A stretch of 64,000 nt of DNA, from contig NZ_PIGG01000065.1 of NCBI RefSeq assembly GCF_002924445.1, forward strand, positions 62,001 through 126,000, given 5' to 3'. The notes under the pieces are model-generated. The model ran no database searches and had not been told where the DNA came from. It saw nothing but the letters and a program-made list of their open reading frames with translations. This document shows positions 1-64,000 of this stretch, piece after piece. This DNA is from Minwuia thermotolerans (lineage in GTDB: Bacteria; Pseudomonadota; Alphaproteobacteria; Minwuiales; Minwuiaceae). The translations under genes were made by a program, and so were the position numbers. Every line of letters begins with the position of its first letter. The stretch's first letter is position 1.

Positions 1-1315
1 TGCGCGCCCCGCGCTCGGCGGCGTTGCGCATGCCGTCGAGACGCATCAGCGGATCGGCGATGCAGCGGCGCGCGCTGAACCGCGGGTTGAGGCTCTCCGT
101 GGGATCCTGAAAGACCATCTGGATCAGCCGCCGTTCCGGTCTGAGCGCGAAGTCCGCCGCCGGGATCGCCGCCAGGTCGTGGCCTTCGAACAGGATGCGG
201 CCGGCGGTCGGGTCCATCAGGCGCGTGATCATGTTTGAGGTCGTGGACTTGCCGCAGCCGGATTCGCCGACCAGGCCGACGCTTTCGCCGGCGCGGAGGT
301 GGAAGCTGACGTCGTCGACGGCACGGAAGGGCGGCGTTTCGTCCGCCTCCCGGCCGGTCAGCCGCCGCCACCAGCCGCTGCCGGACGCGGCGCTGAATTC
401 CTTGACCAGGTTTTCCACGGCCAGCAGCGGCGGCCCGTCGGCGGCGGGTGGTGCGGCGACCGGACTCGGACGGCTGGCGGGCGGCTCATCCGAAAGATCC
501 TCGAGGCGGCTGTCGAGGCGCGGCGTCGCCTTGATGAGTTTCCGCGTATAGGGATGCTGCGGATTGGCGAACAGCTCCAGCGTGGCGGCCGCTTCCACGA
601 CCTCGCCGGATTTCATCACCACCAGCCGCTGGCAGTACTGGCTCGCCAGTCCCAGATCGTGGGTGATCAGCACGGTGGCCAGATTGCGCTCCCGTCCCAG
701 GTCGCGGATCAGGTCCATGATCGTCTTCTGGGTGGTGACGTCCAGGCCGGTGGTCGGCTCGTCCGCGATCAGCAGTTGCGGGTCGCAGGCCAGCGCCAGG
801 GCGATCATGACGCGCTGGCACATGCCGCCCGACAACTCGAAGGGATAGGCCGAGTAACGCAGCTCCGGATTGCGGATGCGCACGGCATCCAGTGCGTCGA
901 TGGCCTTCTTCTTCAGGTCGCGGGAATGGATCGTCGTGTGTCGGCGCAGCACGTCCTCGATCTGGTCGCCGACGGTGCGGATGGGGTTCAGCGCGACGCG
1001 CGGATTCTGGAAGATCATGGAGGCCTCGCGGCCCCTGATCTCGCGCAGCGCCCGCTCCGACGCGGTGGTCAGGTCCAGGCCGCGGAAGCGGACATGCCCC
1101 GCCGCCACCCGGCCAGAAGCCTCCAGGATGCCCATGATGTTGAAGGCGGTGACGGACTTGCCGGAACCGCTTTCGCCGACGACGCCCAGGGTCTCGCCGC
1201 GGTACAATTCGAAGTCGACGCCGCGCACGGCGTGGACGACGCCGCCCCGGGTCCTGAAGTCGACGCTCAGACCCTCCACTGAGAGGATGGGAACGGGATC
1301 CTTCGGTTCGGTCAT
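1..1315 (-). CDS. Fused dipeptide/oligopeptide ABC transporter ATPase (DppD-DppF type), 3'-truncated by window
   Basis: Energises import of a peptide-like solute with the two permeases and binding protein encoded upstream. About 438 residues are visible and hold two nucleotide-binding domains in tandem. The first has Walker A GESGSGKS at residues 47-54, signature LSGGMCQR and Walker [14 protein letters not shown] Pro/Ala-rich linker leads to a second domain with Walker [10 protein letters not shown]. The rest of the second domain lies beyond base 1. The start ATG at 1313-1315 follows a good GGAGG ribosome site and lies 10 bases after the upstream permease stop. Many transporters of this family use two separate ATPases; here they are fused into one chain. 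The substrate cannot be read from the sequence. Confidence 0.9.
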
Positions 1316-1325
1316 GGCCGCCTCC

Positions 1326-2168
1326 TCAGGTGCGCCGGCGCGGGTCGATCAGGTCGCGCAGACCGTCGCCCAGCAGGTTGAAGCAGAACACGGCGATCAT
1401 CAGCGCCGCGCCGGGGAACAGCGCCAGCCACCACTCGCCGGAGACGATGTAGCCGGCGCCCTCGGCCACCATGATTCCCCATTCCGGGGTCGGCGGGCGG
1501 ACGCCGAGGCCGATGAAGGAAAGGCCGGCGGCATTGAGGATCGCCCAGCCCATGTTGAGCGAGACCTGCACCATCATCGGCGGCAGCACATTAGGGTAGA
1601 TCTGCGTCGCCAGCAGGCGGATGTCGGAATTGCCCGCCAGCCGGGCCGCCAGGACGAAGCCCGCTTCCCGGCGGACGTTGACCTCGGCGCGGGCGACGCG
1701 GGCGTAGAAGGGAAAATTGATGATCGCGGTGGCGTAGATGATGTTCTCGACGCTGTTGCCCAGCGCCGCGACGATGCCCATGGCCAGCACGAACAGGGGA
1801 AAGGCCATGATGGTGTCGGTCAGGCGCCCGACGACCCGGTCGATCCAGCCGCCGTAATAGCCGGCTGCCGAGCCCAGCACGCTGCCCGCCATGAAGGAGA
1901 GCGCGACCGCCACCACGGCGATGGTCAGGTCCAGCCTCGTGGCGACGATGACCCGGCTGAGCACGTCGCGGCCCAGCTGGTCGGTGCCGAACCAGTGCCG
2001 CGCGCTGGGCGGCTGCAGCGCGTTCGCGGAGCTTGCCAGCGGGTCGTAGGGCGCGATCCAGGGCCCGAACAACGCGAACAGGACCAGCAGCGCAAAGATC
2101 GACCCGGCGACCAGCGTGACCGGATTCTCGGTCAGGATGTAGCGCAGGTGCTTCAGGAACTCCCGCAT
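1326..2168 (-). CDS. ABC transporter permease, DppC/OppC family
   Basis: Inner-membrane permease subunit of the oligopeptide-type importer, 280 residues, the usual length for DppC. It has an N-terminal membrane segment (around residues 15-38), a periplasmic loop with the family hallmark YDPLA...NALQPPSARHWFGTDQLGRDVLSR, and a BPD_transp_1 core with the EAA-type loop around residues 160-190. It starts 3 bases after the stop of the DppB-like gene and is followed closely by the fused ATPase, so all are one transcription unit. The real substrate could be a peptide, a nickel chelate or another small molecule. Confidence 0.92.
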   Translation of the reverse strand: MREFLKHLRYILTENPVTLVAGSIFALLVLFALFGPWIAPYDPLASSANALQPPSARHWFGTDQLGRDVLSRVIVATRLDLTIAVVAVALSFMAGSVLGSAAGYYGGWIDRVVGRLTDTIMAFPLFVLAMGIVAALGNSVENIIYATAIINFPFYARVARAEVNVRREAGFVLAARLAGNSDIRLLATQIYPNVLPPMMVQVSLNMGWAILNAAGLSFIGLGVRPPTPEWGIMVAEGAGYIVSGEWWLALFPGAALMIAVFCFNLLGDGLRDLIDPRRRT

Positions 2169-2171
2169 GGC

Positions 2172-3200
2172 TCAGCCCTCCAGTCCGATGCGAGGGTCGA
2201 CGACGGTGTAGAGGATGTCGATCACCAGGTTCAGCGCCACGTAGAGGAATGCCATGGCGAGCACGAAGCCCTGCACGGCGGCGTAGTCGGAGACGATCAG
2301 CGCCTCGATGGCGAAGGAGCCGATGCCCGGCCAGGCGAAGACCTTTTCCACCAGCACGTTGGAGCCGAGCATGAACGAGAAGACCATGCCGAGCGTGGTC
2401 AGGATCGGCAGCATCGCGTTGCGGAGTGCGTAGGTGTAGAGCACGGTCGGCCGCGACAGGCCGGAGGCCCGTGCCGTGCGGATGAAATCGCTCGACAGCA
2501 CGGCCAGCATCGCGCCGCGGGTCATGCGCGCCAGCGGCGCCAGGGTGAAGAGGCCGAGCGTGATCGCCGGCAGGACGAGCTGCGCCAGCGCCGCGCCGAA
2601 GGTGTCGATGTCGCCCGCCAGCAGGGAATCGATGGTGAAGAAACCCGTCACGTGCGGCGGGTCGAGATAGAAGATATCGATCCGCCCCAGCGGCGAGGGC
2701 GCGATGCCGAGGATGAAATAGAAGACATAGACCAGGAACAGCCCGGTGAAGAACACGGGCAGGGAGACGCCGGCGGTGACGACCACGCGGCAGAGATGGT
2801 CGATCCAGCTGTTGGGGCGCGTGGCCGCCAGGATCCCGAGCGGCAGCGCCACCGACAGAGAGAAGAGCAGCGCCAGGAAGGTCAGTTCCAGCGAGGCCGG
2901 CATGCGCCGGATCAGCTCCTCCACCACCGGGCGGCCGGTGCTGATCGACTGGCCGAGGTCGCCGGTGAACAGGTCGCCCAGATAGATCAGGAACTGTTCA
3001 GGAAGGCTGCGGTCGAGGCCCAGGGCCTGGCGCACCTGCTCGATGGACTGGGCGTCGGCCGCCGGTCCGGCGAAGTAGACCGCCGGATCGCCGGGCAGGG
3101 CCCGGGTCAGGATGAAGGTGACGATGATGACGCCGGCGATCGAGGGGACGGCCTGCAGCAGCCGTCCCCCGATCAGCGCAACGGTCGAGCGCCGGGCCAT
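2172..3200 (-). CDS. ABC transporter permease, DppB/OppB family
   Basis: First permease of the oligopeptide-type importer, 342 residues. The N-terminal segment around residues 10-32 is followed by the family motif RALPGDPAVYFAGP, a large periplasmic loop, and five more predicted membrane spans. The C-terminus has the DILYTVVDPRIGLEG ending typical of DppB. It lies 13 bases downstream of the binding-protein gene and 3 bases upstream of the DppC-like gene. Membrane pairing with the DppC-like protein is inferred from family knowledge. Confidence 0.93.
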   Translation of the reverse strand: MARRSTVALIGGRLLQAVPSIAGVIIVTFILTRALPGDPAVYFAGPAADAQSIEQVRQALGLDRSLPEQFLIYLGDLFTGDLGQSISTGRPVVEELIRRMPASLELTFLALLFSLSVALPLGILAATRPNSWIDHLCRVVVTAGVSLPVFFTGLFLVYVFYFILGIAPSPLGRIDIFYLDPPHVTGFFTIDSLLAGDIDTFGAALAQLVLPAITLGLFTLAPLARMTRGAMLAVLSSDFIRTARASGLSRPTVLYTYALRNAMLPILTTLGMVFSFMLGSNVLVEKVFAWPGIGSFAIEALIVSDYAAVQGFVLAMAFLYVALNLVIDILYTVVDPRIGLEG

Positions 3201-3213
3201 GCGCCGCGCCCCC

Positions 3214-4833
3214 TCAGGCCTTGCTCAGCCAGCGGGCGTCGAGCTGGCGGTGGAAGTAGAACTTGTAGCCCGAGACATTCGGCTGCATCGCCACGTCCAG
3301 ATAGGGCTGGAAGACGGGGATCAGCGGCACCTCGTCGAAGAAGGTGGCGATGAGCTGCTTGATCTTCGGCGCGTAGTCCGGGTGCTCCACCGGCAGATGC
3401 AGGGCCTCTTCGGTCACCGTCTCGACGGTCTCGTTGCGGTACTTCATGGAGTTGAACAGCCGCCCGTCCTGATAGACCCAGAAGGCGTAGTAGTCGGGGT
3501 AGTTGAGCCAGCCGCCGAAGTTCTTGATGTGCATCGGCCACTTCTTCTCGATCAGCACCTGGGTGCGCCAGTTGGCGCCCGGCACCTTCTCGACCGCGGT
3601 GCGGATGCCGACCTTGCCGAGTCCTTCCTGAACCAGCAGGGCCATCGGTTCGGACCACTGCGCGAAGCCGAGGTTGAAGGCGAAGGGCACCTCGAAACCG
3701 TCCGCGTATCCGGCCTCCGCCAGCAGTGCCTTCGCCTTGTCGTAGTCGGTCGAGTAGGGGAAGGGCTGCGGCCAGCTGATGTCGGCCGGCTCGAAGGATG
3801 CGCCGCCCCACATGGGAATGCCGCGCTCGAAAGCGGCCTGTTTGAAGATCTGCTCATAGGGAATGGCGTAGGCCACGGCCTGGCGCACCCGCTTGTCCTG
3901 GAAGGGGCCGTAGGTGGTGTCGAGGCCGATGGCGATCATCGAATTCTCGATCGGCGCCGCGGCCACCGTGTACCTGCCCGAGGCCATGAGTTCGGCGAAA
4001 TCCTTCGGCGGCAGGTCCAGCGAGATGTCTGCGTCGCCGCGCTCCAGCAGCGCCCGGCGGGTCGAGGACGAGGGAATCTCGCGCATGATGACCCGCTCGA
4101 CGCCGGGCAGGGGACCGCATTTCCAGTCGTCGAAGCGCTTGTAGACCACCTGCTGGCCCGGATCCCAGCGCTCCAGCATGAAAGCGCCGCTGCCCGCGGG
4201 ATTGCGGTGCAGGTACTCGGTCGCCCAGGGGTCGTCCTGGGTGGCGTTGGCCTTCGCCACTTTCGAGTTGATGATGATCGGCACGGGCACGGCCAGATCG
4301 GGCATGGTCAGCTTGGAGGGACGCAGGAAATCGATGCGGAAGGTCTTTTCGTCGACCGCCGTGAACTGCTCGGGCTTCTCCAGCAGACCCGCGCGCATCT
4401 GCGTGGTCGGGAAGCCGCCGACCGAAACGGCCCGGTCGAACGACCATTTCACATCCTCGGCCGTCACCGGCGACCCGTCCCAGAAGACCGCGTCCGGCTT
4501 CAGCTTGAAGGTCACCGAAGTGCCGTCCGCCGCGAACGCCCAGCTTTCGGCCAGTTCCGGCGTGAGATTCTGGTAGTCGTACATCTCCGTGCCGTCGGCC
4601 AGCGTCTTGGTTCCGAAGCCGACCAGGCGGTCGTACAGGTTGACCGCGATGGCATAGCTCGGCCGGTTGGTGCCGGCGCGGTGGATGTCCATGCTGTTGA
4701 CGGTGCTGCCGACGACGACCAGCAGCGTGTCCGCGCGGCCCGCCGCCTGCGGCGCGCCGAAGGGCGCCAGCATCGGCACCGCAACCGCGCCCGCGCCGTA
4801 TGCCGTCAGCTTGAGAAAGTTGCGCCTGTCCAT
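3214..4833 (-). CDS. ABC transporter substrate-binding protein, SBP family 5 (peptide/nickel type), Tat signal
   Basis: Periplasmic binding protein of 539 residues. The N-terminus MDRRNFLKLTAYGAGAVAV has a twin-arginine motif followed by a hydrophobic stretch and an Ala-rich cleavage region, so export by Tat is likely. The mature part matches the SBP_bac_5 pattern (LTPELAESWAFAADGTSVTFKLKPDAVFWDG near residues 90-120). It is the first gene of a minus-strand operon continuing through two permeases and the fused ATPase. A GGGAG ribosome site lies upstream of the ATG. The GntR gene 334 bases upstream on the same strand and the palindromes in between suggest substrate-responsive control. Confidence 0.93.
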   Translation of the reverse strand: MDRRNFLKLTAYGAGAVAVPMLAPFGAPQAAGRADTLLVVVGSTVNSMDIHRAGTNRPSYAIAVNLYDRLVGFGTKTLADGTEMYDYQNLTPELAESWAFAADGTSVTFKLKPDAVFWDGSPVTAEDVKWSFDRAVSVGGFPTTQMRAGLLEKPEQFTAVDEKTFRIDFLRPSKLTMPDLAVPVPIIINSKVAKANATQDDPWATEYLHRNPAGSGAFMLERWDPGQQVVYKRFDDWKCGPLPGVERVIMREIPSSSTRRALLERGDADISLDLPPKDFAELMASGRYTVAAAPIENSMIAIGLDTTYGPFQDKRVRQAVAYAIPYEQIFKQAAFERGIPMWGGASFEPADISWPQPFPYSTDYDKAKALLAEAGYADGFEVPFAFNLGFAQWSEPMALLVQEGLGKVGIRTAVEKVPGANWRTQVLIEKKWPMHIKNFGGWLNYPDYYAFWVYQDGRLFNSMKYRNETVETVTEEALHLPVEHPDYAPKIKQLIATFFDEVPLIPVFQPYLDVAMQPNVSGYKFYFHRQLDARWLSKA

Positions 4834-5166
4834 TGTTCTGCTCCCTGTCTCCGCGGCGGACGCCGCGACCCTGAGGTGGAGCTAGCAAGCAACAGGCCAG
4901 AAAAATTCATATTAAAAAACAAATGATTAGGAAATATTGCATGCAATTATCGAATGCCTGCGCCCGTTCCTTCGGCAGTGCGGGCGCAGCACCTCGGCGC
5001 GACCTGCCAGAAGGGTTTGTAAATATTTCAATGAATTCAATATATTACGTCGATCTGGTCTGATCGATGGCGAAAATATGTGCGCTGCACAATTCGGTCG
5101 CACAGTGTCGGCGAATTCGGCATTTTGTATGCAGTACAATTCAATATATTGATTTCAAATAATAAA
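4834..5166 (-). promoter_or_regulatory. AT-rich promoter region of the oligopeptide-type ABC operon with three dyad symmetries
   Basis: No gene is seen in these 333 bases, which are clearly more AT-rich than the flanks. They carry a perfect palindrome ATTGCATGCAAT at 4936-4947, an inverted repeat TTGTA-N5-TACAA at 5125-5139, and TCGATC-N6-GATCGA at 5050-5067. The 13-base sequence AATTCAATATATT occurs twice, at 5034-5046 and 5138-5150. The first two dyads resemble one another and are of the size bound by FCD-type GntR regulators, one of which is encoded immediately upstream. Operator function is inference. Confidence 0.55.
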
Positions 5167-5826
5167 TCAGGATCGATCCGTATCGAGATTGAGCGTCTGC
5201 GCGACATAGCTCATGGAAGCGTCCTTCACGGTCCGGATATGCGCGCGCATGGCCTGATAGGCCCGTTCGCCGTCGCGCCGCCGGATGCCGGCCACGACGT
5301 CGCCATGCTCGTCGTATGAGGCCGCCACGCGGCCGGCGACCGAGAACTGGGCTCGGCGATAGGGCGCCACCCGCCGGCGGGCCTCCAGGGTCGTGTCCAC
5401 CAGCATGTCGTTGTGAGTGCCGCTGTAGATCGCATTGTGAAAACGGCGGTTGAGCACCTCGTAGGCCTCGTGGTCGCCGTTCTCCACGGCGATGCGGGTC
5501 TCCTCGTGCAGCGCCAGCAGTTCGCCGAGTTCGGCTGCGGTCATCCGTTCGGCCGCCAGGCGCGCGCAGGCGGCTTCCAGCTCGGCCATGACCTCGAACA
5601 TCTGGCTCAGGCGCTCGGCCGTGACCTGGCGGACGACGGCGCCGACATGGGGGCGCTTTTCCAGCATGCCCATGGCGACCAGCTGACCGATGGCTTCCCG
5701 GACCGGCGTGCGGGAGACGCCGAAGCGGTCGGCCAGACCCTGTTCGTCCAGCTTCGCGCCAGGCTTCAGCCGGCCGTCGAGGATGTCCTCGGCGAGTTTC
5801 TGTGTCAGCAGTTCCACCCGGGTCAT
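5167..5826 (-). CDS. GntR-family transcriptional regulator, FCD (FadR/VanR) subfamily
   Basis: A 219-residue DNA-binding regulator. The winged helix occupies residues 1-70, with recognition-helix region LADRFGVSRTPVREAIGQL and wing MGMLEKRPHVGAVV. An all-helical FCD ligand domain (residues 80-210) carries the usual metal/ligand His-type positions (NRRFHNAIYSGTHN). The ATG at 5824-5826 gives the normal GntR length; a longer reading would add an Arg/Pro-rich tail of no known kind. It sits between an isochorismatase-like amidohydrolase and an ABC transporter operon on the same strand, so it probably controls both in response to the imported solute. Confidence 0.9.
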   Translation of the reverse strand: MTRVELLTQKLAEDILDGRLKPGAKLDEQGLADRFGVSRTPVREAIGQLVAMGMLEKRPHVGAVVRQVTAERLSQMFEVMAELEAACARLAAERMTAAELGELLALHEETRIAVENGDHEAYEVLNRRFHNAIYSGTHNDMLVDTTLEARRRVAPYRRAQFSVAGRVAASYDEHGDVVAGIRRRDGERAYQAMRAHIRTVKDASMSYVAQTLNLDTDRS

Positions 5827-5965
5827 ACGGCCGCCGCCGCGCCCGGGCGGTCTGCCGGCGGCCGTCCTTGCCACGCGCGCCACCCGTTCCCGATTCCGAT
5901 GCCCGGCGAGGATGCGCAACGGCGCGCGCCGGCGCCAGCCTCTTTCGCGGCGGGCGCCGGGGTTC

Positions 5966-6769
5966 TCAGCCCTCCATCTCGCGCAGGGCCGCCAGGACGC
6001 GCGTGGAATCGCTGACGAAGCCGAAGCATTTCCTGACATTCCAGACCGTGGCCTCGGTGCAGAAGTCCGGCGAGGTGGTGGCGCAGCAGTCCTCCAGCAG
6101 GATGCAGCCATAGCCCAGGAAGTTGGCGTCGGTCAGCGAATGCAGCACGCACTGGTCGGTGTTGACCCCGGCGAACAGGATGGACCGCGTGCCCAGATTG
6201 CGCAGGATGCTGTCCAGCGGCGTATCCCAGAAGCCGCTGATGCGGTGTTTGTCGACGAAGATGTCGCCCGGATCGGTGTCGAGCTCGTCGACGATGGCGG
6301 CGGCCCAGCTGTCCTTCTGCAGCACGGGTGCGCCGCTGGCGGGCAGGGGCTCGCCCAGGCCGATGCCCGATCCGTCCGGCTTGTAGAGGTGGATCTGGTT
6401 CGGCGGCATGTTGGCCAGGTCCGCCCGGTTGCCCCAGTTGACCCAGACGATCGGCACCCCGGCTTCGCGGAGGGGCGGAATCAGCTTGTTCAGGGGCTCG
6501 ATGGGGCGCCTGTCCGGCGTGTAATCCTGCCCCAGATGGTCGACCCAGCCGCCCGGGGCGCAGAAGTCGTTCTGCATGTCGATGACCACCAGCGCGGTTC
6601 GGTTCAGGTCGCAGACCACCGACTGCGGCTCGGCAGCGATGGCGGCGCGGCGCGGCTCGGGAAGCGGCATCGCCATGTCGACAACGGTCTCGTCGACGCG
6701 CCAGTGATAGCTGTCGCCCGCGCCAAGCCGGCGCCGCGCCCTGCCCGCATCTGTCGGCGGCTTGTTCAT
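5966..6769 (-). CDS. Isochorismatase-family cysteine hydrolase (RutB/biuret-hydrolase-like)
   Basis: Cytoplasmic amidohydrolase of 267 residues. The catalytic triad of the family is visible: Asp in VVIDMQNDF, Lys in VDKHRISGFWDT and Cys in GVNTDQCVLHSL. The stretch GDIFVDKHRISGFWDTPLD and the following ILRNLGTRSILFAGV resemble ureidoacrylate amidohydrolase RutB, so the substrate is likely a ureido- or amide-type small molecule. The ATG at 6767-6769 follows a GGGAGGG ribosome site. An N-acyl or carbamoyl substrate delivered by the neighbouring ABC transporter would fit. No other rut genes are present, so RutB itself is not claimed. Confidence 0.85.
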   Translation of the reverse strand: MNKPPTDAGRARRRLGAGDSYHWRVDETVVDMAMPLPEPRRAAIAAEPQSVVCDLNRTALVVIDMQNDFCAPGGWVDHLGQDYTPDRRPIEPLNKLIPPLREAGVPIVWVNWGNRADLANMPPNQIHLYKPDGSGIGLGEPLPASGAPVLQKDSWAAAIVDELDTDPGDIFVDKHRISGFWDTPLDSILRNLGTRSILFAGVNTDQCVLHSLTDANFLGYGCILLEDCCATTSPDFCTEATVWNVRKCFGFVSDSTRVLAALREMEG

Positions 6770-6964
6770 TCCCGATCCCTCCCTCACAGGATTTTCCGTC
6801 CATACCGGCTGCAAGACCCGCACCAGTGGGGACCGCACCTACGCGGCCATCGGGGACCCGGCACTGCCCACAAAATGGCCACGCATGCCCCGCCGGCGTG
6901 CAACGAGTTGCGTCGGCCGGCGCAATTTCCCTAGGCTTGTCCGGAGACGTTCTGGAGACATGGC

Positions 6965-8722
6965 ATGGCCGACACGGCGCCCGCGCGGCAGACGGATGCG
7001 ATCGACGAATGGCTCGGCCGTTTCGAGCGGGCGCTGGCCTCGGGCGAGGCGGCGGCGATCGCGCCGCTGTTCACCGAGGACTGCCATTGGCGCGACGTGG
7101 TGGCGCTGACATGGACGATCGGAACGGTCAGCGGCCGCGCCGACGTCGCCGGCGCTCTGGCGGGTCACGCCACTGAAACCGGCCCCTCGGGCTTCCGGGC
7201 CGCACGCGACCGGACAGCGCCGCGGACGGTGCAGCGCGCGGGCGCGGAGTGCGTCGAGGCATTCTTCGATTTCGAGACCCGCCTCGGCGTCGGCACCGGC
7301 ATTCTGCGGCTGCGCGCTGGCGCGGATGGCGAACCCAGGGCCTGGACCCTGCTCACCGCACTCGACGAATTGAAGGGCCACGAGGAGAAGCTGGGCGACA
7401 ACCGCCCCACCGGCCAGTCCCATTCCCGCGATTTCCGGGGGCCGAACTGGCTGGACCAGCGGCAGGCGGCTGCCGCCTATGCGGAGCACGATCCGGCGGC
7501 GATCGTTGTCGGCGCGGGCCAGGCCGGACTCGCCATCGCGGCCCGCCTCGGCCAGCTTGGCGTGGACACGCTGGTGGTCGAACGGCACTGGCGCGTCGGC
7601 GACAACTGGCGCAAGCGCTACCACGCCCTGACGCTGCACAATCAGGTGCAGGTCAATCACCTTCCCTACATGCCGTTTCCGCCCAACTGGCCCACCTATA
7701 TCCCCAAGGACAAGCTGGCGGGCTGGTTCGAGGCCTATGCCGAGGCCATGGAGCTCAACGTCTGGACCGGAACCGAGTTCGAAGGCGGCGAGTGGGACGC
7801 GGCGGCGGGCCGCTGGACGGTTTCGCTCCGCCGAGAGGACGGTTCGCTCAGGACCATGAACCCGCGCCACGTGATCATGGCCACCGGCGTCAGCGGCATT
7901 CCCGACCGCCCGGAGATCCCGTCGCTGGAGAACTTCCACGGGCCGGTGATGCATTCCGCCGAGTACCGCGACGGGGAAGACTTCGCGGGCCGGCATGCCA
8001 TCGTCATCGGCACGGGCAACAGCGGCCACGACATCGCCCAGGATCTCCATTCCAGCGGCGCACGCGTCACCATGGTCCAGCGCAACCCCACCATGGTGGT
8101 CAACATCGAGCCGAGCGCCCAGCTTCCCTACGCGCTCTATTCCGAAGGCCCGCCGCTGGAGGATTGCGATCTGATCGTCGCGAGCACGCCACTGGCGCTG
8201 GCGCGAAAGGCGCACCAGGCCTTCACCGCGAGATCCCGGGAAATCGACCGGGAATTGCTCGACGGGCTGGAACGCGCCGGCTTCCGCCTCGACTATGGCG
8301 AGGACGATACCGGCTGGCAGTTCAAGTACCTGACCCGCGGCGGCGGATATTACTTCAATGTCGGCTGTTCCGACCTGATCGCCGCCGGCGAGATCGGGCT
8401 GGTGCAATGGGACGAGATCGAGTGTTTCGACGAGCGCGGTATGATGTTGCGCGACGGCGGACGGCGGGATGCCGATCTGATGGTGCTGGCCACCGGCTAC
8501 CGGGAACAGGAATGGCTGGTGCGGCGCCTGTTCGGCGATGCGGTGGCCGACCGGGTGGGACCGATCTGGGGCTTCGGCGAGGACCAGGAGCTACGGGCCA
8601 TGTTCCGCCGCACGGGCCAGCCGGGGCTGTGGTTCATCGCCGGCAGTCTGGCGCAGTGCCGCATCTACTCGAAATACCTCGCGCTGCAGATCAAGGCCCA
8701 GGAGGAAGGGCTGACCGGCTAG
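6965..8722 (+). CDS. FAD/NADPH-dependent monooxygenase (flavin-containing monooxygenase type) with N-terminal NTF2-like domain
   Basis: A 585-residue protein. Residues 10-130 form an NTF2/SnoaL-like region (FERALASGEAAAIAPLFTED). The FAD-binding Rossmann motif GAGQAGLA is near residue 182 and the NADPH-binding motif GTGNSGHDIAQDL near residue 356. The C-terminal ATGY of flavin monooxygenases appears in MVLATGYREQEWL. This two-domain architecture is common in soil and marine bacteria and oxidises small nucleophilic or aliphatic substrates. It is transcribed divergently from the isochorismatase gene across 195 bases and is followed by an LLM-class oxidoreductase, so the two may share a pathway. 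The substrate is unknown. Confidence 0.88.
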   Translation: MADTAPARQTDAIDEWLGRFERALASGEAAAIAPLFTEDCHWRDVVALTWTIGTVSGRADVAGALAGHATETGPSGFRAARDRTAPRTVQRAGAECVEAFFDFETRLGVGTGILRLRAGADGEPRAWTLLTALDELKGHEEKLGDNRPTGQSHSRDFRGPNWLDQRQAAAAYAEHDPAAIVVGAGQAGLAIAARLGQLGVDTLVVERHWRVGDNWRKRYHALTLHNQVQVNHLPYMPFPPNWPTYIPKDKLAGWFEAYAEAMELNVWTGTEFEGGEWDAAAGRWTVSLRREDGSLRTMNPRHVIMATGVSGIPDRPEIPSLENFHGPVMHSAEYRDGEDFAGRHAIVIGTGNSGHDIAQDLHSSGARVTMVQRNPTMVVNIEPSAQLPYALYSEGPPLEDCDLIVASTPLALARKAHQAFTARSREIDRELLDGLERAGFRLDYGEDDTGWQFKYLTRGGGYYFNVGCSDLIAAGEIGLVQWDEIECFDERGMMLRDGGRRDADLMVLATGYREQEWLVRRLFGDAVADRVGPIWGFGEDQELRAMFRRTGQPGLWFIAGSLAQCRIYSKYLALQIKAQEEGLTG

Positions 8723-8840
8723 CTTCCGCGGACAGAAGACGTTGCAGCACGCGCCCGTGAAACTCTCCCGTCTCGCTCGCCGCTTGAACCGCGCGGCGCA
8801 AGCGGCGACCATCGCCCTCTGAAACAGGGGAGGCGAAGCG

Positions 8841-9716
8841 ATGGAAAAGATCGGCCGGCTGGGCGTCTGGTACGCCACGCACAAGTTCGACGCGGCACAG
8901 CTCAGGGGTTTCGCGCGGCAGGTGGAGGCGCTGGGCTACGCCGCGCTCTGGTACCCGGAATCGGTCGGCTACGAATCCATGGCCCAGGGCGCGTTCCTGC
9001 TGGGCCAGACCGAGCGCCTGCTGGTCGGCAGCTCCATCGCCAGCATCTACGCCCGCGACGCCTTCGCCGCCCGTCAGGGCCACATGACGCTGAACGCGAT
9101 CTCCGGCGGGCGTTTCATGCTCGGGCTCGGAGTCAGCCACGCGCCCATGGTGGAGCGGCTGCGCGGCCACAGCTACGGCAAGCCGCTCGCGGCCATGCGG
9201 GAGTATCTGACGGCGCTGCGCGGCAAGGATGGACCGGGCCTCGACGATCCCTCGCGCACGACCTTTGTCGCTGCGCTGGGGCCGAGGATGCTCGACCTGG
9301 CGCGTGAGATGACCGCCGGCGCCATCCCCTACAACGTCACACCCGAGCACACCCGCCGCGCCCGCGAAGCGCTGGGGCCGGAAAAGTGGCTCTGCGTCGA
9401 GCAGAAGATCTGCCTGGAGACGGACAAGGCGCGCGCGCGCCACCTGGCCCGGAAGGAGCTGGAGCGCTACATGCCGTTGCCGAACTACCGCAACAACTGG
9501 CTCAGGCTGGGCTTCACGGAAGACGAGCTGGCCGACGGGGGCAACGACCATTTCCTCGACGCCATGGTCGCCAATGGCGACGAGGCGGCGATCCGGGCCG
9601 TCGTCGACGCGCATTTCGAGGCGGGCGCGGACCATGTCTGCATCCAGCCCGTGCACGCCCCCGACGATGTGAAGGCGCCGGGCCGGATGCTGGCCGCCTT
9701 CGCGCCGTTCGAATAG
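8841..9716 (+). CDS. LLM-class flavin-dependent oxidoreductase
   Basis: A 291-residue TIM-barrel oxidoreductase of the luciferase-like family. It opens with the family beta strand (KIGRLGVWYATHKFD) and contains VGSSIASIYARDAFAARQGHMTLNAISGGRFMLGLGVSH, the typical segment after strand 3. Members use FMNH2 or coenzyme F420. A strong GGGGAGG ribosome site precedes the ATG. It lies 118 bases after the monooxygenase and 14 bases before the GYD-domain gene, so the three may be co-transcribed. The specific reaction cannot be assigned. Confidence 0.88.
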   Translation: MEKIGRLGVWYATHKFDAAQLRGFARQVEALGYAALWYPESVGYESMAQGAFLLGQTERLLVGSSIASIYARDAFAARQGHMTLNAISGGRFMLGLGVSHAPMVERLRGHSYGKPLAAMREYLTALRGKDGPGLDDPSRTTFVAALGPRMLDLAREMTAGAIPYNVTPEHTRRAREALGPEKWLCVEQKICLETDKARARHLARKELERYMPLPNYRNNWLRLGFTEDELADGGNDHFLDAMVANGDEAAIRAVVDAHFEAGADHVCIQPVHAPDDVKAPGRMLAAFAPFE

Positions 9717-9730
9717 GGAGGGCGCGGGTC

Positions 9731-10072
9731 ATGAGCCAGCTCGTCCTCTACATGGTCAAGTACGAAAACGACCAGAAACGCGCCATGGTGAAGAACCCCG
9801 ACATGCGCGACCGCGCCGCGATCCACCGCAAGGCCATCGCCGATTTCGGCGGCAGGCCTATCGCCCAGTTCGGCAGCTATGGCGAATACGACATGGTCTA
9901 CATCTACGAAATGCCGGACGACGCGGCCCTGGTTGCGAACCTCCACCTGACCGACTCGTTCGGGCTGGCGAAATACAGCAAGGCCATCCCGCTGATGGAC
10001 ATGGAGGACTTCGTCCGCTCCATGGCCCTGGCCGACGAAACGCCGACCGACTACAGCCCCGCCGGCGAATAG
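9731..10072 (+). CDS. GYD-domain protein
   Basis: A 113-residue protein matching the GYD domain (ferredoxin-like alpha/beta dimeric barrel). The fold is suggested by the opening strand SQLVLYMVKY, the helix RAAIHRKAIADFGGR and the hallmark GSYGEYDMVYIYEMPDDAALVAN. The function of these small proteins is not well established. The start ATG at 9731 follows GGAGGGCGCGGGTC, 14 bases after the LLM gene stop, implying translational coupling. It might act as an accessory or ligand-binding partner of the neighbouring oxidoreductase. Confidence 0.85.
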   Translation: MSQLVLYMVKYENDQKRAMVKNPDMRDRAAIHRKAIADFGGRPIAQFGSYGEYDMVYIYEMPDDAALVANLHLTDSFGLAKYSKAIPLMDMEDFVRSMALADETPTDYSPAGE

Positions 10073-10228
10073 ACCGTCTCGGTCCGGCGGATGTGACGCA
10101 CCGCTTACGTGGGCGGTGGCTCATTGAAGCGCGCCGCCCGGCGGCCAACCTCTCCCCATGAATGGATCAGCGTAGCGCGCCTTCCTTGTCGGCCAATGAA
10201 GGCGGGAACAATGAGTGGAGGCCGAGAG

Positions 10229-10303
10229 ATGCAGAACTTCATCTACATCACCGTGGGTCTGGCGGCCCTTCTGGCGGTCATGGTGGTCGTGGGGATGTTC
10301 TGA
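10229..10303 (+). CDS. Small single-span membrane peptide (24 residues)
   Basis: A short reading frame, MQNFIYITVGLAALLAVMVVVGMF, preceded by GGAGG eight bases before the ATG. Nearly the whole peptide is one hydrophobic helix. An ATG at 10211 would add six residues but has a poorer ribosome site. The good ribosome site and clean membrane helix support translation, but the frame is short and could be chance. No family is recognised. It stands alone, 157 bases after the GYD gene and just before the stop of the convergent MetE-like gene. Confidence 0.5.
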   Translation: MQNFIYITVGLAALLAVMVVVGMF

Positions 10304-10307
10304 ACGG

Positions 10308-11345
10308 TCAGACGCCTGATACCTCGCGGCGCACGATTGCCGCGCCCTCGGCCAGCGCCTTGAGCTTGCCGAAAGCGACATCGCGCGCGAGGTATTTCAT
10401 CCCGCAGTCCGGCGCCGCGATCAGCCGTTCCGCCGGCAGGTGTTGCAACGCGCCGCGCAGCCGCCGGGAGACGGTTTCCGGCGTCTCGACGGCTTCGTCG
10501 CCCAGATCTAGCACGCCGTAGACGATCCGCTTGGACGGCAGGCGCTCGACGATGGCCGGGTCCAGCTTCGGTTGCGCGGCCTCGATGGAGATGGCGTCGG
10601 CCGAACAGGCATCGAGTTCGGCGAGGAACGAGTAGCCCGAGGGCTTGTCCTTCACGACATAGGCATAGCCGAAGCAGACATGGACCACGGTCGGTCCTGC
10701 GATGCCTTCCAGCGCCCGGTCGATGGCGGCGACGCCGAAGCGGCGCGCTTCCTCCGGGTGGGCCTGCATGTGCGGCTCGTCGAGCTGGATGACGTCCGCG
10801 CCGGCCGCCTTGAGATCGCGGATCTCTGCGTTCAGGACGTCGGCATAGGCCGCGATCAGCGCTTCCTGGTCGCCGTAATGTTCGTCCTTGGCCATCTTCG
10901 CCATGGTGAAGGCGCCCGGCAGGGTGATCTTGATGGGTTTCTCCGTCTGGCCGCGCAGGAAGGCGACCTCGCGCGCCTGCACGGGCTGCGTGCGGCGGAT
11001 GGGCCCGACGACCCGGGGGACCTCCGTCGGCTTGCCGGTGCGGCCCGGGACGGTGCCCGGATTGTCGATGTCGATTCCCTCCAGGGCATTGGCGAAGTGG
11101 TTGAAATAGCTCTCGCGCCGGACTTCGCCGTCGCCGACCACGTCGATTCCTGCACGCTCCTGATCGTGCAGGGCGACGAGTGTGGCGTCGTCCTGCGCTT
11201 CCTCGCGAACGTCCGCCGAAGGCCGCCACACCTGCGCCATCCGCACCCGTGGCGGGGCGCTGCCCAGCAGGGCGTCGCGGTCGACCAGCCATGCCGGCTG
11301 GGGATAGCTGCCGACCAGCATGGTCGGGATGAGCCGGTCGAACAT
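10308..11345 (-). CDS. Cobalamin-independent methionine synthase C-terminal (MetE-C/UROD-like) family protein
   Basis: A 345-residue single-domain TIM barrel of the MetE C-terminal type. The zinc-ligand pattern of MetE is present: His-x-Cys in VVHVCFGYAY, Glu in ISIEAAQPK and Cys in AAPDCGMKYL. The N-terminus IPTMLVGSYPQP and VVGDGEVRRESYF are also typical. It lacks the N-terminal MetE domain that binds methyltetrahydrofolate polyglutamate, so it is probably not the housekeeping methionine synthase and may transfer methyl groups from another donor. It lies downstream of the cyclase gene (11-base gap) on the same strand and may belong to the same catabolic operon. Confidence 0.85.
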   Translation of the reverse strand: MFDRLIPTMLVGSYPQPAWLVDRDALLGSAPPRVRMAQVWRPSADVREEAQDDATLVALHDQERAGIDVVGDGEVRRESYFNHFANALEGIDIDNPGTVPGRTGKPTEVPRVVGPIRRTQPVQAREVAFLRGQTEKPIKITLPGAFTMAKMAKDEHYGDQEALIAAYADVLNAEIRDLKAAGADVIQLDEPHMQAHPEEARRFGVAAIDRALEGIAGPTVVHVCFGYAYVVKDKPSGYSFLAELDACSADAISIEAAQPKLDPAIVERLPSKRIVYGVLDLGDEAVETPETVSRRLRGALQHLPAERLIAAPDCGMKYLARDVAFGKLKALAEGAAIVRREVSGV

Positions 11346-11356
11346 GGCGCCTCTCC

Positions 11357-12298
11357 TCAGATGATGGCGATGGCGTTGGCGGGCGAGCCGATGCCGCCGG
11401 GCAGGTTGAGCGGCACCGCGGTCATCATGAAGGTCCATTTGCCGGCCGCGCGGCACTCCCGGGTGAGCGCGCTGAAGTCCAGCATCTCCCCCAGGCAGAA
11501 GCCCATCAGCGGCAGGACGCGGCGGTGCAGCGAGCCGATCGCCGGATCGCCCGGTATGACCTCCACCGCCGGGTTGTCGCAGGCCAGCACCGCCGGGTGC
11601 CAGTTCCACAGCCGCCGTGCTTCCTCTTCGGAGGCGTTCAGGCCGGCGTGACTGATGTTGCCGACGTAGTTCTCCCGGGCCGTGCGGTCGAGGGCGCGGT
11701 AGGCCTCGACCCAGCCGAAATGCAGGCAGAGCATGTCGCCGGGCTCGATAGTGACGCCCTGATGCGCGGCGACGGCTTCCAGCTCGGTGGCGGTCACGGC
11801 GCGGGGCTTCAACGCGTGGTAATCTTCGCCACGGTCAGCGAACCAGCCGGCGACGTCGAGCAGGACGCCGCGGCCGACCATCCCGTGCTCGACCCAGTGC
11901 TCGATCCCCAGCCGGCCCGGGCCGGGCTTGAAGTCCTCCGTCACGCCGCCCCAGTAGCCGAATTCCCGGGCGCGGACATGGCGCAGGCTGTCCCACTGGC
12001 TCGAAGCCTGCGGGTAGAGCGAGTCCAGCCGGTCGTCCAGCGTGTTGCGGTCCAGGTTGAATATCTCGTGACGGAGCGGCTGGCGGCCGAAAAGCGGCGG
12101 ATCGGGCTCGTTCAGCGGCAATGACAGGTTCACCACCCGGCCCTGGCGGATCTCCTTCGCCGCCGCCAGCCGGCATTCGGGCGTCAGCAGGTTGATGCAG
12201 CCCAGCTCGTCATTCTCGCCGAAGACGCCCCAGGCGTGGCGCAGGCCGATCTTCTCGATCACCGGCAGGTCGTCATAGTCCGGCAGCTTCCAGGTCAC
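11357..12298 (-). CDS. Cyclase-family (kynurenine formamidase-like) metal-dependent hydrolase
   Basis: A 313-residue member of the cyclase family. The motif SQWDSLRHV replaces the classical HxGTHxDxPxH signature, as in a large bacterial subgroup; further conserved stretches are MLCLHFGWVEAY and GCINLLTPE near the N-terminus. Start is a GTG at 12296-12298 with GGGAGGTGCAAG as ribosome site. Members hydrolyse amides or lactones with a divalent metal. It is followed closely by the MetE-C-like gene and preceded by the PaaG-like hydratase gene on the same strand. The substrate is unknown. Confidence 0.85.
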   Translation of the reverse strand: MTWKLPDYDDLPVIEKIGLRHAWGVFGENDELGCINLLTPECRLAAAKEIRQGRVVNLSLPLNEPDPPLFGRQPLRHEIFNLDRNTLDDRLDSLYPQASSQWDSLRHVRAREFGYWGGVTEDFKPGPGRLGIEHWVEHGMVGRGVLLDVAGWFADRGEDYHALKPRAVTATELEAVAAHQGVTIEPGDMLCLHFGWVEAYRALDRTARENYVGNISHAGLNASEEEARRLWNWHPAVLACDNPAVEVIPGDPAIGSLHRRVLPLMGFCLGEMLDFSALTRECRAAGKWTFMMTAVPLNLPGGIGSPANAIAII

Positions 12299-12401
12299 CT
12301 TGCACCTCCCCGCGGCGTTTCTCCCCGCGAGGAAGGCTAGGGGGCGCTCCTCTTGCTGTCATCCCCGTTCGCGCGCGTGCGGACGAGGCTCCGATAGAGA
12401 A

Positions 12402-13211
12402 CTACCGCCCCGTGAAGCGGGCCGGGCGTCGCTCGATCATCGAGGCGAGGCCTTCCATCGCATCGTCGGTTCCCGAAAGCTCGGCCACGATCCGGGCCTC
12501 CTCGGTGAAGACGGCCTCGACCGGCAGCTTGCCGTGGTTGCGGAGTTCCCGCTTCACCGCCGCCTGACCCAGCGGCGCACCTGCGGCCAGTGTCCGTGCG
12601 ATTTCCATGGCCGCATCGAACTCGGTCCCATCCGGGACCACCCGGTTGACGATGCCCAGACCCTTCGCCTCCGCCGCGCTCATGGTCGGGTTCAGCAGAA
12701 GGATTTCCATCGCCCGGCGCTGGCCCACGATGGCGGGGAGGGTGGCTGTCGTGCCGCCGTCGGGCGCCATGCCGACCCTGGTCGCGCCGGCCAGGAACTT
12801 CGCGCTCTCCGCGGCCACCACCAGATCGACGGCGCAGACCATGCCGAAACCGCCACCGCCCGTGGCGTAGCCCTGCACCGCAGCGATCACCGGCGCGTCG
12901 AGCCGCATCAGCGCCTGCATCGCGTCCTGCAGATAGGCCGTGGCGCGGCGGTTGTAGGCCGGCAGACCATGCTTGCCCTTGGAATGGAAGGCCTTGATGT
13001 CGCCGCCCGCGCAGAAGTTCTTGCCTGCCCCGGTGATCACCACGGCGCGGACGTCGTCGGCCCCGTGCACCATCATCACCGTCTCGTAGAAGTCGCGCAG
13101 CAGTTCCACCGACATGCCGTTGGCCGACTCGGGCCGGTTCAGCCGGACATGGGCGATGTGGTCCTCGACCGAGAGCAGGACATTGCCCTCGGTGATCGGC
13201 AGGTCGGTCAT
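12402..13211 (-). CDS. Enoyl-CoA hydratase/isomerase family protein (PaaG-like)
   Basis: A 269-residue crotonase-fold enzyme. The oxyanion-hole motif is in GAGKNFCAGGDIKAFHSKG near residues 60-78 and the second in GYATGGGFGMVCAVDLVVAAES. The segment VGMAPDGGTTATLP has an Asp where classical hydratases have the second catalytic Glu region, as in PaaG-type isomerases. It acts on a CoA thioester, which fits the divergent CoA ligase at 15104. It is 11 bases downstream of the dioxygenase beta subunit gene, so hydroxylation and CoA-thioester steps look co-transcribed. Confidence 0.88.
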   Translation of the reverse strand: MTDLPITEGNVLLSVEDHIAHVRLNRPESANGMSVELLRDFYETVMMVHGADDVRAVVITGAGKNFCAGGDIKAFHSKGKHGLPAYNRRATAYLQDAMQALMRLDAPVIAAVQGYATGGGGFGMVCAVDLVVAAESAKFLAGATRVGMAPDGGTTATLPAIVGQRRAMEILLLNPTMSAAEAKGLGIVNRVVPDGTEFDAAMEIARTLAAGAPLGQAAVKRELRNHGKLPVEAVFTEEARIVAELSGTDDAMEGLASMIERRPARFTGR

Positions 13212-13222
13212 CGGTCGGCTCC

Positions 13223-13717
13223 TCAGATCAGGAAGGACAGGGTGTAGAGCGGCTTGTCGTTGTTCACGAGCGCCACCTTCTTGCGCGCCATCTTCAGCGC
13301 GCCGTCCGCCTCGCGCAGCGTGTAGTCCGTGCGCGCCGCCCAGATGGTTTCGCCGCGCAGGTTCGACTCGTAGACCATGACGTTGCAGGCAGCGGCGATG
13401 TCGGCGCCGCTGCGCCCGACGATCTCGATGTTCGTGACGAAGTGGCGGATCGAGGATTTCGGTTCCTGGGTGTAGCGCTTGCCGGTCAGGAGCTGGCGCA
13501 CGCGAACGCCGATGCGGCTGCGGTTGTCATAGATGATCGACATCTGCTGTTCGGGATCGATGTCGGCCCCGTTGGCCGGCACCCAGTAGATGGCGTCGTC
13601 GGCCCAGAGATGTTCCCAGTCCTCGTAGCGGTGTTCGTCCTGCAGGCGGGCTTCCCGGTAGATGAACCGCTCCACCCGGCGGAGCAGGGCCTCGTCGGTC
13701 GCGGGCGCCAGCATCAT
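13223..13717 (-). CDS. Aromatic-ring-hydroxylating dioxygenase, beta subunit
   Basis: Small subunit of a Rieske non-heme iron dioxygenase, 164 residues, of the SnoaL/cystatin-like fold. Typical segments are FIYREARLQDEHRYEDWEHLW and the C-terminal ARKKVALVNNDKPLYTLSFLI. Start is the first of two adjacent ATGs (13715-13717), which overlaps the alpha-subunit stop as ATGA, so the two subunits are translationally coupled. It provides structural support for the alpha-subunit hexamer. No ferredoxin or reductase gene is visible nearby, so electron-transfer partners must be encoded elsewhere. Confidence 0.92.
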   Translation of the reverse strand: MMLAPATDEALLRRVERFIYREARLQDEHRYEDWEHLWADDAIYWVPANGADIDPEQQMSIIYDNRSRIGVRVRQLLTGKRYTQEPKSSIRHFVTNIEIVGRSGADIAAACNVMVYESNLRGETIWAARTDYTLREADGALKMARKKVALVNNDKPLYTLSFLI

Positions 13718-14973
13718 GCCGCCTCCATCAGGCGGCGGTAGTGCTGCCAGATGCCGCGCGACGGCACCTCGTCGGTGGCGTGCGCCACCATGTAGCCGTC
13801 GGCATCGCGGCGCTCGCGGTGGTCGCCCCGGCCAAGGAACAGCCATTCGGGCTGCAGGCTCTGCACGCCGCGGTGGGTGCGTTCATACATCTCCGAATCA
13901 TCGGCGAGCAGGAAACCGGCCGGGCCGACCGAGCCCATGGTCTGCTGCCGCAGGCGGCGGTTCATCTCCCGTCCGCCCTTCAACTGCAAGGCCGTGACGT
14001 GCTGGACGGTGTCGTCGACGGCCCGCGGCTGGATGACGAAGATCTGGATCTCGGCGATGAACAGGTTGGGAAAGATCATGACGTGTGGCGTGCCGTCGAT
14101 CATGATCTCGCGCGCCTTGTCCGCGCCGTGAGCCGCGGCCATCGCCGACGCATAGTCCGGCAGTTTCTCCGGCGTCGTGCCGAACCAGCCCATGGGCCTG
14201 TCCAGGCGGCGGAACTCGGGCCGAAGGTCGATCTCGGTGTGGCCGTTGCCGAAATCGCGGGTGAGCGCCGTCGATCTGTCCCCGTACAGCCCGCCGAGGC
14301 CGCTCTCGGCGACCTTGAAGATGGAGGCGTGGACGAAGGCCGGGTGATAGCCGTCGGTCTCGTTCTCCAGCACGAACTTCCAGTTCGCCTTCACCCGGTG
14401 CTGCAGGAAGCCGGCGGTCAGTTCCACTTCGCCCTCGGGCGAATGCTCGCAGAGCCGGTCGATGGTTTCCGCCGCGCCGCCCAGATGGTCCGCCAGGGTG
14501 GGGCCGGTCCCGGCGAAGGAACCGAAGACGAAGCCACGGTAACTGGCGACCCGCGGCACGCGGCCCAGGCCCAGTTCCGACATGTCGCGGTCCGCATAAC
14601 CCTCGGGGAAGGCATAGGCGGCGAGCCGGCCGTCATTTTCGAAGGTCCAGTTGTGGAAGGGGCAGGTGAAGCGCCGCGCGTTGCCCTTCGCCCGCGTGCA
14701 GACCTGGTTGCCGCGATGCGGGCAGCGGTTCTGCAGGAGGTGGACCTCGCCGTCGGCGCCGCGGGTCATGATCACGGGCTGCGGGCCGATCGACTTCAAC
14801 ACGAAATCGTTGGTCTCCGGCACTTCGCTTTCGTGCCCGACATAGACCCATGTCCGGTACCAGATCTTCTCCAGTTCTTCCTGGAACACCGCCGGGTCGG
14901 TGTAGAGGGAGCCGTGGATGTGCTCGCCCCGGATACGGTCGGAAAGATCGGTCGGCTGTACCGAAAGGTTCAT
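13714..14973 (-). CDS. Aromatic-ring-hydroxylating dioxygenase, alpha subunit (Rieske [2Fe-2S])
   Basis: Catalytic subunit of 419 residues. The Rieske cluster ligands appear as CPHRGNQVC and CPFHNW. The mononuclear iron site is in ENETDGYHPAFVH, with the bridging Asp and the two His of the family. The ATG at 14971-14973 is preferred; an ATG at 14995-14997 would add eight residues and has no better ribosome site. The enzyme would dihydroxylate or monooxygenate an aromatic acid; the substrate is not deducible. It is the first gene of a minus-strand operon (alpha, beta, PaaG-like, and perhaps cyclase and MetE-C-like) divergent from a CoA ligase. Confidence 0.93.
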   Translation of the reverse strand: MNLSVQPTDLSDRIRGEHIHGSLYTDPAVFQEELEKIWYRTWVYVGHESEVPETNDFVLKSIGPQPVIMTRGADGEVHLLQNRCPHRGNQVCTRAKGNARRFTCPFHNWTFENDGRLAAYAFPEGYADRDMSELGLGRVPRVASYRGFVFGSFAGTGPTLADHLGGAAETIDRLCEHSPEGEVELTAGFLQHRVKANWKFVLENETDGYHPAFVHASIFKVAESGLGGLYGDRSTALTRDFGNGHTEIDLRPEFRRLDRPMGWFGTTPEKLPDYASAMAAAHGADKAREIMIDGTPHVMIFPNLFIAEIQIFVIQPRAVDDTVQHVTALQLKGGREMNRRLRQQTMGSVGPAGFLLADDSEMYERTHRGVQSLQPEWLFLGRGDHRERRDADGYMVAHATDEVPSRGIWQHYRRLMEAA

Positions 14974-15103
14974 GGCTGGCGTCCCGCTGTTATACATTGA
15001 ACGGTCGTCCGGTTTATAATACAACGCCACCCAGGGCGCAACGGTCGCGAGTGCGCCGGCTGGGAAGTGGCGGACGGTATTCTGACGGGGAGGACGAAAC
15101 GCG
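14974..15103. promoter_or_regulatory. Divergent promoter region between dioxygenase and CoA ligase
   Basis: A 130-base gap between two divergent catabolic genes. TATAAT at 15015-15020 on the plus strand is a candidate -10 box; TTGAAC at 14997-15002 is too close (12 bases) to serve as its -35 box. An imperfect dyad around 14998-15016 (TGAACGGT...CCGGTTTA) could be the operator of the TetR regulator encoded at 16458. These are weak pattern matches. Confidence 0.35.
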
Positions 15104-16435
15104 ATGCGCAAGCCGAACGAAACCATGCTCGAACCCGAAATCGAGGCCCTGGAGCGGGACGATCTTCTGAAACTCCAGAACGGCAAGCTGGCGGCGCTGG
15201 GCGAGCGCCTCGCCCGGTCGCCGGAATGGGTCGAGCATTTTCGTCAGGCCGGTCTGAAGCCCGGGGATCTTGCCGACCGCCAGGCGCTGGAGGCGCTCCC
15301 TTTCCTGGAAAAGTCGCAGCTTCGGGAACGCTATCCGTTGCCCATGCTGGGGGTCGAGACGGCCGCTGTGCAGCGTTTCTGCGCCACGTCGGGCACCACC
15401 GGCCTGCCGGTCCTGTTCGGGTTCACCGACAACGACATCGACCTGCTGGCCCGGCAGGTCGCCCGGCAGCTCTACAGCCACGGGGTCAGGCCGGGGGACC
15501 GCGGTTACAACGGCTTCGGGTTCGGGCTCTGGGCTGGCGGCCTGGCCTATGACATCGGCATGGCGGAACTGGGGGTGACGAACTTCCCCCTCGGCCCCGG
15601 CCGCAGCGATCTCGTTGTCGAATGGCTGAAGGACATGGAGTGGACGCTGGCGACCGTATCCCCCGTCTTTCTTTCCAGTCTGATACGCGCGGCGAAGGAA
15701 AAGGGCATCGATCCGAAACGCCACTGGAAACTGCAGCATGCGGTGATCGGCGGCCAGTCGGTTTCCCGCGCGTTCCGGGACGAACTGGAAGCCGAGATGC
15801 CGGAGGGATTCCGCTCTTTCAACACCTATGGCACGACCGAAGCCGGCGGCCCCATTGTCGCCAGCACCTGTCCTTGGAGCCATGAGCGCGACGAGATGCA
15901 CCTGATGAACGAAGACAGTGTGCTGGTGGAGATACTCGACCCCGAGACACTGACCCCGGTCGGTCCGGGAGAAGTGGGAGAACTTGTCGTGACCACGCTC
16001 GACAAGGAGGCGTCGCCGGTGGTGCGGTGGCGCACCCGTGATCTGGTGCGCGTGGCCGAGCATTCAGGCGGCTGTCCGTGCGGCCGCAAGGGCATGGGCG
16101 CGATCGGGCGCATCATCGGCAGATCGGATGACATGCTGAAGGTTCGTGGCGTCATCGTCTATCCGTCACAGATAGAGGACGTGGTGGCCGCCACGCCGGG
16201 AACGGTCAAGGAAGCCTGGCAGATCTATGTCGACCAGCCGGGGAGTTCGCCGAACAGCGTGACGGTCGCGATCGAGCAGGAGAACGGCTACAACGGCAAC
16301 CCGGATGACCTCGCCGCTGCGGTCGGCCGCAGCCTCACCAGCCGGTTGGGACTGAAGGTGCCGGTGGAGTGTCATCCGGCGGGAGCCCTGCCGCGCTATG
16401 AAGCCAAGGCGCAGCGGGTTCTGGTTCGGAGCTGA
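15104..16435 (+). CDS. Phenylacetate-CoA ligase family (PaaK-like) AMP-forming ligase
   Basis: A 443-residue adenylate-forming enzyme that activates a carboxylic acid to its CoA thioester. The P-loop ATSGTTGLPVLFGFT is near residue 92 and the adenine-binding motif YGTTEAGGP near residue 242. RTRDLVRVAEHSGGCPCGRKG and the hinge region IIGRSDDMLKVRGVIVYPSQ are characteristic of PaaK. Length is normal for the family. The substrate may be an aromatic acid generated or used by the adjacent Rieske dioxygenase; a complete paa pathway is absent here, so phenylacetate itself is not claimed. A TetR gene follows after 22 bases. Confidence 0.9.
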   Translation: MRKPNETMLEPEIEALERDDLLKLQNGKLAALGERLARSPEWVEHFRQAGLKPGDLADRQALEALPFLEKSQLRERYPLPMLGVETAAVQRFCATSGTTGLPVLFGFTDNDIDLLARQVARQLYSHGVRPGDRGYNGFGFGLWAGGLAYDIGMAELGVTNFPLGPGRSDLVVEWLKDMEWTLATVSPVFLSSLIRAAKEKGIDPKRHWKLQHAVIGGQSVSRAFRDELEAEMPEGFRSFNTYGTTEAGGPIVASTCPWSHERDEMHLMNEDSVLVEILDPETLTPVGPGEVGELVVTTLDKEASPVVRWRTRDLVRVAEHSGGCPCGRKGMGAIGRIIGRSDDMLKVRGVIVYPSQIEDVVAATPGTVKEAWQIYVDQPGSSPNSVTVAIEQENGYNGNPDDLAAAVGRSLTSRLGLKVPVECHPAGALPRYEAKAQRVLVRS

Positions 16436-16457
16436 CCGGCGGAGACAAGGCGGACGG

Positions 16458-17051
16458 ATGGCGCGCACGCAGGCAGAAAACTACGACGAAATCCGCCAGG
16501 GGATCCTGAGGCGGTCGGCGACGGTCTTCGCCGGGCAGGGCTACGCCAATACCTCGATCGCCGATCTGGCGAGGGCGAATGGCATCTCGCGCGGCCTGCT
16601 CTACCACTACTTCGCCTCCAAGGAGGCGCTGCTCTCGGAGATGCTGCACGAGCATCTGGACATGATGCTGGCTGCGGTCCGCCGCGCCGCGGCGGGGGAG
16701 GGCGGCGCGGAGATGCGTTTCCGCGACACGGTCCGCACTTTCGTCAGGATCAACGCCGCCTCGAAGGATCTACAGGTCACCCTGCTGCACGATCTCCAGA
16801 ACCTGGCCGAGGACGACCGCGCGGCCATCGAAGCGAAGCAGCGCGATATCCTCGCCGTCGTGCGCGACCTGATCGCCGCCTGCGATCCGGCTGCGGGCCG
16901 GGACCGCCGGACGCTTTCGGCGCGCACCATGATGCTGGTCGGCATGATCAACTACACCTACATCTGGTACGATCCGTCGGGCCCGGTCGGCCCCGAGGAA
17001 TACGCCGACATGGCCGCCGACACCTGGCTCAAGGGCCGAGGTGCCGGCTGA
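16458..17051 (+). CDS. TetR/AcrR-family transcriptional regulator
   Basis: A 197-residue repressor-type protein. The helix-turn-helix lies at about residues 15-60, with the family signature GYANTSIADLARANGISRGLLYHYFASKEALL. The C-terminal ligand domain is divergent, as usual. The ATG at 16458 follows GGAGACAAGGCGGACGG. It is 22 bases downstream of the CoA ligase gene on the same strand, so it is likely co-transcribed and probably regulates the divergent dioxygenase and ligase promoters in response to an aromatic acid or acyl-CoA. Confidence 0.9.
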   Translation: MARTQAENYDEIRQGILRRSATVFAGQGYANTSIADLARANGISRGLLYHYFASKEALLSEMLHEHLDMMLAAVRRAAAGEGGAEMRFRDTVRTFVRINAASKDLQVTLLHDLQNLAEDDRAAIEAKQRDILAVVRDLIAACDPAAGRDRRTLSARTMMLVGMINYTYIWYDPSGPVGPEEYADMAADTWLKGRGAG

Positions 17052-17057
17052 GCGGTC

Positions 17058-18449
17058 TCAGAACACCAGTGGTCCGATGATCATACCGGCGGCGAGAGCC
17101 ACGACGAGGCCGATGGGGTTCAGTATGGCGCCGGCGCGGAGCATGTCGACGCGGCCCACTGCGGGGTTGCCGAAGACGATGGCGTTGGGCGGTGTCGCCA
17201 CCGGCAGCATGAAGCCGATGGAGGCCGCGAGCGCGACGGGCAGGGCGAAGGTAAGGGGGTCGGCCCCCGTACCGATGGCCATGGCGCCGGCGACGGGCAG
17301 GAAGATCGCAGCCATTGCCGTGTTGCTGGCCAGTTCGCCCAGATAGACGATGGTTGCCGCGATCGCCAGCAGCACCAGGAACTCAGGCCAGTACTTCAGA
17401 GCCGACGACTGGGCGCCGATCCATGAGGCGAGCCCCGACTGCTCGATGCCTGACGCCAGCGCCAGCCCGCCGCCGACGAGGAGCAGCACGTCCCAGCGGA
17501 TGCCCGCCGCCGTCGGCCAGTCCAGCAGACGCCGGCGGGAGCCGCGCCCGGCCGGCAGCACGAACAGGGCCACGGCCGCGGCCATGGCGATGCCGCCGTC
17601 GCTGATTTCGATCGCCGGAAGGAGCGACGCGGTCAGCGGACGCGTGATCCAGGCCAGCGCCGTAAGCCCCGCGACGATGGCGACCAGCCGCTCGCCCGTG
17701 GTCCAGGGCGGCAGGGCCGTTTCCGGCGGTGCGTCGAAGGAGTCGGGCAGCCGGTAGAGCGCGCGTCCGAGCAGCAGCCAGGCGGCGGGCAGCATGATCG
17801 CCACCACCGGCAGGCCGACGGCGAGCCAGTCGGCGAAGCCGATCTCGATGCCGTGGCTCTCGGCCATGTAGGCGGCGAAAAGGGCGTTGGGCGGCGTGCC
17901 GATCAGCGATCCCATGCCGCCGATGGTGGCGGCGTAGGCGACACCGAGCATCAGCGCCGTGGCGAAGGGCGAGTTCGCGCCCTCGCGGGCTGCGATCGCG
18001 GCCGCGATCGGCGCCATCACCATCGCCGAGGCGGTATTGGAGATCCACAGGCTGAGGAAGGCGGTCGCCGCCATGACGGCCGCGAGGACCCCCGAAGGCC
18101 GCTTTCCGGCCAGCCGCATCACCGCCAGCGCCAGCCGCCGGTGCAGGCCCCAGCGTTCGATCGCCGCCGCCAGCATGAAGCCGCCTAGAAACAGGAAGAT
18201 CAGCGGGTGCGCGTAGGATCGGCCGAGCGCGTCGAGCGGCATGACGCCCAGCAGCGGGAAGATGACCAGCGGCAGCAACGCGGTGGCCGCCAGCGGCAGC
18301 GCTTCCGTCATCCACAGCGCAGCCATCACGATGCCCGTCGCCGCAACCGCGAGCGCCGCCGGCGACAGGCTCGTCGCGGGCGGGAGCCACAGCAGCGTCG
18401 CAGCGGCCAGGACGGCGGCGATGACCACAAATCGGCTCAACCGGTTCAC
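17058..18449 (-). CDS. DASS/SLC13-family anion transporter
   Basis: Inner-membrane symporter of 463 residues with about 12 hydrophobic segments. The two inverted SNT motifs of the family are present, SNTASAMVMAPIAAAI and SNTAMAAIFLPV, each near the centre of one half. Known substrates include dicarboxylates, sulfate and other oxyanions; the sequence does not discriminate. Start is a GTG at 18447-18449 with AGGGGAAGG upstream. It lies 89 bases after the phnCDEE operon on the same strand, so it may be read from the same promoter, and it converges with the TetR gene. Confidence 0.9.
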   Translation of the reverse strand: MNRLSRFVVIAAVLAAATLLWLPPATSLSPAALAVAATGIVMAALWMTEALPLAATALLPLVIFPLLGVMPLDALGRSYAHPLIFLFLGGFMLAAAIERWGLHRRLALAVMRLAGKRPSGVLAAVMAATAFLSLWISNTASAMVMAPIAAAIAAREGANSPFATALMLGVAYAATIGGMGSLIGTPPNALFAAYMAESHGIEIGFADWLAVGLPVVAIMLPAAWLLLGRALYRLPDSFDAPPETALPPWTTGERLVAIVAGLTALAWITRPLTASLLPAIEISDGGIAMAAAVALFVLPAGRGSRRRLLDWPTAAGIRWDVLLLVGGGLALASGIEQSGLASWIGAQSSALKYWPEFLVLLAIAATIVYLGELASNTAMAAIFLPVAGAMAIGTGADPLTFALPVALAASIGFMLPVATPPNAIVFGNPAVGRVDMLRAGAILNPIGLVVALAAGMIIGPLVF

Positions 18450-18538
18450 GGTTCCTTCCCCTCTTCGCGGTGGCGAACGGGGGCCAGTCTCTCAGGTTCA
18501 CAGGGCGCTTGTCTTGATCTGCCGCAAGGGGCGGACGG

Positions 18539-19888
18539 TCAGTCCGGCTTGCCCTGGATCAACCGGCGGCGCAGCAGGCCCGACAGGTTGTCCATGGCGA
18601 TCACCAGCAGGATCGTCAGGATGATGATGTAGAGGGTGTTCTCCCAGTCGCGCGAGGTGCGCATGGTCTCCACCAGCATCAGGCCGATTCCGCCGGCGCC
18701 CAGTGCGCCGATCACGGTCGCGGAACGGGTATTGGATTCCAGGTAGTAGAGGCCCTGGGAGACGAAGATCGGCAGGATCTGAGGGATGACGCCGAAGCGA
18801 TAGGTCTGCAGCTTCGACGCGCCGGTCGCGTTGACGCCTTCGACCTGCTTCCTGTCGATGTTCTCCAGCGCTTCGGAGAACAGCTTGCCCAGCGAGCCCG
18901 TGTCGGTGAAGGCGATGGCCAGCGCGCCGGTCAGCGGCCCCAGGCCGAAGGCGCGGATGAAGATCAGCGACCAGATCAGCATGTCGATGCCGCGCAGGAA
19001 GTCGAACACGCGCCTGACGAAGAAGCGAAGCGCGCCCGAGGGCGTGAAGTTGCGCGCCGCCAGGAAGGCCAGCGGCAGCCCGACGAAGGCGGCGGTGAAG
19101 GTGCCGAGCACCGCCATCAGCAGGGTTTCCAGCAGGGCGACGAAGACGTTGCCGTGCTGCCAGTCGGGGTTCTCCCAGAAGCTGCGGAACACCAGCGTGG
19201 CGTTGGAGATTTCCGGGTTCAGCCGCCGGTCGTCGAAGACCAGATCCGTGACTTCGCCGAAGGACAGGGCGGCCAGCGGCGAGTCGAATGGAAAGAAGAA
19301 ATTCTCCCAGCCGAGGAAATACCGGTGCACCTCGATCTTGGCGCGGGAGACCTGCACGCGCTGCGCCAGGCTGGGCCGGGCGTCGAACTTGGCGTCGGTG
19401 GCGCGCAGCCAGTCCGGTTGTTCGCCCGACGGCAATTCCGTCTCGACGCCGTCCTTCGTGGCGGTCACCCGGATCCGGCCATAGTCCGGCGCGTCGAGGA
19501 CGACCGTGCGGCCCTCGATCAGGGCCGTGTAACCGTCCCCCATATCGACCCGGACTCGCTCTCCGTCGATGTCCACCCACTCGGGCGGCGTCTTGTAGGT
19601 CGCCGTGCGCTCGCCCTCGACGGCGATCACCACGTCGCCGAAGCGCAACGATTTCTCGACATGGACCTTGTGGGCGACCGCGTCGGTGGCCAGCAGGGCC
19701 GCCCGCTCCGGCCGCGCGCTGGCGATCAGGCCGCTGACGTCGAAGGCGAACCAGGCGTAGGCGAGATAGACCAGCACGCCGGCCAGCATGGCGAAGCCGA
19801 TCCGGGACTGCATGCGGACGGCGCGGGCGATCCGGCCCCGCGTCGGGACCGCCTCGCCGGTGTCCATGCTCATCGCCGGGGCGCTCAT
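18539..19888 (-). CDS. phnE: Phosphonate ABC transporter permease PhnE, long form
   Basis: Second of two tandem permeases, 449 residues. A first membrane span (residues 30-55) is followed by a roughly 150-residue extracytoplasmic segment with many beta-like strands (VIAVEGERTATYKTPPEW). The BPD_transp_1 core starts near residue 235, with VEGVNATGASKLQTYRFGVIPQILPIF as the EAA loop that contacts PhnC. The core matches PhnE; the long insert makes it about 170 residues longer than classic PhnE. The ATG overlaps the stop of the preceding phnE as ATGA. It imports phosphonates, phosphate esters or phosphite together with phnC and phnD. Confidence 0.9.
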   Translation of the reverse strand: MSAPAMSMDTGEAVPTRGRIARAVRMQSRIGFAMLAGVLVYLAYAWFAFDVSGLIASARPERAALLATDAVAHKVHVEKSLRFGDVVIAVEGERTATYKTPPEWVDIDGERVRVDMGDGYTALIEGRTVVLDAPDYGRIRVTATKDGVETELPSGEQPDWLRATDAKFDARPSLAQRVQVSRAKIEVHRYFLGWENFFFPFDSPLAALSFGEVTDLVFDDRRLNPEISNATLVFRSFWENPDWQHGNVFVALLETLLMAVLGTFTAAFVGLPLAFLAARNFTPSGALRFFVRRVFDFLRGIDMLIWSLIFIRAFGLGPLTGALAIAFTDTGSLGKLFSEALENIDRKQVEGVNATGASKLQTYRFGVIPQILPIFVSQGLYYLESNTRSATVIGALGAGGIGLMLVETMRTSRDWENTLYIIILTILLVIAMDNLSGLLRRRLIQGKPD

Positions 19889-20733
19889 GCCGGCAGTCCT
19901 CCGCCGGACACGCGGTGGCGCATCCAGGATGACGCCTGGTCGATGGCGAAGATGGCCATGATCAGCAGCAGGAAGAGCGCCGCGGTTTCGTCGCCGCTGC
20001 CCTGTCCCCAGCCGATGGTGCGGCGAAGCTCGGAGCCGATGCCGCCGGCGCCGACGAAGCCGAGGATGGCCGAAGCGCGCACGTTGATCTCGAAGCGCAT
20101 CATGAAATAGCTCAGATAGTTGGGCAGCACCTGCGGCAGGACGCCGAACTTCATGCGCTGGAACCAGCTCGCGCCGACCGCCTCAAGGCCCTCGATGGCC
20201 TTGCGGTCGATGTTCTCGTTGACCTCGGAGAACTGCTTGCCCAGCGCCCCGGTGGTGTGGAGGGCGACGGCGATCATCGCCGGCACCGGGCTGGTACCCA
20301 GGACGAAGATCAGGAACAGCGCGACGATCAGTTCGGGGAAGGCGCGCAACAGATCCATCAGTCGTCGCGCCACCGGGACTGCCGGCGGCCAGACATTCAG
20401 GTTGGAGGCGCCGAGGAAGGCGAAGATCACGGCCGCCAGGCCCCCCAGGATCGTGGCGACGGCGGCGATGTTCAGCGTCTCGATCAGGGCCGGCAGGAAC
20501 CGGATGAGCAGACCGAAGAAGGCAGGGCCTGCCTGCCAGGCCTCCACGACAATCTCGCCGGGATAGTCGAAGAACTGCTGCAGACCGCTCAGGAAGCCAC
20601 CGGAGTTCATGGAATTGGCCTGGCCGTAGCCGGCGACGATGACCGCGGCGACGATGGCCACGACAGCCATGGAGTAGAGCTGGCGGCGGCGCTTCATCCG
20701 CAGCAGTTCTTCGTGGAACGGAGACGTGTTCAT
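19885..20733 (-). CDS. phnE: Phosphonate ABC transporter permease PhnE, short form
   Basis: Permease of 282 residues with six predicted spans. The EAA-like loop IDRKAIEGLEAVGASWFQRMKFGVLPQVLPNY near residues 175-205 and ILGFVGAGGIGSELRRTIGWGQG near the C-terminus are diagnostic for PhnE. It is 78 bases downstream of phnD, across a hairpin, and overlaps the second phnE by four bases. The two permeases probably form a heterodimer in the membrane. Confidence 0.93.
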   Translation of the reverse strand: MNTSPFHEELLRMKRRRQLYSMAVVAIVAAVIVAGYGQANSMNSGGFLSGLQQFFDYPGEIVVEAWQAGPAFFGLLIRFLPALIETLNIAAVATILGGLAAVIFAFLGASNLNVWPPAVPVARRLMDLLRAFPELIVALFLIFVLGTSPVPAMIAVALHTTGALGKQFSEVNENIDRKAIEGLEAVGASWFQRMKFGVLPQVLPNYLSYFMMRFEINVRASAILGFVGAGGIGSELRRTIGWGQGSGDETAALFLLLIMAIFAIDQASSWMRHRVSGGGLPA

Positions 20734-20758
20734 GGGTGGGGGCCGCCGCTGGCAGGAA

Positions 20759-20791
20759 AAGCGCGGGCGGCCCGGCGATCCGGACCGCCCG
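20759..20791 (-). terminator. Attenuating hairpin between phnD and phnE
   Basis: Read on the minus strand, CGGGCGG and CCGCCCG (20764-20791) form a 7-bp stem with an inner CCGG/CCGG pairing, followed by CGCTTTT. This is a partial intrinsic terminator just after the binding-protein gene. Such elements commonly let the binding protein be made in excess of the membrane subunits; that role is inferred. Confidence 0.6.
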
Positions 20792-20811
20792 TTACTCTGG
20801 TCAGACGATGA

Positions 20812-21717
20812 TCAGTTGGACTTCGCCTGGCGCGCGGCCACGATGCTCTCGTAGTCGGCGTGGGAGATCGGCGCGATGGCCTTGATCTCGCCGGCCATGA
20901 AACCGTAGGCGCATTCCGGATCCATGGACGGCAGGCTTGCCAGAAAGCCGGTGACCTTCAGCTTGACGTCTTCGGGCAGGTCCTTGCGCAGCACGATCGG
21001 GCCCTCGGGGATGACCTTGGAGCGCCAGATCTCCTTGAGCTGCGTCATGTCCACCAGGCCGGCGTCGACCGCCTTGCGGAAGGCGCCCGAGTTGAAGCCG
21101 TCTTCCCAGTTGCCGAGGCCGTCGGCCCAGCTCACGCCGCCATCGATATCGCCGTTCTGCACCGCGACGATGGTCTGTTCGTGACCGCCGGTGAATATGA
21201 CGTCGCCGAAGTGATCGCCCGGCTTCATGGAGTAGCCGGCCTTCGGGATTTCGACCGACGGGATCAGGTAGCCGGAGGTCGAATTCGGGTCGCCGAAGCC
21301 GAACTTCTTGCCCTTCATGTCGTCCAGGTTCTCGATGCCGCTGTCGATGCGGGCGAAACCGATCGAGTGGTAGCCGAAGGAGCCGTCGGTATTGATCTTG
21401 GTCAGCACCGGCTCCACCGCGTCGGGGTTGGTCAGGTAGACCTTGGCGTAAGCGGACGCGCCCAGCCAGGCCATGTCGAGATTGCCGCCTAGCAGGCCTT
21501 CGATGACGCCGTTGTAGTCGGCCGGCGCGAACAGCTTGACGGGCACGCCCAGCAGCTTCTCGGTCTTCTCCTCCAGGCAGGCGTTGGAGCGCAGGCGGTC
21601 GGAGGCGTTTTCGCCGCCGAGGATGCCGATGCGGAACTCGTCGATCTTGTCCTGCGCGAGCGCGCCGGTCGAGATCATCGCCGCCGCGGCGGCTCCCAGG
21701 ATGGTTGTGTACTTCAT
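20812..21717 (-). CDS. phnD: Phosphonate ABC transporter substrate-binding protein PhnD
   Basis: Periplasmic binding protein of 301 residues. A Sec signal peptide (MKYTTILGAAAAAMISTGALAQ) ends at about residue 22. The mature sequence FRIGILGGENASDR and the phosphonate-binding PhnD region (GFGDPNSTSGYLIP near residue 140) match the family. The ATG at 21715-21717 follows GGGAGACGACC. It lies 61 bases downstream of phnC and is followed by the hairpin at 20764. Confidence 0.93.
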   Translation of the reverse strand: MKYTTILGAAAAAMISTGALAQDKIDEFRIGILGGENASDRLRSNACLEEKTEKLLGVPVKLFAPADYNGVIEGLLGGNLDMAWLGASAYAKVYLTNPDAVEPVLTKINTDGSFGYHSIGFARIDSGIENLDDMKGKKFGFGDPNSTSGYLIPSVEIPKAGYSMKPGDHFGDVIFTGGHEQTIVAVQNGDIDGGVSWADGLGNWEDGFNSGAFRKAVDAGLVDMTQLKEIWRSKVIPEGPIVLRKDLPEDVKLKVTGFLASLPSMDPECAYGFMAGEIKAIAPISHADYESIVAARQAKSN

Positions 21718-21778
21718 GGTCGTCTCCCTCTCGGATTTGGACTCGAACGAAGATGTTTGTCGCGGCGCGGCGTTGTCC

Positions 21779-22603
21779 TCAGGCGGGTACGGCCGCCGGG
21801 CCGATATGCTCTGCGGGACGCGGCACCGGGCCGATCGACGTGGACGTGGTCGCCTCGTTGATCTCGTGGTCTGCGCCATAGATGTCGCGGACAACGGCCG
21901 GGTTGAGTTCGCTCGACAGGCCGTCGAACACCAGCTTGCCCTGCCGCATGCCGAGGACCCGGTCGCAATAGGCGCGCGCCGTGTCCAGGGTGTGCAGGTT
22001 GCAGATGACCATCAGCCCGTCGCGCTCGTGGATCTCGCGCAGCGACTTCATCACCACCTCGGCGCTCAGCGGGTCCAGCGAGGCGATGGGCTCGTCGGCC
22101 AGGACCATCCTCGGATTCTGGGTCAGGGCCCGGGCGATGGCGACGCGCTGCTGCTGGCCGCCGGACAGCGTCTCCGCGCGCTGCAGCGCCTGGCCCGCAA
22201 TGCCCAGGCGGTCCAGCGCCGACAGGGCGCGTTCGATGTCGTCGTCACCGAAGATAGAGAACAGGCTGCGGAGCGCGCCGTGGCCGTTCAGGCGGCCCAG
22301 CATCACGTTCGTGACGACATTGAGCCGCGGCACCAGGTTGAACTGCTGGAAGATCATGGCGCAGTCGCGCTGCCAGGCCCGCTTCTCGGCGCCCTTGAGA
22401 CGCAGGACGTCGCGGCCCTCCACCAGGACTTCGCCGGCGGTCGCCGGCGTCAGGCGGTTGATCATCCTGAGCAGGGTCGACTTGCCGGCGCCGGAGCGCC
22501 CGATCACGCCGATCATCTGGGGCCTGTCGGCACCGAAGCTGACATTGTCGACGGCCACCACGCGGCCGCCGAATTCCTTTCTGATCTGCGAGACTTCCAG
22601 CAA
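21779..22603 (-). CDS. phnC: Phosphonate ABC transporter ATP-binding protein PhnC
   Basis: ATPase of 274 residues, first gene of the phnCDEE operon. Walker [10 protein letters not shown] is near residue 35, the signature [15 protein letters not shown] near residue 145 and Walker [13 protein letters not shown] near residue 165. The phrase [28 protein letters not shown] is a PhnC hallmark. AGGAGG lies before the start. A Pho-box-like element at 22642-22680 suggests phosphate-starvation control. Confidence 0.93.
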
Positions 22604-22641
22604 CGCTCACCTCCTGTTTGAGGCGGTGATAGCGATTCGCT

Positions 22642-22680
22642 GTGACTCGTTGATGACAGTTCGGATCGGTTCCGTGACAG
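22642..22680 (-). promoter_or_regulatory. Pho-box-like element upstream of phnC
   Basis: On the minus strand CTGTCAT (22653-22659) is followed exactly 11 bases later by GAGTCAC (22642-22648), and preceded 21 bases earlier by CTGTCAC (22674-22680). The known PhoB consensus is CTGTCAT repeated every 11 bases. The match to the first repeat is perfect and to the second 4 of 7. The position, about 40-75 bases before the phnC start, is suitable for an activator site. Confidence 0.6.
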
Positions 22681-22684
22681 CCCG

Positions 22685-23488
22685 TCAGCCCAGTCCGATG
22701 TCGAGGACCATCATGACGGCGAAGCCGATGAGGATGCCGAAGGTCGGCAGAACGCCGCGCTTTTCCCGGTGCGTCTCCGGGATCATCTCGCCGGAAATGA
22801 CGAACAGCATGGCGCCCGCGGCGAAAGCCATGCCCCAGGGCAGGACGGCGGCGCTGAGGGTCACCGCGGCGGCGCCCACCAGCCCGCCGACGGGCTCCAC
22901 CAGCCCGGTGAGCAGGCCGATCCCGATGGCTCGGCTCCGCGAATAGCCCTCCGAGGCGAGCGCCAGGGCGACGACGAAACCTTCCGGGATATTCTGCAGG
23001 CCGATGCCCGCCGCCAGCGGCACGCCGTCGGAGAGTTTGTCGCCGCCGAAACCGACGCCGACCGCCAGGCCTTCGGGGAAGTTGTGCAGCGTGATGGCGA
23101 TGACGAACAGCCACATGCGGCTGAGGCTCTCGGCCGGCGGCCCCTCGTGGCCGCCCACGAAGTGCTCATGGGGTGCATAGGCGTTGATCAGCCACAGCGC
23201 CACGCCGCCCAGCATCAGGCCGGCGGCCATGATGAAGGCGGCGTCCATGGCGCTGGACCCGCCGGCGAGGGCCGCATCCACGCCCGGCACGATCAGCGAG
23301 AAGGAGGTCGCGGCCAGCATCACCCCGGCGCTGAAACCCAGCAGCAGCACCTCGGCGCGCTCGTTGCGCGTGTCGACCAGCAGGATCAGCACCGCGCCGA
23401 CGCCGCTCATCAACCCGGCGGCCAGGCTGCCGAGAAAGCCCGCAAGGGGCGTTGGCATTCCGGCCAGGCTGTTCAGGAAGTCGGGCAT
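22685..23488 (-). CDS. ZIP-family metal transporter
   Basis: Inner-membrane divalent-metal transporter of 267 residues with eight hydrophobic segments. The metal-binding helices are clear: HNFPEGLAVGVGFGG (about residues 131-145) and the following QNIPEGFVVALALASEG. It also has ISGEMIPETHREK near the C-terminus, typical of the GufA/ZupT group. Likely substrates are zinc or iron; nickel for the urease cannot be excluded. Its gene ends only five bases before the Pho-box-like element, so phnC and this gene are in the same orientation but probably separately promoted. Confidence 0.9.
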   Translation of the reverse strand: MPDFLNSLAGMPTPLAGFLGSLAAGLMSGVGAVLILLVDTRNERAEVLLLGFSAGVMLAATSFSLIVPGVDAALAGGSSAMDAAFIMAAGLMLGGVALWLINAYAPHEHFVGGHEGPPAESLSRMWLFVIAITLHNFPEGLAVGVGFGGDKLSDGVPLAAGIGLQNIPEGFVVALALASEGYSRSRAIGIGLLTGLVEPVGGLVGAAAVTLSAAVLPWGMAFAAGAMLFVISGEMIPETHREKRGVLPTFGILIGFAVMMVLDIGLG

Positions 23489-23517
23489 CGCCGCACGCTA
23501 CGGTCGCCTCCCCGGTC

Positions 23518-24294
<777 letters not shown>

Positions 24295-24382
24295 CCGCTC
24301 CTCCCGTTGTGATCCGCCGCACTATAGTCGCCGGGCGGACGGGACAACACATGTCAGCCAGCGTGATGGCGGAGGCCGGTCC

Positions 24383-25186
24383 ATGAACTGGAAGAACACG
24401 GAAACCCGGGGCGGCGCGGAAGCGGTGGCGGGCGTGCTGGTCGGCCTGATCGGCAGCGGTATCGGTCTCTCGCGCACGCCGGCGATGCATGAGGCCGCGG
24501 CGCGGCACCTCGGGCGCTCTCTGGTCTACCGCCTGCTGGACACGGACCGGATGGGGCCGGCGCGGCCCGGCCTGGGGCAGTTGCTGGACCAGGCGGCGAT
24601 GTTCGGCTTCTCCGGCCTCAACATCACGCATCCCTACAAGCAGGCGGTGCTGCCGCTGCTCGACGATGTGGCGCGGGAAGCCGACGAGATCGGCTCGGTC
24701 AACACCGTGGTCTTCCGCGGCGGCCGCAGTACCGGTCACAACACCGACTACTGGGGCTTCCGGGTGAGCTTCCAGCAACGGATGACCGGCGTCGTACGCC
24801 GCCGGGTATTGCAGCTCGGGGCCGGCGGGGCCGGGGCAGCCGTGGCGCGCGCGTTGCTCGACTGCGGCGTCGGAGAGCTTGTCCTGCTGGACGTCGAGCC
24901 GGACAGGGCCGACGAACTTGTCCGGCGCCTGGCGGGGCGTTTCGGCGCCGACCGCGTTCGCATGGCGGCCGATGTGGCGGGCGAAGCCGCCTCGGCCGAC
25001 GGCATCGTCAACGCGACGCCGGTCGGCATGGACAAGCTTCCCGGCGCGCCGCTGCCGCTCGATCTGCTCGGCTCCGCCCACTGGGCCGCCGACATCGTCT
25101 ACCTGCCGCTGGAAACCGAGTTCCTCCGGGCCGCGCGCGCGCTCGGCTGCCAGACCCTGTCGGGGGAGGGCATGGCGATCCACTAG
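24383..25186 (+). CDS. Shikimate/quinate dehydrogenase family protein, interrupted by an amber codon
   Basis: AroE-fold protein reading 267 residues to a TAG at 25184-25186. The catalytic Lys86 lies in NITHPYKQAV and Asp122 in GHNTDYWGF, as in AroE; the nucleotide-binding GAGGAG follows near residue 147. The HPYKQ and NTDYWGF spellings are closer to quinate/shikimate dehydrogenases than to housekeeping AroE. The family continues past GMAIH with a conserved Gln that contacts the substrate; here that position is TAG (one change from CAG). The same frame stays open for 30 more codons and matches the missing C-terminal helix. The ATG follows GGAGG by six bases. See the next entry. Confidence 0.82.
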   Translation: MNWKNTETRGGAEAVAGVLVGLIGSGIGLSRTPAMHEAAARHLGRSLVYRLLDTDRMGPARPGLGQLLDQAAMFGFSGLNITHPYKQAVLPLLDDVAREADEIGSVNTVVFRGGRSTGHNTDYWGFRVSFQQRMTGVVRRRVLQLGAGGAGAAVARALLDCGVGELVLLDVEPDRADELVRRLAGRFGADRVRMAADVAGEAASADGIVNATPVGMDKLPGAPLPLDLLGSAHWAADIVYLPLETEFLRAARALGCQTLSGEGMAIH

Positions 25187-25279
25187 GCGGTCCGCGCCTT
25201 CGAACTGTTCACCGGGGTCGACCCGGACGTCGCCGTCATGCGCCGGGCCTTCGAACGCTTCGACGAAATCCGGTCCTAG
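25187..25279 (+). pseudogene. In-frame C-terminal remainder of the shikimate dehydrogenase after the amber codon
   Basis: Thirty codons in the same frame as the gene above, beginning AVRAFELFTGVDPDVAV and ending with TAG at 25277-25279. They correspond to the C-terminal helix of AroE (compare QAAHAFLLWHGVLPDVEPV in Escherichia coli). The final TAG overlaps the stop of the convergent SbtA-like gene inside the palindrome CTAG. Either the gene is a recent pseudogene, or the amber is read through, or it is a sequencing error. Confidence 0.75.
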
Positions 25280-26262
25280 CCGGTCAGCCAGCGCGCGAAG
25301 CCCAGATAAAGCGGAATGCCGATGGCGAGGTTGAAGGGGAACGTGATCCCGAGACTGAGGCAGAGGCTGATCGAGGGGTTGGCGTCAGGCAGCGCCAGAC
25401 GCATCGCCGCCGGAACGGCGATATAGGATGCGCTGGCGGCCAGCAGGCCGAACAGCATGACGTCGCCCGCCTGGACCCCCAGCAGGGCGGCGAGGCCGCA
25501 GCCGACAGCCGCCGAGATGAGCGGCATGTAGATCCCGAACAGCAGCGCCGAAGGTCCGATGCCCTTTGCCTCTCTCAGGCGGCTGGCGGCCACCAGCCCC
25601 ATGTCCAGCAGGAAGAGGCAGAGCACGCCCTTGAAGGGATCGACGACGAAGGGCGAGACGGCCTCAAGACCCTCCGAGCCGGTGATCCAGCCGATGACGA
25701 AGGAGCCCATCAGCAGCACGATCGAACCGTTCAGCAGGATCTCGCGGACCAGCCTGCCGCCCACTTCCGGTTCGCTGTCGGCGGTCTTCTGCCGGTTCAT
25801 GTGGACCAGCAGGAGACCGGCGGCTATGGCCGGCGTCTCCATGAGGGCGACCACCGCCACCATGGCGCCGGAATGGGCGACGCCGACCTCGGTCAGGAAG
25901 GTGCTGGCGGCGACGAAGGTGACCACGCTGATGGAGCCGTAGTGCGCGGCGACGGATCCGGCATCCGTTGCCGACATGCCTGTTGTGGCCCGCAGAAGGA
26001 AGAAGGCGAAGAAGGGCAGCAGGAAGCTGAGCGCCGCCCCCAGGGCGAGCATGGCGATAACGGCCAGTGTGAGCCCCGTCTCCGACAGGGCGACGCCGCC
26101 CTTCAGACCGATCGCGAGCATGAGATAGAGGGCCATGCCCTTGGCCAGCACTTCCGGGACCGCTAGGTCGGAGCGCGCCAGACCGGCGGCTAGCCCCAGC
26201 GCGAAGAAAAGAACCATCGGACTCAGCAGGTTGCCGGCCGCGAGCGAGAGTATCTCGGTCAT
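25276..26262 (-). CDS. SbtA-like (DUF897) sodium-dependent transporter
   Basis: Membrane protein of 328 residues with about ten spans, resembling the sodium-dependent bicarbonate transporter SbtA. Matching segments are the N-terminal half (SPMVLFFALGLAAGLARSDLAVPEVLAKG), KGGVALSE, and the centre AAHYGSISVVTFVAASTFL and ALMETPAIAAGLLL. Bicarbonate is the known substrate of the cyanobacterial protein; in heterotrophs the role is unclear. The ATG follows a run of Gs (GAGGGGGGGCAGAC). Its stop overlaps the stop of the convergent dehydrogenase remnant. It is divergent from a small HTH gene. Confidence 0.85.
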   Translation of the reverse strand: MTEILSLAAGNLLSPMVLFFALGLAAGLARSDLAVPEVLAKGMALYLMLAIGLKGGVALSETGLTLAVIAMLALGAALSFLLPFFAFFLLRATTGMSATDAGSVAAHYGSISVVTFVAASTFLTEVGVAHSGAMVAVVALMETPAIAAGLLLVHMNRQKTADSEPEVGGRLVREILLNGSIVLLMGSFVIGWITGSEGLEAVSPFVVDPFKGVLCLFLLDMGLVAASRLREAKGIGPSALLFGIYMPLISAAVGCGLAALLGVQAGDVMLFGLLAASASYIAVPAAMRLALPDANPSISLCLSLGITFPFNLAIGIPLYLGFARWLTG

Positions 26263-26273
26263 GTCTGCCCCCC

Positions 26274-26390
26274 TCAGTCGAGCGCCGGGCGGGCCTGTCC
26301 TTCTGCGGGGCGTCGGCGGGAAACGCGCGTCACGGCGACCGGGGTGGATACGGTCTGATTGATGAACTTCTCAATCGCGCGCGTTATCAT
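26274..26390 (-). CDS. Possible small protein upstream of the SbtA-like gene
   Basis: A 38-residue reading frame starting MITRAIEKFINQTVSTPVAV and ending 11 bases before the SbtA-like gene on the same strand. The ribosome site is weak. SbtA genes are often paired with a PII-like SbtB, but this peptide is too short and shows no PII features. It may be a leader peptide or chance. Confidence 0.3.
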   Translation of the reverse strand: MITRAIEKFINQTVSTPVAVTRVSRRRPAEGQARPALD

Positions 26391-26453
26391 GTCGGAGTCT
26401 CTCTTGCTGGTGAAAATCGACGCTGAGATATAGAAACAGATATGAATGTCAAT

Positions 26454-26476
26454 AAACTGATTCAAACTGATATCAG
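26454..26476. promoter_or_regulatory. Direct repeat and palindrome in the SbtA/HTH intergenic region
   Basis: The 8-mer AAACTGAT occurs at 26454-26461 and 26464-26471, spaced 10 bases start to start (one helical turn). The second copy extends into the perfect 10-base palindrome CTGATATCAG at 26467-26476. The surrounding 26390-26520 region is AT-rich and separates two divergent genes, so an operator or promoter is plausible. Confidence 0.45.
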
Positions 26477-26504
26477 CCTTGCCTCACCGGAACCGGTGGA
26501 TCAT

Positions 26505-26518
26505 ATGGTTTGAACCAT
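26505..26518 (+). promoter_or_regulatory. Inverted repeat overlapping the HTH gene start codon
   Basis: ATGGTT and AACCAT flank two bases; the right arm includes the first two bases of the ATG at 26517. The element could be an autoregulatory operator, or form an RNA hairpin that hides the start. Confidence 0.45.
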
Positions 26519-26711
26519 GCTGTCACGACCGATGCTCACAATTCACGAGGTGGCCGAACTCCTGAAGATGAAGGAGACGACCGTGCGCGGCTGGATCAAC
26601 GACGGTTCGCTGCGGGCGGTGAAATTCGGCCGCGACTGGCGCGTCGCCTTCAAGGATCTGGAACGGTTCGTGGAGGAACGCGCCAACCGGCCCGCACCCG
26701 ATACGGAGTAG
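26517..26711 (+). CDS. Small excisionase/MerR-type helix-turn-helix protein
   Basis: A 64-residue single-domain DNA-binding protein. The HTH_17 signature is complete: LTIHEVAELLKMKETTVRGWINDGSLRAVKFGRDWRVAFKDLERFVEE. Proteins of this type act as excisionases or small regulators. No integrase or phage gene is nearby, so a regulatory role for the divergent SbtA-like gene or the downstream arylsulfatase is more likely. An alternative start at 26532 would shorten it by five residues. Confidence 0.8.
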   Translation: MLSRPMLTIHEVAELLKMKETTVRGWINDGSLRAVKFGRDWRVAFKDLERFVEERANRPAPDTE

Positions 26712-26791
26712 CCCTGTGCTCTCTTCCTTTGCGGCGGCGGGCGGTTGACGGCACACTCCCCATAGCGCCAATACGCCGGGGAGGGACGACG

Positions 26792-29071
26792 ATGGGCTAC
26801 ACGCATCCGGGGGAACCCGATTTCGGCGGCAGGATCGGCCGCACGGTCGACGAATCCGAAGCGTGGTGGCCCCGGGAAACGCTGCCGAAGGGCAAGCCGA
26901 ACATCGTCCTGATCGTGCTCGACGACACCGGCTTCGCGCATTTCGGCAGCTATGGTTCCACCATCGAGACGCCGAACACGGACGCGCTGGCCGCGAACGG
27001 CCTGCGCTACACCAGTTTCCACACGACCGCACTCTGTTCGCCGACGCGGGCCTGCATCCTGACCGGGCGCAACCATCACGCCGTGCGCATGCGCGCCATC
27101 TCCAACATGGATTCCGGCTTCCCGAACATGCGCGGCGCCATGCCCCGCTCGGCGGCGACGGTGGCGGAGATCCTGCGCGAGAGCGGCTACGCCACGATGT
27201 GCACGGGCAAGTGGCACCTGGCGCCGATGAGTGAATGTTCTGCAGCAGGACCGTTCCATAACTGGCCGTTACAGAAGGGTTTTGACCGCTATTACGGCTT
27301 CCTGCAGGGGGAAACGGACCAGTTCCATCCGGAGCTGACCCACGACAATCACTTCGTCGATCCGCCGGCGGGACCGGAGGAGGGCTATCACTTCTCCGAG
27401 GACATGGTCGACCAGTCGATCCGCATGGTGCGCGACATGACCTCGCTGGTACCGGAACGGCCGTTCTTCCTCTACATGGCGTTCGGCGCGACCCATTCGC
27501 CGCACCATGCGCCGAAGGACTTCATGGAGAAGTACCGCGGGCGCTACGACGCCGGCTGGGATGCGGTGCGTGAGGAATGGTACGCGCGCCAGCTCGATAT
27601 GGGCGTGATTCCGGCGGGTACGAAGCTGGCGCCGCGCAATCCCGGCGTGCGGCCCTGGAAGAACCTTTCCGAGAACGTACGGGCCTTCTCCAACCGCCTG
27701 CAGGAGGCCTTCGCGGCCATGCTGGATCACACCGACCAGCAGATCGGGCGCTTCGTCAGCGCCCTCGAAGAGGTGGGCCAGCTCGACAACACACTGTTGA
27801 TCGTCATGTCCGACAACGGCGCCAGCCAGGAAGGCGGGGCGACCGGGGTCTTCGATGAAATGCGTTATTTCAATGGCTTGAAGGAAGATGTTGACGAGGC
27901 AGTGAAGCATCTGGACCTGATCGGCGGCCCGCGGAGCCATTCCAACATCCCCTGGGGCTGGGCGCAGGCCGGCAACTCGCCGCTGAAATGGTACAAGCAG
28001 AACACCCATGGCGGCGGCGTCCGCGACCCCCTGATCGTCCATTGGCCGGAAAAACTGAAGGGCCAGGAGGGACAGTTCCGCCGGCCGTTCGCCTACGCCA
28101 CCGACATTGCCGCGACGATCCTCGACGCCGCCGGGCTGGAACCGCCGGAGGAGGTCGCCGGTGTGAAGCAGATGCCCATGCACGGCGTCAGCCTGCTGCC
28201 GACGCTGACCGATCCGGCGGCGCGGCCGAACCGGGCGGTGCAGTATTTCGAGATGCTGGGTCACCGCGGCATCTGGCGTGACGGCTGGAAGGCGGTGACC
28301 CGCCACGACCGCCGCCAAAGTTTCGACGAGGACCGCTGGGAACTCTATCACCTGGACGAGGACTTCTCGGAAAGCGACGACCTCGCCGGGGCGCAGCCGG
28401 AGAAAGTCAAGGAGATGGTGGACCTCTGGTGGCAGGAGGCGGAGAAGCACGGCGTCCTGCCGCTGGACGACCGGGGCGCGGCGCAGCTCTTCCGCGCGTC
28501 CCGCCGCGCGGGCACACCGACGGCGCGCAGCCGCTTCACCTATTACCCGCCGCTCAGCCATATCGTCGCCGACGCCTGTCCCAGCGCCGCGCGGGACTTC
28601 ACCATGACGGCGGAGATCACTTATCCCGAGGCGGGCGGCGACGGCGCGCTGATCGCCCGCGGCACCATCAATTCCGGCTATGTCCTGTTCGTCCAGGGCG
28701 GGCGTGTGGTCTTCGACTACAACTGTTTCCGCGATCACAGCCGGATCGAGGCCGCCGAACCGCTTGCGCCCGGCGATCATGTGGTCGAGGTTGCGGTGAC
28801 GCGCACCGGCGACCACGCGGCCGAGGCGGTTCTCCGCATCGACGGGGCCGAAGCGGGGCGGGCGGCGATCCCGCTGCTGGTCCGGATCCTGTCGTCGACG
28901 GGCATGGATTTCGGGCGCTCCATGGCGCCGGTCACCGACGACTACCGCGCGCCCTTCGAGTATCCGGGACGGATCGCGCGGGTGATCTTCGACCTGCCGA
29001 AGCCCATGACAGGCAAGGACCGCGCGGCGGAAGCCAGCGCCGAGGCGCGTGCGGCCATGACGAGGCAATAG
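26792..29071 (+). CDS. Arylsulfatase (type I, formylglycine-dependent)
   Basis: Sulfatase of 759 residues. The formylglycine motif is at Cys82 in TTALCSPTRACILTGR (C-x-P-x-R). Metal ligands include LIVLDDTGFAHFGSYG near residue 44 and MSDNGASQEGG in the middle; the catalytic CTGKWHLAP follows the sulfatase pattern. There is no signal peptide, so it probably acts in the cytoplasm on an imported sulfate ester. About 200 C-terminal residues (from GVLPLDDRG) form an extra beta-rich domain, as in large PAS-like arylsulfatases. No formylglycine-generating enzyme is visible in the window. It may be co-transcribed with the SMP-30 gene, 10 bases downstream. Confidence 0.92.
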   Translation: MGYTHPGEPDFGGRIGRTVDESEAWWPRETLPKGKPNIVLIVLDDTGFAHFGSYGSTIETPNTDALAANGLRYTSFHTTALCSPTRACILTGRNHHAVRMRAISNMDSGFPNMRGAMPRSAATVAEILRESGYATMCTGKWHLAPMSECSAAGPFHNWPLQKGFDRYYGFLQGETDQFHPELTHDNHFVDPPAGPEEGYHFSEDMVDQSIRMVRDMTSLVPERPFFLYMAFGATHSPHHAPKDFMEKYRGRYDAGWDAVREEWYARQLDMGVIPAGTKLAPRNPGVRPWKNLSENVRAFSNRLQEAFAAMLDHTDQQIGRFVSALEEVGQLDNTLLIVMSDNGASQEGGATGVFDEMRYFNGLKEDVDEAVKHLDLIGGPRSHSNIPWGWAQAGNSPLKWYKQNTHGGGVRDPLIVHWPEKLKGQEGQFRRPFAYATDIAATILDAAGLEPPEEVAGVKQMPMHGVSLLPTLTDPAARPNRAVQYFEMLGHRGIWRDGWKAVTRHDRRQSFDEDRWELYHLDEDFSESDDLAGAQPEKVKEMVDLWWQEAEKHGVLPLDDRGAAQLFRASRRAGTPTARSRFTYYPPLSHIVADACPSAARDFTMTAEITYPEAGGDGALIARGTINSGYVLFVQGGRVVFDYNCFRDHSRIEAAEPLAPGDHVVEVAVTRTGDHAAEAVLRIDGAEAGRAAIPLLVRILSSTGMDFGRSMAPVTDDYRAPFEYPGRIARVIFDLPKPMTGKDRAAEASAEARAAMTRQ

Positions 29072-29081
29072 GAGGCGACGG

Positions 29082-29927
29082 ATGATGCGGACACTTGAAA
29101 CGCTGGTCGAGGGGCTGAAGTTCGGCGAGGGCCCGCGCTGGCGCGACGGCTGGCTCTGGTATTCGGACTTCTACGCCCATCACGTGCGACGGGTGAACCT
29201 GCAGGGCCGGGTGGCGGAGGTGGTCGACGTCGCCAACCAGCCCTCCGGCCTCGGCTTCATGCCGGACGGTTCGTGCCTGATCGTCTCCATGCTCGACCGC
29301 CGGCTGCTGCGGCTGAAGGACGGCAAGCTGACCGAGCACGCCGACCTGTCGGACAGGGTCGACGCGCCTTGCAACGACATGGTCGTCGACGCCATGGGCC
29401 GGGCCTATGTCGGCAATTTCGGCTTCGAACGCCACAAGGGCCAGTCGCCGAAGACCACCAGCATGTGGCGCGTGGACCCGGACGGCTCGATCCACGAGGC
29501 GGCGGGTGACCTCATGTTTCCCAACGGCACGGTGATCACGCCCGACGGCGGCACGCTGATCGTGGGAGAGACCTTCGCCAGCCGCCTGACCGCCTTCGAC
29601 GTGGCGGAAGACGGTGCGCTGTCGAACCGCCGCGTCTGGGCGGAGATGGCGGGCGGCGTGCCCGACGGAATCTGCCTGGACGAGGAGGGCGCCATCTGGG
29701 TCGCGGATCCGCGCGGGTGTCGCGTGCAGCGCATCCTGGAGGGCGGCCGGGTGGCCGAGGAAATCGCGCTGGAAGGCCGTGGCGCCTATGCCTGCATGCT
29801 GGGCGGGCCGGAGAAGCGGCATCTGTTCGTCATCACCAACGAGGACAGCGGTCCCGGTGTCGCCGAGCGCACGGCGGGCCGCGTCGAGGTCACGGAAGTC
29901 GACATTCCCGGCGCCGGGCTGCCCTGA
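29082..29927 (+). CDS. SMP-30/gluconolactonase-like family protein
   Basis: Six-bladed beta-propeller hydrolase of 281 residues, probably a lactonase. The metal-ligand Glu is in GLKFGEGPRWRDGWLWYSDFYAHHVRRV; the Asn and Asp appear as PCNDMVVDAMGRAYVGNFGF and GGVPDGICLDEEGAIWVADP. Two ATGs in a row (29082 and 29085) follow AGGAGGCGACGG. It follows the arylsulfatase by 10 bases, so the pair may desulfate and open a sugar- or lactone-type molecule. Confidence 0.9.
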   Translation: MMRTLETLVEGLKFGEGPRWRDGWLWYSDFYAHHVRRVNLQGRVAEVVDVANQPSGLGFMPDGSCLIVSMLDRRLLRLKDGKLTEHADLSDRVDAPCNDMVVDAMGRAYVGNFGFERHKGQSPKTTSMWRVDPDGSIHEAAGDLMFPNGTVITPDGGTLIVGETFASRLTAFDVAEDGALSNRRVWAEMAGGVPDGICLDEEGAIWVADPRGCRVQRILEGGRVAEEIALEGRGAYACMLGGPEKRHLFVITNEDSGPGVAERTAGRVEVTEVDIPGAGLP

Positions 29928-29940
29928 AGCCGGGCTTTGT

Positions 29941-30654
29941 TCAGCCGTCGCCGAGCGGGTAGCGGGCCAGTTCCACGAAAGGGCCGGGCGGGTCGCGCTC
30001 CACGGCGATGCTGATGGCGTCGATCACCACATCCTGCGCGAGCGCCGGGGCGAACCAGCGGTCTGCGGCCGCCCGCCAGGCGCTGCGCTCCGCCTCCGGC
30101 ACCGGGGCCGAGAGCGTCATGTGGAAGCGAAATTCGTCGCACACATAAGGATAGCCCCAGCGCTCCAGAAGCTGACGCTGGCGGTCGTCCAGGCCCCTGG
30201 CGCGGCGTTCGAATTCCTCGCCCGGCATCGGCGCCCGAAAGGGTTCGAGGCCCCGGACGACGCCGAAGGCCCAGTCCTTGAGCGCCCGCATGTGTTCGGG
30301 ATCGGCGCTGTCCGGCGTCAGGGCCAGGAAAGCCCCGATCCATTTCGGCGACAGGGGGCCCAGGTCGAAGGGCCGGACGCGGGCGGCGTATTCGGCGACC
30401 GCCGCGCGGAAGGGCCGTTCGGAGACCCCCGGCGTCAGGCGCATCGGCGCTTTCAGCGTGGCGTGGAAACCATAGCGCCGGGCCGATTCCGTCTTCTCGG
30501 CGAAGGTGGCCGGGTCGATCCCGCCGGGGCGGTGCTGCTCGACCGCCTCGCCGGTCACCGCGTTCCGGCCCAGCCAGGATGCGCCGCGGCGGGCAAGCAT
30601 GCTGCCGTGCTCCGGCACGAAGTAGATCGCATAGCGGGCCCCGTTCGTCATCAT
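29941..30654 (-). CDS. DUF1045 2H-phosphoesterase-like protein of phosphonate operons
   Basis: A 237-residue protein. It has two H-x-T motifs, HATLKAP near residue 64 and HMTLSAP near residue 178, which are the catalytic pair of the 2H phosphoesterase superfamily. This DUF1045 group is repeatedly found in C-P lyase operons and is often named a putative phosphonate metabolism protein. Its start overlaps the phnL stop by four bases, so it is the last gene of phnGHIJKL here. A cyclic phosphodiesterase role, equivalent to PhnP for ribose cyclic phosphate, is a reasonable hypothesis. Confidence 0.85.
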
Positions 30655-31355
30655 GCGGCGCCCGCGCCGGCGCGCGCGGCGACCGCGAAGCTTCGGTCGG
30701 CGACCTGCGTCCGCGCGTCCGCATCGTGGAAGATGCCGACCACTGCCGCGCCTGCGGATTTCGCCTCCTCGATCAGTTCCAGCACGGTCGCGCGGTTGGC
30801 GGCGTCCAGCGACGCCGTCGGCTCGTCCAGCAGCATGACCGGAAAGCGCGCGATGAAACCGCGGGCGACATTGATGCGCTGCTGCTCGCCGCCCGAGAAG
30901 GTCGCCGGCGGCAGCGACCAGAGCCGCTCCGGCACACGCAGCCGTTCCAGCAATTGCCGGGCTCGGTCCAGCGCTTCGTCACGCCCCACGCCGCGCGCCA
31001 TGGCCGGCTCGGCGACGATCTCCAGCGTCGGCACGCGCGGGATGACGCGCAGGAACTGGCTGACATAACCCAGGGTGCGCCGGCGAACCTCGGTGATCGT
31101 CCAGGGATCGGCCTTCGCCAGATCGACCCACGCGTCGCCATGACGGACGCGGATGGCGCCTTCGTCGCAGCGGTAGTTGCCGTAGATCATCCGCATCAGC
31201 GTGCTCTTGCCGCTGCCGGAATCGCCGGCAAGGGCGACGCACTCGCCGGCGCTCACGGACAGGGAAACATTTTCCAGAACAGCGAGTTCGATCCCACCCT
31301 GCAAGTGGAGCGTGAAGCTCTTGGCGACGTTCTCGACCCGGAGCATGTCGTTCAT
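30651..31355 (-). CDS. phnL: C-P lyase accessory ATP-binding protein PhnL
   Basis: ABC-type ATPase of 234 residues. Walker [10 protein letters not shown] is near residue 45, the signature [14 protein letters not shown] near residue 150 and Walker [17 protein letters not shown] near residue 172. The opening [18 protein letters not shown] is typical of PhnL. It works with PhnK as a cytoplasmic partner of the C-P lyase core rather than a transporter. It follows phnK by 10 bases. Confidence 0.92.
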
Positions 31356-31365
31356 GGGATCGGCC

Positions 31366-32145
31366 TCAGGGCTGCAGGACGGAGCTGACGAGCAGCTGCG
31401 TGTAGGGATGCTGCGGGTCGTCGAGCACCTGATCGGTCAGACCCTGCTCGACGATCTCGCCCTGGCGCATGACCATGAGCTGCTGGCAGAGCAGCCGGGC
31501 CACGGCGAGGTCGTGGGTCACCACGATGGCCGACAGGGCGAGCTCCGCCACCAGGCCGCGCAGCAGGTCGAGCAGCCGCGCCTGCACCGAGACGTCGAGT
31601 CCGCCCGTCGGCTCGTCCATGAACACCAGCCGCGGGTGGGTGACCAGATTGCGCGCGATCTGCACGCGCTGCTGCATGCCGCCGGAAAAGGTGTCAGGCC
31701 GGTCGTCGATGCGGTCCGCCGACACTTCCACGCGGTCGAGCCAGTCGATCGCCGCGCTGCGGATATTGCCGTAGTGACGCTGCCCGACGGCCATCAGCCG
31801 CTCGCCCACATTGGCGCCGGCGCTGACGCCCATGCGCAGCCCGTCGCGCGGGTTCTGGTGGACGAAGCCCCAGTCCGTCCGCATCAGAAGCCGCCGTTCG
31901 GGCTCGGAAAGGCCGAATACGTTGCGGGTCTCGCCGTCGTTCATGCGGTATAGCACTTCCCCGGCGTTCGGCTCCATGAGGGCGGAGATACAGCGCAGCA
32001 GGGTCGTCTTGCCCGAGCCGGATTCGCCGACCACGCCCAGCACCTCGCCGGGACGGATCGAGAAGGAGACGTTGCGGCAGGCCTCGATGCGGCCGAAACG
32101 CTTGGAGACGCCGCGCGCCTCGAGCAGGGGCGGAACCGCCGTCAT
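31366..32145 (-). CDS. phnK: C-P lyase ATP-binding protein PhnK
   Basis: ABC-type ATPase of 259 residues that docks on the PhnGHIJ core. Walker [12 protein letters not shown] is near residue 41, the signature [15 protein letters not shown] near residue 158, and Walker [15 protein letters not shown] near residue 178. The ATG at 32143-32145 overlaps the phnJ stop as [33 protein letters not shown] is a PhnK-specific stretch. Confidence 0.93.
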
Positions 32146-33020
32146 GCCGCGTCCTCCGGTTTCTCGCCGCGCCGCGCGGCGCAATAGTCGGTGTCGGAGC
32201 AGACGAACATCCGCCCGCCCCGGTCGTCGGTGACGATCTCGTCCAGGAAGCTTTCGGCCGCACCGCAGATCGCGCAGGCCTCGTCCCAGGTCTGCACCTC
32301 GAAGGGATGATCCTCGAAATCCAGGCTGGCGACCCTGGTGAAGGGCGGGATGGCGTAGATGCGTTGTTCCCGCCCCGCGCCGAAGAGCTGCAGACAGCGC
32401 ATGTTGTCCAACTTCGGATTGTCGAACTTCGGGATCGGCGAGGGATCGGTGACGTAGCGCCCGCTCACCTTGACCGGATAGGCGTAGGTGGTGGCGATGT
32501 GGCCGTGGCGGGCGATGTCCTCGTAGAGCTTGACGTGCATCAGGCCGTATTCGGACAGCGCGTGCATCTTCCGCGTCTCGGTCTCTCGCGGCTCCAGGAA
32601 GCGCAGGGGCTCCGGAATCGGCACCTGGTAGACCAGGATCTGGTCCTCCGTGAGCGGCTTCTCCGGAATGCGGTGGCGGGTCTGGACGATCGTCGCCTCG
32701 GCGGTGCGCTCGGTGGTCTCCACACCCGTGGTGCGGCGGAAGAAGCGGCGGATGCTGACGGCGTTGGTGGTGTCGTCGGAGCCCTGGTCGATCACCTTCA
32801 GCCGGTCCTCCCGGCCGATCACGGCGGCGGTCACCTGGATGCCGCCGGTGCCCCAGCCATAGGGCATCGGCATCTCCCGGCTGGCGAAGGGGACCTGATA
32901 GCCGGGAATGGCCACCGCCTTCAGCAGCGCGCGGCGGATCATCCGCTTCGTCTGCTCGTCCAGATAGGCGAAATTGTAGGCGGGATCCCAGCGGCCCGGC
33001 GTTTCCGTCCACTTGCTCAT
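32142..33020 (-). CDS. phnJ: Carbon-phosphorus lyase PhnJ (radical SAM)
   Basis: Catalytic subunit of 292 residues that cleaves the C-P bond of ribose-1-phosphonate-5-phosphate using S-adenosylmethionine. The cysteines C249-x2-C252-x21-C274-x5-C280 match the PhnJ cluster and thiyl pattern exactly. Gly40 in IPGYQVPFASREMPMPYGWGTGG corresponds to the glycyl-radical Gly32 of Escherichia coli, and C280 to Cys272, with a constant offset of eight. It starts four bases after phnI ends and overlaps phnK. Confidence 0.96.
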   Translation of the reverse strand: MSKWTETPGRWDPAYNFAYLDEQTKRMIRRALLKAVAIPGYQVPFASREMPMPYGWGTGGIQVTAAVIGREDRLKVIDQGSDDTTNAVSIRRFFRRTTGVETTERTAEATIVQTRHRIPEKPLTEDQILVYQVPIPEPLRFLEPRETETRKMHALSEYGLMHVKLYEDIARHGHIATTYAYPVKVSGRYVTDPSPIPKFDNPKLDNMRCLQLFGAGREQRIYAIPPFTRVASLDFEDHPFEVQTWDEACAICGAAESFLDEIVTDDRGGRMFVCSDTDYCAARRGEKPEDAA

Positions 33021-33024
33021 CGCG

Positions 33025-34128
33025 TCACTCCGCGGCCATGGACTGATCGCTGGCGCCGGCCGCATGCCGCCCGGCGTGCTCCCTGCGCAGCTTGCGGACC
33101 AGCTCCAGTTCGGACTGGAAGTCGACATAGTGAGGCAGCTTCAGGTGCTCGACGAAGCCGGTCGCCTGCACGTTGTCGCAATGGCCCAGGACGAATTCCT
33201 CGTCCTGGGCCGGCGCCGTGACTTCCTCGCCGAAGTCGCTGGCCCGCAAGGCGCGATCCACCAGCGCCATGGCCATGGCCTTGCGCTCGCAGAAACCGAA
33301 AGTAAGGCCGTAGCCCTGTGTGAACTGGGGCGGGGCGGTCTCGGACCCCGAGAACTGGGTGATCATCTGGCACTCGGTGACGTCGATCTCGCCGATCTCG
33401 ATCGCGAAGCCGAGCTCGGGCGGCGCGAACTCGACCGCGACGGCGCCATGGCGGATCTCGCCGGCGAAAGGATGGCTGCGGGCATAGCCGCGCTGGGTGG
33501 AGTAGCCGAGCGCCAGCAGATAGCCCTCGTCGCCGCGGGCGAGGCGCTGCAGGCGCGCGTCGCGGCCGGCCGGGAACTCCAGAGGCGTGCGCGTGATGTC
33601 GGCGGGTTCGGTCTCTGCGCCGGCCGGCTTCTCGGCCTCGATCAGCCCCTCGCGGTCCAGCAGGTTGACCACGCGGGGCGCGGCGGCTTCCTCGGCTTCG
33701 GCCTCGGCGGCGACTGCGCTCTCGCCGTCGTCGTCCACGTCGATCAGGCGGTGAGTGTAGTCGAAGGTCGGCCCCAGCACCTGACCGCCCGGCAGGTCCT
33801 TGAAGGTCGACGAGATGCGCCGCTTGACCTGCATCGCCGCGGTATCGATCGGCTCGGCCTCGCCGAAGCGGGGCAGGGTGGTGCGATAGGCCCGCAACAG
33901 GAAGATCGCCTCGATCTGGTCGCCCCGGGCCTGGCGGATGGCGAGCGCGGCCAGCTTCCGGTCGTGGAGCGAGCCCTCGGTCATCACGCGGTCGACGGCG
34001 AGACGGAGCTGCTGGTCGATCTGTTCCGGCGTGATGCGCGGCAATTCCCGGTCGCCGCGGCGCTCCTCGTCCAGCCAGTCGTGCGCGTTCTCGATGGCCT
34101 TCTCGCCACCCTTGACGGCGACATACAT
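33025..34128 (-). CDS. phnI: C-P lyase core subunit PhnI
   Basis: Core subunit of 367 residues that transfers the phosphonate to the ribose of ATP with release of adenine. The N-terminus MYVAVKGGEKAIENAHDWL and conserved segments PLEFPAGRDARLQRLARGDEGYLLALGYSTQRGYARSHPF identify it. An acidic, Ala-rich insertion (AVAAEAEAEEAAA, about residues 168-185) is present, as in some alphaproteobacterial forms. The ATG at 34126-34128 follows GGAGTGATCGC. Confidence 0.95.
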   Translation of the reverse strand: MYVAVKGGEKAIENAHDWLDEERRGDRELPRITPEQIDQQLRLAVDRVMTEGSLHDRKLAALAIRQARGDQIEAIFLLRAYRTTLPRFGEAEPIDTAAMQVKRRISSTFKDLPGGQVLGPTFDYTHRLIDVDDDGESAVAAEAEAEEAAAPRVVNLLDREGLIEAEKPAGAETEPADITRTPLEFPAGRDARLQRLARGDEGYLLALGYSTQRGYARSHPFAGEIRHGAVAVEFAPPELGFAIEIGEIDVTECQMITQFSGSETAPPQFTQGYGLTFGFCERKAMAMALVDRALRASDFGEEVTAPAQDEEFVLGHCDNVQATGFVEHLKLPHYVDFQSELELVRKLRREHAGRHAAGASDQSMAAE

Positions 34129-34132
34129 GCGA

Positions 34133-34729
34133 TCACTCCTCCAGCCGGGTGGAACGGGGGATGGCGGCGATACGGCCGGGCGCGGTGAAGACCGCGTCGA
34201 GGCCCAGCGGGAACAGCGCCGCGTTGCGGCGGATCGCCGTCTCCAGCGCCGGGTGCGCGGGCTCGATGCCGAGGCGCGCCGTGGTCTCGATACCGGGCCC
34301 GGCAAGGCTCCAGCCGGCGTCGTCCGTCAGGTCGGCGCAGGGCAGGATCAGCGTCGTCGAACGGTCGGGATAGTCCGGCGCGCCGATCGCGAAGCGGTCG
34401 ATGAAGGCTGCGTCCACCGCGCCGTCGATCACGGCGAATGCGGCCTTCGCCGGTTCCGTGGTGAGCGCGATGCCCGCGTGAAAGGCGAGGTGGCGCGTCA
34501 GCGTGTCGCCGCGCAGGCTCTCGGGCAGCCAGACCGCCGTGGTGTTGTCCGCCAGCGACAGCAGGATCGCCAGCGGCTCCGCGGCAAGTCCGCCGACTGC
34601 GGCGCATGTCCCGGGCAGGTCGACGATCCGGCCGGGACGCGCCAGCGCATCGAGAACCGCGCGGAAGACCCGTTGGGAATCGAAGACCGGATCGGCGAGG
34701 CCGGCATGGAGTTCGCCCTGAAGGCTCAT
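34133..34729 (-). CDS. phnH: C-P lyase core subunit PhnH
   Basis: Subunit of 198 residues of the PhnGHIJ complex. The N-terminus DPVFDSQRVFRAVLDALARPGRIVDLP and the C-terminal IRRNAALFPLGLDAVFTAPGRIAAIPRSTRLEE are characteristic. Its ATG overlaps the phnG stop by four bases, and phnI starts four bases after its own stop, so the three are coupled. Confidence 0.94.
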   Translation of the reverse strand: MSLQGELHAGLADPVFDSQRVFRAVLDALARPGRIVDLPGTCAAVGGLAAEPLAILLSLADNTTAVWLPESLRGDTLTRHLAFHAGIALTTEPAKAAFAVIDGAVDAAFIDRFAIGAPDYPDRSTTLILPCADLTDDAGWSLAGPGIETTARLGIEPAHPALETAIRRNAALFPLGLDAVFTAPGRIAAIPRSTRLEE

Positions 34730-35199
34730 TCGTCCTCTCCGCGCACCATGGTGAAGAACTCGACCCTTGTCGCCGCCGCCTTGCGGGCCTGCAGCCGCCG
34801 GCGTTCGGCCTCGGCCCGCTCCAGCGGCGCGACGATGGCCGCTTCGATCTTCGCCGCGGCATCGCCCTGCATCAGCCCGTCGCAGAGCGCGGCGAGACGC
34901 GCGTGCTCCTTGCTCCGGCCCGCGACCCAGGACTGGCCGACCGCGCCGTCCGCCAGCCGTACGGCGCAGCGCGTGACGGTCATCTCGCCCAGGTTGAACG
35001 CCTGGCCGGATCCGCCGGCCCGGCCGCGGGTCATCACCATGCCGATCTCCGGCGCGCGCACCGTCTCATGCGCCGGTTCGCCGGCGCGCGTGGCCGCCTG
35101 CCAGAGTTCCGCCAGATGCGCCGGGTCGGCCTTCGCCAGTACGCCCATCCAGCGCCGCCGGTCCCGCTGTCCTGATGTGAGTTCCGCGGAGTCCGTCAT
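34726..35199 (-). CDS. phnG: C-P lyase core subunit PhnG
   Basis: First gene of the core operon, 157 residues. RRRWMGVLAKADPAHLAELW near the start and GEMTVTRCAVRLADGAVGQSWVAGRSKEHARLAALCDGLMQ in the middle are PhnG signatures. The ATG at 35197-35199 is chosen; another at 35223 would add eight residues. The perfect operator dyad 34 bases upstream indicates control by the divergent PhnF. Confidence 0.93.
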   Translation of the reverse strand: MTDSAELTSGQRDRRRWMGVLAKADPAHLAELWQAATRAGEPAHETVRAPEIGMVMTRGRAGGSGQAFNLGEMTVTRCAVRLADGAVGQSWVAGRSKEHARLAALCDGLMQGDAAAKIEAAIVAPLERAEAERRRLQARKAAATRVEFFTMVRGEDE

Positions 35200-35232
35200 C
35201 GCGCCGTCCCGAAAACCGAACAATCTGAAGAT

Positions 35233-35252
35233 TTGTCTAGATGTCTAGACAA
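35233..35252. promoter_or_regulatory. PhnF operator: perfect 9-bp inverted repeat between phnG and phnF
   Basis: TTGTCTAGA (35233-35241) and TCTAGACAA (35244-35252) are exact reverse complements separated by two bases. The site lies between divergent phnG and phnF, 34 bases before the phnG ATG and 59 before the phnF ATG. GntR/HutC-type repressors such as PhnF bind dyads of this size, so joint repression of both promoters is likely. Confidence 0.8.
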
Positions 35253-35310
35253 CTATCGAATATCTACCAATCTGCACGATGCAGTTCAACAGGGATTCGA
35301 CGACGTCTTG

Positions 35311-36057
35311 ATGACATTCGAGATCGAACGCGGCGGGGCTTCCCCCGTCTGGGCGCAGATCGCCGAGCAGATCGCCGTCCGCATCCAGGGAGGCGGTCTG
35401 AAGCCGGGCGAACGTCTGCCGACCGAGGCTGCGCTTTCGCGCGGCGCGGGGGTGAACCGTCACACCGTGCGCCGCGCTCTGGCGGCGCTGGACGATGCGG
35501 GCCTGATCCGCTCCGAGCAGGGGCGGGGCAGCTTCGTGCGCGAGCACGTGCGCGACTATGCCGTGGGTCCGCGGACGCGGTTCTCCGAGAGTCTGTCCGG
35601 GCCCGAGGCCGAGCGCTCAAGGCGCCTGCTATCGGCCGGGAAGGTCGCCGCCGACACCGCCGCCGCAGCCGCGCTCGGGTTGCGCCGCGGCGCCCGGCTG
35701 TGGGCGATCCGGACGGTCTCGTTGGTCGACGGCCGGCCGCTCAGCCTGACGACCCACAGTTTCCCGGCGGCGCGCTTTCCCGACATCGCGCAGCGCTTCG
35801 AGGCGACGCTGTCGGTCTCCCGCGCGCTCGCCGAGTGCGGGCTGGGCGATTACCGCCGGGCAGTGACCCGGATTCAGGCGGTGTTGCCGACGGCTGCCGA
35901 GGCCGAGACGCTGGAGCTGCCGCGCAGCCGCCCGCTGCTGCGCACCGAAAGCGTCAACGTCGACGCCGACGGCGCGCCGGTCGAATACGGCGTTGCGCTG
36001 TTCGCCGCCGACCGGGTTCAGTTCGTGGTGGGCGAGGATCCGGTCGCCGGCGGTTGA
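35311..36057 (+). CDS. phnF: GntR/HutC-family phosphonate regulator PhnF
   Basis: Repressor of 248 residues. The winged helix lies at residues 5-75 (PVWAQIAEQIAVRIQGGGLKPGERLPTEAALSRGAGVNRHTVRRALAALDDAGLIRSEQGRGSFV), followed by a UTRA ligand-binding domain to residue 240. The ATG at 35311 gives normal spacing of the first helix; earlier in-frame starts fall inside or next to the operator. The position opposite phnGHIJKL identifies it as PhnF, which releases the operator under phosphate limitation or with phosphonate ligands. Confidence 0.9.
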   Translation: MTFEIERGGASPVWAQIAEQIAVRIQGGGLKPGERLPTEAALSRGAGVNRHTVRRALAALDDAGLIRSEQGRGSFVREHVRDYAVGPRTRFSESLSGPEAERSRRLLSAGKVAADTAAAAALGLRRGARLWAIRTVSLVDGRPLSLTTHSFPAARFPDIAQRFEATLSVSRALAECGLGDYRRAVTRIQAVLPTAAEAETLELPRSRPLLRTESVNVDADGAPVEYGVALFAADRVQFVVGEDPVAGG

Positions 36058-36138
36058 GCCCGCCCTTGCTTTCGCGGCCTCAGGCCCGACCTCTGGTTTC
36101 AGGGCCCATCGAACCGGCAAGGGAGCGGCGATCCAGCG

Positions 36139-36663
36139 ATGAACGTGAACGAGATCGAGATCGGGCGGAACCCGCCCTGGGACGTCAACGTCATCATCGA
36201 AATCCCCATCGGCGGCGAACCGGTGAAGTACGAGGTGGACAAGAAGTCCGGCGCGCTGTTCGTCGACCGCTTCCTGCACACGGCGATGTACTACCCGTGC
36301 AATTACGGCTTCATCCCGCATACGCTGGCCGATGACGGCGACCCGCTGGATATCATGGTCGCGGGCCGGCCGGCGGTGATTCCCGGCGCGGTGGTGCGCG
36401 CGCGGCCCGTCGGCGCGCTGGTGCTGGAGGACGAGGCCGGCATGGACGAGAAGATCCTGTCCGTGCCCGTCAACGAACTGCATCCGTATTACGCCGGCGT
36501 GTCGTCCTACAGCGACCTGCCGCAGCTTCTTCTCGACCAGATCCGTCACTTCTTCGAGCACTACAAGGATCTGGAGCCGCGCAAGTGGGTCAAGGTCCAT
36601 GGCTGGGTCGACGCGGAGGACGCCGCCGCGATCATCGACAAGGCGATCGGGGCCGGCCCCTGA
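36139..36663 (+). CDS. ppa: Inorganic pyrophosphatase, family I
   Basis: Soluble magnesium-dependent pyrophosphatase of 174 residues, the usual hexameric bacterial type. The signature DDGDPLDIMV near residue 66 carries the catalytic aspartates; YEVDKKSGALFVDR and NYGFIPHTLADDG are also diagnostic. It lies 81 bases downstream of phnF on the same strand. In the C-P lyase route PhnM releases pyrophosphate, so a pyrophosphatase next to the operon could pull that step; this link is inferred. Confidence 0.95.
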   Translation: MNVNEIEIGRNPPWDVNVIIEIPIGGEPVKYEVDKKSGALFVDRFLHTAMYYPCNYGFIPHTLADDGDPLDIMVAGRPAVIPGAVVRARPVGALVLEDEAGMDEKILSVPVNELHPYYAGVSSYSDLPQLLLDQIRHFFEHYKDLEPRKWVKVHGWVDAEDAAAIIDKAIGAGP

Positions 36664-36705
36664 TCCCTGCTGGTTCATTCGTGTGCGGGCAGCGAGTATG
36701 CATGA

Positions 36706-36739
36706 ATTTTGGGCGACGTCCTGTCGTCATGCCCAAAAT
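36706..36739. repeat. Long interrupted hairpin between ppa and urtA
   Basis: ATTTTGGGC (36706-36714) pairs with GCCCAAAAT (36731-36739), and inside it GACG (36715-36718) pairs with CGTC (36725-36728). No T-run follows on either strand, and the A and T tracts are reversed relative to an intrinsic terminator. It sits in an AT-rich stretch ahead of the urtA promoter; function unknown. Confidence 0.5.
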
Positions 36740-36834
36740 AAAGGCGAGTTACAGCGATGCCCGATTTTCAGTCATATTCGTCTAACATATTGTAAATAAA
36801 TCACTAATCTCGCCTTCGCGAGCGCAACAACGAC

Positions 36835-36849
36835 TGGCACATCTCTTGG
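36835..36849 (+). promoter_or_regulatory. Sigma-54-like promoter for urtA
   Basis: TGGCAC (36835-36840) and TTGG (36846-36849) are separated by five bases, the exact spacing of the -24/-12 consensus TGGCAC-N5-TTGC, with one mismatch. Transcription would begin near 36861, some 36 bases before the urtA ATG. Nitrogen control through sigma-54 and NtrC is common for urea transport genes in Alphaproteobacteria. Confidence 0.5.
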
Positions 36850-36896
36850 ACTAGGGAGAGCGTTAGCCCAATCGCTCACAGGAGGTGGATTCGACG

Positions 36897-38180
36897 ATGT
36901 TGAAATTTGGGAGGGTGAAAGCCCTGGCAGCCGCGAGCGCAATGGCGCTTGGCCTGGTATCAGGCGCGGCCCAGGCTGAGGAGACGATCAAGGTCGGCGT
37001 GCTGCATTCGCTGTCCGGCACCATGGCCATCAGCGAGACGACCCTTAAGGACGTCATGCTGATGCTGATCGAGGACCAGAACAAGAAGGGCGGCCTGCTC
37101 GGCAAGCAGCTCGAGGCGGTCGTTGTCGACCCGGCCTCCAACTGGCCGCTGTTCGCCGAGAAGGCGCGCGAGCTGATCGAGGTCGAGAAGGCCAACGTGG
37201 TCTTCGGCTGCTGGACCAGCGTGTCGCGCAAGTCCGTGCTGCCGGTCTTCGAGGAACTGAACAGCCTGCTGTTCTACCCCGTCCAGTATGAGGGCGAGGA
37301 GAGCTCGAAGAACGTGTTCTACACCGGCGCCGCGCCGAACCAGCAGGCGATCCCGGCGGTCGAGTACCTGATGAACGTGGAAGGCGTCGAGCGCTGGGTT
37401 CTGGCCGGCACCGACTATGTCTATCCGCGCACGACCAACAAGATCCTCGAGGCCTTCCTCAAGGCCAGGGGCGTTGCGCCCGAGGACATCATGATCAACT
37501 ACACGCCGTTCGGTCACGCCGACTGGCAGACGATCGTGGCGGACATCAAGAACTTCGGTTCCGCGGGCAAGAAGACCGCCGTGGTCTCCACCATCAACGG
37601 CGACGCCAACGTGCCGTTCTACAAGGAGCTCGGCAACCAGGGCATCGCCGCCCAGGACATCCCGGTCGTCGCCTTCTCGGTCGGCGAGGAAGAGCTGGCG
37701 GGCATCGACACCGGCCCGCTGGTCGGTCACCTGGCCGCCTGGAATTACTTCATGAGCGTCGACACGCCGCAGAACGACAGCTTCATCGGCAAGTGGCACG
37801 CCTTCATCGGCAACGAGGACCGCGTCACCAACGATCCGATGGAAGCCCACTACATCGGCTTCCAGATGTGGGTGCAGGCCGTCCAGCAGGCCGGCACCAC
37901 CGACGTCGATGCGGTGCGCCAGGCCATGTACGGCCAGGAGGTTCCGAACCTCACCGGCGGCGTCGCGGTGATGAACACCAATCATCACCTGTCGAAGCCG
38001 GTGCTGATCGGCGAGATCCAGGATGACGGCCAGTTCCAGACCGTCTGGTCGACCGAAGGCGTGGTCAAGGGCGATGCCTGGTCGGACTTCATCCCGGAGA
38101 GCTCCAAGCTGACCGCCAACTGGACCTATCCCTGGGTCTGCGGCGGCTGCGAGAAGCCGAAATACGGCTCGGGTTCCTGA
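36897..38180 (+). CDS. urtA: Urea ABC transporter substrate-binding protein UrtA
   Basis: Periplasmic urea-binding protein of 427 residues. A Sec signal peptide (MLKFGRVKALAAASAMALGL) ends at AQA before EETIKVG. The Peripla_BP_5 domain carries TIKVGVLHSLSGTMAISE, and the UrtA-specific segments NVVFGCWTSVSRKSVLPVFEELN and NTNHHLSKPVLIGEI are present. The ATG at 36897 is 11 bases from AGGAGG; a GTG at 36885 lies inside that ribosome site and is not favoured. It heads urtABCDE, which is followed directly by urease. Confidence 0.96.
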   Translation: MLKFGRVKALAAASAMALGLVSGAAQAEETIKVGVLHSLSGTMAISETTLKDVMLMLIEDQNKKGGLLGKQLEAVVVDPASNWPLFAEKARELIEVEKANVVFGCWTSVSRKSVLPVFEELNSLLFYPVQYEGEESSKNVFYTGAAPNQQAIPAVEYLMNVEGVERWVLAGTDYVYPRTTNKILEAFLKARGVAPEDIMINYTPFGHADWQTIVADIKNFGSAGKKTAVVSTINGDANVPFYKELGNQGIAAQDIPVVAFSVGEEELAGIDTGPLVGHLAAWNYFMSVDTPQNDSFIGKWHAFIGNEDRVTNDPMEAHYIGFQMWVQAVQQAGTTDVDAVRQAMYGQEVPNLTGGVAVMNTNHHLSKPVLIGEIQDDGQFQTVWSTEGVVKGDAWSDFIPESSKLTANWTYPWVCGGCEKPKYGSGS

Positions 38181-38189
38181 CCTGAGAGG

Positions 38190-38258
38190 CGCCGCCTTCA
38201 TGGCGGCGTGACGAACGGGCAGGCGGCGGCCTGCGCTCCCCGAGCGACGGCCGCCGCC
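38190..38258 (+). terminator. Two hairpins between urtA and urtB
   Basis: CGCCGCC/GGCGGCG (38190-38208) has a 5-base loop. GGCGGCGGCC/GGCCGCCGCC (38222-38258) is a perfect 10-bp stem with an inner CGCT/AGCG pair. No T-run follows. The hairpins follow the binding-protein gene closely and probably stabilise the urtA message or partly attenuate urtB. Confidence 0.5.
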
Positions 38259-38316
38259 GGTCCCCGACCGACCGAGACGAGTTCCAGACCCCCAGACAAC
38301 GAAGCGAGATCGGCTG

Positions 38317-39924
38317 ATGATGGCCCGCTTTCTCGCCCTGCTGTTCGCTCTCTGCCTCTGCCTGCCAGCGATCGAGGCGCGCGCGGACGACCTGACAGGG
38401 CTGATCGAACAACTGAACACCGACGACTACGCCGAGAAGGAGGCGATCGTCGCGAAGATCGCCGCCACCGGCGACGCCCGGGCCGCCGGCGCGCTCACCG
38501 CCTTCCGCGACGGCGATCTCTATTCCCGCAAGTCCGACGGCAAGGTCTTCATCGCCCGCAAGGCCGAAAGCGGCCGCGATCTGCTGGATCCGATCACCGG
38601 CGAATTCGTCGAGAATGTCGGTAGCCGCGACGCCCGCCGCATCGGCGTCAACAACAACCTGCGGCGCGCCATCGACAGCGCGCTTGGCGCGCTGACGCTG
38701 CTGGCCAAGGACCCGAAGGTTCGCCGCGCCGCCGCGGCGTCGCTGTTCGGCAGTCCCGATCCGGAGGCGATCGCCAGTCTGGACCAGGCGATCGCCAACG
38801 AGCGTGACGAGGCCATACTCGAGGCGATGATGCAGGCCCGCGCCGCTTCGGTGCTTCGTTCCGACCTCGACACGGCGACCAAGGTCGAGGCTGTGCGCAT
38901 TCTCGCCGAGAAGGGCGGCCGCGACGTGATGTCGATGCTCAAGCGGCTTCCGGCCGACGCGCCGCCGGAACTGCGTCAGGCGGCCGTCGCCGCGATCGGC
39001 GATATCAAGGACCGGCTGGCGCTCTGGGCGACGGCGCAGAACATCTACTACGGCATCAGCCTGGGTTCGGTGCTGTTGATGGCGGCCATCGGTCTGGCCA
39101 TCACCTTCGGCGTCATGGGCGTGATCAACATGGCCCATGGCGAGATGGTGATGCTGGGCGCCTATACGACATTCGTCGTCCAGGAAGTCATCCGCAATCA
39201 TGCGCCGGGGCTGTTCGACGGCAGCCTGGCGCTCGCCATTCCGCTCGCCTTCCTCGTCTCCGGCGCCGTGGGCGTCGCCATCGAACGCGGCATCATCCGC
39301 TATCTCTACGGCCGGCCGCTGGAGACCCTTCTGGCCACCTGGGGCGTCAGCCTGGTGCTGCAGCAGGCGGTCCGGACCATCTTCGGCCCCACAAATCAGG
39401 AAGTCGGCAATCCGTCCTTCATGTCCGGCGCGGTCGAGATCGGCGCCATGACGATGACCTACAACCGCATCTGGATCATCTGCTTCGCCTTCGTGGTGCT
39501 GGCAGCGCTGATGCTGGTGCTGCGCGGGACGCCGCTGGGCCTGCAGATGCGCGCGGTGACGCAGAACCGCCGCATGGCCGGCGCCATGGGCATCCGCACC
39601 GACTGGGTCGACGCCATGACCTTCGGACTGGGGTCCGGCATCGCCGGCATCGCCGGCGTGGCGTTGAGCCAGATCGACAATGTCAGTCCCAACCTGGGAC
39701 AATCCTACATCGTCGACAGCTTCATGGTCGTGGTCTTCGGCGGCGTCGGCAATCTGTGGGGGACACTGGTCGGCGCCCTGACGCTGGGCATCGCCAACAA
39801 GTTCCTCGAGCCCTTCGCCGGCGCGGTGCTGGCCAAGATCCTGATCCTGGTCTTCATCATCCTGTTCATCCAGAAGCGGCCGCGCGGCCTGTTCGCGCTC
39901 AAGGGCCGCGCGGTGGAGTCATGA
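38317..39924 (+). CDS. urtB: Urea ABC transporter permease UrtB
   Basis: Inner-membrane permease of 535 residues. A Sec-type signal (about residues 1-24) is followed by a periplasmic helical region to about residue 240 with repeated Ala/Asp/Leu-rich helices (ADDLTGLIEQLNTDDYAEKEAIVAKI), typical of UrtB. The LivH-like core starts at YYGISLGSVLLMAAIGLAITFGVMGVINMAHGEMVMLGAY near residue 245. It pairs with UrtC, whose ATG overlaps its stop. Confidence 0.94.
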   Translation: MMARFLALLFALCLCLPAIEARADDLTGLIEQLNTDDYAEKEAIVAKIAATGDARAAGALTAFRDGDLYSRKSDGKVFIARKAESGRDLLDPITGEFVENVGSRDARRIGVNNNLRRAIDSALGALTLLAKDPKVRRAAAASLFGSPDPEAIASLDQAIANERDEAILEAMMQARAASVLRSDLDTATKVEAVRILAEKGGRDVMSMLKRLPADAPPELRQAAVAAIGDIKDRLALWATAQNIYYGISLGSVLLMAAIGLAITFGVMGVINMAHGEMVMLGAYTTFVVQEVIRNHAPGLFDGSLALAIPLAFLVSGAVGVAIERGIIRYLYGRPLETLLATWGVSLVLQQAVRTIFGPTNQEVGNPSFMSGAVEIGAMTMTYNRIWIICFAFVVLAALMLVLRGTPLGLQMRAVTQNRRMAGAMGIRTDWVDAMTFGLGSGIAGIAGVALSQIDNVSPNLGQSYIVDSFMVVVFGGVGNLWGTLVGALTLGIANKFLEPFAGAVLAKILILVFIILFIQKRPRGLFALKGRAVES

Positions 39925-41066
39925 TCATGAAGGGCTTCGTCTTTCGCGCCTTTGACCGCGGCGGGATGATCTTCCTCGGCATCCTGCTGGGCGTGATCCT
40001 GCTCCTCGGTCTGTCGAACCAACTGCTGCCCGCGTCCTCGCCGCTGCACGCGCCGACCTACATGGTCAGCCTGGTGGGCAAATACCTGACCTATGCCCTG
40101 CTGGCCCTGTCGGTGGACCTGATCTGGGGCTATTGCGGCATTCTCAGCCTGGGCCACGGGGCGTTCTTCGCCCTCGGCGGTTACGCCATGGGAATGCATC
40201 TGATGCGCCAGATCGGCGACCGGGGAGTCTACGGCAATCCCGACCTGCCGGACTTCATGGTCTTCCTGAACTACGATGGGCTGCCCTGGTACTGGTACGG
40301 CTTCGACATGTTCTGGTTCGCCATGGCCATGGTGGTCCTGGTGCCCGGCGCGCTGGCTTTCGTCTTCGGCTGGTTCGCCTTCCGCAGCCGGGTGACGGGC
40401 GTGTATCTCTCGATCATCACCCAGGCCATGACCTTCGCGCTGATGCTCGCCTTCTTCCGCAACAACATGGGCTTCGGCGGCAACAACGGCCTGACCGACT
40501 TCAAGGACATCCTGGGATTCGATCTGCAGTCCGACGCGACGCGCGTGGGGCTTCTGTTCGCCTCGGCCGCGGCCCTGGCGCTCGGCTTCCTGATCTGCAA
40601 GTCGGTGACGCGGTCGAAATACGGCAAGGTCATCGCTGCGGTGCGCGACGCCGAGGCGCGGACGCGCTTCCTGGGCTACCGGGTGGACCGTTACAAGCTG
40701 GCCGTCTTCACGCTCTCGGCCTGCATGGCCGGCGTCGCCGGCGCACTCTACGTGCCGCAGGTCGGCATCATCAATCCCAGCGAGTTCGCGCCCGCGGTCT
40801 CCATCGAGATCGTGGTCTGGGTCGCCGTCGGCGGCCGGGGCACGCTCTACGGCGCGGTGATCGGAGCCATCCTGGTGAACTACGCCAAGACCTATTTCAC
40901 GGGCACATTGCCCGATGTCTGGCTGTTCGCCCTGGGCGGACTGTTCATCGGCGCCACGCTGTTCCTGCCGAAGGGCCTGGTCGGCGCGGCGCGGGCGCTG
41001 TGGGAGCGGCGGACGGGACGCAGGGATCCGGGCAAGCCGGCTCTCGGCCCGGCCCCGGCGGAGTAG
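39921..41066 (+). CDS. urtC: Urea ABC transporter permease UrtC
   Basis: LivM-type permease of 381 residues. Characteristic segments are YALLALSVDLIWGYCGILSLGHGAFFALGGYAMGMHLMRQIGD (residues 55-98) and GFGGNNGLTDFKDILGFDL in the centre. The ATG at 39921 overlaps the urtB stop as ATGA, with a second ATG two codons on. Predicted spans number about ten. It forms the urea channel with UrtB. Confidence 0.94.
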   Translation: MIMKGFVFRAFDRGGMIFLGILLGVILLLGLSNQLLPASSPLHAPTYMVSLVGKYLTYALLALSVDLIWGYCGILSLGHGAFFALGGYAMGMHLMRQIGDRGVYGNPDLPDFMVFLNYDGLPWYWYGFDMFWFAMAMVVLVPGALAFVFGWFAFRSRVTGVYLSIITQAMTFALMLAFFRNNMGFGGNNGLTDFKDILGFDLQSDATRVGLLFASAAALALGFLICKSVTRSKYGKVIAAVRDAEARTRFLGYRVDRYKLAVFTLSACMAGVAGALYVPQVGIINPSEFAPAVSIEIVVWVAVGGRGTLYGAVIGAILVNYAKTYFTGTLPDVWLFALGGLFIGATLFLPKGLVGAARALWERRTGRRDPGKPALGPAPAE

Positions 41067-41071
41067 GAACC

Positions 41072-41824
41072 ATGGCGCAGCAACTGACCGACAGCATTCT
41101 CTATCTCGACGGCGTCAGCGTTTCCTTCGACGGATTCAAGGCGTTGAACGATCTCTCGCTCGTCATGGGCAGGGGCGAGATGCGGGCCATCATCGGCCCC
41201 AACGGCGCCGGCAAGACGACCATGATGGACGTCATCACCGGCAAGACCCGCCCCGACAAGGGCGAGGTCTTCTTCGAAGGCAGCGTCGACCTGACGAAAC
41301 ACGATGAGGCGTCGATCGCCGAACTCGGCATCGGGCGGAAATTCCAGAAGCCGACGGTCTTCGAAACCCAGACGGTGTTCGACAATCTGGAGCTGGCGCT
41401 GAAGGCCGACCGCTCGGTCCTCGCGACCCTGCTGTGGCGGCGTTCGAAGGAGGCAGACCAGCGCATCGACGAGATACTGGCGATCACGCGTCTCGGCGAC
41501 CACAGGGACCGTCTGGCGGGCTCGTTGAGCCACGGCCAGAAGCAGTGGCTGGAGATCGGCATGCTGCTGGCGCAGGATCCGAAGCTGTTGCTGGTCGACG
41601 AGCCGGCGGCCGGCATGACCGACGACGAAACGGCGGAGACGGCGATCCTGCTGAAGGACATCGCGAAGACGCATTCGGTCGTGGTGGTCGAGCACGACAT
41701 GACCTTCGTGCGCGATCTGGGCGTCAGGGTCACGGTGCTGCACGAGGGCTCGGTCCTGGCCGAGGGTTCCCTCGACACCGTCAGCGCCAACGAGCGCGTC
41801 GTCGAAGTCTATCTGGGGAGGTGA
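41072..41824 (+). CDS. urtD: Urea ABC transporter ATP-binding protein UrtD
   Basis: ATPase of 250 residues, LivG-like. Walker A GPNGAGKTTMMDVITG is near residue 42. The signature is LSHGQKQWLEIGMLLAQDPKLLLVDEPAAGMTDDET, in which the usual LSGGQ is LSHGQ, as is normal for UrtD. It starts five bases after urtC ends. Confidence 0.95.
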   Translation: MAQQLTDSILYLDGVSVSFDGFKALNDLSLVMGRGEMRAIIGPNGAGKTTMMDVITGKTRPDKGEVFFEGSVDLTKHDEASIAELGIGRKFQKPTVFETQTVFDNLELALKADRSVLATLLWRRSKEADQRIDEILAITRLGDHRDRLAGSLSHGQKQWLEIGMLLAQDPKLLLVDEPAAGMTDDETAETAILLKDIAKTHSVVVVEHDMTFVRDLGVRVTVLHEGSVLAEGSLDTVSANERVVEVYLGR

Positions 41825-41828
41825 GGGG

Positions 41829-42524
41829 ATGCTGAACGTTTCCGATATCAACCTCTCCTATGGCGCCTCGCAGGCGCTGTGGGGCGTCTCCCTGGACGTG
41901 GCGCCGGGCACCGTGACCTGTCTGATGGGCCGCAACGGCGTGGGCAAGACCTCGACGCTGCGCGCCATTGTCGGGCAGCATCCGGTCTCTTCGGGCGAGA
42001 TCCGTCTTGACGGGAACCCGGTCAACGCCATGAAGCCGTTCGAGCGGGCGCGGCGCGGCATCGCGTTCGTGCCCCAGGGGCGCGAGATCTTCCCGCTGCT
42101 CACGGTGCGCGAGAACCTCGAGACGGGTTACGCCTGCCTGCCGCGCGCCGAGCGTCACGTGCCGGAGGACCTGTTCGAACTGTTCCCGGTACTGAAGGAC
42201 ATGCTGGGCCGGCGCGGCGGCGACCTCTCCGGCGGCCAGCAGCAGCAGCTCGCCATCGCCAGGGCGTTGGTCACGCGGCCGCGCGTCCTGCTGCTCGACG
42301 AACCCACCGAAGGCATCCAGCCGTCGATCATCCAGGACATCGGCCGGGTCATCGAACTGCTCCGCGACCGGGGCGACATGGCGATCCTTCTGGTGGAGCA
42401 GTATTTCGATTTCGCGCGCGATCTGGCTGACCGGTTCTACGTCATGGACCGCGGCGAGATCGTGCTTTCAGGCAAGGCCGACGAGATGGACGAGGACGAT
42501 GTTCGCCGCCATCTCACGGTCTGA
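41829..42524 (+). CDS. urtE: Urea ABC transporter ATP-binding protein UrtE
   Basis: ATPase of 231 residues, LivF-like. Walker A GRNGVGKTSTLRAIVG is near residue 36; the signature LSGGQQQQLAIARAL near residue 135 and Walker B VLLLDEPTEGIQPSIIQDI near residue 153 are complete. The start follows GAGGTGAGGGG, four bases after urtD. Its end overlaps ureD by 26 bases, coupling transport with urease assembly. Confidence 0.95.
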   Translation: MLNVSDINLSYGASQALWGVSLDVAPGTVTCLMGRNGVGKTSTLRAIVGQHPVSSGEIRLDGNPVNAMKPFERARRGIAFVPQGREIFPLLTVRENLETGYACLPRAERHVPEDLFELFPVLKDMLGRRGGDLSGGQQQQLAIARALVTRPRVLLLDEPTEGIQPSIIQDIGRVIELLRDRGDMAILLVEQYFDFARDLADRFYVMDRGEIVLSGKADEMDEDDVRRHLTV

Positions 42525-43371
42525 ATCGGCGGTCCCGAATTCGAAGGCAGGCAGTCCGGGGCCGCCGCGATCGGTCGGCGCCGTCCGCATCGCCTTCCTG
42601 GGGGTGGGCACGCGGACGGCGCTGGCCGATCTCCATCAGCAGGGCTGCATGAAGGCCCGCCTGCCGCGATCCTATGACGGCGATCCGCTGACGGCGATCC
42701 TGATCAACACCGCCGGCGGCCTGACCGGCGGCGACGATGTGGAAACCACGGTGGAATGGGGCGCAGGGGCGCAGGCCTGCTTCTCGACCCAGGCGGCCGA
42801 GCGCATCTACCGCAGTTCCGGCGGCGCGGCGCTGATCCGCAACCGCCTGACCGCGGGCGCCGGGGCTGCGGCCGAGTGGCTGCCGCAGGAGACGATCCTG
42901 TTCGATGCCGGCCGGTTCCGCCGCGAGACAGAGGTCGACCTGGATCCCCACTCGCGCTTCCTGGCGGTCGAGAGCGTCGTGCTCGGCCGCAAGGCCATGG
43001 GCGAGACGATACGCACCGGCATGATCGCCGACCGTTGGTCGGTGCGGGTCGGCGGGCGGCTGGTCTGGCTGGACGCGTTCCGGCTGGAGGACGATCTGGC
43101 CGCGCAGATCGCGCGTCCGGCGGTGCTCGCGGGCGCAGGCGCCTATGCCACCGTGATCGCACAGGCGAGCGGGCCGGACGCCGTGCTCGCCGCCATCCGC
43201 GAAGGGGTCGGCGCCGACGGCGGCGCAAGCCGCCGGGGGCCGCTGGTGGTCGGCCGTGTGACCGCGCCCGATGGCGATGCGCTGCGTTTGCGGCTGGCGG
43301 CGCTGATACCGGCGCTCCGCCGCGTGGTCACGGGGCAGCCCGCGCGGCTGCCGCGGGTCTTCAGAATATGA
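42499..43371 (+). CDS. ureD: Urease accessory protein UreD
   Basis: Urease maturation chaperone of 290 residues. The UreD core begins at [20 protein letters not shown] near residue 38 and continues with [17 protein letters not shown] and [44 protein letters not shown]. It binds apo-urease with UreF and UreG and is thought to form a nickel channel. The start ATG lies inside the end of urtE, after GAGGACG. Confidence 0.95.
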
Positions 43372-43390
43372 CGAGAGGGAGGGAACGGGC

Positions 43391-43693
43391 ATGAATCTCA
43401 CGCCCAGGGAGAAGGACAAGCTGCTGGTCGCCATGGCGGCCGTCGTGGCCAGACGGCGGCTGGAGCGCGGCGTCAGGCTCAACCATCCGGAGGCGATCGC
43501 GCTGATCACCGACTTCGTGGTCGAGGGCGCGCGCGACGGCCGGCCCGTCGCCGATCTGATGAGCGAGGGCGCGAAGGTGATCGGCCGCGACCAGGTCATG
43601 GACGGGGTGGCCGAGATGATCCACGACGTCCAGGTCGAGGCGACCTTCCCCGACGGGACCAAGCTGGTCACCGTCCACCAGCCGATCCGCTAG
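43391..43693 (+). CDS. ureA: Urease gamma subunit UreA
   Basis: Structural subunit of 100 residues, exactly the usual length. [39 protein letters not shown] at the N-terminus and [19 protein letters not shown]-like C-terminal text are diagnostic. It follows ureD by 19 bases and starts the structural genes ureABC. Confidence 0.97.
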
Positions 43694-43702
43694 GAGAACC
43701 AC

Positions 43703-44010
43703 ATGATTCCGGGCGAATACTTCATCAAGCCGGGCGAGATCGAGCTCAACGCCGGCGCCGAAACGGTCACCATCACCGTCGCCAATACCGGGGATCGGCC
43801 GGTCCAGGTCGGCAGCCACTACCATTTCCACGAAACCAATCCGGCGCTGGACTTCGACCGCGACAAGGCGCGCGGCATGCGCCTCGACATCCCGGCGGGT
43901 TCGGCCGTGCGCTTCGAGCCGGGTCAGAGCCGTGACGTGACGCTGGTGCCTTACGGCGGCAGGCGCTTCGTCTACGGCTTCAACCAGAAGATCATGGGAG
44001 GGCTGGACTG

Positions 44011-44011
<1 letters not shown>
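43703..44011 (+). CDS. ureB: Urease beta subunit UreB
   Basis: Structural subunit of 102 residues. [18 protein letters not shown] and [42 protein letters not shown] are hallmark sequences. AGGAGAACCAC precedes the ATG. Its stop shares one base with the ureC start (TGATG). Confidence 0.97.
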
Positions 44012-45723
<1,712 letters not shown>

Positions 45724-45750
45724 TGGGGGGTGCCGCATTCAGTACGGGGG

Positions 45751-45849
45751 CGTCCCCGGACTTGATCCGAGGACCCATACCGGAGCGTTTCCGGGGGCAT
45801 GGGAAAGGCTGCAGTTCTCAGGCATGGGCCCCGGGTTTTCGCCCGGGGC
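45751..45849 (+). repeat. REP-like intergenic palindromic element between ureC and ureE
   Basis: The segment contains an imperfect hairpin, CCCCGGA-cttga-TCCGAGG (45753-45772), and a perfect 8-bp one, GCCCCGGG-ttttcg-CCCGGGGC (45828-45849). CCCGGACTTGATCCGAGGACCC and related text is common as a dispersed intergenic repeat in Alphaproteobacteria. It interrupts an otherwise tight urease operon, leaving a 145-base gap. Confidence 0.6.
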
Positions 45850-45868
45850 GCCGTCCCGGAGCGAAGCC

Positions 45869-46360
45869 ATGCTGAAATGCCACGAGACCATTCCTGCCGG
45901 ATCGTTCGAGCCGGCCGCTGCCGCGGACCGCGTCGTCCTCGATCTGGAGGACCGGCGGCGCCGGCGGCTGTCGATCGCTGGCGAGGGAGGGCTGGCCTTT
46001 CTGCTCGATCTCGCCGAGGTGCCGGCCCTGAAGGAGGGCGACGGGCTCCGGCTCACGGACGGTCGCATCGTCGCGGTCGCCGCCGCGCCGGAGCGCCTGG
46101 CCGAGATCACGGCCCGCGACGCGGCGCACCTGGTCCGCATCGCCTGGCATCTGGGCAACCGCCACCTGCCGACGGAACTGAAGGGGGAAAAGCTGCGCAT
46201 CCGCCACGATCATGTCATCGAGGCGATGGTAGAAGGGCTTGGCGGCGAGGTGGCGCATGTCACCGCGCCGTTCGAACCCGAGGGCGGGGCCTATGGCCAC
46301 GGCCCAGTCCACGCGCACGATCATGGCCATGCCCCGCGTTCCAGTCATGGAGGTCATTGA
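45869..46360 (+). CDS. ureE: Urease accessory protein UreE
   Basis: Nickel metallochaperone of 163 residues. It has the two-domain UreE layout: an N-terminal beta domain ([27 protein letters not shown]) and a ferredoxin-like domain with [17 protein letters not shown] and [15 protein letters not shown], which hold metal-binding His. The tail [22 protein letters not shown] is His-rich and binds extra nickel. The ATG at 45869 is chosen over 45824, which lies inside the REP-like element. Confidence 0.94.
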
Positions 46361-46361
46361 G

Positions 46362-47041
46362 ATGCCGTCCGATATCAACCTGCTTCGCCTGATGAGCTGG
46401 CTTTCCCCGGCTTTTCCCGTCGGGGCCTATACCTACAGCCACGGGCTGGAGGCCGCCGTCGAGGACAATCTGATCCGCGACCGCCGGAGCGCGGAGGAGT
46501 GGATCGTCGATCTTGTCACGCGAGGCGCGGGACGAACCGACGCCACGCTGCTGGCCCACGCCTGGCGGGCGGTGACGAACGGCGACGAGTCGCTGCTGGC
46601 GGAAACCGCGGAGACCGCCGCGGCGCTCTCGGCCACCTCGGAGCTGGCGCTGGAGACCGAGTCCCAGGGGCGCGCCTTCCTCAAGGCGGTGGATGCCGCC
46701 TGGCCGACGCCGGCGCTGGAAATGCTGGCGCGCGTCCATGACGGGCCCGTGGCCTATCCCGTGGCCGTCGGCGTCACCGCGGCAGGCCATGAACTGCCTC
46801 TGACCGAGGCGGCGGTGGCCTATCTGCATGCCTATGCCGGCAATCTGATCTCGGCGGTGGTGCGCCTGGTGCCGCTGGGCCAGACCGACGGCCTGCGCCT
46901 GACGCGCGCCGTGGAGCCGCTTCTGCCGAAGGTCGCGGGAGCCGCGCTGGCCACGCCGCTCGCCAGCGTCGCCAGCGCCGGTTTCGTCGCGGACCTGAAA
47001 TCCATGCAGCACGAAACCCAGAGAACGAGGTTGTTCCGCTC

Positions 47042-47045
<4 letters not shown>
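46362..47045 (+). CDS. ureF: Urease accessory protein UreF
   Basis: All-helical urease chaperone of 227 residues. [31 protein letters not shown] (residues 8-38) is the UreF signature, and the C-terminal [13 protein letters not shown] is also conserved. GGAGGTCATTGAG precedes the ATG at 46362, two bases after the ureE stop. Its end overlaps ureG by four bases. Confidence 0.95.
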
Positions 47046-47686
<641 letters not shown>

Positions 47687-47756
47687 GCGACACGTCGCTT
47701 GATTCGCGTGCACTGGGGCAGATGATGGTCCGGTAGGAACCGTGACGGGGAATACC

Positions 47757-48749
47757 ATGTCCGATATGACTGCGATGACGCTGCCACGCACCGGTGCGGC
47801 TCTGGACGCGAGCCGGGTTCCGCTGCCCGAGCCCGGGCCAGGTCAGGTGCGGGTGAAGATTGCCGCCTGCGGGGTCTGCCGCACGGACCTGCATGTCGTG
47901 GACGGGGACCTGCCGGACGTGCCGCAGGGCGTCATTCCCGGCCACGAGATCGTCGGAACCGTCGATGCGCTGGGTTCCGGTGTGTCGGATCTGGCAAAGG
48001 GTGACCGTGTCGGCGTGCCATGGCTCGGCCATAGCTGCGGGACCTGCTTCTACTGCGGCGAGGGTCTCGAGAACCTCTGCGACGCGCCGGGGTTTACCGG
48101 CTACACCATCCAGGGCGGCTATGCTGAATACTGCGTCGCCGACGCTCGCTACGTGTTCCCGCTGCCGGACCGCTACGGCGATGCCGAAGCCGCGCCGCTG
48201 CTCTGCGCCGGGCTGATCGGCTACCGTTCCTGGGCCATGGTCCGGGAAGCCAAGCGGCTCGGCATGTACGGCTTCGGCGCCGCCGCCCACATCATCGCCC
48301 AGGTGGCGGTCGCGAAGGGCGTGGAGGTGCACGCCTTTACCCGCGAAGGCGACGCGGCGGCGCAGGAATTCGCCAGGAGTCTCGGCTGCGCCTGGGCCGG
48401 GGGTTCCGACGAGAGCCCTGCCGAGCCGCTGGACGCGGCGATCATCTTCGCGCCCGTCGGGCCACTGGTGCCGGCGGCGCTCAGGGCGGTGCGCAAGGGC
48501 GGCACGGTGGTCTGCGCCGGCATCCACATGAGCGACATCCCGGCCTTTCCCTACAGGATCCTCTGGGGCGAGCGGGTGGTGCGCTCGGTCGCCAACCTGA
48601 CCCGCGCCGACGGAGAGGAATTCATGCGTCTGGCGGCGGAAGTGCCGATCGCGACGCACGTCACCGAGTATCCGCTGGCGGACGCCAACCGGGCCCTGGA
48701 CGACCTGCGCGAGGGCCGCATCAACGGCGCGGCGGTCCTCATTCCCTAA
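47757..48749 (+). CDS. Zinc-dependent alcohol dehydrogenase family protein
   Basis: MDR-superfamily dehydrogenase of 330 residues. The catalytic zinc ligands are Cys in ACGVCRTDLHVVDG and His in GHEIVG; structural zinc Cys are in CGTCFYCGEGLENLC. The NAD-binding Rossmann segment reads YGFGAAAHIIAQVAVAKG. This resembles the AdhA/AdhP-like group with LVPWL-type loop. The start at 47757 follows GGGGAATACC. It stands alone after the urease operon and converges with the His-rich gene, overlapping it by four bases. Confidence 0.9.
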   Translation: MSDMTAMTLPRTGAALDASRVPLPEPGPGQVRVKIAACGVCRTDLHVVDGDLPDVPQGVIPGHEIVGTVDALGSGVSDLAKGDRVGVPWLGHSCGTCFYCGEGLENLCDAPGFTGYTIQGGYAEYCVADARYVFPLPDRYGDAEAAPLLCAGLIGYRSWAMVREAKRLGMYGFGAAAHIIAQVAVAKGVEVHAFTREGDAAAQEFARSLGCAWAGGSDESPAEPLDAAIIFAPVGPLVPAALRAVRKGGTVVCAGIHMSDIPAFPYRILWGERVVRSVANLTRADGEEFMRLAAEVPIATHVTEYPLADANRALDDLREGRINGAAVLIP

Positions 48750-49186
48750 TCCCGGACCTTCTCCGCCAGGAAGCGGCGCAGGTCGACGTCGCGTCGCTCG
48801 GTCAGCGAGACATAGGTCAGGCGACAGTTGACCCGCTCCCGGATCATCTGCCCCGGAAAGGGCATGTAGACCAGATCGCCGCCGCCGAAGCCCGGCGAGG
48901 CCGCGCCGACCTGCCAGGCCGATTCCACGGTTACGTCGACCAGCCGGAGCGGTTTGCCGCCGCTCTCGCTGCCGATTTCCAGGGGCACCCCGGCGAGGCG
49001 CAGATAGCTGGCCTTGTCGGAGGCTTCGCGGAAACCCTCGAGGAACTGCCCGGCCAGCATGGCGATCTCGTCGGCCCGGTCCTCACCCTCCATGTGGGAA
49101 TGCAGGTGGGTCGGCGCGGCGTGATCGTGATTGTGGCCGGGCCCGTGATGGTGGTGATGGCCGTGGCCGCGATGATCGTGCGCCAT
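48746..49186 (-). CDS. His-rich protein of unknown family, last gene of the guanidine operon
   Basis: A 146-residue protein I do not recognise as a known family. Residues 1-31 are extremely His-rich (AHDHRGHGHHHHHGPGHNHDHAAPTHLHSH, 14 His), a likely nickel or zinc reservoir like the UreE and HypB tails. Residues 35-146 form a mixed alpha/beta domain (FLEGFREASDKASYLRLAGVPLEIG, RLVDVTVESAWQVGAASP, LTYVSLTERRDVDLRRFLAEK) with no visible catalytic motif. It begins three bases after the stop of the GdmH-like gene, so the two are co-transcribed. A role in metal delivery to the guanidine hydrolase is a good guess but unproven. Confidence 0.8.
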   Translation of the reverse strand: MAHDHRGHGHHHHHGPGHNHDHAAPTHLHSHMEGEDRADEIAMLAGQFLEGFREASDKASYLRLAGVPLEIGSESGGKPLRLVDVTVESAWQVGAASPGFGGGDLVYMPFPGQMIRERVNCRLTYVSLTERRDVDLRRFLAEKVRD

Positions 49187-49189
49187 GGC

Positions 49190-50461
49190 TCAGCCTTTCC
49201 GCGCGCTGGTCGTCCACCGCGCACCGTCGCGGGCGGCATCGTAGTCGCCCATGGGAAACTCGACCGGCTTGTCGATCAGGCCGCCGTGCGCGCCCAGCTT
49301 GCCGGCGGCGACCATGGAGCCCAGCGCGTCGACGATCACCCGCGTCGCCATCAGCGCGGTGATGTCGGAGGTGTCGTAGGGCGGCGAGACCTCCACGATC
49401 TCCATGCCGCAGATCCCCTCTGCCGCGATGCGGGAAACCAGCCCCAGCGCCTCGCGCGGCAGGAAGCCGCCGGGTTCCGGCCAGCCGGTGCCGGGCACGA
49501 AGCCGCAGTCGATGCAGTCGATGTCGAAGGACAGATAGACCATGTCGGCGCCGTCCCAGGCCATTTCCAGCGCCATTTCGGCGGTCCTGTCGATGCCCAT
49601 CTTCTCCACGTCGGACATGGTGATGATGTTGGTCTCGCGCTCGCGGGCGACGGCCACGGCCTCGCGCGGCACCTGCCAGCCGCCGATGCCGACCTGGACC
49701 AGGTTCTTCGCCGGCACGTTGGGCAGGTTGGTGGCGTGGAACCAGGGCGTGGTATGCATGCGTTCGTCCAGGTCCTTTTCCTGGATGTCGGCATGGCGGT
49801 CGAAGTGGACGATGCCGATGGTCTTCGACGTGCACTCGGCGATGCCGCGCACGGTGGGAAAGCCGATCGAATGGTCGCCGCCCAGGATGATCGGCATCGA
49901 CCCGGTGGAGAAGACGTGGGCGCAGGCGCGGCTGATCTGGTCGAAGGTCTTCTCGATATTGCCGGGAATGGTGAAGATGTCGCCGGCGTCGCAGAGGCTC
50001 ATCTGCTCGCGCAGGTCGACGGCCAGTTCGTAGTTGTAGGGGGTGTACAGCGCCGAGATCTTGCGGATGCCCTGCGGCCCGAAGCGCGTGCCGGGGCGGT
50101 AGGTGGTGCCGCCGTCGAAGGGGGCGCCGAGCACGGTCGCGTCGTAGTTCCCGACCTCGGTCACGTCCTCGGTGTAGGGCGCCTTCAGGAAGGTGTTGAT
50201 GCCGGCGTAGTGGGGCAGTTCCCCGCGGGCGAAGGTCGGGATCGACTTGTCCTCGATCGAATCCGCGCCAGTGAGCCCCATGCGCAGCGCCCAGCGGCGT
50301 TCCTTGTCCCATTCGTCGCCCGGAATGCCGGCCTCGGCCTGCATGGACTTCCAGCCCCTCAGCTTGGAGAGGTCGGGGTGGTGGCGGCGGCGGCTTTCCC
50401 GGGTCGCGGCGTCAGCCGGCGGCCGGTTGCGGCGCGTCCGGCGGTCCAAAGGCAGGAACAT
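49190..50461 (-). CDS. gdmH: Guanidine hydrolase (GdmH)-like ureohydrolase
   Basis: Arginase/agmatinase-superfamily enzyme of 423 residues. Metal ligands are His197 (GGDHSIG), Asp221/His223/Asp225 (FDRHADIQ) and Asp313/Asp315 (SFDIDCID). Unlike agmatinase (DAHxD) it has DRHxD, and it shares DLDERMHTTPWFHATN and GTGWPEPGGFLPREAL with the cyanobacterial Sll1077 group, described as Ni-dependent guanidine hydrolases forming urea and ammonium. About 75 N-terminal residues precede the catalytic core, longer than SpeB. The ATG at 50459-50461, after GGGAGAAACCCG, overlaps the ATPase gene by 50 bases; an internal ATG at 50344 has a poorer site. The upstream guanidine-I riboswitch supports guanidine as substrate. 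An older name would be agmatinase. Confidence 0.85.
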   Translation of the reverse strand: MFLPLDRRTRRNRPPADAATRESRRRHHPDLSKLRGWKSMQAEAGIPGDEWDKERRWALRMGLTGADSIEDKSIPTFARGELPHYAGINTFLKAPYTEDVTEVGNYDATVLGAPFDGGTTYRPGTRFGPQGIRKISALYTPYNYELAVDLREQMSLCDAGDIFTIPGNIEKTFDQISRACAHVFSTGSMPIILGGDHSIGFPTVRGIAECTSKTIGIVHFDRHADIQEKDLDERMHTTPWFHATNLPNVPAKNLVQVGIGGWQVPREAVAVARERETNIITMSDVEKMGIDRTAEMALEMAWDGADMVYLSFDIDCIDCGFVPGTGWPEPGGFLPREALGLVSRIAAEGICGMEIVEVSPPYDTSDITALMATRVIVDALGSMVAAGKLGAHGGLIDKPVEFPMGDYDAARDGARWTTSARKG

Positions 50462-51197
50462 CGGGTTTCTCCCAGTCTTTCTCGGTCAGTTTGAAATCGT
50501 AGGTCACGGTGGCGCCGAAGGCGGTCGGATCATGGGGGTCCCAGCGGCGCTTGTCGAAGACCAGCACCCTGTTGGCCAGGGTGAAAGCCTCGGACAGGTC
50601 ATGGCTGACCATGAAGATGGTCATGCCGGTTTCCCGCCAGAGATCGAGCAGGAATTCGTGCATCGACTTGCGGGTGCCCGGGTCCAGCGCGCCGAAGGGC
50701 TCGTCGAGGAGCAGCACCTTCGGCTTCAGCGCCAGCGCCTGGGCGATGGCGAGACGCTGCTGCATGCCGCCGGAGAGCTGGCTGGGCCAGGCGTCGGCCA
50801 TGTGTGCCAGCCCGATACGCTCCAGCACCCGGTCGGCCTCGCGCTCCAGTTCCTGCCGGCGGGGACCGAACAGCCGGCCGAGCAGGCGGCTCCCGCCGAA
50901 CTCCATCGGCAGCAGCAGGTTCCGGCGCACGCTCAGATGCGGGAAGACGGAATAGCGCTGGAAGACGACGCCGCGGTCGGGGCCGGGTTCGCGCGCGGGC
51001 GGCTGTCCGTCGATGCGGATCTCGCCGGCGCTCGGCATCTCCTGGGCCAGCAACATGCGCAGGAAGGTGGATTTGCCGCAGCCCGAGGCGCCGACGATGG
51101 CGCAGAACTGCCCCTCGTCGATGTCCAGGTCGACGTTCTCCAGAATCGGTGTGTGGCCATAGGTCTTGAAGACCCGGCGGACGGAGACCGCGCTCAC
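50412..51197 (-). CDS. NitT/TauT-family ABC transporter ATP-binding protein (guanidine importer)
   Basis: ATPase of 261 residues, SsuB/TauB-like. Walker A GASGCGKSTFLRMLL is near residue 36, the signature LSGGMQQRLAIAQALALKPKVLLLDEPFGALDPGT near residues 145-178, and the switch His is in MVSHDLSEAFTLA. Start is a GTG at 51195-51197 overlapping the permease stop as GTGA. Its C-terminal 50 residues extend past the nucleotide domain (VTYDFKLTEKDWEKPDVPAF). Substrate is inferred from the riboswitch and gdmH. Confidence 0.92.
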   Translation of the reverse strand: MSAVSVRRVFKTYGHTPILENVDLDIDEGQFCAIVGASGCGKSTFLRMLLAQEMPSAGEIRIDGQPPAREPGPDRGVVFQRYSVFPHLSVRRNLLLPMEFGGSRLLGRLFGPRRQELEREADRVLERIGLAHMADAWPSQLSGGMQQRLAIAQALALKPKVLLLDEPFGALDPGTRKSMHEFLLDLWRETGMTIFMVSHDLSEAFTLANRVLVFDKRRWDPHDPTAFGATVTYDFKLTEKDWEKPDVPAFGPPDAPQPAAG

Positions 51198-52015
51198 AGG
51201 CTCTCTCCCTCCGTATGGGCCCAGCCGAAGGCGCGCCGGGAGAACCGGCGCAGCGACCAGTCGATGGCGAAGGCGAGAAACGTGATCCAGCAGACATAGG
51301 GCAGGATCACGTCCATCGCGAGATAGCGGCGGACCAGGAAGATGCGGTAGCCGAGGCCGTCCTGCGCGGCGATCGCCTCGGCCGCGATCAGGAAGAGCCA
51401 GGCCGGCCCCAGCGAGAGCCGGACCGCCTGCACCAGCCGGGGCGCCACCTGGGGCAGGGCGACGCGCAGCAGGATCTGCCACGACGAGCCGCCCAGCGTC
51501 TGCGCCTTGACGAGTTGTTCCGTCGGAATCTCCAGCACGCGCTGACTCAGGTCGCGGATGATGAAGGGGGTGATGCCGACGGCGATCAGCACGACTTTCG
51601 AGACCTCGCCCAGGCCGAAGACGATGAACAGGATCGGCAGCAGCGCCAGCGGCGGTATCAGGGACAGAAAGGCGACGTAGGAGGCCAGGGTGGAGCGGCC
51701 CGCCGGGAACAGACCGATCGCGAGGCCGAAGCCGAGGCCGAGCGAGGCGGCTATGGCGACGCCGACCGCCAGGCGCTGCAGGCTGGCCGCCGTGTCCCGC
51801 CAGAGCAGGACGTCGCCGCTGCGGCGGTCCGGTTCGGTGGCGAGTTCGGCGGCGCGCTCGATCACCTCCGCCGGCGCCGGCAGCAGCTTGTCGTTCGGGT
51901 TCTCCGCCCGGCGGACCTCCGAGCCGACCACATAGGCCAGCAGGGTGAGCGCGAAGGGCAGGGCGGCGAGCAGCACCGCGACCGACCTGACGGGGCGGCG
52001 GTTTATCCAGCGCAC
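51194..52015 (-). CDS. NitT/TauT-family ABC transporter permease (guanidine importer)
   Basis: Membrane permease of 273 residues of the TauC/SsuC type, with about six spans. The first lies at residues 10-32; the EAA-like loop is KAQTLGGSSWQILLRVALPQVAPRLVQAVRLSLGPAWLFLIAAE near residues 170-215. It lies 70 bases downstream of the binding-protein gene and overlaps the ATPase gene by four bases, so the operon order is SBP, permease, ATPase, gdmH, His-rich protein. Confidence 0.92.
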   Translation of the reverse strand: MRWINRRPVRSVAVLLAALPFALTLLAYVVGSEVRRAENPNDKLLPAPAEVIERAAELATEPDRRSGDVLLWRDTAASLQRLAVGVAIAASLGLGFGLAIGLFPAGRSTLASYVAFLSLIPPLALLPILFIVFGLGEVSKVVLIAVGITPFIIRDLSQRVLEIPTEQLVKAQTLGGSSWQILLRVALPQVAPRLVQAVRLSLGPAWLFLIAAEAIAAQDGLGYRIFLVRRYLAMDVILPYVCWITFLAFAIDWSLRRFSRRAFGWAHTEGESL

Positions 52016-52085
52016 TTCGGAACCGCCATGCCGGGGAAGGTCGGGCCGGCCGGCATGGCGGCTCGAAAAGGCTTCGCGCGGTTCG

Positions 52086-53150
52086 TCACAGCTTCCCTTC
52101 GGCGGCCATCACCATGTAGGCCGGATCGAAGCGGAACTTGATGTTGTTGGTATCGCCGAGCGTGGCGCCGCCGGGAAAGGCCATGCCGATGTCGTCGACC
52201 GAGCGCGCGCCCTCGCCCAGGATGCCGTGGTCGAACAGGAAGTTGCGCACGAAATCCATGGTCTGGAGCAGCTTCGGGTCCTCGGTGAAGGCGACCGCGT
52301 CCGCCGGATCGTAGAACATCTTCGTGGTCGCGAGCTGGGCGTCATAGCCGGCGAGGTCGGTGCCGGACGCCTCCGCCATGGCCGTTCGCGCGGCCTTGCC
52401 CGCTTCGGTGTCGGCGGCCATCAGGCTCATGGTCTCGTACCAGGCGCCGGCCAGCGCCTTGCCGAAGTCCGGGTTGTCGGCCAGCGTCTCGGTGTTGACG
52501 ACCATCAGGTCGATGATCTCGCCGGGGATGTCCGCACTGTCGTATATCTTGGAGACGCCCGGCATTTCCATGATGGTGAAGACCAGCGGGTTCCAGGTCA
52601 CCGCGGCGGTGACGCCGGGCGTTGCGAAGGCCGCGACCATGTCGGCGTCAGAGGTGTTGACGATGCCGATGTCCGCTTCCGACATGCCGGCGCTCTCCAG
52701 GCCGCGCGCCAGCAGGTAGTGGGAGACGGAGAGCTCCACCAGGTTGACCTGCTCGCCCTTCAGATCCGCGAAGGCGCGATCGCCCTTCACCAGCACGGCG
52801 TCGTTGCCGTTGGAGAAGTCGCCCACGATCAGCGCCGTCGTATCGACGCCGCCGCCGGCGGGAATGGACAGCGTATCCATGTTGGTCGCGCTGACCCCGT
52901 CGAAGGCGCCGGCGGAGTACTGGTTGATGCTCTCTATATAGTCGTTGATCTGCACGATCTCGACGTCGATGCCGTATCTGGCGGCCCATTTGTCCATGAT
53001 GCCGGAGTCTTCCATGTACCCCCACGGCATCCAGCCGACATAGATCGACCAGGCGACGCGGAAGCTGTCCTTCTTCTCCGCCTGCGCCGGTCCGCCCAGC
53101 CCGATGGCGATGACCGCCGTCGCGGCGATGGTTGCGATGATGCGTTTCAT
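52086..53150 (-). CDS. ABC transporter substrate-binding protein, NitT/TauT type (guanidine binding inferred)
   Basis: Periplasmic binding protein of 354 residues. The Sec signal MKRIIATIAATAVIAIGLGG is cleaved at AQA before EKKDSF. The mature protein opens FRVAWSIYVGWMPWGYMEDSGI and has TNMDTLSIPAGGGVDTTALIVGDFSNG, with the NMT1/SsuA-like two-lobe layout and several aromatic and acidic residues suited to a small cation. The ATG at 53148-53150 follows GAGGAGAACGAACGC. Being the first gene after the guanidine-I riboswitch, it is most likely a guanidine receptor. Confidence 0.9.
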   Translation of the reverse strand: MKRIIATIAATAVIAIGLGGPAQAEKKDSFRVAWSIYVGWMPWGYMEDSGIMDKWAARYGIDVEIVQINDYIESINQYSAGAFDGVSATNMDTLSIPAGGGVDTTALIVGDFSNGNDAVLVKGDRAFADLKGEQVNLVELSVSHYLLARGLESAGMSEADIGIVNTSDADMVAAFATPGVTAAVTWNPLVFTIMEMPGVSKIYDSADIPGEIIDLMVVNTETLADNPDFGKALAGAWYETMSLMAADTEAGKAARTAMAEASGTDLAGYDAQLATTKMFYDPADAVAFTEDPKLLQTMDFVRNFLFDHGILGEGARSVDDIGMAFPGGATLGDTNNIKFRFDPAYMVMAAEGKL

Positions 53151-53239
53151 GCGTTCGTTCTCCTCGCTGCGCCTGTGCCGGCCGGCCTGCGCGGCGAGGA
53201 GAAAGAGGCTCCCGGCCGACCACAAGCCGCCGATTGAAA

Positions 53240-53352
53240 CCTCCCGGGATTTTGGCCCGCCGTGTGTCCCGGCCTGTGCGCGGCCGGGATGGCGGCTCTC
53301 GGACCAGTCGCCCGCGGCGACGCGCGGACCGGAACCCTAGCCGCCCATTGCG
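53240..53352 (-). promoter_or_regulatory. Guanidine-I riboswitch (ykkC class)
   Basis: On the minus strand, 90 bases before the binding-protein ATG, the conserved aptamer blocks appear in order: GGCGGCTAGGGTTCCGG (53331-53347), CTGGTCCGAGAGCCGCC (53292-53308), a 7-bp stem CCCGGCC/GGCCGGG (53268-53288), then ACACGGCGGGCCAAAATCCCGGGAGG (53241-53266, shown here as key blocks ACACGG, AAAAT and CCCGGGAGG). GGCGGCT pairs with AGCCGCC to form P1. These match the published guanidine-I consensus. Such riboswitches turn on expression when guanidine binds. A short reader stretch to the start codon, without an obvious terminator, suggests control of either termination further down or translation. Confidence 0.93.
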
Positions 53353-53643
53353 GTTCCATTGGCAATCGCCGTGCCAGAGCGGTGACGGGGGAGCCCAGGC
53401 CAATTCGGCCCGGAAATTCAGACACTTCCGCGAATGGTCCGCTTCGCCGGCCGCTCAGGCGGATTTCCGGTGCCCAATTTCGCGGCGCACAGACGGTCGT
53501 TGGTCAAATTGCGGGCAGTGCCGCCACATTGCCGCCATGTGCGTCCCGACTCTTGCGCCGGTCGTTACGAATTGGCATCAGAGCCGCGCCGCTTCGGGTT
53601 TGCGGTCGGCGCTCCCCCCTGACGAACGACAATTCGAGGTACG
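53353..53643. other. Intergenic region upstream of the riboswitch and the PAS gene
   Basis: These 291 bases must hold the promoter of the minus-strand guanidine operon and that of the plus-strand PAS-domain gene. No clear promoter, dyad or conserved gene is seen. Confidence 0.5.
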
Positions 53644-54174
53644 ATGAGCGATCCACTGCATCCGGAGACCGGCCAGCCATTGCTCAGCGATGTGAACCGC
53701 GCGCTTCGTGACCACTGGCTGACGCTTCGCGGCGAGGGGCCGGGCCTGCCTTCCTGGGACGCCTTCGATCCGGTGGCCGTGCCCCGGCTGCTGCCCTATC
53801 TGGTGGTTGTCGAGGTCGTCGGCGATCCACCCGTAATCCGCTATCGTCTGGTCGGCACCTTCATCACCGAACTGGCCGGCCGGGACGCCACGGGCCGGAC
53901 GCTGGACGCGGCGCTCTATGGCGACCGGCTGGAGGCGATGATCTGGACCTTCCGGCGATGCGCGGAAAAGGCCGTGCCGCTGGCCACGCTGGGCAGCGTC
54001 CACTTCGCCGAGAAGGAGTGGGTCACGGCGGAGCACATCTTCCTTCCCTTCGCCTGGGGCCTCAACGCCGACAGGGCCGGTATCGTCCTGAGCGGACTCG
54101 ACGTGCTGGCCGGCGACCAACGGCTGGCCGGCCGGTCGCGAGACGTGGAACTGATTCTCGTCTGGCGGAAATAG
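53644..54174 (+). CDS. PAS-domain protein of unknown function (PAS_5 type)
   Basis: A 176-residue protein whose layout matches the alphaproteobacterial PAS_5 group: LRDHWLTLRGEGPGLPSWDAFDPVAVPRLLPYLVVVEV, then RYRLVGTFITELAGRDATGRTLDAALYG, then a strand-rich half ending EHIFLPFAWGLNADRAGIVLSGLDVL. It lacks an output domain, so it is a stand-alone sensory or ligand-binding module. The ligand is unknown. It is divergent from the guanidine operon and convergent with the cupin gene. Confidence 0.8.
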   Translation: MSDPLHPETGQPLLSDVNRALRDHWLTLRGEGPGLPSWDAFDPVAVPRLLPYLVVVEVVGDPPVIRYRLVGTFITELAGRDATGRTLDAALYGDRLEAMIWTFRRCAEKAVPLATLGSVHFAEKEWVTAEHIFLPFAWGLNADRAGIVLSGLDVLAGDQRLAGRSRDVELILVWRK

Positions 54175-54192
54175 ATCCCCGCCCGACAGGCC

Positions 54193-54603
54193 TCAGCCCC
54201 GCGGATCCTCGCAGGGCACGGTGCCCATGTCGGCCGGCACCGAGACCTCCAGGATCTGGAAGTCGTCGGAGGTCCGCAACTCGTTGTGCTTCAGCCCGCC
54301 CGGGATGAAGATCGACTCGCCGGCCTGGACCCGGACGGACTCGCCGGTCTCGAACTCCAGATCGACCCAGCCGCTGGTGCAATAGACGAACTGGGCCTCG
54401 CACTCGTGATAGTGCCAGCCCGTGGACTCGGTCATGCCCTTGTCGGCGGTGGTGAGTTGCGCGCGCATCTTGCCGCCCGTCGCTTCCGTCACGCCCAGAT
54501 CGCGGTAGCTGAAGAAGGCCCGGCGGCCCGGAACCTCGGGCGCGCTCTCCGGCGTGGCGTGCACCGCCTTGCCGAACTTCGGCGCGTTGGACTGATCGTT
54601 CAT
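54193..54603 (-). CDS. Cupin-domain protein
   Basis: Single-domain cupin of 136 residues. The first cupin motif is in GWHYHECEAQFVYCTSGWVDLEFETGESVRVQAGESIFIPGGLKHNEL, with metal-ligand His in HYHE and KHNEL. It is 43 bases downstream of the ArgE-type gene on the same strand, so it may belong to the ectoine cluster; the reaction is unknown. It resembles EctC-like cupins in fold only, since the ectoine synthase core is absent. Confidence 0.85.
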   Translation of the reverse strand: MNDQSNAPKFGKAVHATPESAPEVPGRRAFFSYRDLGVTEATGGKMRAQLTTADKGMTESTGWHYHECEAQFVYCTSGWVDLEFETGESVRVQAGESIFIPGGLKHNELRTSDDFQILEVSVPADMGTVPCEDPRG

Positions 54604-54646
54604 GGCATCCTCCCAGAGCTTTCCCGGAAGTGTAGGGAATTCCCGG

Positions 54647-55807
54647 TCAGGCCGCCAGCCGCACCTTCAGCCCTGCGATCATGTCGAGACACTGGGAGAG
54701 CTGGTCCAGGCTGACGAACTCGTCGGGCTTGTGGGCCTGGTCGATGAAACCGGGGCCGCAGACGACGGTCGGTATACCGAGTTCCTGGAACAGACCGGCC
54801 TCCGTGTTGAAGGAGACGACGTCCGACGAGTTTCCGCCGGTCAGCGCGCGCGCCAGCGCCAGGGCCTCCGAGCCCGGCATGGGCTCCAGACTGCCGACCT
54901 CCCCGATGACGCGATGATGGATCGCCGCCTCCGGGTGGATGGCCTGCATTCGTGGCAGCAGCACATCGTCGGCATAGCGGCGCATGCGTTCACGGACATA
55001 GTCGGCGTCGGCGCGGTTCACCGGCCGGAATTCCCAGTCCACCGTACAATGATTGGGAATGACATTGTGGGCGATGCCGCCATGGATCCGGCCCAGCGAG
55101 ATGGTCGACCAGGGCGGTTCGAAGCGGCTCTCGGCGGGAACCCGCTGTTTCAGGTCTTCGGCGGCGGCGATCAGTTCCGCCGCGTAGCGCACGGCGTACT
55201 CGGCGGCGTTGACGCCGAGTTCGGGCCGGGAGCCGTGACCCTCCAGCCCGTCGAAGCTGGTGCTGTACTCGCAGCAGCCCTTGTGGCCCTCGATCACCCG
55301 CATGCCGGTCGGTTCCCCGATGATGCAGGCCGCGGGACGGCGGCCCGAGTCCTTCAGCGCCTCCAGCATCACCCGCGCGCCCAGGCAGCCGACTTCCTCG
55401 TCATAGGTCAGCGCCAGATGCAGGGGACGCTTGAGGTCCGCTTCGGCGAAGCTTTCCGCCATCGCCAGCGCGCAGGCGATGAATCCCTTCATGTCGCAGG
55501 CGCCGCGGCCATAGATCAGGTCATCCTGGAATCGCGCGGTGAAGGGGTCGCTGGACCAGTCCTGATCCTCGACCGGCACCACGTCGGTATGGCCCGACAG
55601 GACCACGCCCCCGTCGACGTCCGGGCCGATGGTCGCGAACAGGTTCGCCTTGGTGCCCTCGGCGTTGAGCGTCAGGTGGGTGCGGGCGTCGATGCGGTCC
55701 AGGCGCTCATTGGCATAGGCGATCAGTTCCAGATTGCTGTCGGCGGAAACGGTCGCGAAGCCGATCAGGTGGTCCAGGATCTCGCGGGTCTGGTCGAGAA
55801 CGGTCAT
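54647..55807 (-). CDS. ArgE/DapE-type M20 deacetylase in the ectoine cluster
   Basis: Zinc-dependent amidohydrolase of 386 residues, M20 family. Metal ligands are His in SGHTDVVP, Asp in GRGACDMKGF, Glu in TYDEEVGCLGA; GEPTGMRVIEGHKGCCEY and the C-terminal CGPGFIDQAHKPDEFVS complete the ArgE pattern. Its ATG overlaps the doeA stop by four bases, so it is translated with doeA. In described ectoine pathways N-acetyl-diaminobutyrate is deacetylated by DoeB, an AstE-like enzyme; this ArgE-type protein is the likely replacement here. An arginine-biosynthetic role is less likely given the context. Confidence 0.85.
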   Translation of the reverse strand: MTVLDQTREILDHLIGFATVSADSNLELIAYANERLDRIDARTHLTLNAEGTKANLFATIGPDVDGGVVLSGHTDVVPVEDQDWSSDPFTARFQDDLIYGRGACDMKGFIACALAMAESFAEADLKRPLHLALTYDEEVGCLGARVMLEALKDSGRRPAACIIGEPTGMRVIEGHKGCCEYSTSFDGLEGHGSRPELGVNAAEYAVRYAAELIAAAEDLKQRVPAESRFEPPWSTISLGRIHGGIAHNVIPNHCTVDWEFRPVNRADADYVRERMRRYADDVLLPRMQAIHPEAAIHHRVIGEVGSLEPMPGSEALALARALTGGNSSDVVSFNTEAGLFQELGIPTVVCGPGFIDQAHKPDEFVSLDQLSQCLDMIAGLKVRLAA

Positions 55808-56997
55808 GGTTTCACGAACAGCTGGCGGGGATAATTGGCCAGACATTCCGCCGGCCCCTCGCTGCGCACCCTGAGGGGCTCGGTGATCTCCAGGCCCCAT
55901 TCGTCCATCCACAGCGCCGTCATCAGGTGGAAGGTCATGTTGGGCTTCAACTCCGTCTGGTCGTTCGGCCTGATCGAGAAGGTGCGCTCGCCCCAGTCGG
56001 GCGGGTAGGAGAGGCCGATGGGATAGCCGCAGCGGCCCTCGCGCTTGATGCCGCGCTTCTGCAGTACGTCGTAGAAGGCGCGGGCCACGTCGCCGGCGGT
56101 GTTGCCGGGCCGCGCGGCGGAAATGCCGGCCTCGATCCCCTCGATCACTGCCTCCTCGGCGAAGCGCATGTCGGCGGGCGGCTCGCCTAGGAAGATCGTT
56201 CGGCAGAGCGGCGCATGATAGCGCCGGTAACAGCCGGCTATCTCGAAGAATGTCGCCGCGCCCTCCTCGAATGGCCGGTCGTCCCAGGTCAGATGCGCCG
56301 CCGTCGCGTCCCGGCCCGTCGGCATCAGCGGCGCGATGGCCGCATAGTCGCCGCCGAACAGGCCGTCCTCGTCCTCGGAGCCCCACAGGCCGGTATGGTA
56401 GATCGCGGCCGCGATCTCGTTCCGCCGCCGGCCCGGCTCGACGATCTCCAGGATATGGCGATGCATGTTCTCCACGATGCGCGCGGCGCGGCGCATGAAG
56501 CGGATTTCGGTCGGCGACTTGATCACGCGCTGCCAGTTCACCAGCAGGGTGGCGTCGACCAGCGCGCCTTCCAGATTGCGTTCCAGCACCTCATGGGCGC
56601 GGGCGGAATAGTAGTAGTTCTCCTTCTCCACGCCGATGCGGCGGCCGTCCCAGCCGCGCGCCTTGATGGTCTCCGCCAGGTGCTCCATGGCGTGCGAGTC
56701 GCTCGACATCACGTAGTCGTCCGAGTAGCCGACGATGTTCGCCGCATCCATGTAACAGGTGCGCATCGCGCCCATGGCGTCCATGCGTCGGCCCCAGAAC
56801 ACCGGCTCGCCTTCCGGCCCCACGATGACGCCCTGGTGGACGTAGAAGCTCCAGCCGTCATAGCCCGTCAGCCAGGCCATGTTGGAGGGATCGCAGGTGA
56901 ACAGCACGTCCAGTCCGGCATCGTCCATCGCCCGCCTGACCCTTGCGAGCCTGTCGTGATACTCCGCACGATCGAAGGGCAGGGTCACGTCTGGCAT
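55804..56997 (-). CDS. doeA: Ectoine hydrolase DoeA (EutD), M24 creatinase-like
   Basis: Pita-bread-fold enzyme of 397 residues that opens the ectoine ring to acetyl-diaminobutyrate. Diagnostic segments are DPSNMAWLTGYDGWSFYVHQGVIVGPEGEP, LVNWQRVIKSPTEIRFMRRAARIVE and HLTWDDRPFEEGAATFFEIAGCYRRYHAPLCRT. The C-terminal GYPIGLSYPPDWGERTFSIRPNDQTELKPNMTFHLM is nearly that of EutD from Ruegeria. The ATG at 56995-56997 follows GCGAGAGAC. It is divergent from eutB across 93 bases. Confidence 0.93.
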   Translation of the reverse strand: MPDVTLPFDRAEYHDRLARVRRAMDDAGLDVLFTCDPSNMAWLTGYDGWSFYVHQGVIVGPEGEPVFWGRRMDAMGAMRTCYMDAANIVGYSDDYVMSSDSHAMEHLAETIKARGWDGRRIGVEKENYYYSARAHEVLERNLEGALVDATLLVNWQRVIKSPTEIRFMRRAARIVENMHRHILEIVEPGRRRNEIAAAIYHTGLWGSEDEDGLFGGDYAAIAPLMPTGRDATAAHLTWDDRPFEEGAATFFEIAGCYRRYHAPLCRTIFLGEPPADMRFAEEAVIEGIEAGISAARPGNTAGDVARAFYDVLQKRGIKREGRCGYPIGLSYPPDWGERTFSIRPNDQTELKPNMTFHLMTALWMDEWGLEITEPLRVRSEGPAECLANYPRQLFVKP

Positions 56998-57037
56998 GTC
57001 GTCTCTCGCTCGTAAGGGTTGGCGCGGCCAGCGTTGA

Positions 57038-57060
57038 ATTGACGCGCGCGCCGTGTCAAT
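57038..57060. promoter_or_regulatory. Inverted repeat ATTGAC-N11-GTCAAT between doeA and eutB
   Basis: Perfect 6-base arms at 57038-57043 and 57055-57060 in the 93-base gap between divergent catabolic genes. It is placed to control both promoters. No regulator such as EnuR is encoded in the window, so the binder is unknown. Confidence 0.45.
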
Positions 57061-57090
57061 GACGTGTGGACAGCCCAAGGGAAAAACGCG

Positions 57091-58092
57091 GTGTTGAATC
57101 TGAGCGATATCTATGCCGCGCGACAGCGCATGTCGGGTGTCGCCGTGGCGACGCCGCTTGTCGCGTCCGCGCTCTCCGGGCCGGCCGGAGAGGAGATCCT
57201 GCTGAAACTGGAGATCCTGCAGCCGACCGGCGCCTTCAAGCTGCGTGGCGCGGCCAACGCGGTCGCCGCGCACGTGGCCGCCGCGTGCGAGAGCGGCGTG
57301 GTTTCGGTCTCTACGGGCAACCACGGCCGCGCCGTGGCCTACGCCGCGCGCCGCCTCGGCATCCGGGCGGTCATCTGCCTGTCGAATCTGGTGCCTGAGG
57401 GAAAGGCGGCCGCGATCGCCGAACTGGGCGCCGAAGTGCGGCGCATCGGCCGCAGCCAGGACGAGGCCCAGCGCGAGGCGGATCGGCTGATCGCCGACGA
57501 GGGCATGATCGGGATCTCGCCGTTCGACGACCCTCTGGTGGTGGCGGGGCAGGGCACCATCGGGCTGGAGCTGCTGGAAGCGCGGCCGGACCTCGCCTGC
57601 ATCGTGATACCGCTCTCGGGCGGCGGGCTCGCGGCTGGCGTCGCCCTGGCGGCGAAATCGATTCGTCCGGACATCCGGATCGTCGGCGTCAGCATGGACC
57701 GCGGCGCAGCGATGCACGACAGCATCCGCGCCGGGCATCCGGTCGAGGTGGAGGAGGTGCCCTCGCTGGCCGACAGCCTGGGCGGCGGCATCGGCCTGGA
57801 CAACCGGCTCACCTTCGCGCTCTGCCGCGCTCTGATCGACGACATCGTGCTGGTGAGCGAGCAGGAGATCTATGACGGCATGCGTGCGCTCTATGCCCGC
57901 GACCGCCTGGTGGCGGAGGGCGCCTCGGCCGTGGGTCACGCGGCGCTGCTGGCCGGCAAGCTGGATCTCGGGAGTCCGGCGGCGTTCCTGATCACCGGGC
58001 GCAATGTGGACATGGGCCAGTTCTCGGCCGTGATCGCCGGCGAGAGACTGAGCTTCGGGAATGTCCAAGTGGGAGGCGGCGGCCATGCCTGA
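57091..58092 (+). CDS. eutB: Hydroxyectoine utilisation dehydratase EutB
   Basis: PLP-dependent threonine-dehydratase-like enzyme of 333 residues. The PLP Lys is in QPTGAFKLRGAANAV and the phosphate-binding loop in SGGGLAAGVALA. VSVSTGNHGRAVAYAARRLG is also conserved. Members in ectoine clusters help convert 5-hydroxyectoine to ectoine. The GTG at 57091 follows AAGGGAAAAACGCG; a GTG at 57064 would add nine residues. It overlaps eutC by eight bases. As a lone gene it could be called serine/threonine dehydratase. Confidence 0.88.
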   Translation: MLNLSDIYAARQRMSGVAVATPLVASALSGPAGEEILLKLEILQPTGAFKLRGAANAVAAHVAAACESGVVSVSTGNHGRAVAYAARRLGIRAVICLSNLVPEGKAAAIAELGAEVRRIGRSQDEAQREADRLIADEGMIGISPFDDPLVVAGQGTIGLELLEARPDLACIVIPLSGGGLAAGVALAAKSIRPDIRIVGVSMDRGAAMHDSIRAGHPVEVEEVPSLADSLGGGIGLDNRLTFALCRALIDDIVLVSEQEIYDGMRALYARDRLVAEGASAVGHAALLAGKLDLGSPAAFLITGRNVDMGQFSAVIAGERLSFGNVQVGGGGHA

Positions 58093-59074
58093 GATTGCGG
58101 TGCTGACCGAAACCGAGCTGCGCCGGGTCGTGGCCCTCGAACTCGAGCTTGTCGACGTGATCGAGGACGCTTTCCGCGCCCTGGCCGGCGGCGAGGTCGT
58201 GATGCCGCCGATCCTGTCGATGGACCTTCCGATGGTGAACGGCGAAGTCGACGTGAAGACCGCCTGGATTCCCGGCTTTGACGGCTTCGCGATCAAGGTC
58301 TCGCCCGGCTTCTTCGACAATCCGCAGCTTGGCCTGCCCAGCCTCAACGGGCTGATGATCCTGTTCAACGCGAAGACCGGTCTGGTCGACGCACTGCTGC
58401 TCGACAACGGCTATCTGACCGACATCAGGACGGCCGCCGCAGGCGCCGTCGCGGCGCGGCATCTGGCGCCGGAGACGGTGACGACCGCCGGCGTCATCGG
58501 CGCCGGCGTTCAGGCGCGGCTGCAGCTTCAGGCGGCGCATCTCGTGCGGCCCTTCGAGCGGGTGCTTGTCTGGGCGCGGGACCGCGACCGGGCGCTGGCC
58601 TGCGCCGGCGATCTCGAAACGGCTCTCGGTGTCGCGGCGGAAGCGGCGGCGAGTCCCGAAGAAGTGGTGCGCGGAAGCGAACTCGTCGTCACCACCACCC
58701 CTTCCCGCGAGCCTCTGGTGCGGCCCGACTGGCTGCATCCGGGGCTGCACATCACCGCCATGGGCTCCGACCAGGACGGCAAGAACGAGATCGATCCGAC
58801 GGCGATTGCCGCTGCCGATCTCTATGTCGCCGACCGGCTGAGCCAATGTGGAACTGCTGGCGAATGGCAGGCCGTGCTCGCCGCCGGCATGGATGGCGGG
58901 AAGACGCCGCCCGAACTCGGGGCGGTCATCGCCGGCGACGCGACGGGCCGCGAAAGCGGCCGGGACGTCACCATCGTGGATCTCACAGGCACGGGGGCGC
59001 AGGACACGGCCATCGCCACCCATGCGCTCAAGCGCGCGCGTGCGGCCGGTGCGGGATCCGTCATCAACACCTGA
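58085..59074 (+). CDS. eutC: Ectoine utilisation protein EutC (ornithine cyclodeaminase family)
   Basis: NAD-binding protein of 329 residues of the ornithine cyclodeaminase/mu-crystallin family. The substrate-lobe sequence VKTAWIPGFDGFAIKVSPGFFDNPQLGLPSLNGLMILFNAKTG and the Rossmann motif VIGAGVQARLQLQAAHL are clear. AMGSDQDGKNEIDP and the C-terminal GTGAQDTAIATHALKRA are typical. The ATG at 58085 follows GGGAGGCGGCGGCC. With eutB it is part of the hydroxyectoine branch. Confidence 0.9.
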   Translation: MPEIAVLTETELRRVVALELELVDVIEDAFRALAGGEVVMPPILSMDLPMVNGEVDVKTAWIPGFDGFAIKVSPGFFDNPQLGLPSLNGLMILFNAKTGLVDALLLDNGYLTDIRTAAAGAVAARHLAPETVTTAGVIGAGVQARLQLQAAHLVRPFERVLVWARDRDRALACAGDLETALGVAAEAAASPEEVVRGSELVVTTTPSREPLVRPDWLHPGLHITAMGSDQDGKNEIDPTAIAAADLYVADRLSQCGTAGEWQAVLAAGMDGGKTPPELGAVIAGDATGRESGRDVTIVDLTGTGAQDTAIATHALKRARAAGAGSVINT

Positions 59075-59087
59075 GAGCGAGGTAGCC

Positions 59088-60455
59088 ATGCTCAGAAACG
59101 ATCAGCTCGACCAGTGGGATCGCGACAGCTTTTTCCATCCGTCCACCCATCTGGGCCAGCATGCCCGCGGCGAGTCGCCGAACCGCATCGTGACGGGCGG
59201 CAAGGGCGTCTACATCGAGGATCGCGACGGCAAGCGCCTGCTCGACGCCTTTGCCGGGCTCTACTGCGTGAACGTCGGCTACGGCCGAAGCGAGATCACT
59301 GACGCCATCGCCGCCCAGGCGAAGGAACTGGCCTACTACCACGCCTATGTCGGCCACGGCACCGAGGCCTCGATCACGCTGGCCAACATGATCGTGGAAC
59401 GCGCGCCGGCGAACATGCGGTCGGTCTATTTCGGCCTCGGCGGTTCCGACGCCAACGAGACCAACGTCAAGCTGGTCTGGTACTACAACAACGTGCTCGG
59501 CCGGCCGGAGAAGAAGAAGATCATCAGCCGCTGGCGGGGCTATCACGGCTCCGGGCTGATCACCGGCTCCCTGACCGGGCTGGAGTTGTTCCACAAGAAG
59601 TTCGACCTGCCGCTCGACCGGATCCTGCATACCGAGGCGCCGTATTTTCTCCGCCGTCCCGACGCGGGCATGAGCGAGCGGGAATTCTCTGCCTGGTGCG
59701 CCGAGAAGCTGGAGGAGATGATCCAGGCCGAGGGACCGGAGACGGTCGGCGCCTTCATCGGCGAACCGGTGCTCGGCACGGGCGGAATCGTGCCCCCGCC
59801 GGAAGGCTACTGGGAGGCGATCCAGCCGGTGCTGAAGAAGCACGACATCCTGCTGATCGCGGACGAGGTGGTGACCGGGTTCGGCCGCCTCGGCTCCATG
59901 TTCGGCTCCGCGCACTACGGCATCACGCCTGACATCATCACCATCGCCAAGGGGCTGACCTCGGCCTATGCGCCGCTTTCGGGATCGATCATCTCGAAGG
60001 ACGTCTACGATGTACTGATGCGGGGCACCGACGAACTGGGCCCGATCGGTCATGGCTGGACCTATTCGGCGCATCCGATCGGAGCAGCCGCAGGAATCGC
60101 CAACCTGAAGCTTGTGGACGAGCTTGGGCTGGTCGACAACGCGGCCGAGGTCGGCGGCTATTTCCGGAAGGCCCTTGCCGACGCCATGAAGAACCATTCC
60201 AACGTCGCCGAAGTGCGCGGCGAGGGGATGCTGGCCGCGGTCGAACTGATGGACGATCCGGGCGCCCGCAGGTTCTTCGATCCGGCAAAGAAGGTCGGCC
60301 CGTCCGTGGTCGGCGCCATGGCCGAACTCGGCGTCGTCGCCCGCGCCATGCCCCAGGGCGACATCATCGGCTTTGCGCCGCCGCTCTGCCTGACGCGGGC
60401 CGAGGCCGACGAGATCGTGTCCGCAACTGTCGAGGCGATCGGGCGACATCTTTGA
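59088..60455 (+). CDS. Class III aminotransferase of the ectoine cluster (diaminobutyrate transaminase candidate)
   Basis: PLP-dependent omega-aminotransferase of 455 residues. The PLP Lys is in IITIAKGLTSAYAPLSG, the Asp in LLIADEVVTGFGRLGSMFG, and LLDAFAGLYCVNVGYGRSEI and YYHAYVGHGTEAS near the N-terminus are conserved. It resembles the aminotransferase found in ectoine clusters, which turns L-2,4-diaminobutyrate into aspartate semialdehyde; no semialdehyde dehydrogenase (DoeC) is present here. The ATG at 59088 follows GAGCGAGGTAGCC, 14 bases after eutC. Confidence 0.88.
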   Translation: MLRNDQLDQWDRDSFFHPSTHLGQHARGESPNRIVTGGKGVYIEDRDGKRLLDAFAGLYCVNVGYGRSEITDAIAAQAKELAYYHAYVGHGTEASITLANMIVERAPANMRSVYFGLGGSDANETNVKLVWYYNNVLGRPEKKKIISRWRGYHGSGLITGSLTGLELFHKKFDLPLDRILHTEAPYFLRRPDAGMSEREFSAWCAEKLEEMIQAEGPETVGAFIGEPVLGTGGIVPPPEGYWEAIQPVLKKHDILLIADEVVTGFGRLGSMFGSAHYGITPDIITIAKGLTSAYAPLSGSIISKDVYDVLMRGTDELGPIGHGWTYSAHPIGAAAGIANLKLVDELGLVDNAAEVGGYFRKALADAMKNHSNVAEVRGEGMLAAVELMDDPGARRFFDPAKKVGPSVVGAMAELGVVARAMPQGDIIGFAPPLCLTRAEADEIVSATVEAIGRHL

Positions 60456-61210
60456 TCGAAGACCCCGTCTTCTACGCGGTGGCGCTGCCGGTCCTGATGC
60501 TGACCGGCATTTCCAAGGGCGGGTTCGGCGCAGGGATCGGCATCGTCGCGGTGCCGACCCTGTCGCTTGTCGTGCCGCCGCTGCAGGCCGTGGCGATCAT
60601 GCTGCCGATCCTGTGTCTGATGGATATCTTCGGCGTCTGGAGCTACCGCCGCGACTGGAGCCGGAAGCTGATGCTCTATCTGGCGCCCGGCGCGCTGCTC
60701 GGCATCGGCATCGGAACGGCGCTGGCAGGGTGGGTGGACGAGCACATGATCCGCCTGATCATCGGCACGATCGCGGTGCTGTTCTCGCTGAACTACTGGC
60801 TGGGCGGGCGCCGCCGCGACGAGGCGCGGCCGGAGAACCCGGTGCGGGGCGTCTTCTGGTCCGCAGTGTCCGGGTTCACCAGCTTCATCGGCCATGCCGG
60901 CGGTCCGCCGCTGCAGGTCTATCTGCTGCCGCTGAAGCTGAACAAGACGGTCTTCGTCGGCACCACCACCGTGTTCTTCATGGCGGTGAATTACGCCAAG
61001 CTGGTGCCCTATGGCTATCTGGGGCTGCTGACGGAAGAGAACCTGATGACCGCCCTGGTGCTCGCGCCAATCTGCCCGCTGGCGATGCTCTCCGGGGTCT
61101 GGCTCCACCACCGGATCCCCGAGAGGCCCTTCTACCTGATCTGCTACGTCTTCGTCTTCCTGGTCGGGCTCAAGCTGCTCCGGGATGGCGTCACGGGCGT
61201 CTTCGGGTGA
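60452..61210 (+). CDS. Sulfite exporter TauE/SafE family protein
   Basis: Membrane protein of 252 residues with about eight spans. The motif GISKGGFGAGIGIVAVP near residue 20 and GFTSFIGHAGGPPLQVYLLP in the centre define the family. It starts with TTG at 60452, overlapping the aminotransferase stop as TTGA. TauE proteins are linked to export of sulfite or organosulfur anions; it may belong to the ectoine operon by position only. Confidence 0.88.
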   Translation: MIEDPVFYAVALPVLMLTGISKGGFGAGIGIVAVPTLSLVVPPLQAVAIMLPILCLMDIFGVWSYRRDWSRKLMLYLAPGALLGIGIGTALAGWVDEHMIRLIIGTIAVLFSLNYWLGGRRRDEARPENPVRGVFWSAVSGFTSFIGHAGGPPLQVYLLPLKLNKTVFVGTTTVFFMAVNYAKLVPYGYLGLLTEENLMTALVLAPICPLAMLSGVWLHHRIPERPFYLICYVFVFLVGLKLLRDGVTGVFG

Positions 61211-61221
61211 TCTGATCGTCT

Positions 61222-61602
61222 TCAGCCGACAGGCGGGCCCTTCAGTTCCACCGTGTTGCCGTCCGGGTCCTGGATGTAGATCGACGGGCCGTCGCCCTCG
61301 GCGCCGTAGCGGGTGACCGTCTCGCCCTTGTCGACGCCATGCTTCTCAAGGTGCGCCATGATTTCGTCCACGTTCCACGGCTCAACGCGGACGCAGAAGT
61401 GATCCATGTTCGGCGTCTCGGACGGGGCCTTTGCCGGAAACAGGTCGATCAGGCAGGCGCCGGCGCGCATCTGCACCAGACCGATCCGCTCTACCGTGCG
61501 TTCGACCTCGCAGCCCAGAACCTCGCGGTAGAAGGCGATGGCCCGGTCCATGTCGGTGACATTCAGGACAACATGGTCGATTCTTGCGATGCTTATGCTC
61601 AT
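61222..61602 (-). CDS. VOC-family (glyoxalase/bleomycin resistance) protein
   Basis: A 126-residue vicinal-oxygen-chelate protein with the double beta-alpha-beta-beta-beta repeat. First metal ligand His is in RIDHVVLNVTDMDRAIAFY, second in MDHFCVRVEP, and the final Glu in YIQDPDGNTVELKGPPVG. Substrate unknown. Its ATG shares the palindrome CATG with the divergent soxA start. Confidence 0.88.
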   Translation of the reverse strand: MSISIARIDHVVLNVTDMDRAIAFYREVLGCEVERTVERIGLVQMRAGACLIDLFPAKAPSETPNMDHFCVRVEPWNVDEIMAHLEKHGVDKGETVTRYGAEGDGPSIYIQDPDGNTVELKGPPVG

Positions 61603-62368
61603 GAAAGGGCCCCGTCTTTTCCTTCTGGTCGGATGCATCTTGGTCACCGGCGCGCCGATGGCAATGGCGGAGCCGCCCGATCCGCCGAAGTCCGGCCTGG
61701 AATGGGCGACGCCTGCGGTCCGCGAGATGCAGGCCGATCCCTTCGCCAATCCGGGTCTGTTCTGGCTGGAGAAGGGGCGGGCGATCTTCGCGCGGAAGTC
61801 GGGCGCAGCGGACAGGGCCTGCGCCGACTGCCATTCGCCGGCTGATCTGGAAGGCGTTGCCGCGCGCTATCCCGTGGTCCGGGACGGACGGGTAGTGAAT
61901 CTGGAGCGCCAGATCAATGACTGCCGGCAGGCGCGTATGGAGGCAGATCCTCTTCCGCTCGAATCCGAGCCGATGCTGTCGCTCGCGCTTTACCTGCGCA
62001 GCCTGTCGGCGGGCAGGCCGGTCGACGTCGCCGTGGACGGCGCGGCGGAACCCTTCTTCGAGCGGGGGAAGGCCCTCTACCGCGAGCGGCGCGGGCAGAT
62101 GAATCTGGCCTGCTTCCAGTGCCACGACGAGCGCGCCGGACAATGGGTCCGCGGCGAGCAGTTGAGTCAGGGCCAGATCAACGCCTATCCGGCCTATCTG
62201 CTGCGCTGGTCCGGTGTGGGCTCGACGCACCGGCGCTTCCGCTTCTGCGACGACCAGCGCGTCGCCGAGCCGCGGCCGCTCGGTTCCGAGGCCTACCTGG
62301 CGCTGGAGCTCTACCTCGCCTGGCGCGGCAACGGCCTGCCCGTCGAGGCGCCGGCGGTCAGGCGTTAG
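61601..62368 (+). CDS. soxA: SoxA-like diheme c-type cytochrome (sulfur oxidation)
   Basis: Periplasmic cytochrome of 255 residues with a Sec signal (MKGPRLFLLVGCILVTGAPM). Two heme sites are visible, C74ADC77H78 and C171FQC174H175, with C108 in NDCRQARM and the conserved persulfide Cys216 in RFRFCDDQR. This is the SoxA layout, which together with SoxX starts thiosulfate oxidation. No soxX, soxYZ, soxB or soxCD is present, so it is an orphan. ATG at 61601 is preferred for the signal peptide; ATGs at 61589 and 61595 are in frame. None has a good ribosome site. Confidence 0.88.
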   Translation: MKGPRLFLLVGCILVTGAPMAMAEPPDPPKSGLEWATPAVREMQADPFANPGLFWLEKGRAIFARKSGAADRACADCHSPADLEGVAARYPVVRDGRVVNLERQINDCRQARMEADPLPLESEPMLSLALYLRSLSAGRPVDVAVDGAAEPFFERGKALYRERRGQMNLACFQCHDERAGQWVRGEQLSQGQINAYPAYLLRWSGVGSTHRRFRFCDDQRVAEPRPLGSEAYLALELYLAWRGNGLPVEAPAVRR

Positions 62369-62408
62369 CTGACCGGTTTCAAATTGTGTTCGCGCTGCCT
62401 AACTCGTT

Positions 62409-62488
62409 ACCCCCGCCTTGTGCGGGGGTCCGGTGCGGCTTCGCCACAAGTCGATATTCTGCCCGGATGCCCGCACGGGGGCGGGCAT
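62409..62488. repeat. Two REP-like hairpins between convergent soxA and flavin reductase genes
   Basis: ACCCCCGC-cttgt-GCGGGGGT (62409-62429) and ATGCCCGC-acgggg-GCGGGCAT (62467-62488) are perfect 8-bp stems. Text of the type GGATGCCCGCACGGGGGCGGGCATGAC is a common dispersed intergenic element in Alphaproteobacteria. Lying between converging genes, they may also stop transcription on both strands. Confidence 0.6.
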
Positions 62489-62533
62489 GACACCAGAGTA
62501 TTCTGACCTGATTGACCCCGAAGGGGACGTCCC

Positions 62534-63145
62534 CTAGTCCGGCCGGTCCATGGTGAAGACCTTCTCGACCACGGTGTAGTCCATGTAGCCGAGCCGGGCG
62601 ATCGGGCGGTAGGTCGGCATGTCGATCATGCCGTCCTTGATGATCCGCTCGTCGATGTGGATGCCGATCACCTCGCCGACGACCATGTTGTTGGTGATCT
62701 TCGGATTGCTGGAGCGGAGCTGGATGACCTGCACCAGCCGGCATTCCAGGTTGACCGGGCTTTCCTTGACCCGCGGCGCCGAGACCAATTCGCAGTCGGC
62801 GGCAGTGAGCCCCGCTTCCTTGAACTCGTCCACATTGCGCGGCACGTGGGCGGAGCTCCTGTTCATCTGTTCGCGCAGTTCCCAGGTGGCCATGTTGACC
62901 ACGAACTCGCCGGTGTCGCGGGCGTTGGCCGCGGTGTCCTTGGTGTCGCCTTCCGGATGCGGGCCGTTGCAGCCGAAGACAACCGTCGGCGGGTAGTCGG
63001 TGATGGCGTTGAAGTAGCTGAAGGGCGCCAGGTTGAAGCCGCCCTGCCGGTCCCGCGTGGAAATCCAGCCGATCGGCCGGGGCGACACGAGCGCCTTGAA
63101 CGGGTTGTGCTTCAGGCCGTGGTCCTGCTCGGCGCGATAGAACAT
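62534..63145 (-). CDS. Flavin reductase-like (FMN-binding split barrel) protein
   Basis: A 203-residue flavoprotein of the flavoredoxin/flavin reductase group. The start MFYRAEQDHGLKHNPFKALVSPRPIGWISTRDRQGGFNLAPFSYFNAITDYPP is characteristic of the family, including the FMN-phosphate loop. GEVIGIHIDERIIKDG near the end is conserved. The ATG at 63143-63145 follows GGGGAGACATTG. It may supply reduced flavin to the flavin monooxygenase or LLM enzymes elsewhere in the window; no local partner is seen. Confidence 0.88.
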   Translation of the reverse strand: MFYRAEQDHGLKHNPFKALVSPRPIGWISTRDRQGGFNLAPFSYFNAITDYPPTVVFGCNGPHPEGDTKDTAANARDTGEFVVNMATWELREQMNRSSAHVPRNVDEFKEAGLTAADCELVSAPRVKESPVNLECRLVQVIQLRSSNPKITNNMVVGEVIGIHIDERIIKDGMIDMPTYRPIARLGYMDYTVVEKVFTMDRPD

Positions 63146-63380
63146 CAATGTCTCCCCCTGATCTTCCCTGCGGCGCTCAAAGCTAGTGCGACCGAAGCGG
63201 GCTATCAACGCCGAAGGCGGCGAGGGGGGGGCATCGAATCCCGGGACACGCCGCCATTGCGCCATTGCGTGGCGGCGACCTGCCGGCATCTGGGCAAAGT
63301 GCCGGAAAGTCCTGGCCTGACTTGAAACCGCGATCACCATCGGCTCATACTTCTGCAATCATTCGGTGCAGGGGAATGGC

Positions 63381-63548
63381 ATGAGCGGGAACGCGGCGTC
63401 GGGCGGCGAGGAAAAGCTCTGGCTGGTCTACGCGGTGGTGTCCTTCGGCGGCCGCAATGAGGTGTTGGCGACGCTCAAGCGCGACCGGAAGGTCAAATCC
63501 CTCCAGCCCGTTCCCGCCGCCCAGGACCCGGGAGTGGTGGAATGGTAA
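63381..63548 (+). CDS. Small hypothetical protein coupled to the AT-rich membrane protein
   Basis: A 55-residue reading frame (MSGNAASGGEEKLWLVYAVV...) ending GVVEW. The ATG at 63381 follows AGGGGAATGGC. GC content is normal for the genome, unlike the gene it overlaps by seven bases. No family is recognised. A mixed beta/alpha pattern (LWLVYAVVSFGGRNEVLATLKRDRKV) is visible. Co-translation with the next gene suggests that the two act together. Confidence 0.5.
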   Translation: MSGNAASGGEEKLWLVYAVVSFGGRNEVLATLKRDRKVKSLQPVPAAQDPGVVEW

Positions 63549-64000
63549 GAACTCATGCAAAGTATCGCTGGCTGACCTTGGCAATATTCTCTACGATAAG
63601 CGCCCTAGTTTTTCTGATATCCACTACGGTTATTTGCCAAGAGAGAGGTGATGAAAATGTATATAAAAAAATCTGTATAAATCAGAAAGAATTCTTTGAA
63701 CATCTCGCAAAAATAGCAAAAAATGATCATAATTTCTATATTTGTGCGAGATCGGAGACAAAAATACTTGTAAACGCTTTTGATTTTGGGAAACATAAAC
63801 TGTATTTAAACTGGGGAAAATGGGATAATATTAGTGAAGAGGGTGGGATATCTTCATCTGAATATGAATCAGATTTCGCGGATATACAAATTATTCAATA
63901 TTGCAAATATCACTGTCCGGATATATTAAGTAATATATCAGAACATAGTCTCTTGATTCAAATGAAAAAGTGGTCTATATTTAATAATAGGAAAATTCAG
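63542..64000 (+). CDS. AT-rich gene for a membrane-anchored protein of unknown function, 3'-truncated by window
   Basis: An open frame from ATG 63542 to the window end (153 codons, no stop). Residues 10-32 (WLTLAIFSTISALVFLISTTVIC) form a signal anchor; the rest is polar and lysine/asparagine-rich (e.g. YKKICINQKEFFEHLAKIAKND, KWDNISEEGGISSSE). Several Cys occur (positions 31, 45, 66 and two in YCKYHC), possibly for disulfides. From about 63590 base composition falls sharply, and codon choice (AAA, ATA, AAT, TTT) differs from all other genes here, indicating recent transfer. No family is recognised. Confidence 0.7.
   Translation, partial: MVRTHAKYRWLTLAIFSTISALVFLISTTVICQERGDENVYKKICINQKEFFEHLAKIAKNDHNFYICARSETKILVNAFDFGKHKLYLNWGKWDNISEEGGISSSEYESDFADIQIIQYCKYHCPDILSNISEHSLLIQMKKWSIFNNRKIQ

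What the first reader, a model, noticed from the sequence alone, without database searches (positions are those of the whole stretch)
63381..64000. GC-normal small gene fused by overlap to an AT-rich, probably foreign, membrane protein gene
Composition drops abruptly near 63590 within the second gene. It encodes a signal-anchored Cys-containing protein of no recognised family, overlapping a 55-residue gene by seven bases. This may mark the left edge of a horizontally acquired island, e.g. with an effector or defence function.
Basis: partly seen in the sequence, partly recalled or inferred. Interest (0 to 1): 0.5.

Follow-up and report, generated by a model that had tools for sequence, protein, structure and literature searches.

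The report
Orphan immunity-like gene behind broken toxin-activator
A short AT-rich gene sits on the broken-off tail of a toxin-activating enzyme gene; comparison with related bacteria suggests that it is a leftover immunity gene from an RTX-type toxin used against rival bacteria, not the edge of a large foreign island.

Summary
In detail: GC falls from about 0.67 to about 0.33 inside the second gene, which overlaps a 55-codon ORF by 7 bases. On the extended contig the AT-rich gene (X) is a complete 199-codon ORF and GC is normal again about 600 bases later. The foreign piece is about 1.07 kb between two ordinary genes, and a congener has the empty site. It is not an island edge.

The 55-codon ORF is the decayed tail of an HlyC-family toxin-activating acyltransferase gene; it holds the likely ribosome-binding site and start codon of X. 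The same genome has a second hlyC tail with a different AT-rich membrane ORF, two congeners have frameshifted hlyC with a third X, and another alphaproteobacterium has a tandem pair.

In intact loci elsewhere the order is often hlyC, a short, mostly AT-rich, sequence-unrelated X, then a giant RTX protein. Some giants begin with a separate domain (once a cell-wall hydrolase) followed by HINT; three giants lacking that domain also lack X.

Best reading: X is an orphan immunity gene of a type I-secreted polymorphic toxin (inferred, about 0.6). The hlyC remnant and the small insertion are near certain.

The parts
63211..64000 (.). Inserted piece of about 1.07 kb; it continues past the window to about window-equivalent 64281
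   Evidence: Last shared left anchor ends at 63210, first shared right anchor begins at window-equivalent 64282; 1071 bases between them; the site is empty in G006
63381..63548 (+). hlyC': decayed 3' end of a toxin-activating acyltransferase gene (55-codon ORF)
   Evidence: HMM from 11 other HlyCs: best of 1181 open segments of the window, E 1.6e-4, next 3.8, best reversed decoy 1.1; BLASTP 41% over 49 aa to the G263 HlyC, E 6e-12 for this single comparison; Pfam HlyC 12.5 bits, below the cut-off of 25
63531..63534 (+). GGAG, likely ribosome-binding site of X, inside the last hlyC codons
   Evidence: GGAGTGGTGGAATGG at 63531, identical in G001 and G003; a GGAG in the last hlyC codons in 7 of the 10 junctions printed
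63542..64000 (+). X: AT-rich (GC 0.35) 199-codon gene for a protein with an N-terminal hydrophobic anchor; proposed orphan immunity protein; ends at window-equivalent 64141
   Evidence: Complete ORF on L003 1543-2142; frame openness and GC; no family in Pfam or NCBIfam

Best explanation
The pair is an orphan module, a dead hlyC tail plus X, left from or moved out of a type I-secreted RTX polymorphic-toxin locus. In intact loci of other alphaproteobacteria the order is hlyC, then X, then a giant RTX protein. X most likely makes the immunity protein for an effector domain at the N-terminus of the giant; in several giants that domain is joined to the RTX body through a HINT (self-cleaving) domain. 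Here the acyltransferase is dead, but its last codons still supply the likely ribosome-binding site and start codon of X. X would be an inner-membrane-anchored, mostly periplasmic protein that protects the cell from a relative's toxin. Shown: hlyC remnant, small insertion, complete X frame, repeated hlyC'-X modules with different X, hlyC-X-giant order elsewhere. Inferred: that X is an immunity protein, that it is made, where it sits, and which toxin it meets.
For: hlyC remnant. Empty site in G006. Second module in the own genome, G001 and G003, tandem pair in G271. All 11 hlyC copies I had DNA for whose product ends in W are followed by a short lower-GC ORF, 10 directly and 1 after a second hlyC (class defined after seeing the data, and G001/G003 are one orthologous case). 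X proteins unrelated to each other except G001-G003. GGAG plus start of X embedded in the hlyC tail. N-terminal regions of giants L097 and L076 AT-rich, followed by HINT. L099: secreted AT-rich ORF 20 bases before an AT-rich cell-wall-hydrolase domain (PF07486, above cut-off) plus HINT. 3 of 3 giants that start with the end of HINT directly after hlyC lack X. ABC transporter and HlyD before hlyC in L096 and L097.
Against: X has no detectable homologue, so no toxin is known for it: best other match among 143 genomes E 0.01, none in plasmids, phages or viral contigs. The structure model is unusable (pLDDT 42). Two other X-slot proteins have weak DUF2927 similarity and one weak TPR matches, so the slot may sometimes hold an accessory gene. 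In 1 of 16 hand-picked loci (L107) X is not lower in GC than hlyC, and in Methylovirgula (L165) X is only 0.53 against 0.57. hlyC copies with other tails often have no such X. The L111 X is not AT-rich and its hlyC is on the other strand. The G001 X is cut short by a stop relative to G003. Most N-terminal effector assignments are below Pfam cut-offs.
Confidence: 0.6

Rival explanations
1. Debris only: a piece of an RTX toxin locus landed here by illegitimate recombination and is decaying; X has no present function.
For: hlyC is dead here and broken in G001/G003; the G001 X has a stop that G003 lacks; no cognate toxin identified; C47 X ends at a junction with a duplicated gene fragment.
Against: The window X frame is fully open although AT-rich (0 of 20,000 shuffles); G001-G003 X differs by 7 synonymous and 8 non-synonymous changes over 66 and 240 sites (Fisher p 0.024), small numbers; the translation start context is kept.
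Confidence: 0.22
2. X is an accessory gene of the RTX/HlyC machinery (chaperone, secretion or acylation helper) and not an immunity gene.
For: Its place between hlyC and the giant; weak DUF2927 and TPR matches of some slot proteins.
Against: X proteins are unrelated between loci, unlike what a conserved helper would show; X is missing where the N-terminal effector part is missing (3 of 3) although hlyC and the RTX body remain.
Confidence: 0.13
3. Left edge of a horizontally acquired island.
For: Abrupt GC change.
Against: GC normal again about 600 bases later; insertion of about 1.07 kb with an empty site in G006; ordinary genes follow; no tRNA nearby.
Confidence: 0.02

Closest known systems
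Orphan immunity genes left by displaced effectors, V. cholerae T6SS arrays (PMC5361080; abstract and passages read)
   Same: An immunity-type gene kept after loss of its weapon, with a partial weapon gene still attached in some cases
   Different: There the remnant is of the effector and the genes stay in the T6SS cluster; here the remnant is of the toxin-activating acyltransferase, the system is type I/RTX, the module lies alone, and immunity is untested
Class IV CDI with CdiC, an HlyC-family acyltransferase (PMC8510554; abstract and passages read)
   Same: An RTX-type acyltransferase serving an antibacterial polymorphic toxin with an immunity gene
   Different: CDI uses CdiB/CdiA with a C-terminal toxin and cdiI; the loci here have ABC transporter/HlyD, RTX giants and N-terminal effector-like domains with X upstream
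Polymorphic toxin systems with HINT processing (PMC3482391; passages read)
   Same: Modular effector domains, HINT domains, variable neighbouring immunity genes
   Different: That paper's abstract (seen in the listing) describes C-terminal toxin domains; the main text held gave no match for HlyC, acyltransferase or T1SS (the first 300,000 of 357,715 characters). Here the variable domain is N-terminal
Cdz bacteriocin of Caulobacter crescentus (PMC5380434; listing and start of abstract only)
   Same: A bacteriocin of an alphaproteobacterium that kills on contact; type I secretion and the immunity gene are recalled
   Different: Two glycine-zipper proteins; HlyC and RTX giants are not part of it as far as I recall

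Membership tests
HlyC / RTX toxin-activating acyltransferase (PF02794) | Pfam match above the curated cut-off | tested here: not met
   12.5 bits against 25 for the 55-aa ORF; it is a fragment, with homology shown
HlyC / RTX toxin-activating acyltransferase (PF02794) | Conserved His and Asp (catalytic H37 and D107 in CdiC, PMC8510554 passages; that they correspond to H64 and D133 of alignment A2 is inferred from the motifs) | tested here: not met
   His region absent; the Asp invariant in 8 of 8 HlyCs is Tyr here
Orphan immunity gene of a polymorphic toxin | Remnant of the weapon locus attached | tested here: met
   hlyC tail directly upstream, overlapping by 7 bases
Orphan immunity gene of a polymorphic toxin | Same slot holds unrelated, variable genes in relatives | tested here: met
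   16 X compared, only G001-G003 alike at E 0.05
Orphan immunity gene of a polymorphic toxin | A homologue sits beside an intact toxin elsewhere | tested here: not met
   No homologue of this X found
Orphan immunity gene of a polymorphic toxin | Neutralises a toxin | not testable with these tools
   Needs a bench test
Genomic island | Long foreign stretch with integrase, tRNA or att site | tested here: not met
   About 1.07 kb only; no tRNA; no repeat of 14 bases or more bounding the insert; no integrase among 8 neighbours scanned
Class IV CDI | cdiB and cdiA next to the acyltransferase gene | tested here: not met
   None among the 8 neighbours scanned

The most novel reading that the evidence does not exclude
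There is an undescribed, widespread class of type I-secreted polymorphic toxins in Alphaproteobacteria with a mirror-image layout: hlyC, upstream immunity gene X, then a giant with an N-terminal variable effector (for example a cell-wall hydrolase), HINT and an RTX body. X and the effector form an exchangeable, often AT-rich cassette bounded by the hlyC tail and HINT, and orphan hlyC-tail+X modules such as this one spread as immunity cassettes whose translation start is built into the hlyC tail.
Probability: 0.5. Interest if true: 0.7.

Novelty: new variant of a known kind. Interest (0 to 1): 0.52.

Why it matters
RTX proteins with HlyC are best known as toxins against animal cells (general knowledge). 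If the slot behind hlyC is an immunity slot, many giant RTX proteins of environmental bacteria become testable antibacterial weapons, and hlyC tails become a marker for finding their immunity genes, including orphans that belong to no recognisable family. For this locus it replaces an unexplained foreign gene with a specific, testable role.

Tried and rejected
Island edge: rejected with the extended contig. Integron-like or folded cassette end: single-strand DNA folds of the two GC-rich parts were no better than shuffles (z 0.34 and 0.96). Phage or anti-phage gene: no PADLOC match, only PHROG matches at E 0.043 or worse, no relative in phage records or viral contigs. Solved structures: only matches at E 0.77 and 1.5. 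Structure: AlphaFold2 on the single sequence gave pLDDT 42, so no fold search was made. Named-genome scan: a broad HlyC alignment had no usable stretch; a two-sequence alignment gave 8 loci, most of another HlyC tail type. Pfam HlyC on the own genome found nothing at E 10, so both own remnants are below that search. The right-hand end of the insert resembles a stretch elsewhere in the genome only weakly (76% over 56 bases, E 0.002) and was not pursued. I did not count how often hlyC copies with other tails lack X, and the W-tail class was noticed in the same data in which it was counted.

Full report
What was checked. The window is contig C65:62001-126000 of a 4.9 Mb genome. G263 is labelled same class, and its 14,495-base contig reappears as Kiloniella litopenaei, so the organism is an alphaproteobacterium (class of Kiloniella recalled); it was not named further. 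The two ORFs, the 7-base overlap and the composition drop are as described. Extending the contig shows that the second gene, X, is complete at 199 codons and that GC returns to normal about 600 bases after the drop.

Small insertion, not an island. In congener G006 the flavin-reductase gene and the GNAT gene are adjacent. In the window genome 1071 bases lie between the last shared left anchor (ending at window 63210) and the first shared right anchor (window-equivalent 64282). In the other five congeners only the reductase side of the site matches. No repeat of 14 bases or more bounds the insert. There is no tRNA in window 44000-64000 or L003. The eight neighbours scanned are ordinary: aminotransferase, TauE, SoxA/TsdA-type cytochrome, flavin reductase, GNAT, IalB, P450, helicase.

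The small gene is a hlyC tail. Pfam HlyC gives only 12.5 bits (E 0.14, cut-off 25), but an HMM built from 11 HlyCs of other genomes picks 63321-63545 as the best of 1181 open segments of the window (E 1.6e-4; next 3.8; best reversed decoy 1.1). BLASTP to the G263 HlyC gives 41% over 49 residues (E 6e-12 for this single comparison). The Asp invariant in 8 of 8 aligned HlyCs is Tyr here, four residues are missing in frame, and the part with the conserved His is absent, so the enzyme must be dead.

Same arrangement, different X. Own contig C47 has a hlyC tail followed by an unrelated 87-codon ORF of GC 0.32 with two hydrophobic segments, beside a 222-base, 93% duplication of the 3' end of a gene with an EAL match (E 3.2e-5, below the curated cut-off). 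G001 and G003 carry hlyC broken by the same frameshift (Pfam E 2.7e-12 and 1.5e-10 for the two G001 pieces; both genomes), followed by a third X. G271 carries two truncated hlyC tails in tandem, each with its own X, between a histidine-kinase-like gene and transport genes (names are my reading of the translations). A profile search of 9 genomes of the family found hlyC in 3: G000 (2 places), G001 and G003; the window and G001/G003 sequences were in that profile, C47 was not (E 0.0013).

The junction. In the window, G001 and G003 the hlyC codons for G-V-V-E-W read GGAGTGGTGGAATGG: a Shine-Dalgarno-like GGAG, seven bases, then the ATG of X. A GGAG in the last hlyC codons precedes X in both G271 copies, G134a and Roseibium as well, so in 7 of the 10 junctions printed; C47, G263 and G134b differ. 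This would explain why orphans keep the hlyC tail (inference).

Intact loci. PF02794 was found in 29 of 385 genomes of the class (E up to 1e-4) and 23 of 397 of the phylum (E up to 1e-8). Of the hlyC copies I had DNA for, 11 distinct ones end in W (one of them, G001, is orthologous to another, G003), and 11 of 11 are followed by a short lower-GC ORF: 10 directly, 1 (G382) after a second, 3'-truncated hlyC. In G271 the contrast is small. In a hand-picked set of 16 loci X has lower GC than hlyC in 15 (mean difference over all 16 of 0.21), and the X proteins are unrelated at E 0.05 except G001-G003. hlyC copies with other tails often lack this arrangement. A giant follows X in L076, L096, L097, L098, L103 and L107 of that set. 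In the first 1400 residues Pfam finds RTX repeats in L096, L097, L098, L103 and (without X) L102, but not in L107 or L165. The Roseibium giant is annotated as calcium-binding. ABC transporter and HlyD precede hlyC in L096 and L097.

Why immunity. In L097 the first 600 nt of the giant have GC 0.39-0.40, then 0.56; in L076 0.43-0.46, then 0.55. In L076 Pfam PT-HINT lies at residues 183-322 (E 3.8e-12), and L097 has a similar stretch where GC rises (tblastn E 6e-12). HINT-like sequence occurs in 6 of 28 distinct loci searched. In L099 a 235-aa AT-rich ORF (0.40, signal-like N-terminus by eye) lies 20 bases before an ORF whose AT-rich N-terminus is a cell-wall hydrolase (PF07486, 33.4 bits, cut-off 27), followed by HINT-like sequence. 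Weaker, below cut-off: lipase-like in L165 (E 0.0034), hydrolase-like in L111 (0.018), and in L076 a HELLH motif by eye with Peptidase_M10 at only 0.19; L097 has no match. In 3 of 3 loci where the giant after hlyC starts with the end of HINT (L099, L100, L102) X is missing too. In L111 a lipoprotein-like X (GC 0.51, by eye) abuts a giant with HINT, but hlyC is on the other strand. A slot that varies, goes with the effector part and mostly encodes membrane, secreted or lipoprotein products (some, such as L076 and L110, look soluble) is what immunity to envelope-acting effectors would look like.

Against. X itself has no homologue (best other match E 0.01 in 143 genomes; none) and no usable structure. 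Two slot proteins have weak DUF2927 similarity and one weak TPR matches. The Methylovirgula X is not AT-rich (0.53 against hlyC 0.57). The G001 X is cut short relative to G003; between the two X there are 7 synonymous and 8 non-synonymous differences over 66 and 240 sites (Fisher p 0.024), while the N-terminal hlyC piece has 1 and 8 and the C-terminal piece 7 and 7. The genome has 193 RTX-repeat matches but no HlyC found with Pfam, so no cognate toxin was identified.

Literature. Ten searches listed no paper whose title or abstract start describes an immunity gene between hlyC and a type I-secreted RTX toxin. The library lacks most subscription journals; only passages of PMC8510554, PMC3482391, PMC4612132 and PMC5361080 were read, so an earlier description cannot be excluded.

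Noticed in passing
window 4851-5300: The only other GC dip below 0.5 in the window; it lies between two genes (solute-binding-protein-like and GntR-like regulator, names by eye).
   Followed up: yes
L079 about 5900-7600 (G000 contig C47): Second hlyC tail plus AT-rich ORF in the same genome, beside a 222-base, 93% duplication of the 3' end of a gene with an EAL match, as if the module arrived with a partial copy of its neighbour.
   Followed up: partly
L095 10382-11652 (G271): Tandem pair of truncated hlyC tails, each followed by its own membrane-protein ORF; no toxin gene seen in the translations listed around it.
   Followed up: partly
L097 10740-12147 (G382): Two hlyC genes in tandem, the second cut at its 3' end where a GC 0.27-0.33 ORF begins.
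   Followed up: partly
L099 (G009:C35), reverse strand 5100-9400: AT-rich cassette of a secreted ORF and a cell-wall-hydrolase-HINT ORF upstream of hlyC, followed by a giant that starts with the end of HINT.
   Followed up: partly
G000 contigs C49/C56, C66/C75, C15/C37: Matches at identical coordinates in pairs of contigs suggest duplicated contigs in this assembly.
   Followed up: no
G000, whole genome: 193 RTX-repeat matches in many large frames but no HlyC match at E 10 with Pfam.
   Followed up: no
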